From: Bryopsis sp. KO-2023
Taxonomy: Eukaryota > Chlorophyta > Ulvophyceae > Bryopsidales > Bryopsidaceae
Direction: 5' to 3'
NCBI GenBank assembly: GCA_030272585.1
Contig: BSYQ01000003.1
Coordinates: 2,790,001 to 2,854,000 of the forward strand
DNA: 64,000 nt
The position numbers were made by a program, and so were the translations under genes. A model generated the notes under the pieces. That model did not search any database. It was given only the letters and a program-made list of their open reading frames with translations, and had not been told where the DNA came from. Shown in pieces: positions 1-64,000 of this stretch (position 1 is the stretch's first letter; each line of letters begins with the position of its first letter).

Positions 1-27
1 AAAGGAGAGCGAAAACTACTGTCAAAC

Positions 28-138
28 ATTACATTCAGAGGCTTTTGCCTTGCTTCGAACGTTGGGACACGATTCACTCATGTATGTCGTTGCAACAGGG
101 CGGTTTGCCCTACGCAACTTGTAATCCTTGTATCCTTG
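28..138 (+). mobile_element. Minimal LINE-A tail insertion (111 bp)
   Basis: Contains only the last ~100 bases of LINE-A, the terminal hairpin and a short (TCCTTGTA) tail. It is flanked by a perfect 11-bp duplication, tactgtcaaac, at 17-27 and 139-149. The intact site without insertion is visible in the LINE-B copy at 38610-38625. Confidence 0.85.
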
Positions 139-160
139 TACTGTCAAACGCCCACCACAA

Positions 161-283
161 GGATACAAGGATTACAAGTTGCGTAGGGCAAACCGCCCTG
201 TTGCAACGACATACATGAGTGAATCGTGTCCCAACGTTCGAAGCAAGGCAAAAGCCTCTGAATGTAATCAACTCCTAAATGAT
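161..283 (-). mobile_element. Minimal LINE-A tail insertion (123 bp), antisense
   Basis: Reverse-oriented LINE-A tail with a (TACAAGGA) repeat at its 3' end. It is flanked by a 10-bp duplication, cccaccacaa, at 151-160 and 284-293. It lies only 12 bp from the previous insertion but has its own duplication, so it is an independent event. Confidence 0.85.
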
Positions 284-349
284 CCCACCACAAACGACCA
301 ACAAACAAAACGAAACAAACAAACACAAAACAAACAAACAAAAACCACG

Positions 350-2110
350 TCACGGCTGAGCCTCAAGCCACTGAGCTCGAAAATCCAACGCCCGACCAAG
401 GTAAACAGCCACCCGATACTGACCCGGCAAATTGAACAAACGACGCAACGAAAACCCCGATTCAGACACAACCGATCCCACACGCAAACCAGAATACAAC
501 GGACAAAAGAACAGGAAATGCCGCTCGTTCTCAGCCGTCCTGTTGCCTTGCGACAAACAATAAGGACAGAAACGCTCGTGCAAAGGCACATCCCTCCGTA
601 GCAGATCCGCCACGTCGATCTCCAAACCGTGCAAACGCGCACGAAAACGCACCCACACCGTGTTTGACGTTTGGGCTCTTTCTTGAGTTTCGATTGGGGA
701 TTTCTGGTTTCAGAGACGTTGGAACTTTTTTGTTTTAGGAGATTTTGTTCATTTAGGAGTTGATTACATTCAGAGGCTTTTGCCTTGCTTCGAACGTTGG
801 GACACGATTCACTCATGTATGTCGTTGCAACAGGGCGGTTTGCCCTACGCAACTTGTAATCCTTGTACCCACACCGTCCGCAGCCCCACATCCTCGAAAG
901 AAGACAGCGCTCTCGAGTAGCCGAACACCGGCTTGAACACGTTGTAAAACGCAACAATACGAGGATGTCCCGAACGAAGACGAGCCACAATGTCCGCCTT
1001 ATACGCCGCGGTCCACGACGCAAGGTCCACTTCTCCAGATCCATCGAATCCAGGAGCAAATCGGCGCACCATATCCTTGAACAAAACCCACCAAGAGCGC
1101 TGAGAGACCGTGGCTTCCGATTGGAGCCAAACGATCAACTGCCGAGCCGGATGGTCGACAGGCAAAGTCATCATACGATTCCAAAACCGAACCGCGTTGT
1201 TGTTGAAGTAGTAGAGGATCGGCAGAGCACCCATCTCCAAATACACCACATTGCGAAGCGTCCTCACGGGAAGCCGCAACACCCGCTTCAGAAAACGAAT
1301 CTGCAAACCGTTGAACGCATCCTTGTGCGCCTGAGTCAAGAAGAAGCACCAAACTGGCGCCGCATACTGAACCTTCCCCAAAACATACATGCGAAACAGA
1401 GACAGAAGCGTCTTCGGATCGCGAAGCCCCAGATCCCCGGATCGAGCCAACAAGCGCCCCACCGCCGCCTGTCCGTTTTGCAGAGTCCTGTCGATATGAT
1501 TTCCAAACACGTTCACGTTGCCCGGACCATCCTTGAAGAAAACTCCCAAATATTTCATCGTCGATTGCAGCTCCACATCCACACCGTTGAGAGACACAGT
1601 CGTGAGCCCCCGCGCATTCACCACCATCCCTTCCGTCTTCTCCAGATTCGTCTTCACTCCCCAATCGTGCTCATACTGCCCCAGCACATCACCAACAGCC
1701 GAGACATCCTCCACAGACGAGCACGGCACCAGCGTGTCGTCCGCAAAGATGAGCGCCACAATGATCGCCAAACCCAGAACGATGTGGCTAACCTGCGCCC
1801 CCTCCAGCAGCCGCGGCAAGTTGTCATGATATAACGTGAAAAGCAGCGGACTGAACGGACAGCCCTGACGAACGCCCCTGCCGATTCCAAACGGCGCCGT
1901 GCACCCCTTCGTCCCACGAACCACCGCCGTCGAGTTCTCGTACATGAACGTCAGTACAACAAAAAAGGGATCAGCCAGGCCCAACCTCCGCAAGTGCAGC
2001 CACAATCGCGAATGGCTAACGCTATCGTACGCCTTCTCCAAATCCAGCGATAACAGAATCAACAAAGCACCAGACCGCCGCGCCTTGTACAACAAACCCC
2101 AAGTCACCAA
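350..2110 (-). pseudogene. LINE-B ORF2 C-terminal remnant (reverse transcriptase)
   Basis: Remnant of LINE-B ORF2, read on the minus strand from 2110 to 867 and, after a 205-bp insertion, from 661 to the TGA at 350-352. It preserves the RT palm motif FADDTLV and the region after it, then the C-terminal zinc cluster C-X2-C-X12-H-X4-C (CPYC...HFLFFC). The endonuclease and N-terminal RT are missing because of 5' truncation. Apart from the insertion the frame is open and close to 26625-24580, so decay has been short. It is not expected to give a functional protein. Confidence 0.8.
662..866 (+). mobile_element. 5'-truncated LINE-A insertion (205 bp)
   Basis: LINE-A 3' UTR, terminal hairpin and TCCTTGT tail inserted into the LINE-B ORF2 remnant. 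It is flanked by an 11-bp duplication, acccacaccgt, at 651-661 and 867-877. The homologous uninterrupted site is at about 38971. Confidence 0.85.
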
Positions 2111-2127
2111 AATCCACGAAAATTCTG

Positions 2128-4472
2128 TTTCGACACCGACAAGAGGTTTCTGGGCGCGAGGAAAACATCCTCACTGAGCTTCTTTGTATGTTGGGTGCTG
2201 CAGTGTTTGCTGACATGTGTACTCAGACAGATCGCAGTTCTCTGGTACCAAACACATTGGTGGAGGGATTCGTTGAGACTGATGTGGCTTTCGCAACCCA
2301 AAAGGATGCTATGGAGAGTGTTACGTCTGGGCTTTCTTCACTTGAATCGAAGTTGCTTTCGGCGGAAGCACAGTTATCGCGATATGAGGTGGCTTTGACA
2401 CGTGTGGATGCTTTGCCAACAACTGAAGAGACCATCTCCTTGCGATCCGAATGGATCAGTGAGATGAACACTCAACAGGCTTTGTTGACAACATTGCGCG
2501 CTACAGTTGCATTGGCCGATCTTGCATCTGGTGTGGCTGATGGTGAGCGGTCAGGGTCAGCCCCACCAAGTGTGGCTTCTAGTCGATCTCTGATGGGGGA
2601 GATGCCTGCTGCTGGTACATCGTGGCCTAATTATGTCACATTACATGCTTCTGTGCTTGCGCAAGGACGTCGTTTCATAGAGTCACGGGCTGAGTTAAAA
2701 ATGCTTTACTCGCATGTGGATTTGTAAGAGGGCTTGCCATCGTCTCGGGAGGTGGTTGATGCACGTTCTCATTTGAACACCCAGATATCGGGGTCTGTCT
2801 CTTCTTATAAGCTTGCTAGGGATGAGTACTTCAGGAGTCGTTTTATTTGTACCGGAATGCGTTGAAGTTTTGGAATCGACTGATGCAATTGCCGGCGACG
2901 CATCCCACGCGGGCGATGCTGTTCTGGTTGCGTGGTCAGCCGGATTCTCGGCGTTCTTGGTGGGTCCAGTTTCGTGATATGGTGAGACGCTCTGTTCCAC
3001 AGTTCGATGGGTTTGTGGAGGTGGACGTGGCGACCTGGGCGCGTGCCTACAAGGCAGATATTGTGGGTCAGTTGCGTTCTCGACATCCGCGTATCGTGGC
3101 GTATTACAATCGGTTCAAACCGACGTTTTGTTACACGAACGCGTTGTCTTCTTTTACGGATTTGGGTTTGCGTACGACTTGGGTGCGTTTTCGGGCTCGT
3201 CTTCACGGTTTGGAGATCGATGCTGTGGACTTGAGTGATAGAGACGTGCCTTTGAACGAGAGGTATTGTCCGTTCTGTTTGGATGCTGGGGTTTCGACGC
3301 CTGAAAACGAGGTGCATTTTCTTTTTGCTTGTCCGCTTTATGTGCGGTTGCGTGTGAACTCGGTCGTGGAAGAGAGTCGTGGCTCTCTGTTTCGTTTGTT
3401 TAATTGTCCGGGGCAGGTTCGTGTGGCTGTTCATATTCGCCGGGCGCTCGCCTTGCGTAGGGAGTGGTTGGACGCTCGCTCGTTGTGAGCTTGTAGCGAC
3501 TGGTGGTGTTTGTTTTTCGTTGTTCTGGATGTTTCGTTTGATGGGGAAGTTGATGTTCTTTGTTGTTTGCTCTGTTTGTTGGGCGCTCGCTATGGTTTTC
3601 TGAGTTGGAAGCGACCGATTCTTGTGTTTGGTTTTATGTTTTGACGTTTGGGCTCTTTCTTGAGTTTCGATTGGGGATTTCTGGTTTCAGAGACGTTGGA
3701 GATCTTTTTTTGTTTTAGGAGATTTTGTTCATTTAGGAGTTGATTACATTCAGAGGCTTTTGCCTTGCTTCGAACGTTGGGACACGCTTCACTCATGTAT
3801 GTCGTTGCAACAGGGCGGTTTGCCCTACGCAACTTGTAATTCTGTTTCTGTTTCTGAGTCGGTCACGATTGGAAACGTTAGATGAACATTTGTTTCATCA
3901 ATATGGTGATGAGAGCGTGTGGGAATATCCAGATGGTTATTTGGAGGTTCTTTGCTCTGAGGAGGATTGAGTTCTGGGTTTGGATGATGAGTTCTAGTCC
4001 TACACTCGGGACGTTTTGTGGACGTTTGTGTTCTTGGTTATTTTTTCGTTGTCGGGCGCTCGCTTTGGTCTTCTGTGTTTGCAGCGACCGATTCTGGTGT
4101 TTGTGGTGCTTTTGTTTCGAGGTTTGGGCTCTTTCTCGAGTCTCGATCGGGTATTTCAGGTTTCAGAGATGTAAGAGATCTTTTTATTTTTAGGACATTT
4201 CGTTTTTTAGGAGATGCATACAGAAAGAGGCTTTTGCCTTGCTTCCAACGTTGGGACAACGATTCACTCATGTATGTCGTTGCAACAGGGCGGTTTGCCC
4301 TACGCAACTTGTAATTCTGTTTCTGTTTCTGTTTCACCCCCAGCTTTTGTGCCAACATGAACAACGGTTCATCGGGTTGGTTGATGATCATTTCCATCGC
4401 ATCCGCCTTTTGTTTTTCGGGCACCACCTCCGATTCCAAAATTGCATGAAGTCCCCCCCCGATTTGCCCGTC
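2128..4472 (+). repeat. Array unit U0 (3' part of the 3.26-kb unit)
   Basis: First visible member of the tandem array. It begins inside the orphan gene at the LINE-B target boundary and continues through the gene's 3' half (TAA at 2725-2727), the embedded LINE-A (2841-3855), the gene's displaced C-terminus and the second LINE tail, to the next unit start. It differs from other units by single bases, such as ttgtcagg instead of ttgtcggg at 4473. Confidence 0.85.
2841..3855 (+). mobile_element. Unit-embedded 5'-truncated LINE-A (U0)
   Basis: 1015-bp LINE-A 3' fragment: last ~214 codons of ORF2, 3' UTR, terminal hairpin and (TTTCTG)n tail. It is flanked by a 6-bp duplication gagtcg at 2835-2840 and 3856-3861. 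Joining the flanks restores an open frame of the orphan gene across the site, showing the insertion predates amplification of the array. ORF2 ends TTG-TGA here, where the full-length LINE-A has TAG-TGG. Confidence 0.85.
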
Positions 4473-5428
4473 TTGTCAGGGTATCAGGTTACTCGTCGTC
4501 CATTATTGCAGACATCATAAATAAAAACTTTCGTCAGAAAAGCCTCAGCGTGAGCAAAGGTCCTTGCTGAAAAAAGGAGTTGGTCTGTGAGTGAGCTTTG
4601 TGGTTTGTGGTGCACGGGGAAATTGAGGATTGTTTTTCGTGGACGACTATTCCTTGTCCTGTTTGTTAGTCCAAGACCAAGACCACGTACTTCCTTTTTT
4701 CTTTTTCTGTCCCGCAGATCGTTCGTTTTGGTGTCCCGCAGATCGTTCGCTTTGGTGTCCTCCAGTCACGACGAGTGTCGACCACCCACGCCGGAGTGGC
4801 GACCTTTTCAGCGACCACGACTTGTTTTGATTACCCTTTCGTTCGTGTCAACACGTAGTGGCGCTCTCTTTCTCTGTCCGACTCCGCCACGAGTGTTTCT
4901 GTCGCCTTTCACTGTTCCACTTTGGGACAAAGGCACCCAGTGGCCAACTGTGCCGACAAATCAACTCGAGTCCTTCCTTGCACACAATAGCGAACGCCCT
5001 TTGTCAAAAAGTACTGACGTCCAAGTTTATACCCAGCACTAACGACGTTTTCTACTTTTACCAAGACGTCAGGAAGTCAAAATCCTTCCCACAACGACTC
5101 AATCGACTCAGCCAGCACGCACCCAACACGCGACTGACACAACTCTTCACGATGGCAAGCCGCAAGAGCGAAAAAACAGACCCCCAAGAGCCAAAGTTCC
5201 GCTGGTCGAAAAAAGTTGTTACTTGAAAGATGGTACAGATCTCGCTGAAAAAAACAGATGGCTTTTCGATTCTTGCCTTCAGTTGGGTGTTATCGTCGCA
5301 TCAAAAACGATGGTCTGGTCGACAAGAACGACTCCAAAATATATCTGGACACCCAAGGGGCTCTCTTTTCGACCAGGCCACCGGTTTCGACACCGACAAG
5401 AGGTTTCTGGGCGCGAGGAAAACATCCT

Positions 5429-5670
5429 CACTGAACTTTTTTTGAAACAGAAACAGAAACAGAAATTACATGTTGCGAAGGGCCAATCCGCCCTGTTGCA
5501 ACCACATACAATGTCTCAGCCATGTCCAAAAGTCCACAGAAGATGAAGTCTCCAATAAAACCCCAGTACAATCAACGAGAGACCCATCACTAAGGAATCA
5601 ATGTATCAGAAAGTATTGCCAAAAAACGTTCCCAAGAAAAAGAAACCCGGAACACCAAGCAACAACCAAA
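5429..5670 (-). mobile_element. LINE-B 3' end fragment, antisense
   Basis: LINE-B 3' UTR with its terminal hairpin and (TTTCTG)n tail, reading right to left. It is joined to the orphan gene at ctcactga followed by a short T-run. The same junction, including the T-run, occurs at 38356-38367, so the insertion is shared by these two units. It is cut at its inner end by an antisense LINE-A tail. Confidence 0.8.
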
Positions 5671-5921
5671 AGGAAACAGAAACAGAAACAGAATTACAAG
5701 TTGCGTAGGGCAAACCGCCCTGTTGCAACGACATACATGAGTGAATTGTGTCCCAACGTTCGAAGCAAGGCAAAAGCCTCTGAATGTAATCAACTCCTAA
5801 ATGAACAAAAGCTCCTAAAACAAAAAAGTTCCAACGTCGCTGAAACCAGAAATCCCCAATCGAAACTCAAGAAAGAGCCCAAACGTCAAAACATAAAACC
5901 AAACACAAGAATCGGTCGCTT
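5671..5921 (-). mobile_element. LINE-A copy 2, 3' portion (antisense)
   Basis: Antisense LINE-A tail and 3' UTR. It breaks in the sequence ggtcgctt, where the full-length LINE-A has inserted, and continues at 11575-14444. Confidence 0.8.
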
Positions 5922-6020
5922 TCCTGATTCTCAGAACGTTTTCCTGATTCTCAGAACGTTTTCCTGATTCTCAGAACGTTTTCCTGATTCTCAGAACGTT
6001 TTCCTGATTCTCAGAACGTT
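5921..6020 (+). repeat. 20-bp tandem monomers at the LINE-A 5' end (5 copies)
   Basis: Five perfect head-to-tail copies of ttttcctgattctcagaacg mark the 5' end of the full-length LINE-A and pass directly into its 5' UTR. The same monomer forms a longer array at the 5' end of LINE-B (20601-20930), so it belongs to the elements and not to the target. By position it resembles the promoter monomers of rodent L1; that function is inferred. Confidence 0.85.
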
Positions 6021-6446
6021 CTCCTTCGGCTCAGAACGTTTCCCTTAGGCTCTGCTCGCCTCTGGCTCGCTGTTGTCGCCTTCTCTGGCGCTGTTTTCCC
6101 TTCTGGATCATTCCTTTTTCGCTTGGGCCTGTGGGAGGTGCTGTGGGAGGTGCTGTGGGCGGTGCTGTGCTGTCTGTGCTGTGCTGTGCTGTGCTGTACG
6201 AACGCGTTGTCTTCTTTTACGGGTCCTGTGGGAGCTGCTGTGGGAGGTGTTGTGCTGTGCTGTGGGATCACTGGGATTCGAGCGCCTGACCTGTCCTTTC
6301 ACGGTTCATCACGCTAGTGACAGCCACTGCAGGGGGTTGTCACGATTGGACTGGGCATTGTGGGTACCTGTCACACGTTCGCTCAGGGGTGTCGCACCTG
6401 TTACACGGGTGTCGCCCTGTAGTACTGTGGTGTGGAACAGGTGTAC
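6021..6446 (+). promoter_or_regulatory. LINE-A 5' UTR, shared with LINE-B
   Basis: Non-coding stretch following the 20-bp monomers. It includes gctctgctcgcctctggctc, a run of ctgtg repeats, and a segment ending gtgacagccactgcagg. Nearly the same sequence stands at 20931-21440 in LINE-B, although the ORFs of the two families are far more diverged. Promoter or internal ribosome-entry roles are possible but not shown. An open frame across it encodes only low-complexity peptide. Confidence 0.6.
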
Positions 6447-6590
6447 GCTTGCAGGGTGTAAGCTTGCAGGGTGTAAGCTTGCAGGGTGTAAGCTTGCAGG
6501 GTGTAAGCTTGCAGGGAGTAAGCTTGCAGGGTGTAAGCTTGCAGGGTGTAAGCTTGCACGGTATATACTTGCAAGTAAGCTTGCAGCCGT
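6447..6590 (+). repeat. 15-bp minisatellite in the LINE-A 5' UTR
   Basis: Seven consecutive copies of gcttgcagggtgtaa (one with gagtaa), followed by degenerate copies containing tatacttgc. In LINE-B (about 21457-21535) related but irregular copies occupy the same place. Translated, it would give LAGCK repeats, which I regard as incidental. Confidence 0.85.
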
Positions 6591-6758
6591 TTATACTTGC
6601 TGAAGTATAAACTTGCTTGGACCGTGGAACGTCATCTGGGGGTGTGGAACTCCATTGCTCTCGGCTGCAAGGGGTGTAGAACAGGCACGATTGCGTCAGC
6701 CAGCTCGTTTATTTTTCGTACGGCTCTACGCCTTTGGCGAAATCGTGAGGGCAGTGAT

Positions 6759-7922
6759 ATGGGGGATGGACCTGAGGACCAGGGGACCAGTATGGAGGGG
6801 GTTCAGCGTCCTAAGCGCCGGGCGGACTCAGACCCCCGAACTGACGCAGCAGCCTGCCCGTCTATTGACGTGAGGGATCCGGCGTTCACCTTCTTGCATG
6901 AGCGCGTTGATGCACAGACTGATTCGGTGCGTGTGATCAAGGACCTCCAGGCGTGTGTTAAAAAAATGGTGGTTACGCTGATGCGTCTCGATTCGGTTCC
7001 GGAGAAACTGGAGTCCATGCAGGAATCGATGATTTCTCGAATCCAGAGCCTGGAGGCTCGTGTGGAGAAATGTGAAGTTGACCTCGCTCAACGTGTTGTG
7101 GCTTTGGAGGCCAAGGTGAAGTCATTTGAGCAGGCTGGCCCTCCTGCGGACGTGCGACGTACTATTGGTGGTCTGGAGGATCGCTTGTCTCTTGCAGTTG
7201 ATTCTATCAGTCAGTTGGAGAAGAAATCGAATCTCCTGTTTGTTGGTGTACCTGATTCGGAGGCTGAACGGGGTCCTGCCCTGCGCGACACAGTTGTTGG
7301 CATCTTGGATCGGCTTCAGGACGAGCTGATGGATTCCTCGACAGAGCGGTATTCCTCTCACGTCGCGTTCGTGACTCGTCTTGGTCGTTTCCGGGCTGGT
7401 GCTCGTCCGCGGCCTCTACTGGTGCGGTTTAAGACCGATCTGATTCCATTGGCGTTGTGGGGAATGAAGAAGGACATCCGTTTGGCCATCTCTGCTGGCA
7501 GCTTGGCTGGTGTTCCTGCCGGTTTTGGCCTTCGACACGATCTGACGGCTCGTCAGCGAGCGATTCGCCAACAGTTGATGCCGATTCACCAGTTGGCGTT
7601 CAAGGAGAAGGATCGCCCTGACGCTCGTCTTGAGAGGGCGTTCTTCGATGATGAGCGTCTTTTTGTGGTGCCCAAGGTTGGCAGGCCACTCCCGGTCACG
7701 ATCGATGGCCCGGATACCAGGTGGAGGGGTATGTTCGTGGATATGGCGGCTCTGACCGACATTCTTTTTGGGCCTGTGGGTGGACATCATGGTGGTCCTC
7801 CTCACCAAAACGGTTCTGCTCCATCGGGTTCGCGTGCTCATCAGGGACCTGTTGGTTCTGAGTTGGTTCCTTTTTCTCCAGCGCTTCAGATGGGTGGTGA
7901 TCCCATCACGATCGATGAATAG
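6759..7922 (+). CDS. LINE-A ORF1 protein (L1-type RNA-binding protein)
   Basis: 387 codons from ATG 6759 to UAG 7920-7922. I chose this ATG because LINE-B has its start in the same context (agtgatATG); upstream codons are open but lack ATG. Residues ~60-150 form a heptad-rich coiled coil, and residues ~155-270 resemble the RRM-like domain of L1 ORF1p (starting NLLFVGVPDSE). The last ~60 residues are Gly/Pro/His-rich. ORF1 proteins of this kind bind LINE RNA and act as nucleic-acid chaperones in the RNP. The stop is followed in the same frame by ORF2, see 7920-7975. Confidence 0.85.
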   Translation: MGDGPEDQGTSMEGVQRPKRRADSDPRTDAAACPSIDVRDPAFTFLHERVDAQTDSVRVIKDLQACVKKMVVTLMRLDSVPEKLESMQESMISRIQSLEARVEKCEVDLAQRVVALEAKVKSFEQAGPPADVRRTIGGLEDRLSLAVDSISQLEKKSNLLFVGVPDSEAERGPALRDTVVGILDRLQDELMDSSTERYSSHVAFVTRLGRFRAGARPRPLLVRFKTDLIPLALWGMKKDIRLAISAGSLAGVPAGFGLRHDLTARQRAIRQQLMPIHQLAFKEKDRPDARLERAFFDDERLFVVPKVGRPLPVTIDGPDTRWRGMFVDMAALTDILFGPVGGHHGGPPHQNGSAPSGSRAHQGPVGSELVPFSPALQMGGDPITIDE

Positions 7923-7975
7923 GGGTGCGGCCGACCGATATTCCTTCGTCTCGGAACGTGGAATCTTCGGTCGGC
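7920..7975 (+). promoter_or_regulatory. Predicted UAG readthrough element, LINE-A
   Basis: ORF1 ends in UAG (7920-7922) and ORF2 continues in the same frame. After the stop come GGGUGCG and then a perfect 9-bp stem: GCCGACCGA (7930-7938) pairs with TCGGTCGGC (7967-7975), loop 28 nt, spacer 7 nt. A UAG followed by G and a structure about 8 nt downstream is the layout of the gammaretroviral gag-pol readthrough signal. Function here is inferred from sequence. Confidence 0.7.
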
Positions 7976-10900
7976 AACTGTGGGGAAGATGGCCTGTTTG
8001 ATTGAATTGCTAGATAGAATCGATGTTTTGGTTTTGCAGGAGATTGGGGATACTGGGTTGCTTTCAAACTTGCCTCATTTTACGGCACATTTTTTGGAGA
8101 GGGATGCACGTAGACGATCGGGGGGGGTGGCTGTCTTGGTCCGCAATACTGTTGAGGCGCACGTTTCTTTTTTGCAAGACGCCTATATTGGTAGTTCTGT
8201 GATTGCTTTTTCTTTGGTTTTTGGTTCGTTTTCTTTGACCGTTTTTGGTGTTTATCTGCCTAGTCCGAGTTCTTCTTACTCCGATCAGAGTGTTTGGGAC
8301 GATTTGGAGTCGGCTGTTTTGTCACGTCGTTCTGGAAACGTTGTTTTGCTTGGGGATTTCAATGGGCATACGGGCACCGAGGTGGACGGGGAGGATGTTG
8401 GGTTTCAGGAGAGATCCAATTGTGATCGCTCTGCTGTTAGTTGGAATGGTCGTCGTCTCTTGTCTTTGTGTCAGGCTGCTGGTGTGCGTATTTTCAATGG
8501 CCGTGTTCGTGGGGATTTGATTGGGGAGTGTACGTTTCGGCAACAGGGTGTTTGGAGTCTTTTGGACTATGTCGTGGGCAGTGAGTCTATTTTGTCGGAT
8601 TGGGACGTTTCTTTGTTTGTGGAGCCCGATCCGCCGTTGCACATTTCGGATCACAGGGCTGTTGTTTTGACTGTTGCGTTTTCTCAGGTGTGGGATCAGG
8701 CTGTGGATCGTGGAAGGTATCGTATGGCGGCACGGGATCAGCAGCGATTGGCTCGGTTTTTGCGATGCAATCGTGATTCTTTGCTTTCAGGAATCGATTC
8801 GGGAGCATCGGTGGATTGTGTTGCTCGTTCGGTTTCGGCTGTGGTGACTACCCAGTTGGTGAAGCGCTCTTCATCTGTTCCAGCTCGGCGCGTTTCTCGG
8901 CAGCCTTGGTATAATCAGGCGTGTATCGATGCTTTGCGTGAGTACCGGCGTGCTTGGAGGGCATATTTGCGGCGACCCGAATCGCCTGATCTGGCTGTTG
9001 ATGCGAGGAGATTGAGGAATCGCTATTTTGCTGTTTTGGCTCGAGAGAAGCGTCAGTTCGACCTGGGATATGGTGACTATATGCAGCGCCTCTTCAAGGA
9101 GGATTCCAAACGTTTTCACTCCACTTTGTTTCCGAGGCAGAAGCGTGCTTCTGATGCTGTAACTTTGGACGATTGGCACAAGCACTTTACGGAGTTTTTC
9201 GAGGCCTCCTCTCTTGATACGGATGATCCAGAGCCTCATGTTGATATCAGGAGCGATGTGTTGGGACGTGACGACCTTGTGACGCCTTTTACTGACGTGG
9301 AGGTCAAGCAGGCGGTGAGAAAGTTGAAACTGGGGACGTGTGCTGGTGCGGATTCGTGGACGCCGGCGTTCTTCAAGGGACAGGGGTTGCAGGAGGCTTG
9401 GCTTCCGTTGCTGCTCGCTCTCTTTAATCGATGCCTTCGCGAGAGACGTGTTCCTCGGAGCTGGCTGTTTGGTATGGTGCGCCCCATTTACAAGAACCGT
9501 GGACATCGTTCGGATCCCATTCGTTATCGTCCGATCATGCTCTGTACGGTGTGGTACAAACTGTTTGTTTATACGTTGATGGAGCGCGTCGCACCTGTGT
9601 TGGACCCTGTTCGTCATCCCACTCAGGCCGGTTTTCGGAGGGGCTGTGAAACGGTGACTTGGATTTTGCTGGCGTGGGGTCTCATTTTCTGGGCGAAGAA
9701 GACTGGGAACTTGTTGTTTTTGCTGTCGATGGATTTGGCGAAAGCTTACGACAGTGTGCATCACGATCGCTTGTGGTTGCACTTGCGACGTATGGGCCTG
9801 CATCCTTGGCTGATTGAACTTGTGAGGTACATGTATCACAACTCCTCGGCGGTGGTTAGGGGGACTCGTGGCTGTTCGCGCTCGTTTGAGATGCGCCGTG
9901 GTGTGCGACAAGGCTGCCCTTTCAGTCCTCTGTTGTATACTTGTTACCATGATAACTTTCCTCTTCTCTTGGAGCGACTGGACTTGGAACGAGTTGTTTT
10001 TGACCTGGTGAAGATCGTCGCGATGATCTTTGCGGACGACACTCTGGTGCCTTTGCGTGATGAGGAAGGTGTGCAGGCGGTGGGCGACTTGACGCTTCGG
10101 TTTGAGCAAGACTGGCATATCAAGACGAACCATGAGAAGACGGAGGTGCTTGCGGTGAACCCGGGGTCGCGTACTTCGGTTTCGTTTGGTGGACACGATG
10201 TGCCGTTGCAGCGCACGCTCAAGTATTTGGGTGTGGTGTTTTACGATGGGCCTGGGGACGTCAACGTGTTTCGGGAGCATATTTCAAAGGTGTTGTGTGC
10301 GGGCAACGTGGCTGTTGGGCGTTTGCGTGCGAGGGCGTTTGAGATCGGTTTGAGGGATCCACGGACTCTGGTGGCTCTCTTCAAGATGTACGTTTTGGGG
10401 AAGGTGCAGTATGCTGCGCCGGTTTGGGTGTTCTTTCTGACTCAGCAGCACAAGCGGGAGCTGAACGATCTGTTGGTGCGTTACCTAAAATCGGTGCTAC
10501 GTCTTCCGACGAGGGCGCTGAAGAATTTCGTGTATTTGGAGTGTGGTGTTTTGCCGGTCACGTTTTATTTGTACCGGAACGCGTTGAAGTTTTGGAATCG
10601 CCTGATGCAATTGCCGGCGACGCATCCCACGCGGGCGATGCTGTTCTGGTTGCGTGGTCAGCCGGATTCTCGGCGTTCTTGGTGGGTCCAGTTTCGTGAT
10701 ATGGTGAGACGCTTTGTTCCACAGTTCGATGGGTTTGTGGAGGTGGACGTGGCGACCTGGGCGCGTGCCTATAAGGCAGATATTGTGGGTCAGTTGCGTT
10801 CTCGACATCCGCGTATCGTGGCGTATTACAATCGGTTCAAACCGACGTTTTGTTACACGAAGGCGCTGTCTTCTTTTACGGATTTGGGTTTGCGTACGAC

Positions 10901-11207
10901 TTGGGTGCGTTTTCGGGCTCGTCTTCACGGTTTGGAGATCGATGCTGTGGACTTGAGTGATAGAGACGTGCCTTTGAACGAGAGGTATTGTCCGTTTTGT
11001 TTGGCCGCTGGGGTTTCGACGCCTGAAAACGAGGTGCATTTTCTTTTTGCTTGTCCGCTTTATGTGCGGTTGCGTGTGAACTCGGTCGTGGAAGAGAGTC
11101 GTGGCTCTCTGTTTCGTTTGTTTAATTGTCCGGGGCAGGTTCGTGTGGCTGTTTATATTCGCCGGGCGCTCGCCTTGCGTAGGGAGTGGTTGGACGCTCG
11201 TTCGTAG
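7923..11207 (+). CDS. LINE-A ORF2 (endonuclease-reverse transcriptase)
   Basis: 1094 codons counted from the codon after the ORF1 UAG, ending TAG 11205-11207. The N-terminal APE-type endonuclease starts at GTWN (N14) and has LQEIGD (E40), GDFN (D145, N147) and SDHR (D243, H244). The RT domain has its catalytic FADD at ~703-706. The C-terminus has C-X2-C-X12-H-X4-C from C1023. The enzyme nicks target DNA and copies LINE RNA at the nick. The first AUG in frame, at 7989, would remove the GTWN motif, so translation probably enters by readthrough from ORF1. No internal stop is present. Confidence 0.9.
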   Translation, partial: GCGRPIFLRLGTWNLRSATVGKMACLIELLDRIDVLVLQEIGDTGLLSNLPHFTAHFLERDARRRSGGVAVLVRNTVEAHVSFLQDAYIGSSVIAFSLVFGSFSLTVFGVYLPSPSSSYSDQSVWDDLESAVLSRRSGNVVLLGDFNGHTGTEVDGEDVGFQERSNCDRSAVSWNGRRLLSLCQAAGVRIFNGRVRGDLIGECTFRQQGVWSLLDYVVGSESILSDWDVSLFVEPDPPLHISDHRAVVLTVAFSQVWDQAVDRGRYRMAARDQQRLARFLRCNRDSLLSGIDSGASVDCVARSVSAVVTTQLVKRSSSVPARRVSRQPWYNQACIDALREYRRAWRAYLRRPESPDLAVDARRLRNRYFAVLAREKRQFDLGYGDYMQRLFKEDSKRFHSTLFPRQKRASDAVTLDDWHKHFTEFFEASSLDTDDPEPHVDIRSDVLGRDDLVTPFTDVEVKQAVRKLKLGTCAGADSWTPAFFKGQGLQEAWLPLLLALFNRCLRERRVPRSWLFGMVRPIYKNRGHRSDPIRYRPIMLCTVWYKLFVYTLMERVAPVLDPVRHPTQAGFRRGCETVTWILLAWGLIFWAKKTGNLLFLLSMDLAKAYDSVHHDRLWLHLRRMGLHPWLIELVRYMYHNSSAVVRGTRGCSRSFEMRRGVRQGCPFSPLLYTCYHDNFPLLLERLDLERVVFDLVKIVAMIFADDTLVPLRDEEGVQAVGDLTLRFEQDWHIKTNHEKTEVLAVNPGSRTSVSFGGHDVPLQRTLKYLGVVFYDGPGDVNVFREHISKVLCAGNVAVGRLRARAFEIGLRDPRTLVALFKMYVLGKVQYAAPVWVFFLTQQHKRELNDLLVRYLKSVLRLPTRALKNFVYLECGVLPVTFYLYRNALKFWNRLMQLPATHPTRAMLFWLRGQPDSRRSWWVQFRDMVRRFVPQFDGFVEVDVATWARAYKADIVGQLRSRHPRIVAYYNRFKPTFCYTKALSSFTDLGLRTTWVRFRARLHGLEIDAVDLSDRDVPLNERYCPFCLAAGVSTPENEVHFLFACPLYVRLRVNSVVEESRGSLFRLFNCPGQVRVAVYIRRALALRREWLDARS

Positions 11208-11522
11208 TGGGCTTGTCGCGACTGGTGGTGTTTGTTTTTCGTTGTTCTGGATGTTTCGTTTGATGGGGAAGTTGGTGTTCTTTGTTGTTTGCTTTGTTTG
11301 TTGGGCGCTCGCTCTGGGTTTCTGAGTTGGAAGCGACCGATTCTTGTGTTTGGTTTTATGTTTTGACGTTTGGGCTCTTTCTTGAGTTTCGATTGGGGAT
11401 TTCTGGTTTCAGCGACGTTGGAACTTTTTTGTTTTAGGAGATTTTGTTCATTTAGGAGTTGATTACATTCAGAGGCTTTTGCCTTGCTTCGAACGTTGGG
11501 ACACAATTCACTCATGTATGTC
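11208..11522 (+). other. LINE-A 3' UTR
   Basis: T/G-rich non-coding stretch between the ORF2 stop and the terminal hairpin. It is the segment most often present in the truncated copies throughout the window, with variant positions such as gctctgg/gctatgg that separate subfamilies. Confidence 0.7.
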
Positions 11523-11552
11523 GTTGCAACAGGGCGGTTTGCCCTACGCAAC
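11523..11552 (+). other. LINE-A 3' terminal hairpin
   Basis: GTTGC-AACA-GGGC-GGTTT-GCCC-TAC-GCAAC folds into a two-part stem with an internal loop, followed by ttgtaat and the (TTTCTG)n tail. The same stems occur in LINE-B (26886-26916) with a different loop, and the hairpin is at the end of every truncated copy. It is the likely recognition site for the LINE reverse transcriptase, as in stringent LINEs such as UnaL2; this role is inferred. Confidence 0.7.
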
Positions 11553-11574
11553 TTGTAATTCTGTTTCTGTTTCT

Positions 11575-14444
11575 GCTTCCAGCTCAGAAACCCAGAGCGA
11601 GCGCCCAACAAACAAAGCAAACAACAAAGAACACCAACTTCCCCATCAAACGAAACATCCAGAACAACGAAAAACAAACACCACCAGTCGCGACAAGCCC
11701 ACTACGAACGAGCGTCCAACCACTCCCTACGCAAGGCGAGCGCCCGGCGAATATAAACAGCCACACGAACCTGCCCCGGACAATTAAACAAACGAAACAG
11801 AGAGCCACGACTCTCTTCCACGACCGAGTTCACACGCAACCGCACATAAAGCGGACAAGCAAAAAGAAAATGCACCTCGTTTTCAGGCGTCGAAACCCCA
11901 GCGGCCAAACAAAACGGACAATACCTCTCGCTCAAAGGCACGTCTCTATCACTCAAGTCCACAGCATCGATCTCCAAACCGTGAAGACGAGCCCGAAAAC
12001 GCACCCAAGTCGTACGCAAACCCAAATCCGTAAAAGAAGACAACGCGTTCGTGTAACAAAACGTCGGTTTGAACCGATTATAATACGCCACGATACGCGG
12101 ATGTCGGGAACGCAATTGACCCACAATATCTGCCTTATAGGCACGCGCCCAGGTCGCCACGTCCACCTCCACAAACCCATCGAACTGTGGAACAAAGCGT
12201 CTCACCATATCACGAAACTGAACCCACCAAGAACGCCGAGAATCCGGCTGACCACGCAACCAGAACAGCATCGCCCGCGTGGGATGCGTCGCCGGCAATT
12301 GCATCAGGCGATTCCAAAACTTCAACGCGTTCCGGTACAAATAAAACGTGACCGGCAAAACACCACACTCCAAATACACGAAATTCTTCAGCGCCCTCGT
12401 CGGAAGACGTAGCACCGATTTTAGGTAACGCACCAACAGATCGTTCAGCTCCCGCTTGTGCTGCTGAGTCAGAAAGAACACCCAAACCGGCGCAGCATAC
12501 TGCACCTTCCCCAAAACGTACATCTTGAAGAGAGCCACCAGAGTCCGTGGATCCCTCAAACCGATCTCAAACGCCCTCGCACGCAAACGCCCAACAGCCA
12601 CGTTGCCCGCACACAACACCTTTGAAATATGCTCCCGAAACACGTTGACGTCCCCAGGCCCATCGTAAAACACCACACCCAAATACTTGAGCGTGCGCTG
12701 CAACGGCACATCGTGTCCACCAAACGAAACCGAAGTACGCGACCCCGGGTTCACCGCAAGCACCTCCGTCTTCTCATGGTTCGTCTTGATATGCCAGTCT
12801 TGCTCAAACCGAAGCGTCAAGTCGCCCACCGCCTGCACACCTTCCTCATCACGCAAAGGCACCAGAGTGTCGTCCGCAAAGATCATCGCGACGATCTTCA
12901 CCAGGTCAAAAACAACTCGTTCCAAGTCCAGTCGCTCCAAGAGAAGAGGAAAGTTATCATGGTAACAAGTATACAACAGAGGACTGAAAGGGCAGCCTTG
13001 TCGCACACCACGGCGCATCTCAAACGAGCGCGAACAGCCACGAGTCCCCCTAACCACCGCCGAGGAGTTCTGATACATGTACCTCACAAGTTCAATCAGC
13101 CAAGGATGCAGGCCCATACGTCGCAAGTGCAACCACAAGCGATCGTGATGCACACTGTCGTAAGCTTTCGCCAAATCCATCGACAGCAAAAACAACAAGT
13201 TCCCAGTCTTCTTCGCCCAGAAAATGAGACCCCACGCCAGCAAAATCCAAGTCACCGTTTCACAGCCCCTCCGAAAACCGGCCTGAGTGGGATGACGAAC
13301 AGGGTCCAACACAGGTGCGACGCGCTCCATCAACGTATAAACAAACAGTTTGTACCACACCGTACAGAGCATGATCGGACGATAACGAATGGGATCCGAA
13401 CGATGTCCACGGTTCTTGTAAATGGGGCGCACCATACCAAACAGCCAGCTCCGAGGAACACGTCTCTCGCGAAGGCATCGATTAAAGAGAGCGAGCAGCA
13501 ACGGAAGCCAAGCCTCCTGCAACCCCTGTCCCTTGAAGAACGCCGGCGTCCACGAATCCGCACCAGCACACGTCCCCAGTTTCAACTTTCTCACCGCCTG
13601 CTTGACCTCCACGTCAGTAAAAGGCGTCACAAGGTCGTCACGTCCCAACACATCGCTCCTGATATCAACATGAGGCTCTGGATCATCCGTATCAAGAGAG
13701 GAGGCCTCGAAAAACTCCGTAAAGTGCTTGTGCCAATCGTCCAAAGTTACAGCATCAGAAGCACGCTTCTGCCTCGGAAACAAAGTGGAGTGAAAACGTT
13801 TGGAATCCTCCTTGAAGAGGCGCTGCATATAGTCACCATATCCCAGGTCGAACTGACGCTTCTCTCGAGCCAAAACAGCAAAATAGCGATTCCTCAATCT
13901 CCTCGCATCAACAGCCAGATCAGGCGATTCGGGTCGCCGCAAATATGCCCTCCAAGCACGCCGGTACTCACGCAAAGCATCGATACACGCCTGATTATAC
14001 CAAGGCTGCCGAGAAACGCGCCGAGCTGGAACAGATGAAGAGCGCTTCACCAACTGGGTAGTCACCACAGCCGAAACCGAACGAGCAACACAATCCACCG
14101 ATGCTCCCGAATCGATTCCTGAAAGCAAAGAATCACGATTGCATCGCAAAAACCGAGCCAATCGCTGCTGATCCCGTGCCGCCATACGATACCTTCCACG
14201 ATCCACAGCCTGATCCCACACCTGAGAAAACGCAACAGTCAAAACAACAGCCCTGTGATCCGAAATGTGCAACGGCGGATCGGGCTCCACAAACAAAGAA
14301 ACGTCCCAATCCGACAAAATAGACTCACTGCCCACGACATAGTCCAAAAGACTCCAAACACCCTGTTGCCGAAACGTACACTCCCCAATCAAATCCCCAC
14401 GAACACGGCCATTGAAAATACGCACACCAGCAGCCTGACACAAG
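11575..14444 (-). mobile_element. LINE-A copy 2, main part (antisense)
   Basis: Continuation of 5671-5921 on the far side of the full-length LINE-A. It runs from the 3' UTR back into the endonuclease domain, where it is truncated (equivalent to LINE-A 8466). It is nearly identical to the neighbouring sense copy and forms with it a long inverted repeat. Confidence 0.85.
11702..14443 (-). pseudogene. LINE-A ORF2 fragment, 5'-truncated
   Basis: About 913 codons of ORF2 are open from the truncation point to the TAG at 11702-11704: the last third of the endonuclease including SDHR, the whole RT with FADD, and the CCHC cluster. Endonuclease residues upstream (GTWN, LQEIGD, GDFN) are absent, and there is no ORF1. 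It differs from 7923-11207 by only a few substitutions (for example His to Gln in MYHNSS). Confidence 0.8.
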
Positions 14445-15618
14445 GATACAAGGATACAAGGATACAAGGATTACAAGTTGCGTAGGGCAAACCGCCCTGT
14501 TGCAACGACATACATGAGTGAATCGTGTCCCAACGTTCGAAGCAAGGCAAAAGCCTCTGAATGTAATCAACTCCTAAATGAACAAAATCTCCTAAAACAA
14601 AAAAGTTCCAACGTCTCTGAAACCAGAAATCCCCAATCGAAACTCAAGAAAGAGCCCAAACGTCAAAACATAAAACCAAACACAAGAATCGGTCGCTTCC
14701 AACTCAGAAACCCGGAGCGAGCGCCCAACAAACAAAGCAAACAACGAAGAACACCAACTTCCCCATCAAACGAAACATCCAGAACAACGAAAAACAAACA
14801 CCACCAGTCGCTACAAGCCCACTACGAACGAGCGTCCAACCACTCCCTACGCAAGGCGAGCGCCCGGCGAATATAAACAGCCACACGAACCTGCCCCGGA
14901 CAATTAAACAAACGAAATAGAGAGCCACGACTCTCTTCCACGACCGAGTTCACACGCAACCGCACATAAAGCGGACAAGCAAAAAGAAAATGCACCTCGT
15001 TTTCAGGCGTCGAAACCCCAGCGTCCAAACAAAACGGACAATACCTCTCGTTCAAAGGCACGTCTCTATCACTCAAGTCCACAGCATCGATCTCCAAACC
15101 GTGAAGACGAGCCCGAAAACGCACCCAAGTCGTACGCAAACCCAAATCCGTAAAAGAAGACAACGCGTTCGTGTAACAAAACGTCGGTTTGAACCGATTA
15201 TAATACGCCACGATACGCGGATGTCGGGAACGCAATTGACCCACAATATCTGCCTTATAGGCACGCGCCCAGGTCGCCACGTCCACCTCCACAAACCCAT
15301 CGAACTGTGGAACAAAGCGTCTCACCATATCACGAAACTGAACCCACCAAGAACGCCGAGAATCCGGCTGACCACGCAACCAGAACAGCATCGCCCGCGT
15401 GGGATGCGTCGCCGGCAATTGCATCAGGCGATTCCAAAACTTCAACGCGTTCCGGTACAAATAAAACGTGACCGGCAAAACACCACACTCCAAATACACG
15501 AAATTCTTCAGCGCCCTCGTCGGAAGACGTAGCACCGATTTTAGGTAACGCACCAACAGATCGTTCAGCTCCCGCTTGTGCTGCTGAGTCAGAAAGAACA
15601 CCCAAACCGGCGCAGCAG
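14445..15618 (-). mobile_element. LINE-A copy 3, 5'-truncated (antisense)
   Basis: Starts with four TACAAGGA-type tail repeats and the hairpin, then the 3' UTR and last ~260 codons of ORF2 (15601-14822), and ends abruptly against the orphan gene at gtcgatctctg. The inner and outer flanks are different sequences and no target duplication can be seen, consistent with a deletion having occurred here. Confidence 0.75.
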
Positions 15619-15876
15619 TCGATCTCTGATGGGGGAGATGCCTGCTGCTGGTACATCGTGGCCTAATTATGTCACATTACATGCTTCTGTGCTTGCGCAA
15701 GGACGTCGTTTCATAGAGTCACGGGCTGAGTTAAAAATGCTTTACTCGCATGTGGATTTGTAAGAGGGCTTGCCATCGTCTCGGGAGGTGGTTGATGCAC
15801 GTTCTCATTTGAACACCCAGATATCGGGGTCTGTCTCTTCTTATAAGCTTGCTAGGGATGAGTACTTCAGGAGTCG

Positions 15877-16891
15877 TTTTATTTGTACCGGAATGCGTTG
15901 AAGTTTTGGAATCGACTGATGCAATTGCCGGCGACGCATCCCACGCGGGCGATGCTGTTCTGGTTGCGTGGTCAGCCGGATTCTCGGCGTTCTTGGTGGG
16001 TCCAGTTTCGTGATATGGTGAGACGCTCTGTTCCACAGTTCGATGGGTTTGTGGAGGTGGACGTGGCGACCTGGGCGCGTGCCTACAAGGCAGATATTGT
16101 GGGTCAGTTGCGTTCTCGACATCCGCGTATCGTGGCGTATTACAATCGGTTCAAACCGACGTTTTGTTACACGAACGCGTTGTCTTCTTTTACGGATTTG
16201 GGTTTGCGTACGACTTGGGTGCGTTTTCGGGCTCGTCTTCACGGTTTGGAGATCGATGCTGTGGACTTGAGTGATAGAGACGTGCCTTTGAACGAGAGGT
16301 ATTGTCCGTTCTGTTTGGATGCTGGGGTTTCGACGCCTGAAAACGAGGTGCATTTTCTTTTTGCTTGTCCGCTTTATGTGCGGTTGCGTGTGAACTCGGT
16401 CGTGGAAGAGAGTCGTGGCTCTCTGTTTCGTTTGTTTAATTGTCCGGGGCAGGTTCGTGTGGCTGTTCATATTCGCCGGGCGCTCGCCTTGCGTAGGGAG
16501 TGGTTGGACGCTCGCTCGTTGTGAGCTTGTAGCGACTGGTGGTGTTTGTTTTTCGTTGTTCTGGATGTTTCGTTTGATGGGGAAGTTGATGTTCTTTGTT
16601 GTTTGCTCTGTTTGTTGGGCGCTCGCTCTGGTTTTCTGAGTTGGAAGCGACCGATTCTTGTGTTTGGTTTTATGTTTTGACGTTTGGGCTCTTTCTTGAG
16701 TTTCGATTGGGGATTTCTGGTTTCAGAGACGTTGGAGATCTTTTTTTGTTTTAGGAGATTTTGTTCATTTAGGAGTTGATTACATTCAGAGGCTTTTGCC
16801 TTGCTTCGAACGTTGGGACACGCTTCACTCATGTATGTCGTTGCAACAGGGCGGTTTGCCCTACGCAACTTGTAATTCTGTTTCTGTTTCT
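15877..16891 (+). mobile_element. Unit-embedded LINE-A (U1)
   Basis: Same insertion as 2841-3855, carried by unit U1, with gagtcg on both sides. This copy has the gctctgg variant in its 3' UTR. Confidence 0.85.
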
Positions 16892-18187
16892 GAGTCGGTC
16901 ACGATTGGAAACGTTAGATGAACATTTGTTTCATCAATATGGTGATGAGAGCGTGTGGGAATATCCAGATGGTTATTTGGAGGTTCTTTGCTCTGAGGAG
17001 GATTGAGTTCTGGGTTTGGATGATGAGTTCTAGTCCTACACTCGGGACGTTTTGTGGACGTTTGTGTTCTTGGTTATTTTTTCGTTGTCGGGCGCTCGCT
17101 TTGGTCTTCTGTGTTTGCAGCGACCGATTCTGGTGTTTGTGGTGCTTTTGTTTCGAGGTTTGGGCTCTTTCTCGAGTCTCGATCGGGTATTTCAGGTTTC
17201 AGAGATGTAAGAGATCTTTTTATTTTTAGGACATTTCGTTTTTTAGGAGATGCATACAGAAAGAGGCTTTTGCCTTGCTTCCAACGTTGGGACAACGATT
17301 CACTCATGTATGTCGTTGCAACAGGGCGGTTTGCCCTACGCAACTTGTAATTCTGTTTCTGTTTCTGTTTCACCCCCAGCTTTTGTGCCAACATGAACAA
17401 CGGTTCATCGGGTTGGTTGATGATCATTTCCATCGCATCCGCCTTTTGTTTTTCGGGCACCACCTCCGATTCCAAAATTGCATGAAGTCCCCCCCCGATT
17501 TGCCCGTCTTGTCGGGGTATCAGGTTACTCGTCGTCCATTATTGCAGACATCATAAACAAAAACTTTCGTCAGAAAAGCCTCAGCGTGAGCAAAGGTCCT
17601 TGCTGAAAAAAGGAGTTGGTCTGTGAGTGAGCTTTGTGGTTTGTGGTGCACGGGGAAATTGAGGATTGTTTTTCGTGGACGACTATTCCTTGTCCTGTTT
17701 GTTAGTCCAAGACCAAGACCACGTACTTCCTTTTTTCTTTTTCTGTCCCGCAGATCGTTCGTTTTGGTGTCCCGCAGATCGTTCGCTTTGGTGTCCTCCA
17801 GTCACGACGAGTGTCGACCACCCACGCCGGAGTGGCGACCTTTTCAGCGACCACGACTTGTTTTGATTACCCTTTCGTTCGTGTCAACACGTAGTGGCGC
17901 TCTCTTTCTCTGTCCGACTCCGCCACGAGTGTTTCTGTCGCCTTTCACTGTTCCACTTTGGGACAAAGGCACCCAGTGGCCAACTGTGCCGACAAATCAA
18001 CTCGAGTCCTTCCTTGCACACAATAGCGAACGCCCTTTGTCAAAAAGTACTGACGTCCAAGTTTATACCCAGCACTAACGACGTTTTCTACTTTTACCAA
18101 GACGTCAGGAAGTCAAAATCCTTCCCACAACGACTCAATCGACTCAGCCAGCACGCACCCAACACGCGACTGACACAACTCTTCACG

Positions 18188-18946
18188 ATGGCAAGCCGCA
18201 AGAGCGAAAAAACAGACCCCCAAGAGCCAAAGTTCCTCTGGCTGGTCGAAAAAAGTTGTTACTTGAAAGATGGTACAGATCTCGCTGAAAAAAACAGATG
18301 GCTTTTCGATTCTTGCCTTCAGTTGGGTGTTATCGTCGCATCAAAAACGATGGTCTGGTCGACAAGAACGACTCCAAAATATATCTGGACACCCAAGGGG
18401 CTCTCTTTTCGACCAGGCCACCGGTTTCGACACCGACAAGAGGTTTCTGGGCGCGAGGAAAACATCCTCACTGAGCTTCTTTGTATGTTGGGTGCTGCAG
18501 TGTTTGCTGACATGTGTACTCAGACAGATCGCAGTTCTCTGGTACCAAACACATTGGTGGAGGGATTCGTTGAGACTGATGTGGCTTTCGCAACCCAAAA
18601 GGATGCTATGGAGAGTGTTACGTCTGGGCTTTCTTCACTTGAATCGAAGTTGCTTTCGGCGGAAGCACAGTTATCGCGATATGAGGTGGCTTTGACACGT
18701 GTGGATGCTTTGCCAACAACTGAAGAGACCATCTCCTTGCGATCCGAATGGATCAGTGAGATGAACACTCAACAGGCTTTGTTGACAACATTGCGCGCTA
18801 CAGTTGCATTGGCCGATCTTGCATCTGGTGTGGCTGATGGTGAGCGGTCAGGGTCAGCCCCACCAAGTGTGGCTTCTAGTCGATCTCTGATGGGGGAGAT
18901 GCCTGCTGCTGGCAGAGATAGGACTTTACGGTTACGGTCACCGTAA
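18188..18946 (+). pseudogene. Orphan unit protein, interrupted by a MITE (U2)
   Basis: Same gene as 34815-35651. The frame is intact from ATG 18188 to ~residue 241, where the MITE begins at 18913, and a stop inside the MITE ends it at 18946. The remainder of the gene, including its TAA at 19495, lies beyond the MITE. Confidence 0.7.
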
Positions 18947-19377
18947 CCGGACCGTAACCACCGTAACCGGACCGTAACCGGAGTACAATTTTCGTCAGAA
19001 AATCGTACTTTTACGGCCGTAACCGTAGCACCGTACCACTCCGTACCGCTCCGTACCGGACCGTAACGACCGTAACGGCCGTAACAACCGTAAACCGTAG
19101 AAAGTGACCCCCGCAGGGTCCCGCGATTCCAAAGGAACCCAGGGGGATTCGAACCCGCGACCCTACTGACTGCAGCCTAACGCTTTAGCACTGAACCACG
19201 CTACTTCACGGTGATTTAGGGCCTACCGTAGTTATACCGTACCTGTTCCGTACCGTAAAAACAACATATTACTCCGGTTACGGTACGGAGTTACGGCCGT
19301 AGTACGGTGACCGTAACCCGACCGTAACCGGACCGGACCGGAGTCGGACCAAAAATTTGGCCCAAGTCCTATCTCTG
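18913..19377. mobile_element. hAT-type MITE with tRNA-like core (465 bp)
   Basis: Perfect 14-bp terminal inverted repeats, CAGAGATAGGACTT at 18913-18926 and its complement at 19364-19377, flanked by an 8-bp duplication gctgctgg (18905-18912 and 19378-19385). CAGAG...CTCTG ends with 8-bp duplications are typical of hAT transposons. The empty site exists in the other units. No transposase is present, so it is non-autonomous. The interior is full of CCGTAACCGG-like palindromic motifs and contains a tRNA-like segment. Confidence 0.85.
19128..19213 (-). pseudogene. tRNA-derived sequence inside the MITE
   Basis: On the minus strand it has an A-box-like block (tagcgtggttcag), a loop reading CTGCAGT (anticodon GCA, as in tRNA-Cys) and a perfect B box GGTTCGAATCC. 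The anticodon stem has mismatches and the acceptor arms do not pair, so it is a degenerate tRNA-like segment and not a working tRNA gene. It could still carry a pol III internal promoter. Confidence 0.55.
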
Positions 19378-19610
19378 GCTGCTGGTACATCGTGGCCTAA
19401 TTATGTCACATTACATGCTTCTGTGCTTGCGCAAGGACGTCGTTTCATAGAGTCACGGGCTGAGTTAAAAATGCTTTACTCGCATGTGGATTTGTAAGAG
19501 GGCTTGCCATCGTCTCGGGAGGTGGTTGATGCACGTTCTCATTTGAACACCCAGATATCGGGGTCTGTCTCTTCTTATAAGCTTGCTAGGGATGAGTACT
19601 TCAGGAGTCG

Positions 19611-20574
19611 TTTTATTTGTACCGGAATGCGTTGAAGTTTTGGAATCGACTGATGCAATTGCCGGCGACGCATCCCACGCGGGCGATGCTGTTCTGGTTG
19701 CGTGGTCAGCCGGATTCTCGGCGTTCTTGGTGGGTCCAGTTTCGTGATATGGTGAGACGCTCTGTTCCACAGTTCGATGGGTTTGTGGAGGTGGACGTGG
19801 CGACCTGGGCGCGTGCCTACAAGGCAGATATTGTGGGTCAGTTGCGTTCTCGACATCCGCGTATCGTGGCGTATTACAATCGGTTCAAACCGACGTTTTG
19901 TTACACGAACGCGTTGTCTTCTTTTACGGATTTGGGTTTGCGTACGACTTGGGTGCGTTTTCGGGCTCGTCTTCACGGTTTGGAGATCGATGCTGTGGAC
20001 TTGAGTGATAGAGACGTGCCTTTGAACGAGAGGTATTGTCCGTTCTGTTTGGATGCTGGGGTTTCGACGCCTGAAAACGAGGTGCATTTTCTTTTTGCTT
20101 GTCCGCTTTATGTGCGGTTGCGTGTGAACTCGGTCGTGGAAGAGAGTCGTGGCTCTCTGTTTCGTTTGTTTAATTGTCCGGGGCAGGTTCGTGTGGCTGT
20201 TCATATTCGCCGGGCGCTCGCCTTGCGTAGGGAGTGGTTGGACGCTCGCTCGTTGTGAGCTTGTAGCGACTGGTGGTGTTTGTTTTTCGTTGTTCTGGAT
20301 GTTTCGTTTGATGGGGAAGTTGATGTTCTTTGTTGTTTGCTCTGTTTGTTGGGCGCTCGCTATGGTTTTCTGAGTTGGAAGCGACCGATTCTTGTGTTTG
20401 GTTTTATGTTTTGACGTTTGGGCTCTTTCTTGAGTTTCGATTGGGGATTTCTGGTTTCAGAGACGTTGGAGATCTTTTTTTGTTTTAGGAGATTTTGTTC
20501 ATTTAGGAGTTGATTACATTCAGAGGCTTTTGCCTTGCTTCGTACGTTGGGACACGCTTCACTCATGTATGTCG
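19611..20574 (+). mobile_element. Unit-embedded LINE-A (U2), split by LINE-B
   Basis: Same embedded LINE-A as in the other units. It is cut in its terminal hairpin region by LINE-B; the rest of the hairpin and tail continue at 26947-27004. Confidence 0.8.
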
Positions 20575-20600
20575 TGTATGTCATGTATGTCATGTATGTT

Positions 20601-20930
20601 TCTCAGAACGTTTTCCTGATTCTCAGAACGTTTTCCTGATTCTCAGAACGTTTTCCTGATTCTCAGAACGTTTTCCTGATTCTCAGAACGTTTTCCTGAT
20701 TCTCAGAACGTTTTCCTGATTCTCAGAACGTTTTCCTGATTCTCAGAACGTTTTCCTGATTCTCAGAACGTTTTCCTGATTCTCAGAACGTTTTCCTGAT
20801 TCTCAGAACGTTTTCCTGATTCTCAGAACGTTTTCCTGATTCTCAGAACGTTTTCCTGATTCTCAGAACGTTTTCCTGATTCTCAGAACGTTTTCCTGAT
20901 TCTCAGAACGTTTTCCTGATTCTCAGAACG
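20601..20930 (+). repeat. 20-bp tandem monomer array at the LINE-B 5' end
   Basis: Sixteen and a half head-to-tail copies of the same 20-bp monomer found at 5921-6020, essentially without variation. It passes straight into the LINE-B 5' UTR (ctccttcggctcagaacg). Confidence 0.9.
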
Positions 20931-21146
20931 TTCTCCTTCGGCTCAGAACGCTTCCCTTCGGCTCTGCTCGCCTCTGGCTCGCTGTTTTCGCCTTCTCTGG
21001 CGCTGTCTTCCCTTCTGGATCGTTCCTCCTTCGCTTGGGCCTGTGGGAGCTGCTGTGGGAGGTGCTGTGCTGTGCTGTGGGATCACTGGGATTCGAGCGC
21101 CTGACCTGTCGTTTCAAGGTCTATCACGATAGTGACAGCCACTGCA

Positions 21147-21326
21147 AGGATACAAGGATACAAGGATTACAAGTTGCGTAGGGCAAACCGCCCTGTTGCA
21201 ACGACATACATGAGTGAATCGTGTCCCAACGTTCGAAGCAAGGCAAAAGCCTCTGAATGTAATCAACTCCTAAATGAACAAAATCTCCTAAAACAAAAAA
21301 GTTCCAACGTCTCTGAAACCAGAAAT
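21147..21326 (-). mobile_element. 5'-truncated LINE-A in the LINE-B 5' UTR
   Basis: 180-bp antisense LINE-A tail with TACAAGGA repeats, flanked by the 8-bp duplication ccactgca at 21139-21146 and 21327-21334. The uninterrupted equivalent is in LINE-A at about 6322. Confidence 0.85.
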
Positions 21327-21614
21327 CCACTGCAGGGAGTTGTCACGCTTGGAAGGGTCGTTGTGGGTCCCTGTCACACGCTTGCTCAGGGGTGTAACAC
21401 CTGTTCCACGGGTGTCGCACTTGTTCTACTGTAGCACTGTGGCGTGGAACCGGCGGTGTAAGCTTGCAGGGTGTAACCTTGCAGCTGGTTTTACTTGCAG
21501 GGTGTATCCTTGCTCGGGGTATATCCTTGCTGACGACTTTCCTTGCATTGGACATTCACGGGCGTTCTGGTCACCATCTTTTCGTTTGGCGTTCTTCACC
21601 GTTTTTGGAGTGAT

Positions 21615-22829
21615 ATGTCCGGATCTCAGGACGCTTCAGAGGGTCAGCGTCGTGTGCGTGAGGCTCTCATTCAGCATGGTGGCAGGCCTGTCCTGTCGCT
21701 GGAAGGTGCATCTCGTGAGACAGCTGCTGGCGATATGGAAGGGATCGCACGTGATAAGCGTCGGGCTGCTGATGCGCCTGCTGCTGATGGCGGTTCCTTA
21801 CCGGGTACCCCGCGGCCCCGTAGCCGCTCCGGCTTGTGTTTGGATGATGAGGATGTTGCATTCTTACAATCCAATGTTTCCACGAGGCCTCTGAATGGTG
21901 AATACTTGCGTGAGAGCTTGGTGGGGATTCAAAAGGTATTGGTTTCGCTGGTGCGAGGTATTGCGAACCTGGAGCGGTTGACGTCGCAGGTGAATGAGTG
22001 TGTGACGGATCTCAATCAGTTGCGGCACACTACTGATAGCCGTTTTCAGGCTTTGGAGGCTCGTCTCGACAAATTAGAACAATCCCCCCCGGATGCTGGC
22101 TCTACGGAAGAGGTGAAACGGGCCATTGGTACCTTGGATGACCGCCTGAGTTCTCTTGCGGATGAGGTGGCCAAACAGTCGAAGCGGAAGAATCTGATCT
22201 TTGCGGGCATTGAGGAAGGCCCTGGGGAACGTGGACCTGCGTTGCGGGAATCGATCAAAACTTTGTTGGACAACCTTCAACGGGAATTACAGGACGAGAC
22301 TGCAGTGACGACGGACTCTTGGTCCTCCCACGTCTCGTTTGTGTCGCGATTGGGATCGTCCACTTCTGGCCGTGCACGAATGGTGCTCGTGCGCTTCAAG
22401 TCGGACCTTGCGGCCGAACGTCTGTGGGAGAGCCGTAGGGACATCAAGATGTTGGTGCAATCTGGTCACGGCCTTCCTTCTGGGTTGGTGGTCAGGAGGG
22501 ACTTGACTCAGCGTCAGCTTCAACTGCGTCGGGAGTTGATGCCTGTGCATCACCTTGCTTGGGATGAGTCGCGCAAGGCGAATTCGAGGATATCACGGGC
22601 TTTTTTCGCTGAGGAGAAATTGTTCGTGGTTCCAGTCTCGGGTGCACCACTGCCCGTTGGTTTGCTGGCACAGGACACACGTTGGCGTTCTCTCTTTATG
22701 GACCAGAGCGCTCTCAATGACCTTGTTTATGGCCCTGTTCGCGCTCGTCCTTCTGCGCCGGCTCCCGCTTCTTCCATGCCACCACCAGGTTCGTCTATGG
22801 CCTTGGTTTCCACCTCGGGTGGTCACTAG
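21615..22829 (+). CDS. LINE-B ORF1 protein (L1-type RNA-binding protein)
   Basis: 404 codons, ATG 21615 (context agtgatATG, matching LINE-A) to UAG 22827-22829. The N-terminal ~100 residues are basic and low-complexity. A coiled coil covers ~110-185, and an RRM-like domain starts at ~190 (NLIFAGIEEGPGERG) and continues to ~310. The C-terminus is Pro/Ala/Ser-rich. It aligns with LINE-A ORF1 in the RRM-like part and diverges at both ends. Role: LINE RNA binding. Confidence 0.85.
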   Translation: MSGSQDASEGQRRVREALIQHGGRPVLSLEGASRETAAGDMEGIARDKRRAADAPAADGGSLPGTPRPRSRSGLCLDDEDVAFLQSNVSTRPLNGEYLRESLVGIQKVLVSLVRGIANLERLTSQVNECVTDLNQLRHTTDSRFQALEARLDKLEQSPPDAGSTEEVKRAIGTLDDRLSSLADEVAKQSKRKNLIFAGIEEGPGERGPALRESIKTLLDNLQRELQDETAVTTDSWSSHVSFVSRLGSSTSGRARMVLVRFKSDLAAERLWESRRDIKMLVQSGHGLPSGLVVRRDLTQRQLQLRRELMPVHHLAWDESRKANSRISRAFFAEEKLFVVPVSGAPLPVGLLAQDTRWRSLFMDQSALNDLVYGPVRARPSAPAPASSMPPPGSSMALVSTSGGH

Positions 22830-22885
22830 GGGTGCCGCCGTTCGGTTTTCCTGAGGGTGGGGACTTGGAATGTTCGGGCGGCGGC
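22827..22885 (+). promoter_or_regulatory. Predicted UAG readthrough element, LINE-B
   Basis: UAG 22827-22829, then GGGU, then a 12-pair stem: 22834-22845 (GCCGCCGTTCGG) pairs with 22874-22885 (TTCGGGCGGCGGC register), nine Watson-Crick plus three G-U pairs, loop 28 nt. The arms lie at equivalent codons to those in LINE-A although the bases differ. Confidence 0.7.
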
Positions 22886-24088
22886 TGATTGGAAGGGTTG
22901 TTTTTTCGAAGATGTTTTAGATCAGGTGGATATTTTATTTTTACAAGAGATTGGGGATGTTTCCTTTTATGATCGGTTTTCTGATTTTTCTGTTTTGTTA
23001 CGGTCGCGTCAGGGGGTACGTCGACGGTCTGGGGGTGTTGGGGTTATGGTACGGAAGTCTTTGGATGCGTCAGTTTCGTTTTTGGATGTGCAAGACGCCA
23101 GCAGTTCGATTGTTGGGGTTCGTTGTTTTATTGGTCCTTCTGAGTTGATTTGTTTTGGTTGCTACCTGCCTTCTGCAGGCTCTGATTTTCGCGATTTGGA
23201 TGTGTGGGACTTTCTTTCGGAGGAAATTTCTGGTTTGGGTACGCTTGGAGATTCCCGTTTTGTTTTGGTGCTGGGTGATTTCAACGCTAGCACTGCGGTT
23301 TCCAGTGATGGACCGGACGTTCCTGGATTGCCAGTTCGTGTTTCTAGTGATTCTCGTGGTGTTGACGCCAATGGTCGGCTTTTGCTTCGTTTGTGTTCAG
23401 AAAATGATCTCAGGATTTTCAATGGTCGTGTTTCGGGCGACGCTCAGGGCTTGTCCACTTTTCGTTTGGGCTCTACGGGTGGTTTGCAGTTGATTGATTA
23501 CGTTTTGGGATCGCCGGGGCTGTTTGCGTTTGCTGATTCTTTGCGTGTGTGTCCGGAGACGATTGCATCGGATCACATGCCTGTTGTTCTGAGTTTGTCC
23601 TTTCGTCAGGAGTGGAATCGGCAGGTAAATGCAGGGCGTTTCCGTTTGGGGGCTCGAGAGCAGCAACAGTTGGCGTCGTTTCTTTCCGTTCACAGAGATT
23701 CGTTGCTGGATGAGATCGAAGATGCGCCATCGGTGGATGCGATGGGCTCTGCGGTCTCGGATGTTGTGGAGCATCGTTTGGAGTGGTTTCCTCCTTCTCG
23801 ACCACGACGACGTCTTGCGCGACAGCCGTGGTATTCAGCGGCGTGTGTGCTGGCCTACAGAGCGTATCGTGCTGCATGGCGTGCACATCGTTGTCGGCGT
23901 TCGGTCGTTGCGTTGGCTCAATCGGCACGTAATCTCCGGAATCGGTATTATGCGGTGTTGAGGCGGGCGCGCAGAGAGTTTGATCGTTCTTATGGCGACA
24001 GGATGCCGGCTTTGTTCACGAGTGATTCTCGGGCGTTTCATCGTGCTTTGTTTCCGAAGGGCCAGCGAGCGTCTGATGGTGTGGATGT
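22830..24088 (+). pseudogene. LINE-B ORF2, N-terminal half (endonuclease)
   Basis: About 419 codons in the ORF1 frame from the codon after UAG. It holds the complete APE endonuclease: GTWN, LQEIGD, GDFN and SDHM (where LINE-A has SDHR). No ATG occurs until well past the catalytic Glu (first Met in GVMVRKS), so ORF2 has no usable start of its own. The frame is broken at 24088 by the LINE-A insertion and resumes at 24580. Confidence 0.85.
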
Positions 24089-24573
24089 CGTGGAAGAGAG
24101 TCGTGGCTCGGTATTTCGTTTGTTTAATTGTCCGGGGCAGGTTCGTGTGGCTGTTTATATTCGCCGGGCGCTCGCCTTGCGTAGGGAGTGGTTGGACGCT
24201 CGTTCGTAGTGGGCTTGTAGCGACTGGTGGTGTTTGTTTTTCGTTGTTCTGGATGTTTCGTTTGATGGGGAAGTTGGTGTTCTTCGTTGTTTGCTTTGTT
24301 TGTTGGGCGCTCGCTCCGGGTTTCTGAGTTGGAAGCGACCGATTCTTGTGTTTGGTTTTATGTTTTGACGTTTGGGCTCTTTCTTGAGTTTCGATTGGGG
24401 ATTTCTGGTTTCAGAGACGTTGGAACTTTTTTGTTTTAGGAGATTTTGTTCATTTAGGAGTTGATTACATTCAGAGGCTTTTGCCTTGCTTCGAACGTTG
24501 GGACACGATTCACTCATGTATGTCGTTGCAACAGGGCGGTTTGCCCTACGCAACTTGTAATCCTTGTATCCTT
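24089..24573 (+). mobile_element. 5'-truncated LINE-A inside LINE-B ORF2
   Basis: 485 bp: last ~40 codons of LINE-A ORF2, 3' UTR, hairpin and TCCTTGT tail. It is flanked by the 8-bp duplication gtggatgt at 24081-24088 and 24574-24581. Removing it rejoins the LINE-B frame exactly. Confidence 0.88.
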
Positions 24574-24579
24574 GTGGAT

Positions 24580-26625
24580 GTGGCCGTCTGGGAGCGTTAC
24601 TTTGCGGACTTCTTTGCGGAACGTGGTTTGGCTGGGGATGATCCGGAACCTCGGGTTTCGATCCAAGAAGATTGCTTGTCTCATCCGTCGTTGGTGGAAC
24701 CTTTTACGGAATTCGAGGTGGCGGCGGCTTTGGGGCGTTTGCATGTGCGGACTTGTGGGGGCGCGGATTCGTGGACTCCTGCCTTTTTCAAGGGACAAGG
24801 CTTGGCGGAAGCTTGGCGGCCGCTGCTGGTGGCCATGTTCAACAGGTGCCTTGCAGAGCGTCGCGTGCCGCGGCAGTGGCTGCTGGGCGTCATCAGGCCT
24901 ATCTGGAAGCGGCGTGGTTCCAGGGGGGACCCGTTCCGGTACCGACCCATTATGCTTTGTACCTTGTGGTACAAAGTGTTTGTGTACTTGTTGATGGAGC
25001 GGCTGGCGCCTCTTCTGGATCCGATTCGACACCTCTCCCAAGCTGGCTTCAGGCGTGGTTGCGAGACGACGACGTGGATTTTGGTGACTTGGGGTTTGTT
25101 GTACAAGGCGCGGCGGTCTGGTGCTTTGTTGATTCTGTTATCGCTGGATTTGGAGAAGGCGTACGATAGCGTTAGCCATTCGCGATTGTGGCTGCACTTG
25201 CGGAGGTTGGGCCTGGCTGATCCCTTTTTTGTTGTACTGACGTTCATGTACGAGAACTCGACGGCGGTGGTTCGTGGGACGAAGGGGTGCACGGCGCCGT
25301 TTGGAATCGGCAGGGGCGTTCGTCAGGGCTGTCCGTTCAGTCCGCTGCTTTTCACGTTATATCATGACAACTTGCCGCGGCTGCTGGAGGGGGCGCAGGT
25401 TAGCCACATCGTTCTGGGTTTGGCGATCATTGTGGCGCTCATCTTTGCGGACGACACGCTGGTGCCGTGCTCGTCTGTGGAGGATGTCTCGGCTGTTGGT
25501 GATGTGCTGGGGCAGTATGAGCACGATTGGGGAGTGAAGACGAATCTGGAGAAGACGGAAGGGATGGTGGTGAATGCGCGGGGGCTCACGACTGTGTCTC
25601 TCAACGGTGTGGATGTGGAGCTGCAATCGACGATGAAATATTTGGGAGTTTTCTTCAAGGATGGTCCGGGCAGCGTGAACGTGTTTGGAAATCATATCGA
25701 CAGGACTCTGCAAAACGGACAGGCGGCGGTGGGGCGCTTGTTGGCTCGATCCGGGGATCTGGGGCTTCGCGATCCGAAGACGCTTCTGTCTCTGTTTCGC
25801 ATGTATGTTTTGGGGAAGGTTCAGTATGCGGCGCCAGTTTGGTGCTTCTTCTTGACTCAGGCGCACAAGGATGCGTTCAACGGTTTGCAGATTCGTTTTC
25901 TGAAGCGGGTGTTGCGGCTTCCCGTGAGGACGCTTCGCAATGTGGTGTATTTGGAGATGGGTGCTCTGCCGATCCTCTACTACTTCAACAAGAACGCGGT
26001 TCGGTTTTGGAATCGTATGATGACTTTGCCTGTCGACCATCCGGCTCGGCAGTTGATCGTTTGGCTCCAATCGGAAGCCACGGTCTCTCAGCGCTCTTGG
26101 TGGGTTTTGTTCAAGGATATGGTGCGCCGATTTGCTCCTGGATTCGATGGATCTGGAGAAGTGGACCTTGCGTCGTGGACCGCGGCGTATAAGGCGGACA
26201 TTGTGGCTCGTCTTCGTTCGGGACATCCTCGTATTGTTGCGTTTTACAACGTGTTCAAGCCGGTGTTCGGCTACTCGAGAGCGCTGTCTTCTTTCGAGGA
26301 TGTGGGGCTGCGGACGGTGTGGGTGCGTTTTCGTGCGCGTTTGCACGGTTTGGAGATCGACGTGGCGGATCTGCTACGGAGGGATGTGCCTTTGCACGAG
26401 CGTTTCTGTCCTTATTGTTTGTCGCAAGGCAACAGGACGGCTGAGAACGAGCGGCATTTCCTGTTCTTTTGTCCGTTGTATTCTGGTTTGCGTGTGGGAT
26501 CGGTTGTGTCTGAATCGGGGTTTTCGTTGCGTCGTTTGTTCAATTTGCCGGGTCAGTATCGGGTGGCTGTTTACCTTCGTCGGGCGTTGGATTTTCGAGC
26601 TCAGTGGCTTGAGGCTCAGCCGTGA
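24580..26625 (+). pseudogene. LINE-B ORF2, C-terminal part (reverse transcriptase)
   Basis: About 681 codons to TGA 26623-26625: RT fingers and palm (RRGCETTTW, QGCPFSPLL, FADDTLV), thumb and connection, and the C-terminal C-X2-C-X12-H-X4-C. Together with 22830-24088 it makes an ORF2 of ~1100 codons, about the length of LINE-A ORF2 (1094). Apart from the insertion no disabling change is seen. Confidence 0.87.
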
Positions 26626-26885
26626 CGTGGTTTTTGTTTGTTTGTTTTGTGTTTGTTTGTTTCGTTTTGTTTGTTGGTCGTTTGTGGTGGGCGTTTGACA
26701 GTAGTTTTCGCTCTCCTTTTGGTTGTTGCTTGGTGTTCCGGGTTTCTTTTTCTTGGGAACGTTTTTTGGCAATACTTTCTGATACATTGATTCCTTAGTG
26801 ATGGGTCTCTCGTTGATTGTACTGGGGTTTTATTGGAGACTTCATCTTCTGTGGACTTTTGGACATGGCTGAGACATTGTATGTG
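26626..26885 (+). other. LINE-B 3' UTR
   Basis: Starts with a T/G-rich run (tttgtttgtttg) and is unrelated in sequence to the LINE-A 3' UTR until the terminal hairpin. Reverse copies of this stretch occur at 1-27, 5460-5670 and 38390-38620. Confidence 0.7.
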
Positions 26886-26916
26886 GTTGCAACAGGGCGG
26901 ATTGGCCCTTCGCAAC
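26886..26916 (+). other. LINE-B 3' terminal hairpin
   Basis: GTTGC-AACA-GGGC-GGATTG-GCCC-TTC-GCAAC, followed by atgtaat and the (TTTCTG)n tail. The stems are identical to LINE-A, while the loop and the sequence upstream differ. Confidence 0.7.
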
Positions 26917-27735
26917 ATGTAATTTCTGTTTCTGTTTCTGTTTCTGTATGTCGTTGCAACAGGGCGGTTTGCCCTACGCAACTTGTAATTCTGTTTCTGT
27001 TTCTGAGTCGGTCACGATTGGAAACGTTAGATGAACATTTGTTTCATCAATATGGTGATGAGAGCGTGTGGGAATATCCAGATGGTTATTTGGAGGTTCT
27101 TTGCTCTGAGGAGGATTGAGTTCTGGGTTTGGATGATGAGTTCTAGTCCTACACTCGGGACGTTTTGTGGACGTTTGTGTTCTTGGTTATTTTTTCGTTG
27201 TCGGGCGCTCGCTTTGGTCTTCTGTGTTTGCAGCGACCGATTCTGGTGTTTGTGGTGCTTTTGTTTCGAGGTTTGGGCTCTTTCTCGAGTCTCGATCGGG
27301 TATTTCAGGTTTCAGAGATGTAAGAGATCTTTTTATTTTTAGGACATTTCGTTTTTTAGGAGATGCATACAGAAAGAGGCTTTTGCCTTGCTTCCAACGT
27401 TGGGACAACGATTCACTCATGTATGTCGTTGCAACAGGGCGGTTTGCCCTACGCAACTTGTAATTCTGTTTCTGTTTCTGTTTCACCCCCAGCTTTTGTG
27501 CCAACATGAACAACGGTTCATCGGGTTGGTTGATGATCATTTCCATCGCATCCGCCTTTTGTTTTTCGGGCACCACCTCCGATTCCAAAATTGCATGAAG
27601 TCCCCCCCCGATTTGCCCGTCTTGTCGGGGTATCAGGTTACTCGTCGTCCATTATTGCAGACATCATAAATAAAAACTTTCGTCAGAAAAGCCTCAGCGT
27701 GAGCAAAGGTCCTTGCTGAAAAAAGGAGTTGGTCT

Positions 27736-27866
27736 GTGAGTGAGCTTTGTGGTTTGTGGTGCACGGGGAAATTGAGGATTGTTTTTCGTGGACGACTATT
27801 CCTTGTCCTGTTTGTTAGTCCAAGACCAAGACCACGTACTTCCTTTTTTCTTTTTCTGTCCCGCAG
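27736..27866 (+). other. Probable intron in the orphan gene leader
   Basis: Donor GTGAGT at 27736-27741, and a long pyrimidine tract ending CCCGCAG at 27866. This would remove 131 nt from the leader upstream of ATG 28301. The acceptor is repeated 24 bp downstream (tandem 24-bp repeat 27859-27906), offering an alternative. Every unit has the same sequence. Retained splice signals suggest units were copied as DNA and not as processed RNA. Inferred from motifs only. Confidence 0.4.
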
Positions 27867-28300
27867 ATCGTTCGTTTTGGTGTCCCGCAGATCGTTCGCT
27901 TTGGTGTCCTCCAGTCACGACGAGTGTCGACCACCCACGCCGGAGTGGCGACCTTTTCAGCGACCACGACTTGTTTTGATTACCCTTTCGTTCGTGTCAA
28001 CACGTAGTGGCGCTCTCTTTCTCTGTCCGACTCCGCCACGAGTGTTTCTGTCGCCTTTCACTGTTCCACTTTGGGACAAAGGCACCCAGTGGCCAACTGT
28101 GCCGACAAATCAACTCGAGTCCTTCCTTGCACACAATAGCGAACGCCCTTTGTCAAAAAGTACTGACGTCCAAGTTTATACCCAGCACTAACGACGTTTT
28201 CTACTTTTACCAAGACGTCAGGAAGTCAAAATCCTTCCCACAACGACTCAATCGACTCAGCCAGCACGCACCCAACACGCGACTGACACAACTCTTCACG

Positions 28301-29133
28301 ATGGCAAGCCGCAAGAGCGAAAAAACAGACCCCCAAGAGCCAAAGTTCCGCTGGTCGAAAAAAGTTGTTACTTGAAAGATGGTACAGATCTCGCTGAAAA
28401 AAACAGATGGCTTTTCGATTCTTGCCTTCAGTTGGGTGTTATCGTCGCATCAAAAACGATGGTCTGGTCGACAAGAACGACTCCAAAATATATCTGGACA
28501 CCCAAGGGGCTCTCTTTTCGACCAGGCCACCGGTTTCGACACCGACAAGAGGTTTCTGGGCGCGAGGAAAACATCCTCACTGAGCTTCTTTGTATGTTGG
28601 GTGCTGCAGTGTTTGCTGATATGTGTACTCAGACAGATCGCAGTTCTCTGGTACCAAACACATTGGTGGAGGGATTCGTTGAGACTGATGTGGCTTTCGC
28701 AACCCAAAAGGATGCTATGGAGAGTGTTACGTCTGGGCTTTCTTCACTTGAATCGAAGTTGCTTTCGGCGGAAGCACAGTTATCGCGATATGAGGTGGCT
28801 TTGACACGTGTGGATGCTTTGCCAACAACTGAAGAGACCATCTCCTTGCGATCCGAATGGATCAGTGAGATGAACACTCAACAGGCTTTGTTGACAACAT
28901 TGCGCGCTACAGTTGCATTGGCCGATCTTGCATCTGGTGTGGCTGATGGTGAGCGGTCAGGGTCAGCCCCACCAAGTGTGGCTTCTAGTCGATCTCTGAT
29001 GGGGGAGATGCCTGCTGCTGGTACATCGTGGCCTAATTATGTCACATTACATGCTTCTGTGCTTGCGCAAGGACGTCGTTTCATAGAGTCACGGGCTGAG
29101 TTAAAAATGCTTTACTCGCATGTGGATTTGTAA
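28301..29133 (+). pseudogene. Orphan unit protein, frameshifted allele (U3)
   Basis: Same gene as 34815-35651 but lacking 4 bp (TCTG) about 50 bp after the ATG, which shifts the frame so that the start is separated from the remaining ~253 codons. The same deletion is present in U1, U4, U6 and U8. Confidence 0.7.
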
Positions 29134-29246
29134 GAGGGCTTGCCATCGTCTCGGGAGGTGGTTGATGCACGTTCTCATTTGAACACCCAAATATCGGGGT
29201 CTGTCTCTTCTTATAAGCTTGCTAGGGATGAGTACTTCAGGAGTCG

Positions 29247-30261
29247 TTTTATTTGTACCGGAATGCGTTGAAGTTTTGGAATCGACTGATGCAATTGCCG
29301 GCGACGCATCCCACGCGGGCGATGCTGTTCTGGTTGCGTGGTCAGCCGGATTCTCGGCGTTCTTGGTGGGTCCAGTTTCGTGATATGGTGAGACGCTCTG
29401 TTCCACAGTTCGATGGGTTTGTGGAGGTGGACGTGGCGACCTGGGCGCGTGCCTACAAGGCAGATATTGTGGGTCAGTTGCGTTCTCGACATCCGCGTAT
29501 CGTGGCGTATTACAATCGGTTCAAACCGACGTTTTGTTACACGAACGCGTTGTCTTCTTTTACGGATTTGGGTTTGCGTACGACTTGGGTGCGTTTTCGG
29601 GCTCGTCTTCACGGTTTGGAGATCGATGCTGTGGACTTGAGTGATAGAGACGTGCCTTTGAACGAGAGGTATTGTCCGTTCTGTTTGGATGCTGGGGTTT
29701 CGACGCCTGAAAACGAGGTGCATTTTCTTTTTGCTTGTCCGCTTTATGTGCGGTTGCGTGTGAACTCGGTCGTGGAAGAGAGTCGTGGCTCTCTGTTTCG
29801 TTTGTTTAATTGTCCGGGGCAGGTTCGTGTGGCTGTTCATATTCGCCGGGCGCTCGCCTTGCGTAGGGAGTGGTTGGACGCTCGCTCGTTGTGAGCTTGT
29901 AGCGACTGGTGGTGTTTGTTTTTCGTTGTTCTGGATGTTTCGTTTGATGGGGAAGTTGATGTTCTTTGTTGTTTGCTCTGTTTGTTGGGCGCTCGCTCTG
30001 GTTTTCTGAGTTGGAAGCGACCGATTCTTGTGTTTGGTTTTATGTTTTGACGTTTGGGCTCTTTCTTGAGTTTCGATTGGGGATTTCTGGTTTCAGAGAC
30101 GTTGGAGATCTTTTTTTGTTTTAGGAGATTTTGTTCATTTAGGAGTTGATTACATTCAGAGGCTTTTGCCTTGCTTCGAACGTTGGGACACGCTTCACTC
30201 ATGTATGTCGTTGCAACAGGGCGGTTTGCCCTACGCAACTTGTAATTCTGTTTCTGTTTCT
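29247..30261 (+). mobile_element. Unit-embedded LINE-A (U3)
   Basis: As in 2841-3855. Includes an open remnant of ORF2 (29253-29894, 213 codons) with the CCHC cluster, ending TTG-TGA. Confidence 0.85.
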
Positions 30262-30376
30262 GAGTCGGTCACGATTGGAAACGTTAGATGAACATTTGTT
30301 TCATCAATATGGTGATGAGAGCGTGTGGGAATATCCAGATGGTTATTTGGAGGTTCTTTGCTCTGAGGAGGATTGA
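30262..30376 (+). pseudogene. Displaced C-terminus of the orphan gene
   Basis: After the LINE-A tail the frame continues in acidic protein sequence (SRSRLETLDEHL ... VLCSEED) to a TGA at 30374-30376. Removing the LINE-A and one copy of gagtcg joins this in frame to the codons that follow the TAA at 29131, suggesting the original gene was longer by about 75 residues. The TAA itself would then be a later nonsense mutation, or the true end with a chance open frame behind it. Seen in U0, U1, U3, U4, U5, U7 and at 27005 in U2. Confidence 0.55.
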
Positions 30377-30419
30377 GTTCTGGGTTTGGATGATGAGTTC
30401 TAGTCCTACACTCGGGACG

Positions 30420-30741
30420 TTTTGTGGACGTTTGTGTTCTTGGTTATTTTTTCGTTGTCGGGCGCTCGCTTTGGTCTTCTGTGTTTGCAGCGACCGATTC
30501 TGGTGTTTGTGGTGCTTTTGTTTCGAGGTTTGGGCTCTTTCTCGAGTCTCGATCGGGTATTTCAGGTTTCAGAGATGTAAGAGATCTTTTTATTTTTAGG
30601 ACATTTCGTTTTTTAGGAGATGCATACAGAAAGAGGCTTTTGCCTTGCTTCCAACGTTGGGACAACGATTCACTCATGTATGTCGTTGCAACAGGGCGGT
30701 TTGCCCTACGCAACTTGTAATTCTGTTTCTGTTTCTGTTTC
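30420..30741 (+). mobile_element. Second, diverged LINE tail of the unit
   Basis: A diverged relative of the LINE-A 3' UTR (gggcgctcgctttggtcttc ... ggtttcagagatgtaagag), ending in the same hairpin and (TTTCTG)n tail. Its left limit is uncertain because no target duplication is clear. It represents an older subfamily than the embedded LINE-A and is present in every unit; in U6 it is fused to the LINE-A 3' UTR. Confidence 0.7.
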
Positions 30742-30875
30742 ACCCCCAGCTTTTGTGCCAACATGAACAACGGTTCATCGGGTTGGTTGATGATCATTTC
30801 CATCGCATCCGCCTTTTGTTTTTCGGGCACCACCTCCGATTCCAAAATTGCATGAAGTCCCCCCCCGATTTGCCC
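30742..30875 (-). pseudogene. Conserved minus-strand ORF fragment in the unit
   Basis: On the minus strand about 45 codons read as ordinary protein (GGGLHAILESEVVPEK, then a stretch ending MLAQKLGV), without LINE character, and run into the LINE tail. I do not recognise it. It may be the edge of a neighbouring gene trapped when the unit formed. The run of eight C bases would be a weak point for frame. Copies occur in all units. Confidence 0.4.
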
Positions 30876-30878
30876 GTC

Positions 30879-33800
30879 TTGTCGGGGTATCAGGTTACTC
30901 GTCGTCCATTATTGCAGACATCATAAATAAAAACTTTCGTCAGAAAAGCCTCAGCGTGAGCAAAGGTCCTTGCTGAAAAAAGGAGTTGGTCTGTGAGTGA
31001 GCTTTGTGGTTTGTGGTGCACGGGGAAATTGAGGATTGTTTTTCGTGGACGACTATTCCTTGTCCTGTTTGTTAGTCCAAGACCAAGACCACGTACTTCC
31101 TTTTTTCTTTTTCTGTCCCGCAGATCGTTCGTTTTGGTGTCCCGCAGATCGTTCGCTTTGGTGTCCTCCAGTCACGACGAGTGTCGACCACCCACGCCGG
31201 AGTGGCGACCTTTTCAGCGACCACGACTTGTTTTGATTACCCTTTCGTTCGTGTCAACACGTAGTGGCGCTCTCTTTCTCTGTCCGACTCCGCCACGAGT
31301 GTTTCTGTCGCCTTTCACTGTTCCACTTTGGGACAAAGGCACCCAGTGGCCAACTGTGCCGACAAATCAACTCGAGTCCTTCCTTGCACACAATAGCGAA
31401 CGCCCTTTGTCAAAAAGTACTGACGTCCAAGTTTATACCCAGCACTAACGACGTTTTCTACTTTTACCAAGACGTCAGGAAGTCAAAATCCTTCCCACAA
31501 CGACTCAATCGACTCAGCCAGCACGCACCCAACACGCGACTGACACAACTCTTCACGATGGCAAGCCGCAAGAGCGAAAAAACAGACCCCCAAGAGCCAA
31601 AGTTCCGCTGGTCGAAAAAAGTTGTTACTTGAAAGATGGTACAGATCTCGCTGAAAAAAACAGATGGCTTTTCGATTCTTGCCTTCAGTTGGGTGTTATC
31701 GTCGCATCAAAAACGATGGTCTGGTCGACAAGAACGACTCCAAAATATATCTGGACACCCAAGGGGCTCTCTTTTCGACCAGGCCACCGGTTTCGACACC
31801 GACAAGAGGTTTCTGGGCGCGAGGAAAACATCCTCACTGAGCTTCTTTGTATGTTGGGTGCTGCAGTGTTTGCTGACATGTGTACTCAGACAGATCGCAG
31901 TTCTCTGGTACCAAACACATTGGTGGAGGGATTCGTTGAGACTGATGTGGCTTTCGCAACCCAAAAGGATGCTATGGAGAGTGTTACGTCTGGGCTTTCT
32001 TCACTTGAATCGAAGTTGCTTTCGGCGGAAGCACAGTTATCGCGATATGAGGTGGCTTTGACACGTGTGGATGCTTTGCCAACAACTGAAGAGACCATCT
32101 CCTTGCGATCCGAATGGATCAGTGAGATGAACACTCAACAGGCTTTGTTGACAACATTGCGCGCTACAGTTGCATTGGCCGATCTTGCATCTGGTGTGGC
32201 TGATGGTGAGCGGTCAGGGTCAGCCCCCCCAAGTGTGGCTTCTAGTCGATCTCTGATGGGGGAGATGCCTGCTGCTGGTACATCGTGGCCTAATTATGTC
32301 ACATTACATGCTTCTGTGCTTGCGCAAGGACGTCGTTTCATAGAGTCACGGGCTGAGTTAAAAATGCTTTACTCGCATGTGGATTTGTAAGAGGGCTTGC
32401 CATCGTCTCGGGAGGTGGTTGATGCACGTTCTCATTTGAACACCCAGATATCGGGGTCTGTCTCTTCTTATAAGCTTGCTAGGGATGAGTACTTCAGGAG
32501 TCGTTTTATTTGTACCGGAATGCGTTGAAGTTTTGGAATCGACTGATGCAATTGCCGGCGACGCATCCCACGCGGGCGATGCTGTTCTGGTTGCGTGGTC
32601 AGCCGGATTCTCGGCGTTCTTGGTGGGTCCAGTTTCGTGATATGGTGAGACGCTCTGTTCCACAGTTCGATGGGTTTGTGGAGGTGGACGTGGCGACCTG
32701 GGCGCGTGCCTACAAGGCAGATATTGTGGGTCAGTTGCGTTCTCGACATCCGCGTATCGTGGCGTATTACAATCGGTTCAAACCGACGTTTTGTTACACG
32801 AACGCGTTGTCTTCTTTTACGGATTTGGGTTTGCGTACGACTTGGGTGCGTTTTCGGGCTCGTCTTCACGGTTTGGAGATCGATGCTGTGGACTTGAGTG
32901 ATAGAGACGTGCCTTTGAACGAGAGGTATTGTCCGTTCTGTTTGGATGCTGGGGTTTCGACGCCTGAAAACGAGGTGCATTTTCTTTTTGCTTGTCCGCT
33001 TTATGTGCGGTTGCGTGTGAACTCGGTCGTGGAAGAGAGTCGTGGCTCTCTGTTTCGTTTGTTTAATTGTCCGGGGCAGGTTCGTGTGGCTGTTCATATT
33101 CGCCGGGCGCTCGCCTTGCGTAGGGAGTGGTTGGACGCTCGCTCGTTGTGAGCTTGTAGCGACTGGTGGTGTTTGTTTTTCGTTGTTCTGGATGTTTCGT
33201 TTGATGGGGAAGTTGATGTTCTTTGTTGTTTGCTCTGTTTGTTGGGCGCTCGCTATGGTTTTCTGAGTTGGAAGCGACCGATTCTTGTGTTTGGTTTTAT
33301 GTTTTGACGTTTGGGCTCTTTCTTGAGTTTCGATTGGGGATTTCTGGTTTCAGAGACGTTGGAGATCTTTTTTTGTTTTAGGAGATTTTGTTCATGTAGG
33401 AGTTGATTACATTCAGAGGCTTTTGCCTTGCTTCGAACGTTGGGACACGCTTCACTCATGTATGTCGTTGCAACAGGGCGGTTTGCCCTACGCAACTTGT
33501 AATTCTGTTTCTGTTTCTGAGTCGGTCACGATTGGAAACGTTAGATGAACATTTGTTTCATCAATATGGTGATGAGAGCGTGTGGGAATATCCAGATGGT
33601 TATTTGGAGGTTCTTTGCTCTGAGGAGGATTGAGTTCTGGGTTTGGATGATGAGTTCTAGTCCTACACTCGGGACGTTTTGTGGACGTTTGTGTTCTTGG
33701 TTATTTTTTCGTTGTCGGGCGCTCGCTTTGGTCTTCTGTGTTTGCAGCGACCGATTCTGGTGTTTGTGGTGCTTTTGTTTCGAGGTTTGGGCTCTTTCTC

Positions 33801-34135
33801 GAGTCTCGATCGGGTATTTCAGGTTTCAGAGATGTAAGAGATCTTTTTATTTTTAGGACATTTCGTTTTTTAGGAGATGCATACAGAAAGAGGCTTTTGC
33901 CTTGCTTCCAACGTTGGGACAACGATTCACTCATGTATGTCGTTGCAACAGGGCGGTTTGCCCTACGCAACTTGTAATTCTGTTTCTGTTTCTGTTTCAC
34001 CCCCAGCTTTTGTGCCAACATGAACAACGGTTCATCGGGTTGGTTGATGATCATTTCCATCGCATCCGCCTTTTGTTTTTCGGGCACCACCTCCGATTCC
34101 AAAATTGCATGAAGTCCCCCCCCGATTTGCCCGTC
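30879..34135 (+). repeat. Array unit U4 (uninterrupted, 3257 bp)
   Basis: Complete copy with the frameshifted orphan allele (ATG 31558). Its embedded LINE-A is at 32504-33518 and has the variant cattgtagg-type change (catgtaggag at ~33394), shared only with U5. Confidence 0.9.
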
Positions 34136-37100
34136 TTGTCGGGGTATCAGGTTACTCGTCGTCCATTATTGCAGACATCATAAATAAAAACTTTCGTCAG
34201 AAAAGCCTCAGCGTGAGCAAAGGTCCTTGCTGAAAAAAGGAGTTGGTCTGTGAGTGAGCTTTGTGGTTTGTGGTGCACGGGGAAATTGAGGATTGTTTTT
34301 CGTGGACGACTATTCCTTGTCCTGTTTGTTAGTCCAAGACCAAGACCACGTACTTCCTTTTTTCTTTTTCTGTCCCGCAGATCGTTCGTTTTGGTGTCCC
34401 GCAGATCGTTCGCTTTGGTGTCCTCCAGTCACGACGAGTGTCGACCACCCACGCCGGAGTGGCGACCTTTTCAGCGACCACGACTTGTTTTGATTACCCT
34501 TTCGTTCGTGTCAACACGTAGTGGCGCTCTCTTTCTCTGTCCGACTCCGCCACGAGTGTTTCTGTCGCCTTTCACTGTTCCACTTTGGGACAAAGGCACC
34601 CAGTGGCCAACTGTGCCGACAAATCAACTCGAGTCCTTCCTTGCACACAATAGCGAACGCCCTTTGTCAAAAAGTACTGACGTCCAAGTTTATACCCAGC
34701 ACTAACGACGTTTTCTACTTTTACCAAGACGTCAGGAAGTCAAAATCCTTCCCACAACGACTCAATCGACTCAGCCAGCACGCACCCAACACGCGACTGA
34801 CACAACTCTTCACGATGGCAAGCCGCAAGAGCGAAAAAACAGACCCCCAAGAGCCAAAGTTCCTCTGGCTGGTCGAAAAAAGTTGTTACTTGAAAGATGG
34901 TACAGATCTCGCTGAAAAAAACAGATGGCTTTTCGATTCTTGCCTTCAGTTGGGTGTTATCGTCGCATCAAAAACGATGGTCTGGTCGACAAGAACGACT
35001 CCAAAATATATCTGGACACCCAAGGGGCTCTCTTTTCGACCAGGCCACCGGTTTCGACACCGACAAGAGGTTTCTGGGCGCGAGGAAAACATCCTCACTG
35101 AGCTTCTTTGTATGTTGGGTGCTGCAGTGTTTGCTGACATGTGTACTCAGAGAGATCGCAGTTCTCTGGTACCAAACACATTGGTGGAGGGATTCGTTGA
35201 GACTGATGTGGCTTTCGCAACCCAAAAGGATGCTATGGAGAGTGTTACGTCTGGGCTTTCTTCACTTGAATCGAAGTTGCTTTCGGCGGAAGCACAGTTA
35301 TCGCGATATGAGGTGGCTTTGACACGTGTGGATGCTTTGCCAACAACTGAAGAGACCATCTCCTTGCGATCCGAATGGATCAGTGAGATGAACACTCAAC
35401 AGGCTTTGTTGACAACATTGCGCGCTACAGTTGCATTGGCCGATCTTGCATCTGGTGTGGCTGATGGTGAGCGGTCAGGGTCAGCCCCACCAAGTGTGGC
35501 TTCTAGTCGATCTCTGATGGGGGAGATGCCTGCTGCTGGTACATCGTGGCCTAATTATGTCACATTACATGCTTCTGTGCTTGCGCAAGGACGTCGTTTC
35601 ATAGAGTCACGGGCTGAGTTAAAAATGCTTTACTCGCATGTGGATTTGTAAGAGGGCTTGCCATCGTCTCGGGAGGTGGTTGATGCACGTTCTCATTTGA
35701 ACACCCAGATATCGGGGTCTGTCTCTTCTTATAAGCTTGCTAGGGATGAGTACTTCAGGAGTCGTTTTATTTGTACCGGAATGCGTTGAAGTTTTGGAAT
35801 CGACTGATGCAATTGCCGGCGACGCATCCCACGCGGGCGATGCTGTTCTGGTTGCGTGGTCAGCCGGATTCTCGGCGTTCTTGGTGGGTCCAGTTTCGTG
35901 ATATGGTGAGACGCTCTGTTCCACAGTTCGATGGGTTTGTGGAGGTGGACGTGGCGACCTGGGCGCGTGCCTACAAGGCAGATATTGTGGGTCAGTTGCG
36001 TTCTCGACATCCGCGTATCGTGGCGTATTACAATCGGTTCAAACCGACGTTTTGTTACACGAACGCGTTGTCTTCTTTTACGGATTTGGGTTTGCGTACG
36101 ACTTGGGTGCGTTTTCGGGCTCGTCTTCACGGTTTGGAGATCGATGCTGTGGACTTGAGTGATAGAGACGTGCCTTTGAACGAGAGGTATTGTCCGTTCT
36201 GTTTGGATGCTGGGGTTTCGACGCCTGAAAACGAGGTGCATTTTCTTTTTGCTTGTCCGCTTTATGTGCGGTTGCGTGTGAACTCGGTCGTGGAAGAGAG
36301 TCGTGGCTCTCTGTTTCGTTTGTTTAATTGTCCGGGGCAGGTTCGTGTGGCTGTTCATATTCGCCGGGCGCTCGCCTTGCGTAGGGAGTGGTTGGACGCT
36401 CGCTCGTTGTGAGCTTGTAGCGACTGGTGGTGTTTGTTTTTCGTTGTTCTGGATGTTTCGTTTGATGGGGAAGTTGATGTTCTTTGTTGTTTGCTCTGTT
36501 TGTTGGGCGCTCGCTATGGTTTTCTGAGTTGGAAGCGACCGATTCTTGTGTTTGGTTTTATGTTTTGACGTTTGGGCTCTTTCTTGAGTTTCGATTGGGG
36601 ATTTCTGGTTTCAGAGACGTTGGAGATCTTTTTTTGTTTTAGGAGATTTTGTTCATGTAGGAGTTGATTACATTCAGAGGCTTTTGCCTTGCTTCGAACG
36701 TTGGGACACGCTTCACTCATGTATGTCGTTGCAACAGGGCGGTTTGCCCTACGCAACTTGTAATTCTGTTTCTGTTTCTGAGTCGGTCACGATTGGAAAC
36801 GTTAGATGAACATTTGTTTCATCAATATGGTGATGAGAGCGTGTGGGAATATCCAGATGGTTATTTGGAGGTTCTTTGCTCTGAGGAGGATTGAGTTCTG
36901 GGTTTGGATGATGAGTTCTAGTCCTACACTCGGGACGTTTTGTGGACGTTTGTGTTCTTGGTTATTTTTTCGTTGTCGGGCGCTCGCTTTGGTCTTCTGT
37001 GTTTGCAGCGACCGATTCTGGTGTTTGTGGTGCTTTTGTTTCGAGGTTTGGGCTCTTTCTCGAGTCTCGATCGGGTATTTCAGGTTTCAGAGATGTAAGA

Positions 37101-37396
37101 GATCTTTTTATTTTTAGGACATTTCGTTTTTTAGGAGATGCATACAGAAAGAGGCTTTTGCCTTGCTTCCAACGTTGGGACAACGATTCACTCATGTATG
37201 TCGTTGCAACAGGGCGGTTTGCCCTACGCAACTTGTAATTCTGTTTCTGTTTCTGTTTCACCCCCAGCTTTTGTGCCAACATGAACAACGGTTCATCGGG
37301 TTGGTTGATGATCATTTCCATCGCATCCGCCTTTTGTTTTTCGGGCACCACCTCCGATTCCAAAATTGCATGAAGTCCCCCCCCGATTTGCCCGTC
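34136..37396 (+). repeat. Array unit U5 (uninterrupted, 3261 bp)
   Basis: Complete copy with the undeleted orphan allele, hence 4 bp longer. Embedded LINE-A at 35765-36779, with catgtaggag at ~36655 as in U4. Confidence 0.9.
34815..35651 (+). CDS. Orphan unit protein, intact allele (278 aa, unknown)
   Basis: ATG 34815 (context ttcacgATGG) to TAA 35649-35651. I do not recognise the family. Residues ~1-90 are mixed alpha/beta and rich in Lys/Trp (EPKFLWLVEK, TPKYIWTPKGLSF) and could be a small DNA-binding or winged-helix-like fold. Residues ~100-240 are Glu/Ser/Leu-rich and probably coiled coil. No signal peptide or membrane segment. The frame stays open for ~40 codons beyond the TAA up to an embedded LINE-A and then continues behind it, so the ancestral protein may have been ~350 aa. 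Intact again in U7. Confidence 0.6.
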   Translation: MASRKSEKTDPQEPKFLWLVEKSCYLKDGTDLAEKNRWLFDSCLQLGVIVASKTMVWSTRTTPKYIWTPKGLSFRPGHRFRHRQEVSGREENILTELLCMLGAAVFADMCTQRDRSSLVPNTLVEGFVETDVAFATQKDAMESVTSGLSSLESKLLSAEAQLSRYEVALTRVDALPTTEETISLRSEWISEMNTQQALLTTLRATVALADLASGVADGERSGSAPPSVASSRSLMGEMPAAGTSWPNYVTLHASVLAQGRRFIESRAELKMLYSHVDL

Positions 37397-38358
37397 TTGT
37401 CGGGGTATCAGGTTACTCGTCGTCCATTATTGCAGACATCATAAATAAAAACTTTCGTCAGAAAAGCCTCAGCGTGAGCAAAGGTCCTTGCTGAAAAAAG
37501 GAGTTGGTCTGTGAGTGAGCTTTGTGGTTTGTGGTGCACGGGGAAATTGAGGATTGTTTTTCGTGGACGACTATTCCTTGTCCTGTTTGTTAGTCCAAGA
37601 CCAAGACCACGTACTTCCTTTTTTCTTTTTCTGTCCCGCAGATCGTTCGTTTTGGTGTCCCGCAGATCGTTCGCTTTGGTGTCCTCCAGTCACGACGAGT
37701 GTCGACCACCCACGCCGGAGTGGCGACCTTTTCAGCGACCACGACTTGTTTTGATTACCCTTTCGTTCGTGTCAACACGTAGTGGCGCTCTCTTTCTCTG
37801 TCCGACTCCGCCACGAGTGTTTCTGTCGCCTTTCACTGTTCCACTTTGGGACAAAGGCACCCAGTGGCCAACTGTGCCGACAAATCAACTCGAGTCCTTC
37901 CTTGCACACAATAGCGAACGCCCTTTGTCAAAAAGTACTGACGTCCAAGTTTATACCCAGCACTAACGACGTTTTCTACTTTTACCAAGACGTCAGGAAG
38001 TCAAAATCCTTCCCACAACGACTCAATCGACTCAGCCAGCACGCACCCAACACGCGACTGACACAACTCTTCACGATGGCAAGCCGCAAGAGCGAAAAAA
38101 CAGACCCCCAAGAGCCAAAGTTCCGCTGGTCGAAAAAAGTTGTTACTTGAAAGATGGTACAGATCTCGCTGAAAAAAACAGATGGCTTTTCGATTCTTGC
38201 CTTCAGTTGGGTGTTATCGTCGCATCAAAAACGATGGTCTGGTCGACAAGAACGACTCCAAAATATATCTGGACACCCAAGGGGCTCTCTTTTCGACCAG
38301 GCCACCGGTTTCGACACCGACAAGAGGTTTCTGGGCGCGAGGAAAACATCCTCACTGA

Positions 38359-39227
38359 ACTTTTTTTGAAACAGAAACAGAAACAGAAATTACATGTTGC
38401 GAAGGGCCAATCCGCCCTGTTGCAACCACATACAATGTCTCAGCCATGTCCAAAAGTCCACAGAAGATGAAGTCTCCAATAAAACCCCAGTACAATCAAC
38501 GAGAGACCCATCACTAAGGAATCAATGTATCAGAAAGTATTGCCAAAAAACGTTCCCAAGAAAAAGAAACCCGGAACACCAAGCAACAACCAAAAGGAGA
38601 GCGAAAACTACTGTCAAACGCCCACCACAAACGACCAACAAACAAAACGAAACAAACAAACAAAAACCACGTCACGGCTGAGCCTCAAGCCACTGAGCTC
38701 GAAAATCCAACGCCCGACGAAGGTAAACAGCCACCCGATACTGACCCGCAAATTGAACAAACGACGCAACGAAAACCCCGATTCAGACACAACCGATCCC
38801 ACACGCAAACCAGAATACAACGGACAAAAGAACAGGAAATGCCGCTCGTTCTCAGCCGTCCTGTTGCCTTGCGACAAACAATAAGGACAGAAACGCTCGT
38901 GCAAAGGCACATCCCTCCGTAGCAGATCCGCCACGTCGATCTCCAAACCGTGCAAACGCGCACGAAAACGCACCCACACTGTCCGCAGCCCCACATCCTC
39001 GAAAGAAGACAGCGCCCTCGAGTAGCCGAACACCGGCTTGAACACGTTGTAAAACGCAACAATACGAGGATGTCCCGAACGAAGACGAGCCACAATGTCC
39101 GCCTTATACGCCGCGGTCCACGACGCAAGGTCCACTTCTCCAGATCCATCGAATCCAGGAGCAAATCGGCGCACCATATCCTTGAACAAAACCCACCAAG
39201 AGCGCTGAGAGACCGTGGCTTCCGATT
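38359..39227 (-). mobile_element. 5'-truncated LINE-B with 52-bp target duplication
   Basis: 869-bp antisense LINE-B (3' UTR and last ~190 codons of ORF2) in the orphan gene. The flanks are 52-bp direct repeats, 38307-38358 and 39228-39279, running from ggtttcgacaccg to catcctcactga. This is much longer than the 6-11 bp seen at the other LINE insertions here. Confidence 0.85.
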
Positions 39228-39942
39228 GGTTTCGACACCGACAAGAGGTTTCTGGGCGCGAGGAAAACATCCTCACTGAGCTTCTTTGTATGTTGGGTGC
39301 TGCAGTGTTTGCTGATATGTGTACTCAGACAGATCGCAGTTCTCTGGTACCAAACACATTGGTGGAGGGATTCGTTGAGACTGATGTGGCTTTCGCAACC
39401 CAAAAGGATGCTGTGGAGAGTGTTACGTCTGGGCTTTCTTCACTTGAATCGAAGTTGCTTTCGGCGGAAGCACAGTTATCGCGATATGAGGTGGCTTTGA
39501 CACGTGTGGATGCTTTGCCAACAACTGAAGAGACCATCTCCTTGCGATCCGAATGGATCAGTGAGATGAACACTCAACAGGCTTTGTTGACAACATTGCG
39601 CGCTACAGTTGCATTGGCCGATCTTGCATCTGGTGTGGCTGATGGTGAGCGGTCAGGGTCAGCCCCACCAAGTGTGGCTTCTAGTCGATCTCTGATGGGG
39701 GAGATGCCTGCTGCTGGTACATCGTGGCCTAATTATGTCACATTACATGCTTCTGTGCTTGCGCAAGGACGTCGTTTCATAGAGTCACGGGCTGAGTTAA
39801 AAATGCTTTACTCGCATGTGGATTTGTAAGAGGGCTTGCCATCGTCTCGGGAGGTGGTTGATGCACGTTCTCATTTGAACACCCAGATATCGGGGTCTGT
39901 CTCTTCTTATAAGCTTGCTAGGGATGAGTACTTCAGGAGTCG

Positions 39943-40794
39943 TTTTATTTGTACCGGAATGCGTTGAAGTTTTGGAATCGACTGATGCAATTGCCGGCGA
40001 CGCATCCCACGCGGGCGATGCTGTTCTGGTTGCGTGGTCAGCCGGATTCTCGGCGTTCTTGGTGGGTCCAGTTTCGTGATATGGTGAGACGCTCTGTTCC
40101 ACAGTTCGATGGGTTTGTGGAGGTGGACGTGGCGACCTGGGCGCGTGCCTACAAGGCAGATATTGTGGGTCAGTTGCGTTCTCGACATCCGCGTATCGTG
40201 GCGTATTACAATCGGTTCAAACCGACGTTTTGTTACACGAACGCGTTGTCTTCTTTTACGGATTTGGGTTTGCGTACGACTTGGGTGCGTTTTCGGGCTC
40301 GTCTTCACGGTTTGGAGATCGATGCTGTGGACTTGAGTGATAGAGACGTGCCTTTGAACGAGAGGTATTGTCCGTTCTGTTTGGATGCTGGGGTTTCGAC
40401 GCCTGAAAACGAGGTGCATTTTCTTTTTGCTTGTCCGCTTTATGTGCGGTTGCGTGTGAACTCGGTCGTGGAAGAGAGTCGTGGCTCTCTGTTTCGTTTG
40501 TTTAATTGTCCGGGGCAGGTTCGTGTGGCTGTTCATATTCGCCGGGCGCTCGCCTTGCGTAGGGAGTGGTTGGACGCTCGCTCGTTGTGAGCTTGTAGCG
40601 ACTGGTGGTGTTTGTTTTTCGTTGTTCTGGATGTTTCGTTTGATGGGGAAGTTGATGTTCTTTGTTGTTTGCTCTGTTTGTTGGGCGCTCGCTCTGGTTT
40701 TCTGAGTTGGAAGCGACCGATTCTTGTGTTTGGTTTTATGTTTTGACGTTTGGGCTCTTTCTTGAGTTTCGATTGGGGATTTCTGGTTTCAGAG
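39943..40794 (+). mobile_element. Unit-embedded LINE-A (U6), recombined tail
   Basis: Embedded LINE-A whose 3' UTR passes at ggtttcagaga into the diverged LINE tail (40795-40955). Its own hairpin and the gene's displaced C-terminus are gone. Confidence 0.8.
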
Positions 40795-41106
40795 ATGTAA
40801 GAGATCTTTTTATTTTTAGGACATTTCGTTTTTTAGGAGATGCATACAGAAAGAGGCTTTTGCCTTGCTTCCAACGTTGGGACAACGATTCACTCATGTA
40901 TGTCGTTGCAACAGGGCGGTTTGCCCTACGCAACTTGTAATTCTGTTTCTGTTTCTGTTTCACCCCCAGCTTTTGTGCCAACATGAACAACGGTTCATCG
41001 GGTTGGTTGATGATCATTTCCATCGCATCCGCCTTTTGTTTTTCGGGCACCACCTCCGATTCCAAAATTGCATGAAGTCCCCCCCCGATTTGCCCGTCTT
41101 GTCGGG

Positions 41107-41847
41107 AAACAAGGAAACAAGGATTACAAGTTGCGTAGGGCAAACCGCCCTGTTGCAACGACATACATGAGTGAATCGTGTCCCAACGTTCGAAGCAAGG
41201 CAAAAGCCTCTGAATGTAATCAACTCCTAAATGAACAAAATCTCCTAAAACAAAAAAGTTCCAACGTCTCTGAAACCAGAAATCCCCAATCGAAACTCAA
41301 GAAAGAGCCCAAACGTCAAAACATAAAACCAAACACAAGAATCGGTCGCTTCCAACTCAGAAACCCGGAGCGAGCGCCCAACAAACAAAGCAAACAACGA
41401 AGAACACCAACTTCCCCATCAAACGAAACATCCAGAACAACGAAAAACAAACACCACCAGTCGCTACAAGCCCACTACGAACGAGCGTCCAACCACTCCC
41501 TACGCAAGGCGAGCGCCCGGCGAATATAAACAGCCACACGAACCTGCCCCGGACAATTAAACAAACGAAATAGAGAGCCACGACTCTCTTCCACGACCGA
41601 GTTCACACGCAACCGCACATAAAGCGGACAAGCAAAAAGAAAATGCACCTCGTTTTCAGGCGTCGAAACCCCAGCGTCCAAACAAAACGGACAATACCTC
41701 TCGTTCAAAGGCACGTCTCTATCACTCAAGTCCACAGCATCGATCTCCAAACCGTGAAGACGAGCCCGAAAACGCACCCAAGTCGTACGCAAACCCAAAT
41801 CCGTAAAAGAAGACAACGCGTTCGTGTAACAAAACGTCGGTTTGAAC
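41107..41847 (-). mobile_element. 5'-truncated LINE-A, antisense
   Basis: 741-bp copy with a tail of CAAGGAAA-type repeats, flanked by a perfect 8-bp duplication ttgtcggg at 41099-41106 and 41848-41855. The empty site (ttgtcggggtatc) is present at every other unit boundary. Carries the last ~124 codons of ORF2 on the minus strand. Confidence 0.9.
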
Positions 41848-42526
41848 TTGTCGGGGTATCAGGTTACTCGTCGTCCATTATTGCAGACATCATAAATAAA
41901 AACTTTCGTCAGAAAAGCCTCAGCGTGAGCAAAGGTCCTTGCTGAAAAAAGGAGTTGGTCTGTGAGTGAGCTTTGTGGTTTGTGGTGCACGGGGAAATTG
42001 AGGATTGTTTTTCGTGGACGACTATTCCTTGTCCTGTTTGTTAGTCCAAGACCAAGACCACGTACTTCCTTTTTTCTTTTTCTGTCCCGCAGATCGTTCG
42101 TTTTGGTGTCCCGCAGATCGTTCGCTTTGGTGTCCTCCAGTCACGACGAGTGTCGACCACCCACGCCGGAGTGGCGACCTTTTCAGCGACCACGACTTGT
42201 TTTGATTACCCTTTCGTTCGTGTCAACACGTAGTGGCGCTCTCTTTCTCTGTCCGACTCCGCCACGAGTGTTTCTGTCGCCTTTCACTGTTCCACTTTGG
42301 GACAAAGGCACCCAGTGGCCAACTGTGCCGACAAATCAACTCGAGTCCTTCCTTGCACACAATAGCGAACGCCCTTTGTCAAAAAGTACTGACGTCCAAG
42401 TTTATACCCAGCACTAACGACGTTTTCTACTTTTACCAAGACGTCAGGAAGTCAAAATCTTTCCCACAACGACTCAATCGACTCAGCCAGCACGCACCCA
42501 ACACGCGACTGACACAACTCTTCACG

Positions 42527-43363
42527 ATGGCAAGCCGCAAGAGCGAAAAAACAGACCCCCAAGAGCCAAAGTTCCTCTGGCTGGTCGAAAAAAGTTGTTA
42601 CTTGAAAGATGGTACAGATCTCGCTGAAAAAAACAGATGGCTTTTCGATTCTTGCCTTCAGTTGGGTGTTATCGTCGCATCAAAAACGATGGTCTGGTCG
42701 ACAAGAACGACTCCAAAATATATCTGGACACCCAAGGGGCTCTCTTTTCGACCAGGCCACCGGTTTCGACACCGACAAGAGGTTTCTGGGCGCGAGGAAA
42801 ACATCCTCACTGAGCTTCTTTGTATGTTGGGTGCTGCAGTGTTTGCTGATATGTGTACTCAGACAGATCGCAGTTCTCTGGTACCAAACACATTGGTGGA
42901 GGGATTCGTTGAGACTGATGTGGCTTTCGCAACCCAAAAGGATGCTATGGAGAGTGTTACGTCTGGGCTTTCTTCACTTGAATCGAAGTTGCTTTCGGCG
43001 GAAGCACAGTTATCGCGATATGAGGTGGCTTTGACACGTGTGGATGCTTTGCCAACAACTGAAGAGACCATCTCCTTGCGATCCGAATGGATCAGTGAGA
43101 TGAACACTCAACAGGCTTTGTTGACAACATTGCGCGCTACAGTTGCATTGGCCGATCTTGCATCTGGTGTGGCTGATGGTGAGCGGTCAGGGTCAGCCCC
43201 ACCAAGTGTGGCTTCTAGTCGATCTCTGATGGGGGAGATGCCTGCTGCTGGTACATCGTGGCCTAATTATGTCACATTACATGCTTCTGTGCTTGCGCAA
43301 GGACGTCGTTTCATAGAGTCACGGGCTGAGTTAAAAATGCTTTACTCGCATGTGGATTTGTAA
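42527..43363 (+). CDS. Orphan unit protein, intact allele (U7)
   Basis: 278 codons from ATG 42527 to TAA 43361-43363, the second intact copy of the gene described at 34815-35651. The leader upstream has the same probable intron. Whether any copy is transcribed cannot be seen from the sequence. Confidence 0.6.
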   Translation: MASRKSEKTDPQEPKFLWLVEKSCYLKDGTDLAEKNRWLFDSCLQLGVIVASKTMVWSTRTTPKYIWTPKGLSFRPGHRFRHRQEVSGREENILTELLCMLGAAVFADMCTQTDRSSLVPNTLVEGFVETDVAFATQKDAMESVTSGLSSLESKLLSAEAQLSRYEVALTRVDALPTTEETISLRSEWISEMNTQQALLTTLRATVALADLASGVADGERSGSAPPSVASSRSLMGEMPAAGTSWPNYVTLHASVLAQGRRFIESRAELKMLYSHVDL

Positions 43364-43476
43364 GAGGGCTTGCCATCGTCTCGGGAGGTGGTTGATGCAC
43401 GTTCTCATTTGAACACCCAGATATCGGGGTCTGTCTCTTCTTATAAGCTTGCTAGGGATGAGTACTTCAGGAGTCG

Positions 43477-45773
43477 TTTTATTTGTACCGGAATGCGTTG
43501 AAGTTTTGGAATCGACTGATGCAATTGCCGGCGACGCATCCCACGCGGGCGATGCTGTTCTGGTTGCGTGGTCAGCCGGATTCTCGGCGTTCTTGGTGGG
43601 TCCAGTTTCGTGATATGGTGAGACGCTCTGTTCCACAGTTCGATGGGTTTGTGGAGGTGGACGTGGCGACCTGGGCGCGTGCCTACAAGGCAGATATTGT
43701 GGGTCAGTTGCGTTCTCGACATCCGCGTATCGTGGCGTATTACAATCGGTTCAAACCGACGTTTTGTTACACGAACGCGTTGTCTTCTTTTACGGATTTG
43801 GGTTTGCGTACGACTTGGGTGCGTTTTCGGGCTCGTCTTCACGGTTTGGAGATCGATGCTGTGGACTTGAGTGATAGAGACGTGCCTTTGAACGAGAGGT
43901 ATTGTCCGTTCTGTTTGGATGCTGGGGTTTCGACGCCTGAAAACGAGGTGCATTTTCTTTTTGCTTGTCCGCTTTATGTGCGGTTGCGTGTGAACTCGGT
44001 CGTGGAAGAGAGTCGTGGCTCTCTGTTTCGTTTGTTTAATTGTCCGGGGCAGGTTCGTGTGGCTGTTCATATTCGCCGGGCGCTCGCCTTGCGTAGGGAG
44101 TGGTTGGACGCTCGCTCGTTGTGAGCTTGTAGCGACTGGTGGTGTTTGTTTTTCGTTGTTCTGGATGTTTCGTTTGATGGGGAAGTTGATGTTCTTTGTT
44201 GTTTGCTCTGTTTGTTGGGCGCTCGCTATGGTTTTCTGAGTTGGAAGCGACCGATTCTTGTGTTTGGTTTTATGTTTTGACGTTTGGGCTCTTTCTTGAG
44301 TTTCGATTGGGGATTTCTGGTTTCAGAAACAGAAACAGAAACAGAATTACAAGTTGCGTAGGGCAAACCGCCCTGTTGCAACGACATACATGAGTGAATT
44401 GTGTCCCAACGTTCGAAGCAAGGCAAAAGCCTCTGAATGTAATCAACTCCTAAATGAACAAAATCTCCTAAAACAAAAAAGTTCCAACGTCGCTGAAACC
44501 AGAAATCCCCAATCGAAACTCAAGAAAGAGCCCAAACGTCAAAACATAAAACCAAACACAAGAATCGGTCGCTTCCAACTCAGAAACCCAGAGCGAGCGC
44601 CCAACAAACAAAGCAAACAACAAAGAACACCAACTTCCCCATCAAACGAAACATCCAGAACAACGAAAAACAAACACCACCAGTCGCGACAAGCCCACTA
44701 CGAACGAGCGTCCAACCACTCCCTACGCAAGGCGAGCGCCCGGCGAATATAAACAGCCACACGAACCTGCCCCGGACAATTAAACAAACGAAACAGAGAG
44801 CCACGACTCTCTTCCACGACCGAGTTCACACGCAACCGCACATAAAGCGGACAAGCAAAAAGAAAATGCACCTCGTTTTCAGGCGTCGAAACCCCAGCGG
44901 CCAAACAAAACGGACAATACCTCTCGTTCAAAGGCACGTCTCTATCACTCAAGTCCACAGCATCGATCTCCAAACCGTGAAGACGAGCCCGAAAACGCAC
45001 CCAAGTCGTACGCAAACCCAAATCCGTAAAAGAAGACAGCGCCTTCGTGTAACAAAACGTCGGTTTGAACCGATTGTAATACGCCACGATACGCGGATGT
45101 CGAGAACGCAACTGACCCACAATATCTGCCTTATAGGCACGCGCCCAGGTCGCCACGTCCACCTCCACAAACCCATCGAACTGTGGAACAAAGCGTCTCA
45201 CCATATCACGAAACTGGACCCACCAAGAACGCCGAGAATCCGGCTGACCACGCAACCAGAACAGCATCGCCCGCGTGGGATGCGTCGCCGGCAATTGCAT
45301 CAGGCGATTCCAAAACTTCAACGCGTTCCGGTACAAATAAAACGTGACCGGCAAAACACCACACTCCAAATACACGAAATTCTTCAGCGCCCTCGTCGGA
45401 AGACGTAGCACCGATTTTAGGTAACGCACCAACAGATCGTTCAGCTCCCGCTTGTGCTGCTGAGTCAGAAAGAACACCCAAACCGGCGCAGCATACTGCA
45501 CCTTCCCCAAAACGTACATCTTGAAGAGAGCCACCAGAGTCCGTGGATCCCTCAAACCGATCTCAAACGCCCTCGCACGCAAACGCCCAACAGCCACGTT
45601 GGTTTCAGAGACGTTGGAGATCTTTTTTTGTTTTAGGAGATTTTGTTCATTTAGGAGTTGATTACATTCAGAGGCTTTTGCCTTGCTTCGAACGTTGGGA
45701 CACGCTTCACTCATGTATGTCGTTGCAACAGGGCGGTTTGCCCTACGCAACTTGTAATTCTGTTTCTGTTTCT
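43477..45773 (+). mobile_element. Unit-embedded LINE-A (U7), split by LINE-A
   Basis: Embedded LINE-A in two pieces, 43477-44326 and 45601-45773, separated by an antisense LINE-A. Confidence 0.85.
44327..45600 (-). mobile_element. 5'-truncated LINE-A in the LINE-A 3' UTR, antisense
   Basis: 1274 bp with (CAGAAA)n tail, 3' UTR and last ~300 codons of ORF2 (45600-44698). Flanked by an 8-bp duplication ggtttcag at 44319-44326 and 45601-45608. It is closest in sequence to the full-length LINE-A at 5922-11574, sharing for example the aaggcgctgtc variant. Confidence 0.9.
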
Positions 45774-47023
45774 GAGTCGGTCACGATTGGAAACGTTAGA
45801 TGAACATTTGTTTCATCAATATGGTGATGAGAGCGTGTGGGAATATCCAGATGGTTATTTGGAGGTTCTTTGCTCTGAGGAGGATTGAGTTCTGGGTTTG
45901 GATGATGAGTTCTAGTCCTACACTCGGGACGTTTTGTGGACGTTTGTGTTCTTGGTTATTTTTTCGTTGTCGGGCGCTCGCTTTGGTCTTCTGTGTTTGC
46001 AGCGACCGATTCTGGTGTTTGTGGTGCTTTTGTTTCGAGGTTTGGGCTCTTTCTCGAGTCTCGATCGGGTATTTCAGGTTTCAGAGATGTAAGAGATCTT
46101 TTTATTTTTAGGACATTTCGTTTTTTAGGAGATGCATACAGAAAGAGGCTTTTGCCTTGCTTCCAACGTTGGGACAACGATTCACTCATGTATGTCGTTG
46201 CAACAGGGCGGTTTGCCCTACGCAACTTGTAATTCTGTTTCTGTTTCTGTTTCACCCCCAGCTTTTGTGCCAACATGAACAACGGTTCATCGGGTTGGTT
46301 GATGATCATTTCCATCGCATCCGCCTTTTGTTTTTCGGGCACCACCTCCGATTCCAAAATTGCATGAAGTCCCCCCCCGATTTGCCCGTCTTGTCGGGGT
46401 ATCAGGTTACTCGTCGTCCATTATTGCAGACATCATAAATAAAAACTTTCGTCAGAAAAGCCTCAGCGTGAGCAAAGGTCCTTGCTGAAAAAAGGAGTTG
46501 GTCTGTGAGTGAGCTTTGTGGTTTGTGGTGCACGGGGAAATTGAGGATTGTTTTTCGTGGACGACTATTCCTTGTCCTGTTTGTTAGTCCAAGACCAAGA
46601 CCACGTACTTCCTTTTTTCTTTTTCTGTCCCGCAGATCGTTCGTTTTGGTGTCCCGCAGATCGTTCGCTTTGGTGTCCTCCAGTCACGACGAGTGTCGAC
46701 CACCCACGCCGGAGTGGCGACCTTTTCAGCGACCACGACTTGTTTTGATTACCCTTTCGTTCGTGTCAACACGTAGTGGCGCTCTCTTTCTCTGTCCGAC
46801 TCCGCCACGAGTGTTTCTGTCGCCTTTCACTGTTCCACTTTGGGACAAAGGCACCCAGTGGCCAACTGTGCCGACAAATCAACTCGAGTCCTTCCTTGCA
46901 CACAATAGCGAACGCCCTTTGTCAAAAAGTACTGACGTCCAAGTTTATACCCAGCACTAACGACGTTTTCTACTTTTACCAAGACGTCAGGAAGTCAAAA
47001 TCCTTCCCACAACGACTCAATCG

Positions 47024-47233
47024 GTGTTCCGGGTTTCTTTTTCTTGGGAACGTTTTTTGGCAATACTTTCTGATACATTGATTCCTTAGTGATGGGTCTC
47101 TCGTTGATTGTACTGGGGTTTTATTGGAGACTTCATCTTCTGTGGACTTTTGGACATGGCTGAGACATTGTGTGTGGTTGCAACAGGGCGGATTGGCCCT
47201 TCGCAACATGTAATTTCTGTTTCTGTTTCTGTT
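47024..47233 (+). mobile_element. 5'-truncated LINE-B (210 bp)
   Basis: LINE-B 3' UTR, hairpin and (TTTCTG)n tail inserted just upstream of the orphan ATG (47287). Flanked by the 7-bp duplication tcaatcg at 47017-47023 and 47234-47240. The other units have the empty site. Confidence 0.88.
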
Positions 47234-48232
47234 TCAATCGACTCAGCCAGCACGCACCCAACACGCGACTGACACAACTCTTCACGATGGCAAGCCGCAA
47301 GAGCGAAGAAACAGACCCCCAAGAGCCAAAGTTCCGCTGGTCGAAAAAAGTTGTTACTTGAAAGATGGTACAGATCTCGCTGAAAAAAACAGATGGCTTT
47401 TCGATTCTTGCCTTCAGTTGGGTGTTATCGTCGCATCAAAAACGATGGTCTGGTCGACAAGAACGACTCCAAAATATATCTGGACACCCAAGGGGCTCTC
47501 TTTTCGACCAGGCCACCGGTTTCGACACCGACAAGAGGTTTCTGGGCGCGAGGAAAACATCCTCACTGAGCTTCTTTGTATGTTGGGTGCTGCAGTGTTT
47601 GCTGACATGTGTACTCAGACAGATCGCAGTTCTCTGGTACCAAACACATTGGTGGAGGGATTCGTTGAGACTGATGTGGCTTTCGCAACCCAAAAGGATG
47701 CTATGGAGAGTGTTACGTCTGGGCTTTCTTCACTTGAATCGAAGTTGCTTTCGGCGGAAGCACAGTTATCGCGATATGAGGTGGCTTTGACACGTGTGGA
47801 TGCTTTGCCAACAACTGAAGAGACCATCTCCTTGCGATCCGAATGGATCAGTGAGATGAACACTCAACAGGCTTTGTTGACAACATTGCGCGCTACAGTT
47901 GCATTGGCCGATCTTGCATCTGGTGTGGCTGATGGTGAGCGGTCAGGGTCAGCCCCACCAAGTGTGGCTTCTAGTCGATCTCTGATGGGGGAGATGCCTG
48001 CTGCTGGTACATCGTGGCCTAATTATGTCACATTACATGCTTCTGTGCTTGCGCAAGGACGTCGTTTCATAGAGTCACGGGCTGAGTTAAAAATGCTTTA
48101 CTCGCATGTGGATTTGTAAGAGGGCTTGCCATCGTCTCGGGAGGTGGTTGATGCACGTTCTCATTTGAACACCCAGATATCGGGGTTTGTCTCTTCTTAT
48201 AAGCTTGCTAGGGATGAGTACTTCAGGAGTCG

Positions 48233-48931
48233 TTTTATTTGTACCGGAATGCGTTGAAGTTTTGGAATCGACTGATGCAATTGCCGGCGACGCATCCCAC
48301 GCGGGCGATGCTGTTCTGGTTGCGTGGTCAGCCGGATTCTCGGCGTTCTTGGTGGGTCCAGTTTCGTGATATGGTGAGACGCTCTGTTCCACAGTTCGAT
48401 GGGTTTGTGGAGGTGGACGTGGCGACCTGGGCGCGTGCCTACAAGGCAGATATTGTGGGTCAGTTGCGTTCTCGACATCCGCGTATCGTGGCGTATTACA
48501 ATCGGTTCAAACCGACGTTTTGTTACACGAACGCGTTGTCTTCTTTTACGGATTTGGGTTTGCGTACGACTTGGGTGCGTTTTCGGGCTCGTCTTCACGG
48601 TTTGGAGATCGATGCTGTGGACTTGAGTGATAGAGACGTGCCTTTGAACGAGAGGTATTGTCCGTTCTGTTTGGATGCTGGGGTTTCGACGCCTGAAAAC
48701 GAGGTGCATTTTCTTTTTGCTTGTCCGCTTTATGTGCGGTTGCGTGTGAACTCGGTCGTGGAAGAGAGTCGTGGCTCTCTGTTTCGTTTGTTTAATTGTC
48801 CGGGGCAGGTTCGTGTGGCTGTTCATATTCGCTGGGCGCTCGCCTTGCGTAGGGAGTGGTTGGACGCTCGCTCGTTGTGAGCTTGTAGCGACTGGTGGTG
48901 TTTGTTTTTCGTTGTTCTGGATGTTTCGTTT
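48233..48931 (+). mobile_element. Unit-embedded LINE-A (U8), left part
   Basis: ORF2 remnant with TTG-TGA end at 48876-48880 and the first ~50 bp of the 3' UTR, cut at 48931. Confidence 0.8.
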
Positions 48932-49199
48932 TTATGACGGAAAATCGTTGGGGCAGTCCCACCCAAGAACACGGACACACATGAACACTAGGTAATAAAA
49001 ATACAGCATCTTAAAATAAAAACCAGAATTGTCCCAATAAACACAGCCATTGTTTTGATAGAATCATTTTGCCTTCTCAAAGAAGAATATCCCAGTTTGG
49101 CTTTTCGGAGCCAGAGAGCGACAAAAATCCATAAAAATCCATTTATCCAAACTTCCTAATGTAATTCAAAAAACCGATAGACCGGGCGGGTGGGTGGGA
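48932..49199. other. Unassigned AT-rich segment
   Basis: AT-rich stretch with no ORF of note between the array break and an LTR remnant. It contains several aaataaaa-like signals (about 48995-49020). I see no repeat partner in the window. Confidence 0.4.
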
Positions 49200-49472
49200 G
49201 AGCAGAAAAGTGGTTAGCAAAACAAATGGCCCGTGTTACGACGAATCAGGGGGATGAGGTGAATTGTGGGGACAGTTTGTATGTCAGACCGGGGGGAGAT
49301 ATAAAAAGGAACGCGGGAAAGGAAGTGTAGCTCCGGGTTTGGGCAGGCTGTGATTGTGTAAGCGCGCTTAAAGTACTGTGTCCCCGTGTTTTGGAACGAC
49401 CCCCCTTATTGGTTTCGGAGCCAGGTTTCGACGGGATGGCTGAGGAGCGTGGACGGAGGAATCCATTGCGCC
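49200..49472 (+). mobile_element. LTR remnant with primer-binding site (unrelated LTR)
   Basis: Probable 3' part of an LTR: TATA box tataaaaa at 49300-49307, then ~100 bp, then a primer-binding site TGGTTTCGGAGCCAGG from 49410. The site continues into tttcga, which matches the T-arm side of an initiator-Met tRNA. The left limit is not defined. The leader after the site is cut after ~40 bp by the Ty3/gypsy LTR. Confidence 0.55.
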
Positions 49473-49894
49473 TGTTAGTCTTTTAGCGCTATACGAGGTA
49501 GTTTGGGATAGAGCCGAGGGTGGCTGACGCATGCGGGTTCGCGAGTAAGACAGATTAGACCCAGAGTTTGGGGCATGCGTCAGCGTACTACACTTAGGGG
49601 TACTTAAGAGGCCCACTCGTTGTTTTGACATTCACTTTATTTTGTAAGAACTCGGGATTCGTGGGATTGGTGTGTTCCCGCTTGTGTGTGAGTTTGTGTG
49701 TGTGTGTGTTAAGTGTTTGCCTGACGCAATCACTTCCCAACCCAAGTGCTCTAGTAGCGTTCACAACCGCGCTAGCTAGAGAGTTGTCTAAACCAACAAA
49801 CCCCACAAGTATACTTGCGTTAGCCAGCAAGTTATCACGAATCCAATCAACACAGCCGACCACTATTGCGTCACCCACAAGCTTCACTATCAAT
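49473..49894 (+). mobile_element. 5' LTR of the Ty3/gypsy element
   Basis: 422 bp starting TGTTAG and ending TATCAAT. It differs from the 3' LTR (59148-59569) at only two positions (gacattcac/gacgttcac and one T/A in the TG-rich stretch). It contains a 12-bp inverted repeat and a (TG)n run. No target duplication is found around the pair. Confidence 0.9.
49523..49584. promoter_or_regulatory. 12-bp inverted repeat in the LTR
   Basis: GCTGACGCATGC (49523-49534) and its exact complement (49573-49584) enclose 38 bp. TGACGCA resembles a bZIP (CRE/AP-1-like) half site. The pair is repeated in the 3' LTR at 59198-59259. Could be an enhancer or an RNA hairpin. Confidence 0.5.
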
Positions 49895-49910
49895 TGGTTT
49901 CGGAGCTGGG
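49895..49910 (+). other. Primer-binding site of the Ty3/gypsy element
   Basis: TGGTTTCGGAGCTGGG directly after the 5' LTR. The plant initiator-Met site is TGGTATCAGAGCCAGG, so an initiator-Met-like tRNA primer is likely. The same first 12 bases follow two other LTR remnants, at 49410 and 61846. Confidence 0.6.
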
Positions 49911-50037
49911 CAAGAACTTTAAGTTCTTGAGATCGAAACTTGTGAACGTGGCGCAACAAACGTTTTTGTTTGTTTGTTTGGTAGAGAGAAACTCCAACCG
50001 TGGTTGTTGAGTACTCCCAAATAGTGGCTGAGAGACC

Positions 50038-52689
50038 ATGGCTGACCGTGAACACGCATTGGCAGTGCGCGAGCCTCAAGTTGAAGAGCCAGGGATTGAA
50101 CCTGAGTTCGATGAGGAATTGCCTGACGCACCCAATGTTGTGTATCAACAAATAAACGTCCAGAACATCCACAATGTCCAGCAAGCAGCTGTCGACATAG
50201 ACATGGGAGCTGATGCGGAAGCCTTGAGAGAGGATGTGGATGCGGTCCATGACCGTGTGGACGATTTAGCCCACGGGCTAAGGGGTCACCTGCAGCAAGT
50301 TGACCAGACACTGGGGCAGAGGCTAGCCCATGCTGAGGCCTCTGTGTCGAACCAACTGGCTGGCGCATCAGAGGTGATCGGGCAGGCGCTGGAAACACAG
50401 CACCAGCATGCGCAACAGGTTGAGGCCACACAGCATGCGGTGGTGTCGCAACAGCAGAAGCTGGATTCAGTAGCGGCTCAACATAGTCGATACGAGCAGA
50501 GGCTATTACGCCAAGATATCGACCATAGAAAAGAAAGAGCCGAGATCAAAGCTTCTGTGGACGCAATAACGAGGAGAATGGATGCCGCAGACATTCTAGC
50601 GGACTCTCGTTTTGCTGACCTAAAAGAAGCAACTGAAGCATCAGCACTTCAGTTAAAACAACTCTCCGAGTTATCCCTTGTTCAAGGGCGGAGAATTGAA
50701 GGCTTATTAGGAACTGTTGCGGATTCCAACGAAAAAGTCGAACGGACTCTAGAATTGTTTCGGGAGTCCTTGCATAAGCAAGGTGCTGAGGTGAAGCGTT
50801 TGCAGAGCTCCAGAGTAGCAATTCAAAAAGATTTGATTGCCTTGGAGAAAAAGGCATCCAAGACCTGGGATCAGCAGCAAGATGCAGCTGATGTGGTTGC
50901 CTTAAGATTATCTGGCCTGGAACGAAGCATGGAGGATGTGAGTGGCGGAAGTCAGAGTGCCCAAAGTGGAAGTGATGCTCGTGCAGTATCACCAGAGCGA
51001 GAAGAATCAACTTCCCCTGAGCCTGAGGACTCAGCCTTTGGGATGCCGCTGCCGAAGAAATCAGTAAAGCAGTTGGCTGCATCATGGCCGCCACTAGACC
51101 AGAGCTTCGCGGTAGGAATGGTTGGGGCAGGAACCTCAACAATACCGGCTCCTCCAGCAGTACAGGTCGAGGAGGGTGAAATTGTTGCTGCAGAAGCACC
51201 ACCATGCACTGCAGTGGATAGCGCACCAGACGCTGATTTCACATTCCCTCAGTTGATACCTCCAAGTACAAGAGCTCAGCCTGGAGTACGCATCTCAGAA
51301 CCCGACTCTGCCGATGGATCACGTAGACCCACACGAACTAACCCAAGAGTTCTCTCCTCAGCAGAAGTGTTATATCAAATTGACCTTGAGCGTGCTAAGG
51401 CACAGGTCAGAGACGAGAAAGGAAAAGAACCCATGCAGATCCCCACCCGTACTGGAAGATTGGGACTTGGGTTAAGTGCTTTGGGAGCAAGGGTAGAAAA
51501 TAATCCCTTTGCTGCACTTGGTTCATATGAGTCTACTGGTGGACCCAGTCGAGTTCCTCGCATGCGAGGTAACTTTGGAGACCCTGGTGATGACGACCCA
51601 GATGATGATGGCGGTGATGATTACCGCGACAGACGAAACCGCCCACCTTCCCGCATTCCAGGTGCGCCTGATGGCGGAGGAGGTGGTGGCGGCGGTGGAG
51701 ATGGTGGAGGCGGTGGACCTCCCGGTGGACCTCCTGATGGAGGTGGAGGTGGAGGTGGCGCTGGACCGGCAGGCCCAGGACCTCCTAGGCAAGGACAGTG
51801 GTTGCCTAGCACCGTCAAGTTGCAAATGCCTCGCGCATTCAACGGAAGTGGAGAACCAAAAGCCCGTAAATGGCAAGTGCTCATGACGCGGTACTTGAGA
51901 ACCTGCGGAGTGCATGAAGCACAGTGGCAGTCGATTATGGCCACTAACCTTTATGGGGCTGCCTCGGATTGGTTAACGATGCAAGAATTGAAAATTCACC
52001 GAGGTGAAAGACCACCCTTCCGTGACTGGATGGACTTCATGGATGGCTTAGCTACAGCTTTCGAATTCTCTAGTGATCGAGATGAAGCGTGGCGTGACCT
52101 CCATAAACTCAAGCAGACTGGAACCGTGAAACAGTTCGTCAAAGAGTTTCAGCGGTTAGTCTTGAGGATTCCAGACCTCGAAGAGGATCACCAGTATTTG
52201 CTCTTCGTGGATGGACTTAAAAGTGAAGTTCAGAAGTTAGTCGCAGCAACGGTACCTCGAGATGTCGAGGCCGCCATCATATCAGCCGAACGATTGGAAG
52301 CCCTTGGAGTTGGAACACAAGGCCAAGGAGGGCAAACCAATCAGAAAAAGAAAGGAGTCTGGCGTGGTGGAAGAAAGAAGAAAGGCCAGAATCAGGGTCA
52401 GCAGCAGCAGAACCCCACACCACCAGCCCAAGCACCACCACAAGCTGCCGCAGGAGTGCAACAGCAGCAGCAACAGCAACAAGGACGAGGAGGAGGACGT
52501 GGTGGTGGTGGACGTGGACGCGGTGGTGGTAACCGTGGAAGAGGACAAGCCAATCAGGGAAGACAGAACCCCCAGGGGGGAGGGGGATATAATTGTTATC
52601 TTTGTGGAAAGAAGGGTCATCCTGTGAGGCAATGTCCTAGATTGGAGGAGGTGAAAAACCTCCCCGATGTAAAAAAAATGTTAAACTGA
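50038..52689 (+). CDS. gag: Gag polyprotein of the Ty3/gypsy element
   Basis: 883 codons, ATG 50038 (agaccATGG) to TGA 52687-52689. The N-terminal ~330 residues are largely coiled coil (Gln/Glu/Ala-rich). Then an acidic/Pro stretch, a Gly-rich segment (~545-585), the retrotransposon gag (capsid-like) domain ~590-760, a Gln/Gly/Arg-rich RNA-binding region ~780-845, and a zinc knuckle C-X2-C-X4-H-X4-C at 853-866. Gag forms the particle and packages RNA. It is longer than most Ty3 Gags because of the coiled-coil N-terminus. The last codons form the frameshift site. Confidence 0.92.
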   Translation: MADREHALAVREPQVEEPGIEPEFDEELPDAPNVVYQQINVQNIHNVQQAAVDIDMGADAEALREDVDAVHDRVDDLAHGLRGHLQQVDQTLGQRLAHAEASVSNQLAGASEVIGQALETQHQHAQQVEATQHAVVSQQQKLDSVAAQHSRYEQRLLRQDIDHRKERAEIKASVDAITRRMDAADILADSRFADLKEATEASALQLKQLSELSLVQGRRIEGLLGTVADSNEKVERTLELFRESLHKQGAEVKRLQSSRVAIQKDLIALEKKASKTWDQQQDAADVVALRLSGLERSMEDVSGGSQSAQSGSDARAVSPEREESTSPEPEDSAFGMPLPKKSVKQLAASWPPLDQSFAVGMVGAGTSTIPAPPAVQVEEGEIVAAEAPPCTAVDSAPDADFTFPQLIPPSTRAQPGVRISEPDSADGSRRPTRTNPRVLSSAEVLYQIDLERAKAQVRDEKGKEPMQIPTRTGRLGLGLSALGARVENNPFAALGSYESTGGPSRVPRMRGNFGDPGDDDPDDDGGDDYRDRRNRPPSRIPGAPDGGGGGGGGGDGGGGGPPGGPPDGGGGGGGAGPAGPGPPRQGQWLPSTVKLQMPRAFNGSGEPKARKWQVLMTRYLRTCGVHEAQWQSIMATNLYGAASDWLTMQELKIHRGERPPFRDWMDFMDGLATAFEFSSDRDEAWRDLHKLKQTGTVKQFVKEFQRLVLRIPDLEEDHQYLLFVDGLKSEVQKLVAATVPRDVEAAIISAERLEALGVGTQGQGGQTNQKKKGVWRGGRKKKGQNQGQQQQNPTPPAQAPPQAAAGVQQQQQQQQGRGGGRGGGGRGRGGGNRGRGQANQGRQNPQGGGGYNCYLCGKKGHPVRQCPRLEEVKNLPDVKKMLN

Positions 52690-52724
52690 CCGCCAGGCAG
52701 GAAACTGCTTCGTCTGAGCCTGGC
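52671..52724 (+). promoter_or_regulatory. -1 frameshift signal between gag and pol
   Basis: Slippery heptamer A-AAA-AAA at 52671-52677 in the gag frame (gtA AAA AAA atg), 9 nt before the gag TGA. A 7-bp stem follows: GCCAGGC (52692-52698) with GCCTGGC (52718-52724), 14 nt after the heptamer. The pol frame is open from the heptamer onward. All three elements of a canonical -1 site are present. Confidence 0.75.
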
Positions 52725-55700
52725 CGACGCAAACGTCGTAAGCGAAATAGAGTTCGTAGGCGGCGTAGGAAGCATAGATCAAAAGTAGGTGCCTCGAAAA
52801 AGGTTAAAAGTACTCACAGCGGAAAACCTGAGGAGCGGACTAGTACACCGCGTGAAGAGAGAACAGAGACACTCTCCACATCTACCCAATCGGCACATGA
52901 CAACTGCGATTGGAAAAATGAACAGAAGGAAAGCACACCGGATGAGATGGACGCGCCTCATGCGTCATCTGCATCTCTTCCCTCTGTTAGTGAATCTGTG
53001 GGCTCATTGGAGTCGCAGAGTAGTCTACAGGAGTCCCTGCCTGCAGACGTAGACGATAGTGGGTCAGAAACAACCCAACGGTCTACCACAGAGCGAGTTA
53101 ATGTGTCAGAAGTTCGATCAACTTCATCAACCAAGGGTGACACATGCCCTCTGTTAAAAATTCAAGAAGTGCCTGTGAGAGGGTACGAAGTAAAAGCACG
53201 GATCAAGACCACGGACCTTTATGCATTCATTGATTGTGGAAGTACCGCAAACTATATCAATGATAAGGTAGCGCGTGATCTCGGGTTGTCGATTACACCA
53301 AGCTCCAAGAGAGCAATGTTGGCAAACGGAGATATCAAAGAACTGGCTGGCAGCTGTAACAACCTCCGAGTAAAGATAGGAGGGCTGAAGTGCAAAATGA
53401 AAGCGGATCTGTTCCCAGACCTTGGTTATGACCTAATATTGGGCATGCCTTGGTTGCAGAAAGAAAACCCCCGCATAGACTTTCAGCAGAATGAGATTTC
53501 AGTTTGCAAAAACAGCCAAGTGTTTCATCTCCCGTTGCGACATCCAACCCAAGAGAGTATTGAACCTGAACGAAAAGTACAGTCGATACTGCAAGAAGTG
53601 CCAGTGACTGAGTGTTCAGCTAAACGAATGATGCGTCATCTCAAAACAGAGACAGCATTCATGGTTGTAGTGCAAGAGTCTGAAGAGAAAGCTTTAGGCC
53701 AACATGAATTGCCTGACGCAATAGAGCGAACACAGCCATTCAACACTGAGGATGAGATTGGCAAACTTATTCGTTCAGACACCCCTGCCGAAATTAAAAA
53801 GGTGGTAGAAACACACCGTGGTGTGTTCCCTCGTGATTTACCCCCAGGGATCCCTCCGAAGAGAAAAGGTCATGAGTTTAAGATAGACCTGGAGGATCCA
53901 ACACCTATCCATCGTCCAATATACAAGCTTTCACCAGCAGAGCTGGATGAAGTGAAAGCACAAGTGGACTACCTTCTGGAACAGAAGAAAATCAAACCAT
54001 CCGAGTCCCCTTGGGGCGCGCCAATCCTATTTGTACCGAAAAAGGATGGAGGCTTAAGGATGTGTGTGGATTACAGGTGGATCAATAAGGTGACGGTGAA
54101 AAACCGGTATCCTTTACCCCTGCCAGAAGAATTGATGGATAGAGTGTTCAAAGCCAAAGTGTTCTCGAAGTTAGATCTGCGATCAGGCTATTGGCAATTT
54201 CCAGTAAGGCCATCTGATACAGATAAAACAGCGTTCCGCACGAGATACGGTCACTTTGAGTTTTTGGTAGCGCCTTTTGGGCTAACCAATTGCCCAGCGC
54301 AATTCCAAACTCTAGTGCAAGACCTACTCGCAGAGTTTTTAGATGAATTTGTTGTTGTCTTTATCGATGACATACTCATCTTCTCTGAAAACATGGAACA
54401 GCATGCCGAACACTTAGAGAAAGTCCTGTCGCGACTAGCAGAATATCAGCTTTTTGCTAAGGCAAGTAAAAGTGAGCTGGCTGTCGCAACAGTAGACTAT
54501 CTTGGCTACCGCATTAGCGGAAGTGGGTTAAAACCACAGGAACAAAAAGTGAAGGCAGTGAAGGAGTGGAAGGAACTACAGAGTGTTAGTGATGTACGTA
54601 GTTTCCTTGGAATGGTTTCATACTACAGAAAATTCATTCCCCAGTTTGCACATGTTGCTGGACCACTCCATGACTTAGTGAAAAAAGACCATCCCTGGAG
54701 ATGGGGACAGGTTGAGCGTGGCGCATTCAATGAACTGAAAAAGCGTTTAAGTCAAGCTCCCGTCCTTATTTTTCCAGATGCGTCACTGCCTTACACTGTG
54801 ATCACTGATGCGTCGAATGAGGCCATCGGTGCCGTGTTAACACAGGATCACGGAGAGGGGCTGCAGCCAATAGCTTACCTCTCACGTAGATTCAAGCCTG
54901 CCGAGCTTAACTATGCACCATACGACAAAGAGTTGTGTGCAATATGTTATGCGATGGTGCAGTGGAGACATTATCTAGAAGGTTGTGCGGGTGGAGTAAC
55001 AGTGTTCACTGACCACCAACCTCTGACGCATATTCTGTCGCAGAGGAACCTTTCTAGAACCCAAGCAAGATGGCTTGAGGCGGGGTACCTGACTTCGATC
55101 AACCCCAAGATCTCCTATATCAAAGGCAAGGCTAATGTGTTAGCAGATGCTCTCTCCCGCAGTGTTCCTAAGCCCGTGGAAACTGCGATGAACATTTCCA
55201 CTTGGCAAGTGCATCAAGCAAGCCAAGACGAGTGGAAACAAGCCCTCCAAGCTGATAACTCCTTGGTGAAGATATTGCGGAAGCTTGAGAGTGGCGAGGA
55301 AGTTGAGGGATATTTCCTCAGAGAGGGAATACTCTGGACGGTCCCAAAGAGAGGGTTAGTCGAGAAAGTGGTGGTTCCTAAAGGCCAGCGCAATAAGATC
55401 ATGAAGGAGTGCCATGAGACACCTTCAGCAGGCCATACAGGACCAGCGCGAACAGGAGAAATCCTAGCGCGGCGATATTGGTGGAAGGGGTGGATGAATG
55501 AGTTGAAGGCATTTGTGCGCGAATGCCCTGTGTGCCAACAAATAAAGGCTGACACACAGAAGCCTATGGGCTTACTTCAACCCCTGCCAATACCTGAGCG
55601 GAAGTGGGAGCAGATTACCACTGACTTGGTGACAGATCTACCAGCATCCAATGGGTTTAGTGCTGTAGCTGTCTTTGTCGATAGACTTACCAAGTTTGTG

Positions 55701-56687
55701 CATTTCGCCCCATGTACTAAAGAGATTACCGCTGCAGGATACGCCCAACTTTTTATCGAACATGTTTACCGCAACCATGGCCTACCTAAAGTGATTGTGT
55801 CTGATAGAGACCCTCGCTTTACCAGCAAGTTCTGGCAGACGCTTTTTAAAGCTCTGGGTACAGAGATTCGTATGAGTACAGCTTACCACCCTCAGACGGA
55901 TGGGCAGAGTGAGGTTACCATACGTACTCTGGAAAATTTCTTAAGGCCATATGCTGAGAGGTATCCCCATAAGTGGGTTGAGTATTTACCTACAGCAGAG
56001 TTTGCAGCAAACAATGCGGTGAATGCGAGTACAGGGTTCGCACCTGCATATTTGATGTATGGGTATCATCCAGAAACACCAAACATTGATGGGACGGCAA
56101 CGCAATTTCAAGTGGAAGCAGTTAAGACTATGGTAGCACGGATGGCACAGGACTTAGATACCGCAAAAGCATATTACTCTAGAGCCCAACACAGAATGTG
56201 TGTGAGTGCAAACAAGAAGAGGAAAGATATTGCTTTTGAGAAAGGGGATAAAGTCCTGATAAAAAGCCGTTTTATTCCGTTGGCTGCTTTGAACAAAGTG
56301 AGTCCCAAACTGCGCCGTCGATTTGTGGGTCCCTTTGAAATTGTGGAGAAAATATCAAAGGTGGCTTACAGAGTTCAACTTCCGGAAACATGGCTCATTC
56401 ACCCAGTGTTTCATGTTTCTAAGTTCAAGCGTTATCACGCCTCGAGTGATAACAGCAGGCAGATACAACCTCCAGAAGGAGAGTTGATTGGTAGCGAAGT
56501 AGAGTATGAGGTCGAAAATATCCTAAGGGCTAGAGGTAAACGCAATCGTGAATACCTAGTGCTGTGGAAAGGATACGATCTACTTGACGCTACTTGGGAA
56601 CCTGAAGCTAATCTGGTTAACGCACCAGATATACTTCGCGCATTTAAAGAGAAAGAAAGAAAAGAGTTGCAGAAAGGAAGAGAATAG
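52671..56687 (+). CDS. pol: Pol polyprotein (PR-RT-RH-IN-chromodomain)
   Basis: Open from the frameshift site to TAG 56685-56687. The first ATG is at 52947, and the residues here are counted from it (1246). A basic linker precedes it. Protease active site FIDCGST at D96. RT palm FIDD 472-475. RNase H TDAS at D621. Integrase zinc domain H823, H830, C860, C863, then a D-D-E core (TTDLVTDL, SDRDPRF, HPQTDGQSE). Chromodomain ~1184-1240 (YEVENILRARGKRNREY, LVLWKGY). It processes, copies and integrates the element. The chromodomain places it among chromoviruses and may direct integration to marked chromatin. Confidence 0.93.
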   Translation, partial: KKNVKLTARQETASSEPGRRKRRKRNRVRRRRRKHRSKVGASKKVKSTHSGKPEERTSTPREERTETLSTSTQSAHDNCDWKNEQKESTPDEMDAPHASSASLPSVSESVGSLESQSSLQESLPADVDDSGSETTQRSTTERVNVSEVRSTSSTKGDTCPLLKIQEVPVRGYEVKARIKTTDLYAFIDCGSTANYINDKVARDLGLSITPSSKRAMLANGDIKELAGSCNNLRVKIGGLKCKMKADLFPDLGYDLILGMPWLQKENPRIDFQQNEISVCKNSQVFHLPLRHPTQESIEPERKVQSILQEVPVTECSAKRMMRHLKTETAFMVVVQESEEKALGQHELPDAIERTQPFNTEDEIGKLIRSDTPAEIKKVVETHRGVFPRDLPPGIPPKRKGHEFKIDLEDPTPIHRPIYKLSPAELDEVKAQVDYLLEQKKIKPSESPWGAPILFVPKKDGGLRMCVDYRWINKVTVKNRYPLPLPEELMDRVFKAKVFSKLDLRSGYWQFPVRPSDTDKTAFRTRYGHFEFLVAPFGLTNCPAQFQTLVQDLLAEFLDEFVVVFIDDILIFSENMEQHAEHLEKVLSRLAEYQLFAKASKSELAVATVDYLGYRISGSGLKPQEQKVKAVKEWKELQSVSDVRSFLGMVSYYRKFIPQFAHVAGPLHDLVKKDHPWRWGQVERGAFNELKKRLSQAPVLIFPDASLPYTVITDASNEAIGAVLTQDHGEGLQPIAYLSRRFKPAELNYAPYDKELCAICYAMVQWRHYLEGCAGGVTVFTDHQPLTHILSQRNLSRTQARWLEAGYLTSINPKISYIKGKANVLADALSRSVPKPVETAMNISTWQVHQASQDEWKQALQADNSLVKILRKLESGEEVEGYFLREGILWTVPKRGLVEKVVVPKGQRNKIMKECHETPSAGHTGPARTGEILARRYWWKGWMNELKAFVRECPVCQQIKADTQKPMGLLQPLPIPERKWEQITTDLVTDLPASNGFSAVAVFVDRLTKFVHFAPCTKEITAAGYAQLFIEHVYRNHGLPKVIVSDRDPRFTSKFWQTLFKALGTEIRMSTAYHPQTDGQSEVTIRTLENFLRPYAERYPHKWVEYLPTAEFAANNAVNASTGFAPAYLMYGYHPETPNIDGTATQFQVEAVKTMVARMAQDLDTAKAYYSRAQHRMCVSANKKRKDIAFEKGDKVLIKSRFIPLAALNKVSPKLRRRFVGPFEIVEKISKVAYRVQLPETWLIHPVFHVSKFKRYHASSDNSRQIQPPEGELIGSEVEYEVENILRARGKRNREYLVLWKGYDLLDATWEPEANLVNAPDILRAFKEKERKELQKGRE

Positions 56688-57137
56688 GGAAGCAGAGTGT
56701 TTGATGGCTGAGGTGGAACTCCTTATAGCAAGGGGGCGCGAAAAAGGATACCTTAGAAAAACTCTGTCGACTTCCAAACCAACTCTTTAACTTTAATGCG
56801 TTAGGTGCCTAAGTTATTTGGCTGGCGCAGTAAGTGTAGCTTCAGTAGTACTTTAGAAACCGGGCAAACGATGTCACATTCGAGATAGTGTGGTTGTTCC
56901 GAGAAAACCCCTATCAAGTGACGTGTTGAGGTGGTCTTGACGAGACTCCAACCGAGCAAAACGTTGGTGTCTCACCCCAATAACCCAACGAGGAAAGTGT
57001 ACGAGTCACCCAGCCTTATAAGCGCAGCCCTCGAACCATTTTGCCCTAGTGTTTGTGTAAACGGAGCGAGCTCCTGAGTGAAAAAGAGTCTAAAGACGCA
57101 CAAACCGTTGTTTATATCTTTCTTTCCGACAAACATA
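56688..57137 (+). promoter_or_regulatory. Spacer between pol and ORF3 with TATA-like box
   Basis: 450 bp without an ORF. ccttataagcg at 57014-57024 could serve as a TATA box for a separate ORF3 transcript, with the ATG ~115 bp downstream. Alternatively ORF3 is reached by splicing; I see no decisive splice pair. Confidence 0.35.
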
Positions 57138-58952
57138 ATGGCTGCCGATACACCCGCCGCAATTATTGCGAGGTTGGAAGCGGAGGTAGCTCAAAAAGAA
57201 GAGGAGCTGCAGCACTTTACGTCGACCGCAGAGGAAGTGCTGCAGAACAATGAGGCCTTAACCCGGCAGCTCTCAGAGTTGAGTGACCGGACGAAAGCAG
57301 CTGAGGCTGCGAAGGAGGCAGCGGAGAAAGCCAAGGAAAAGGCGGAGGCGGAAAAGAAAGAAGCGGAGGACAAGACCAAGGTCTTGGAAGAAAAATTGGA
57401 AGCCATGAAGCTGAAAAAGCAAAGGTTCCAATCTCACATGATGGCTAACCATCGTGAGAATGACCTCCGTAAACAAGCTCTCGGGGGAATGGTGGATCGA
57501 TTTACCGCGGTAGAGGAAACGCTGCAGCGAGCTGTAGCAACCGCGTGGAGTGCAGCAGCCAACAATCTTAAGAAGGAATTGGCAGAACAAGAGCTGCAGA
57601 TCGATTTGCTGGGAGAGTCCCTCAGAGACGGCTCTGAAAAACTTCAAGTGCAGAGCGAAACAACGGACAAGATGCTGCGTTTGAACCCGGCGGTACCAGC
57701 ACCACGGGTACGCGAAGAACTGGATCGCCAAGTCCAAGTTCTGTTGTCAAACGCAACACTTGATCTGGAACCGTCCAAGGACGATGATGCGGGAGGCTCA
57801 AGCAAGGGCAAGGGGAAAGGGAAAAACAAACGCCCAAGCTCGCCGTGTAGGGATGAAGATCCACACGGAAAGAGAAGGCGAGAGGACGGTGACGATGAAG
57901 GTGGTGAGCCACCGAGGGATCGTATGCCTGGAGATGCAGCAAGAGCCAACTTGTTACTCAAGTTAAAGGCTGCCGCATTAAAGACTCCAGCACCCTCACA
58001 ACCAGCGCCAACAGTTCAGACTCCCGGAGATGAGGCTACCGCAATAGCACCGGGGGAGGACTTATTCGACATGAGAGAGGAGGAGCTTTTGGACTTGGAT
58101 TTTAACGAAGAAATTGACTTCGGCAGTCCACCTCCTAGGCTCGAAGGTCCTAGTTCTGAACTGGAGGACGGGGAAATAAGGAATGATGAAGGGCCAAGCC
58201 AGGTGACAGAGGTTCAGCGTGCGGTCCATCCACCGTTGGAGTTAGCTCCAACAGAAGCAGCACTTCGGGCTTTCCGAGAAAAGGTTAAGCTCAGAAGACT
58301 AAGGGCGGCTGCTCAGGACAAAGTGGATGCTGCACCCAGCGAAGTGAACCTGTCACGGGAGGATATCGAGGAGGCTTGCAACCCCATCACTGCGTCAGAG
58401 AAATGGCCGAAGGTCCAATATACTAACCCCAGGGACCGAGCCTTGCAAAATTACCGCGGCAACCGGCACTTTCACGAGTTGCCCATGTGCATTTGGTGCG
58501 GGAGAAGCCCAATGCAAGCAAGTGCTCAGCGGCTGACGCAGAAGAAGTATTCCGTCCTTCCTTGTGGGTATCACCTCGTGTGTGATGCTCACTGGTTGGC
58601 ATACTCGATGCTGGGGCGCATCGTCACGGCGGTCCAAAAAGTCGCGGAAGTGGACAACAAGTCCATCGCCACCGTCTCCCCATTCTCTCTACCTGCCCAT
58701 ATGTTGAAGCTGACACGCTCGACGTTCGAAGAAATCCCTCCGTTCCCAGCTGAGCACGAGAAGTTGCCACACTGCAACATGTGTGTGAAGCGGCAGCTCA
58801 AGGTGTCCGGCATCACAAGGGATCTGCCATTCCTTAAGTCCAAGAGGGTGGCTGCCGCATTTGATCCCTGTGTCCGGTATCGTGCAGTGCAGCAAGCGCA
58901 TGCGCAGGAGCAGCGTGCTATTCAGCAAGCGCAAGCGCCGGAACAGCGTTAA
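57138..58952 (+). CDS. Additional ORF3 of the Ty3/gypsy element (unknown)
   Basis: 604 codons, ATG 57138 (acataATGG) to TAA 58950-58952, same strand as pol, in the position an env gene has in other retroelements. Residues ~8-115 are a strong Ala/Glu/Lys coiled coil. The middle is acidic and low-complexity with a basic patch (GKGKGKNKRP). The C-terminal third has a Cys/His set C451-X2-C454, C476-X2-H479-X2-C482-X2-H485 and C546-X2-C549, which could be a RING-like or other zinc-binding fold. No signal peptide or membrane segment, so not an envelope protein. Not recognised; possibly host-interaction or nucleic-acid binding. Confidence 0.75.
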   Translation: MAADTPAAIIARLEAEVAQKEEELQHFTSTAEEVLQNNEALTRQLSELSDRTKAAEAAKEAAEKAKEKAEAEKKEAEDKTKVLEEKLEAMKLKKQRFQSHMMANHRENDLRKQALGGMVDRFTAVEETLQRAVATAWSAAANNLKKELAEQELQIDLLGESLRDGSEKLQVQSETTDKMLRLNPAVPAPRVREELDRQVQVLLSNATLDLEPSKDDDAGGSSKGKGKGKNKRPSSPCRDEDPHGKRRREDGDDEGGEPPRDRMPGDAARANLLLKLKAAALKTPAPSQPAPTVQTPGDEATAIAPGEDLFDMREEELLDLDFNEEIDFGSPPPRLEGPSSELEDGEIRNDEGPSQVTEVQRAVHPPLELAPTEAALRAFREKVKLRRLRAAAQDKVDAAPSEVNLSREDIEEACNPITASEKWPKVQYTNPRDRALQNYRGNRHFHELPMCIWCGRSPMQASAQRLTQKKYSVLPCGYHLVCDAHWLAYSMLGRIVTAVQKVAEVDNKSIATVSPFSLPAHMLKLTRSTFEEIPPFPAEHEKLPHCNMCVKRQLKVSGITRDLPFLKSKRVAAAFDPCVRYRAVQQAHAQEQRAIQQAQAPEQR

Positions 58953-59135
58953 GGAGGAGGGAAAAGGAGTTATCGTCGACCAAGTGTGTGCGTGCAGCAG
59001 CTGTCAGAGACGTCAGAGCAAGAGACAGGTCCAAGACAGTTGGATGTGGGTATGGGAGTGGGTGAGTTTTGTGTTTGTGTTTTTGTGTTTTTGTTTTTCT
59101 TTGTGTTTTGGTGTGCGTGGGCGCCCACTTTTTGC

Positions 59136-59147
59136 GGGGGGGGCGTA
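59136..59147 (+). other. Possible polypurine tract
   Basis: A run of eight G bases (59136-59143) directly before the 3' LTR, in the place where plus-strand priming occurs. It is interrupted by cgta before TGTTAG, so the assignment is weak. Confidence 0.35.
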
Positions 59148-59569
59148 TGTTAGTCTTTTAGCGCTATACGAGGTAGTTTGGGATAGAGCCGAGGGTGGCT
59201 GACGCATGCGGGTTCGCGAGTAAGACAGATTAGACCCAGAGTTTGGGGCATGCGTCAGCGTACTACACTTAGGGGTACTTAAGAGGCCCACTCGTTGTTT
59301 TGACGTTCACTTTATTTTGTAAGAACTCGGGATTCGTGGGATTGGTGTGTTCCCGCTTGTGTGTGTGTTTGTGTGTGTGTGTGTTAAGTGTTTGCCTGAC
59401 GCAATCACTTCCCAACCCAAGTGCTCTAGTAGCGTTCACAACCGCGCTAGCTAGAGAGTTGTCTAAACCAACAAACCCCACAAGTATACTTGCGTTAGCC
59501 AGCAAGTTATCACGAATCCAATCAACACAGCCGACCACTATTGCGTCACCCACAAGCTTCACTATCAAT
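59148..59569 (+). mobile_element. 3' LTR of the Ty3/gypsy element
   Basis: 422 bp, same ends as the 5' LTR, two substitutions. It abuts a DIRS-like RT fragment at 59570. Confidence 0.9.
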
Positions 59570-60865
59570 CGTGGTCTTCTCGGGAGACAGCTGCTCCCAA
59601 TACCGCAGTGCTGCGATGGCAGGCCGTGAAACCTGCACTCTGGTGCTCCAGTTCTTCTTGCCTTTGAGACAATCGTACAGGTGGCGCAGCCAGAACCTCG
59701 TTCCTTTGATTGCGGGGGTGCATGACTGGGCGAAACCCAGAAAAGAGGCCAGCTTCCTGGCCGGGATGCGGCGACCACTCCTGAGGATCTGCAGTCTCAG
59801 GGTAAGAGCATGTTTTCGAAGGCGCTCCAGCCTGTGTGGTGGGAGCACAAACAACGCTGCCTTGCTGTCAACGAGGAACCCCAAATGTTGCAGGTTCTGG
59901 CAGGGATCCCACACACACTTGGAGTCCTTCCACGATATCCCCATCTGATCGAATATTCCTCTGATGATTCGACCAAAAATTCTCAACTCTGCAGCCGAGG
60001 AATGCATGCAGAGAAAATCATCCAAGTACCACGTCAATCTCACTCTCTTCTCGTTTCTATAACGCTTCCAGTACTCGTACAAAAAATCATCCGTTCCCTC
60101 TTTTTTCATTTCTTTTATCATCCCTGGGTTTCTCAAAAACCTGACCAAATTCTTAATCAAATCACAATAAATTTTCGGCGAACCCCTGAATCCAAACGGC
60201 AACACCTCGCATTGGAAACGCTCACCATCCACTTCGAATTGAAAGAATTTCTTATGATCTGGATGAATCTCGACGTGAAAAAAGGCGTCCTTCAAATCGA
60301 ACTTAATCAAAAAATCGTTCTGGCGCAGCATATGAGGCAACGAGCGCAAATCCTCGTAATGCACAGGGTAGGGCAACACCTGTGCATTTAAAGGCCTCAA
60401 GTCTATTATCAGACGCTGCCCAGTTCTATTCCCAAATTCATCCTTTTTGGGTACCAAAAATGATCGGCTGACATGAGCCGATTTATCAGGATTATCCACG
60501 ATGCTAATTGCACCCTTCTCTAGATAATCCTTTCTGATTTCCTTCCATTCTTTTCTTTGAGTTTCAGACTTAAGAAAAGAACCACCGAACTGCTGGGTTC
60601 GTGGTGTACCGTCAAATCGCACTTTGACACCCCCTGATATGATTCGCAGTACCTCTTGCGATGTACCAATTCTCCGCCACTGACCCCCATTCCGTCGTAC
60701 TTTCAACGCCGTCCACTGTGCCGACAGGTCCTCCAGTCCCTGTGTCGTCGAGTCCAGGTCATCTCCCATGGACCCTGTCGTCCTATTTTCGTTCCTCTTT
60801 TCCTTGGTGAGCGCCCTCGTCTGCTTTTGATCCTGTATTGCCGTTTCTTCACAGCACGCGGATCA
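59570..60865 (-). pseudogene. DIRS-like reverse transcriptase fragment
   Basis: Minus-strand frame open from a stop at ~60866 (first ATG 60769) to the LTR junction at 59570. RT motifs appear in order: FLVPKKDEFG, IIDLRPLNAQ, FDLKDAFFHVEI, LPFGFRGSPKIY, WYLDDFLC (catalytic YLDD) and LQHLGF, followed by a conserved ARKLASFLGFAQS block. Spacing and motif style resemble DIRS/Ngaro tyrosine-recombinase elements. RNase H, methyltransferase and recombinase regions that should follow are missing. The neighbouring gypsy LTR marks the break, but the other half is not on its far side. Confidence 0.6.
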
Positions 60866-61442
60866 GGCAGTACAAACCCTAGCTTTTGGCCCCATCACTT
60901 GGCGCACCAGAGCAGGGTTTTGGCGCAGCACAGCGCTGGGAGCGAACAGCAGGCACCGTGGACGTGGTTTTAGGCGGGACAGCAGCTGTGAATTGTCGAT
61001 ATGACCGTTCAAAAACGACCCCTTCCCGAATTCGCCGATGTAGTGCCCCAGGCTGCGACCAGGTGAGTGTTGTGCGTGTTGACGATCCTCTTCCAGAGAG
61101 TGTCGCTCCACACACTGAGATCTCCTTACAAGGAGCCAGCAAAAGGTTGCTGGGCTGCTCGAAGAGCAGAAAAGTGGTTAGCAAAACAAATGGCCCGCTT
61201 ATATCCTTGCTGTGCAGCACTACAGTCGTACAGCGTTGCTGTGCTGTGCATTGTAATGCTGCAATCAGAACCGCACAAACTAAATGTCTGACTGCCACCC
61301 TGGCAGCACCAGAACCACCGAATATGCCCATCAAATCCTGACCACTCAAACGAGTACAGCTAAGCCGAGTACCTCCACAACCACGAAACTACCCGCCCTG
61401 TGCCCAACTGCCGCATAAACTTTTCAACTGACGTTGAAGCCA
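60866..61442. other. Unassigned segment upstream of the DIRS-like RT
   Basis: Probably leader or gag region of the DIRS-like element, but no frame is convincing. It holds a 35-bp sequence (61163-61197) identical to 49199-49233, and ctgtg repeats similar in composition to the LINE 5' UTR. Confidence 0.35.
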
Positions 61443-61617
61443 TGATGGGGAAGTTGATGTTCTTTGTTGTTTGCTCTGTTTGTTGGGCGCTCGCTATGGT
61501 TTTCTGAGTTGGAAGCGACCGATTCTTGTGTTTGGTTTTATGTTTTGACGTTTGGGCTCTTTCTTGAGTTTCGATTGGGGATTTCTGGTTTCAGAGACGT
61601 TGGAGATCTTTTTTTGT
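61443..61617 (+). mobile_element. LINE-A 3' UTR fragment (continuation of U8)
   Basis: Resumes exactly where the LINE-A at 48931 stops (gatggggaagttgatg), has the gctatgg variant, and ends at gatctttttttgt, short of the hairpin. It marks the far side of the 12.5-kb interruption and the visible end of the array. Confidence 0.8.
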
Positions 61618-61845
61618 GATACGAGGTGACGAGGTTAGTGTCTAGATGTCCCATCGGTGGGTGTGTCACTGTAGAGTAAGGGGTTAGTGTGTTGTGGACG
61701 GTACTTAAAGGGTTGTATTTTTGACATTGTGTAACCTTTGGGGCTGGGTTTGCTATTGTGTTGTGTTCCCACGTTCTACCCTCCTCCACTTGGAGGAGGG
61801 CCCCTATCTACCCTTCCCCCTCTGGGGGAAGGGCCCCTATCATTT
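61618..61845 (+). mobile_element. LTR remnant related to the Ty3/gypsy LTR
   Basis: Shares scattered blocks with the 49473 LTR in the same order (atacgaggt, ggtacttaa, tttttgacatt), and ends at a primer-binding site of the same type. It has two perfect hairpins just before the site: CTCCTCC-ACTT-GGAGGAG (61781-61798) and CTTCCCCC-TCT-GGGGGAAG (61813-61831), each followed by ggcccctatc. Confidence 0.6.
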
Positions 61846-62200
61846 TGGTTTCGGAGCTTGGGCGTCCCTAAACGACGAGGACGAACGACCCTGTAGGAGG
61901 AGCCACCTGACGACGAAAAAGTCAGTGGCTAGGTTAAGTGCCTATCAAGAGGGGATGGGCAAGGAGTGATGGCACCAAAGGGGGTGGTGTTAGGTGGGAT
62001 CGAAGGAGTGCGAGTGCACGCGACGAGTTCGTGAGCACCAGGGCGGTTAGGGTTGAGGCACGAAAAAGGAAACGAAAAGGAACCCGTCGCAGGGAGAGAT
62101 CTAAGGGTCAGATCGACAGAAATCTTCAGGTGACCTTGTGACTGGTAACCTAAAGGACAGCACAGTGGTCGAAAAGAGTTCGAAACAGGTCGAAAGAGCT
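61846..62200 (+). other. Primer-binding site and leader of the LTR remnant
   Basis: TGGTTTCGGAGCTTGGG at 61846 followed by a purine-rich leader with no gag ORF. It resembles the untranslated leader of an LTR element. No matching body or second LTR is in the window. Confidence 0.45.
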
Positions 62201-62259
62201 TGAACAGCAGTGGAAGAAAAGCTGAGAGCTTAAGTTTCCCTAAGACAGAGTTAAAGGAA

Positions 62260-64000
62260 TGTCAGTCCGTCGACTTCCGCTCCTCAGACAACGAACTCTT
62301 GAGCTCTTCATATCCTCTTCTGTCCGCTGGTTTCTGCATAATATGTGGCACTTCCGCCCGTGGTCTTGTATTGAACGAAAGTCTTGTAATCCGCCTTCCA
62401 AATCAGCATAGTCGTCTCTTCTTGTAGTTCCACGCAAGTTCACCTTCAAAATCCGGCTCTAGCGGTCGTATTTAACCCGCTCTGGCTGTCTGATTTCATC
62501 CGCCTTTGGAATTTGTTTTGAAGTCCGCCCTTGAGCCTTTCATAGTCCGCCTGATGAAGCTTTAATCCGCCCGAAGGCTAAACTTTTAGTCCGCCCTCTA
62601 GGTGTTTAATCCGTCTAAGGGCTTAGTCCTCTTTAGTCCGCCCTCCAGGTCCGCTTCTCAGATCCGCCTTCCTCAAGGTTGCGGTCTTGGACTTTCTACT
62701 TCAAATTATCGTGTTCCTCCTTGTCCAAGTTGAACTTTGCTGATATAAGGAATCCTTCGGAAGTTTAATGTCGAGTAAAGACACACACCTTAACACAGGC
62801 GTTCAAAACAACCAGGAATAGACCGTTCTCCCTATGGACAAGGGTGCCGACGGATTACCCGGTTCTGCACATTTCACTGAATGGGCTGTCAATGCACAAT
62901 ACTCGAATTAAATTCCTCCTCCACACATATTTGCCGTCCGCTGACAGAGCTTGAAGCATCTTCTTTTCGTCGAACTTATTAACATCTGCAACAATCCGCC
63001 ACACTCAGTTAACTCTAAGGAGTTCTGGTGTGCGTTCCAACGCTTCGTTCTTAGCTCCAAGGTACTTGGTTTCCCTCTTAGTCCGCCTTTTGAAAAGGTT
63101 CACCACTTCTCTCTCGACTGGTATATTTCTCCACTTCAACAAATCTGCCCGCTCACTCGCCTTTAAGTGTAGCATCCAAGGAAACTCTGTTTTCCGCCCT
63201 GACCACCTGTCAGTGGATACTCCGCGGTCGCTAGTTTGGACCTCTAGCGCGATTTGTTTGTTTGTCAACCTTCAACCAGATTGCTTCGCCTGGTTCAAGC
63301 TCTCCTAGCTTGGGTCTCTCAGTATACACCATAACAGTCTTGCCAGACTGGTTGAAACTACCGCACCTCAATAGTTTCCCAAGCTTCTTCGTCCACGTGG
63401 TGCTCATTGCTTGGTATGGCGTTTTAGGCTGCTCTGGTTGCTCCACAAAGTTAGACCTTGGCGTGGATTGCGCCATCCCTGGTCTTCGGGATTTGTCCGG
63501 CCTTCTGGCATCCATCCATCGTGCACACCTGGATTTCCGCCTCTTTGTTGATTATGCTCCACGCATAACCGCCGCTTCCACGCTCAATCTTTATTTGCCT
63601 CCTCTCTAGCCAATCCGCCTTCAGCTATGCTTTTCGCCATTCCAGGAAGTCCCCATCCCCTGTTTCCGCTTGACAAGTAGCCAGTCGAATCCCTTTTAAG
63701 ATATCCGCTCTGGAAATTCGCCCCAACTCTCTTTGAGATGGCCGTTATCAGACCCACTTCCCTGCGGTTGTCCGATTGATTCGCTGCTTCCTTTGTCCGC
63801 GTTTTGGGTTCTTCTGGTAATGGTCTCTTATTCCTCAAGCATTTCTTATCCGCCCAGGAAACTATATATCACACAAAGTGTAGTGACACTTAAATTCCGC
63901 CACTTGTCCTCCATTGATCAAGCAATATCCGCCTGTCTTGTAGTCTAATTCATCCTTCCAGGCTTGTTACCAAGACGTAGTATTTCCGCTCTTGGTGACC
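62260..64000. other. Gene-free region with dispersed TCCGCC motifs
   Basis: About 1.7 kb with roughly 25 occurrences of TCCGCC or TCCGCT at irregular spacing of ~15-100 bp, very often preceded by A/T (aatccgcc, agtccgcc). Read on the minus strand they are GGCGGA. Minus-strand frames 63838-63587, 63515-63234 and 63268-63008 look partly protein-like but are short and unrecognised. No tandem period is visible. Confidence 0.4.

Follow-up and report, generated by a model that had tools for sequence, protein, structure and literature searches.

Analysis of a 64,000-nucleotide stretch of the Bryopsis sp. KO-2023 genome (the window), together with related elements elsewhere in the genome, suggests that L1-type LINEs produce their ORF2 protein as an ORF1-ORF2 fusion through programmed stop codon readthrough, a reading to which we assign, from the DNA alone, a probability of about 0.78. 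A mechanism is proposed where ORF1 ends in a leaky stop at which the majority of ribosomes would terminate to give the ORF1 protein, while in a small fraction a near-cognate tRNA would read the stop as sense, aided by the bases right after the stop and also, for most families, by RNA structure beginning a few nucleotides further on. The readthrough product would be a fusion with endonuclease and reverse transcriptase, which would keep ORF2 scarce and tie it to the ORF1 protein on its own RNA, like gammaretroviral gag-pol readthrough. A shared frame, a single stop, stop contexts, structures, compensatory changes, seven families without an early AUG and selection in LINE-B are all observed; the occurrence and efficiency of readthrough, and the role of the fusion, are what we infer from them.

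The window holds two such elements, LINE-A and LINE-B (Table 1). In LINE-A ORF2 an APE-type endonuclease is followed by a reverse transcriptase, the order expected of an L1-type LINE, and the best-ranked match with an organism name is Xenopus Tx1 (E 3.2e-14). LINE-A ORF1 matches human LINE-1 ORF1p structures weakly (E 0.003), four of the five PDB matches listed for it are LINE ORF1 proteins, and it is 42% identical to LINE-B ORF1. The ORF1s of families A-H are alignable and share four invariant columns (Glu, Arg, Gln and Trp). A sequence-only reading of the window had placed the ORF1 UAG in frame with ORF2 with no other stop between them, which is borne out by a frame open for 447 codons upstream of the TAG and 1094 codons downstream. 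The 9-bp stem that it described after the GGGUGCG spacer is indeed perfect, and the first ORF2 ATG lies, as it had stated, past the endonuclease motif, at codon 23 and downstream of W13-N14. An out-of-frame ATG at 7915-7917 was considered as the ORF2 start and rejected, as it opens another frame and is not conserved.

Table 1. Features of LINE-A and LINE-B in the window.
Feature	Position	Strand	Basis or remark
LINE-A ORF1, probable L1-type ORF1 protein	6759..7922	+	open frame, 387 codons from first ATG (6759)
UAG, candidate readthrough stop of LINE-A	7920..7922	+	kept in 14/14 junction copies
LINE-A spacer GGGUGCG, 7 nt (UAG-GGG context)	7923..7929	+	GGGUGC identical in LINE-B
LINE-A 9-bp stem, 5' arm	7930..7938	+	fold and pair counts
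LINE-A 9-bp stem, 3' arm	7967..7975	+	fold and pair counts
LINE-A ORF2, endonuclease and reverse transcriptase, 1094 codons	7923..11207	+	Pfam Exo_endo_phos 1.7e-11, RVT_1 9e-26
W13-N14 of endonuclease start, LINE-A	7959..7964	+	invariant in seven aligned families A-G; upstream of first ATG
First in-frame ATG of LINE-A ORF2 (codon 23)	7989..7991	+	after W13-N14
LINE-B ORF1, 404 codons	21615..22829	+	open frame
UAG, candidate readthrough stop of LINE-B	22827..22829	+	kept in 6/6 junction copies read
LINE-B 12-bp stem, 5' arm; same register as LINE-A	22834..22845	+	fold and pair counts
LINE-B 12-bp stem, 3' arm	22874..22885	+	fold and pair counts
LINE-B ORF2 start, endonuclease only (broken copy)	22830..24209	+	first in-frame ATG is codon 73

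Junctions were read in nine LINE families of the genome; further distant matches and partial copies lie outside the count, and the genome copy lists are lower bounds. In eight of the nine (A and B, and C-H elsewhere in the genome) ORF1 and ORF2 share a frame with a single stop between them, while in family I, a more distant LINE, ORF2 is in a different frame and has its own AUG. ORF1 is open for 161-536 codons within the sequence examined in representative A-H copies, and the ORF2 endonuclease alignment extends to a few residues from the stop in A-F. A survey of genomic copies for the same-frame UAG had been set in advance as a means of refuting readthrough: the UAG is kept in all 14 LINE-A copies covering the junction (18 matches found), and the extended survey revealed a same-frame UAG or UGA in seven further families. 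Across A-H the stop is kept in 46 of 46 junction copies read, which amount to at most eight observations because copies are nearly identical within families and the families have common ancestry. This count includes three copies of F (decayed L093 among them), three of G and the only H copy known. It excludes the four LINE-A matches that do not span the stop (L021 among them), copies whose 5' ends fall short of it (L021, L092, L071, L080 and L082) and a deletion copy on C7 (L060); L091, a 5'-truncated relative of family I, is also outside it. A cross-species survey gave one close relative, P0001 (84%, 714 aa), which begins within ORF2 and does not reach the junction. A viral contig search returned no LINE-A relative, and a reverse-transcriptase family scan, in which 150 of 1978 candidates were scored, gave none resembling these LINEs and was left unused. 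The ORF2 start is under purifying selection in LINE-B, with a dN/dS of 0.13 over the first 260 codons when two B subfamilies are compared; ratios from misaligned or broken stretches were discarded (L027/L031 ORF1, 1.08; G ORF2; L039/L040 ORF2).

The base after the stop is G in all five UAG families and C in all three UGA families, and a UAA stop is found at the junction in none of the eight. Contexts tabulated for viral readthrough include UAG-GGR, UGA-CUA and UGA-CGG, and these are matched by A, B and D (UAG-GGG), F (UGA-CUA) and H (UGA-CGG). For C and E (UAG-GAU) the match is limited to UAG-G, and G (UGA-CAR) combines the leaky UGAC with a partial match to CARYYA. Judged by sequence, the stop contexts of A-H resemble viral readthrough classes, and so do the 3' structures of most of these families. 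Reassignment of the stop, or a suppressor tRNA that renders the codon sense in this genome, would need to affect both UAG and UGA; LINE-A ORF2 contains no internal stop over its 1094 codons and itself closes at a TAG (11205-11207), and no tRNA genes lie in the window, the stretch scanned for them. We consider this explanation barely credible.

Strong hairpins are found 4-7 nt past the stop in A, B, F and G. For the first 57 nt past the LINE-A stop the folding energy is -26.3 kcal/mol (200 dinucleotide shuffles, z -3.2). This stretch was compared with 644 other 57-nt folding windows, spaced 3 nt apart and reaching 1.2 kb upstream and 0.9 kb downstream; none is as stable, which puts the junction first of 645. 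The junction also ranks first in B (645 folding windows) and F (609), and z at 57 nt is -3.3 in B, -3.5 in F and -3.0 and -4.3 in two G copies. These structural p-values are modest and depend on the length folded: z for LINE-A is -1.4 at 71 nt (stop included), -1.0 at 72 nt and -1.0 at 87 nt, and the values at 72 and 87 nt are -2.0 and -2.4 in B, -4.3 and -3.4 in F, -1.5 and -1.2 in G copy C16, and -2.5 and -1.8 in G copy C5. A further G copy, C15, is unexceptional, with 32 of 644 other folding windows equally stable. Structures in two families are more weakly supported: D has a candidate H-type pseudoknot directly after the UAG (as good in 16/1000 shuffles), and H an extended 100-nt stem-loop starting 9 nt past the UGA (matched by 6/200 shuffles), with z from +0.2 to -2.0 across lengths tried from the stop and -0.9 for another 86-nt stretch not beginning there. 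In LINE-A no H-type pseudoknot passed a scan of the first 50 nt, and folding and comparison of folding windows showed no significant local structure in C and E.

Pairing is kept through sequence change. In the A/B stem 44 of 48 cells are paired and two pairs are doubly changed, and register slides give 17-58%; in the G stem all 39 cells are paired, again with two double changes, and slides give 15-46%. Six substitutions in the G stem region (14 codons, C16 versus C5) alter amino acids. Column shuffles, a weak control with 3-4 sequences, reached the covariation score in 41/500 (A/B) and 104/500 (G) cases and the double-change count in 216/500 and 104/500. ORF2 could also come from background readthrough with no programmed event, the structures being due to chance or another RNA role, as the lack of local structure in C and E and the modest p-values would allow. 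Frame, stop, following base and hairpins taken together, and the top stability rank of the junction in A, B and F, make this very unlikely.

The position of possible start codons bears on termination-reinitiation, where a ribosome that has terminated at the end of ORF1 would begin again close by, at an AUG or near-cognate codon, with the hairpin helping. This has precedents in SART1, whose stop-start coupling draws on structure lying beyond the stop-start site, and in mammalian L1, for which unconventional reinitiation at ORF2 has been proposed. Near-cognate codons precede the endonuclease start (WN) in all eight families, and codon 10, three before WN, is GTG in B and D, TTG in E and CTG in F. 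In two of three G copies codon 40, ahead of the endonuclease, is an ATG. However, seven of the eight families have no in-frame AUG before WN: the first in-frame ORF2 ATG lies downstream of it in A-F, and H has none in the 105 ORF2 codons examined. No near-cognate position is common to all families (before WN the near-cognate codons are limited to ATA and ACG in A, to AGG in C and to GTG in D), only A and C have out-of-frame ATGs in the last 10 nt ahead of the stop, and a SART1-type AUG that overlaps the stop in the ORF2 frame is absent in A-H representatives. Reinitiation also requires neither a shared frame nor UAG-G or UGA-C, and we regard it as unlikely; the near-cognate codon 10 of four families raises its odds slightly at the expense of readthrough.

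Splicing or RNA editing could instead take the stop out of some transcripts and leave the fusion or ORF2 to ordinary translation. The AG of UAG is a possible 3' splice site in A-E, and in one LINE-A copy (C7:3194209-3195297) the stop is absent and ORF1 and ORF2 form a single open frame of 1261 codons. This copy looks like a plain deletion, as judged from its sequence: the 843 nt lost (window-equivalent 7496-8338) take the endonuclease start along with the stop, and the deletion ends are not GT-AG. If ORF2 protein acted on the spliced RNA that encodes it, precise stop-free copies would be expected, and the copies read include none. The acceptor that UAG could provide is missing from the UGA families F-H, and splicing leaves the hairpins unexplained, which together make stop removal highly improbable.

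Control of ORF2 scarcity in LINEs is a long-standing question, usually answered by reinitiation or separate starts. If programmed readthrough is correct, scarcity would be set by readthrough, with a fixed ORF1:ORF2 ratio and a covalent fusion. We lean towards the view that readthrough signals in these LINEs are exchangeable modules, several viral-type classes (UAG-G with hairpin or pseudoknot; UGA-CUA or UGA-CGG with stem-loop; UGA-CAR with hairpin) having been fitted in different families to a same-frame stop inherited from one ancestor, with the ORF2 protein born fused to the ORF1 protein. Several signal classes in related elements of one genome are a natural series on stop leakiness, which could show whether virus-like signals arose repeatedly. 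No readthrough signals of these kinds in LINEs were found in the literature searched.

SART1, mammalian L1 and Zorro3 are two-ORF LINEs like A-H for which other routes of ORF2 expression are described or proposed; Zorro3 depends on the initial ATG of its ORF2. The readthrough fusion suggested by the sequence-only reading is supported by sequence in eight families, but its unusual standing among LINEs must be qualified: for Paramecium group 3 LINEs, whose two ORFs likewise share a frame, the authors suggest readthrough of the ORF1 stop. Those elements form a separate ciliate clade, and the available passages of that report describe no signal. The Candida LTR element Tca2 likewise has a stop between its ORFs (gag-UGA-pol) and a predicted pseudoknot; in S. 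cerevisiae its junction did not bring about readthrough, a point against the present reading. The gammaretroviral gag-UAG-pol arrangement (type III) invoked by the sequence-only reading holds in part. Both have UAG-G, an enzyme ORF in the same frame and a 3' structure set off by a short spacer, which measures 7 nt in LINE-A against 8 nt in the virus, whereas the viral form has a compact pseudoknot and LINE-A and LINE-B have hairpins, so LINE-A falls outside that form; the LINEs also lack LTRs, and no protease domain was matched. In LINE-D the candidate pseudoknot follows the UAG directly, without the 8-nt spacer. Type III replicase readthrough in Tombusviridae (UAG-GGR) resembles A, B and D in its UAG-GGG and 3'-proximal structure; long-distance 3' pairing is a feature of the viruses, and the LINEs are compared on the local signal. 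Type II readthrough in alphaviruses, tobraviruses and coltiviruses uses UGA-CUA or UGA-CGG, in many cases followed some 8 nt later by an extended stem-loop. F (UGA-CUA, hairpin 6 nt on) and H (UGA-CGG, extended stem-loop 9 nt on, from one copy and weakly supported) resemble this class, but here the signals sit in LINEs, and signals such as those of A-H are otherwise known mainly from RNA viruses.

Between ORF1 and ORF2 of LINE-A, the sequence-only reading had described a single in-frame UAG followed by a spacer and a 9-bp stem. Spacer and stem proved exact on recheck, and ORF2, which encodes an endonuclease (Exo_endo_phos) and a reverse transcriptase, runs on in the ORF1 frame for 1094 codons. 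This ORF2 is open throughout and itself TAG-terminated, which makes reassignment of the stop codon in this genome unlikely. LINE-A copies lacking the same-frame UAG were also to be looked for: a 181-base junction probe gave 18 matches in the 91.1 Mb genome (28 contigs), and all 14 copies spanning the stop retain TAG-GGGTGCGG. Further families came from a genome search with the LINE-A endonuclease (68 matches), after which the junctions were read (see table). The stop is in place at 46/46 junction copies read in families A–H, a count that covers junctions read and leaves outside it several distant matches, five copies truncated before the stop and one LINE-A deletion copy. Because members of one family are nearly identical, the evidence represents eight related families rather than 46 independent cases; the ORF1 frame upstream of the stop is interrupted in several D and E copies and in two G copies. 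The same-frame, single-stop arrangement thus extends from one element to eight families. It is not a rule for every LINE in this genome, since in the more distant family I (301 bases read), absent from the LINE-A endonuclease matches listed, a zinc-knuckle ORF ends in TAA and ORF2, in a different frame, has an ATG immediately upstream of where its endonuclease begins. Family I is a useful contrast to A–H within one genome.

Junctions and other features (positions are those of the window, G000:C3:2790001-2854000, unless a contig, C plus number, is named; L numbers denote LINE loci)
Feature	Position	Observation
LINE-A ORF1 stop	7920-7922	TAG
LINE-A ORF2 stop	11205-11207	TAG
LINE-B junction	22827	TAG-GGGTGCCG, 6/6 copies read
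Family C junction		TAG-GATTGC, 1 copy
Family D junction		TAG-GGGTTA, 9/9 copies
Family E junction		TAG-GATTCA, 9/9 copies
Family F junction		TGA-CTACTA, 3 copies, one decayed
Family G junction		TGA-CAATTT or TGA-CAGATT, 3 copies
Family H junction		TGA-CGGTGC, 1 copy
Family I (L090)	G000:C4:4418100-4418400	
LINE-A deletion copy (L060)	G000:C7:3192709-3196431	
LINE-A copy (L061)	G000:C11	~88-nt insertion within ORF1; 12 nt of element match on both sides
Second LINE-A ORF2	11702-14470 (-)	inverted, facing the first, ends ~0.5 kb apart; without endonuclease start
LINE-A/LINE-B matches, in the window (position given) and at loci L001-L066	6579-26625	
LINE-A/B clusters, examples	C3 2.78-2.81 Mb; C7 3.19-3.24 Mb; C8 2.67-2.70 Mb; C14 0.55-0.59 Mb	
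Recurrent 162-aa open frame	~4554-48880	starts 4554, 17590, 27703, 30960, 34217, 37478, 41929, 46472
Chromodomain Ty3/gypsy element	50032-56687 (+)	gag to 52689; pol open from 52641
438-aa frame	59546-60862 (-)	by eye resembles reverse transcriptase of another kind

If splicing took the stop out of transcripts, exact stop-free copies would be expected. The single copy found without the stop (L060) has an 843-nt in-frame internal deletion, its ends not GT-AG, which takes out the ORF1 end, the stop and the endonuclease start and leaves one open frame of 1261 codons with ORF1 fused to ORF2.

The base after the stop is G in 5/5 UAG families and C in 3/3 UGA families. Codon-first-base frequencies in these ORFs are 0.32 for G and 0.20 for C, giving a chance of ~3e-5 for this pattern on two assumptions, neither fully valid: independence of the families and a test fixed in advance. 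The accessible parts of Firth and Brierley (PMC3542737, table 5 included) list UAG-GGR for Tombusviridae readthrough and UAG-G for gammaretroviruses, and describe type II readthrough at UGA-CGG or UGA-CUA, often with an extended stem-loop ~8 nt on; the available text of a plant-virus review (PMC5382211) gives the same classes.

Predicted folding of the 57 nt after the stop is strong in A (z -3.2), B (-3.3), F (-3.5) and two G copies (-3.0 and -4.3); extending the stretch to 72 or 87 nt weakens the values in A, B and G. When the junction was ranked against other windows along the same element, those as stable numbered 0/644 (A), 0/644 (B) and 0/608 (F); for the G copies on C5, C16 and C15 they numbered 0/644, 2/644 and 32/644, and for families C, D, E and H 111/644, 272/644, 426/614 and 54/211. 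Family H has a predicted extended stem-loop from 9 nt after the UGA (100 nt, z -1.9, 6/200 shuffles as stable), with z varying from +0.2 to -2.0 over lengths of 40–200 nt. A scan of six junctions yielded a predicted H-type pseudoknot directly after the UAG of D, equalled by 16/1000 shuffles and 20/1041 other windows.

The stems of A and B lie in the same register. Across four sequences 44/48 of its cells pair, and two pairs have changes in both partners; with the partner shifted by 1–3 columns, pairing falls to 17–58%. In the G stem 39/39 cells pair (15–46% after shifting), and two pairs show double changes (U-A to C-G and U-A to A-U). Between C16 and C5 its 14 codons carry six nonsynonymous and two synonymous differences, between C5 and C15 six and one, and between C16 and C15 none and one, compared with 0–1 nonsynonymous changes in the last 90 ORF1 codons. 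Base pairing is thus preserved in a stretch whose protein sequence changes. The covariation score was equalled by 41/500 (A/B) and 104/500 (G) shuffles, controls that are not decisive with so few sequences.

An alignment of the ORF1 proteins of A–H (H being a 161-residue fragment) contains four invariant columns, among them the Arg of an RLGR-like motif, and LINE-A ORF1 weakly matches the solved human LINE-1 ORF1p (E 0.003). In the endonuclease alignment, which in A–F extends to only a few residues from the stop, W13 and N14 (WN, LINE-A numbering) are invariant across A–G; LNCN is the putative counterpart in H, which has no literal WN. Between two B subfamilies, dN/dS is 0.13 over the first 260 ORF2 codons. 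As noted earlier for LINE-A, the first in-frame ORF2 ATG (codon 23) lies after WN, and this is equally so in B (73), C (20), D (189), E (83) and F (52); H has no ATG within the 105 ORF2 codons examined. G alone has an ATG upstream of WN (codon 118), at codon 40 (39 in one copy), with AGG at codon 40 in 1/3 copies. Reinitiation downstream of the ORF1 stop could make ORF2 in G via its ATG. In other families it may start at non-AUG codons, a possibility sustained by the near-cognate start codons that B, D, E and F have at ORF2 codon 10. Reinitiation in SART1 and L1 is reviewed in PMC5972666, and the first ORF2 ATG is important in Zorro3 (PMC1965478), as far as the accessible portions of these sources go. 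Programmed readthrough, by which ribosomes would pass the ORF1 stop to make an ORF1–ORF2 fusion protein, is supported by the anatomy of the elements and by comparison; it is the simplest reading that accounts for the shared frame, the lone stop, the stop contexts, the RNA structures and the missing early AUGs.

In all ten contigs with listed LINE-A or LINE-B matches, these lie in a single cluster no larger than ~45 kb (at one place each on C10 and C13), unlike D and E copies, which are scattered. This clustering looks like that of a centromere-restricted LINE, such as the Zepp-like elements of green algae. Three successive spacings of the recurrent 162-aa frame are ~3.26 kb, and many of its occurrences have LINE-A 3' fragments between them. 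In the chromodomain Ty3/gypsy element, gag and pol overlap in different frames, which suggests frameshifting rather than readthrough.

The accessible text of PMC5009743 and PMC7175516 contains no LINE readthrough case. Readthrough of the ORF1 stop is suggested for Paramecium group 3 LINEs in the available part of PMC5405496, the one printed suggestion found for a LINE in a search mostly outside subscription journals, where earlier reports may exist. According to the accessible part of PMC2194720, the junction of the LTR element Tca2, which resembles those described here, failed to give readthrough in yeast.
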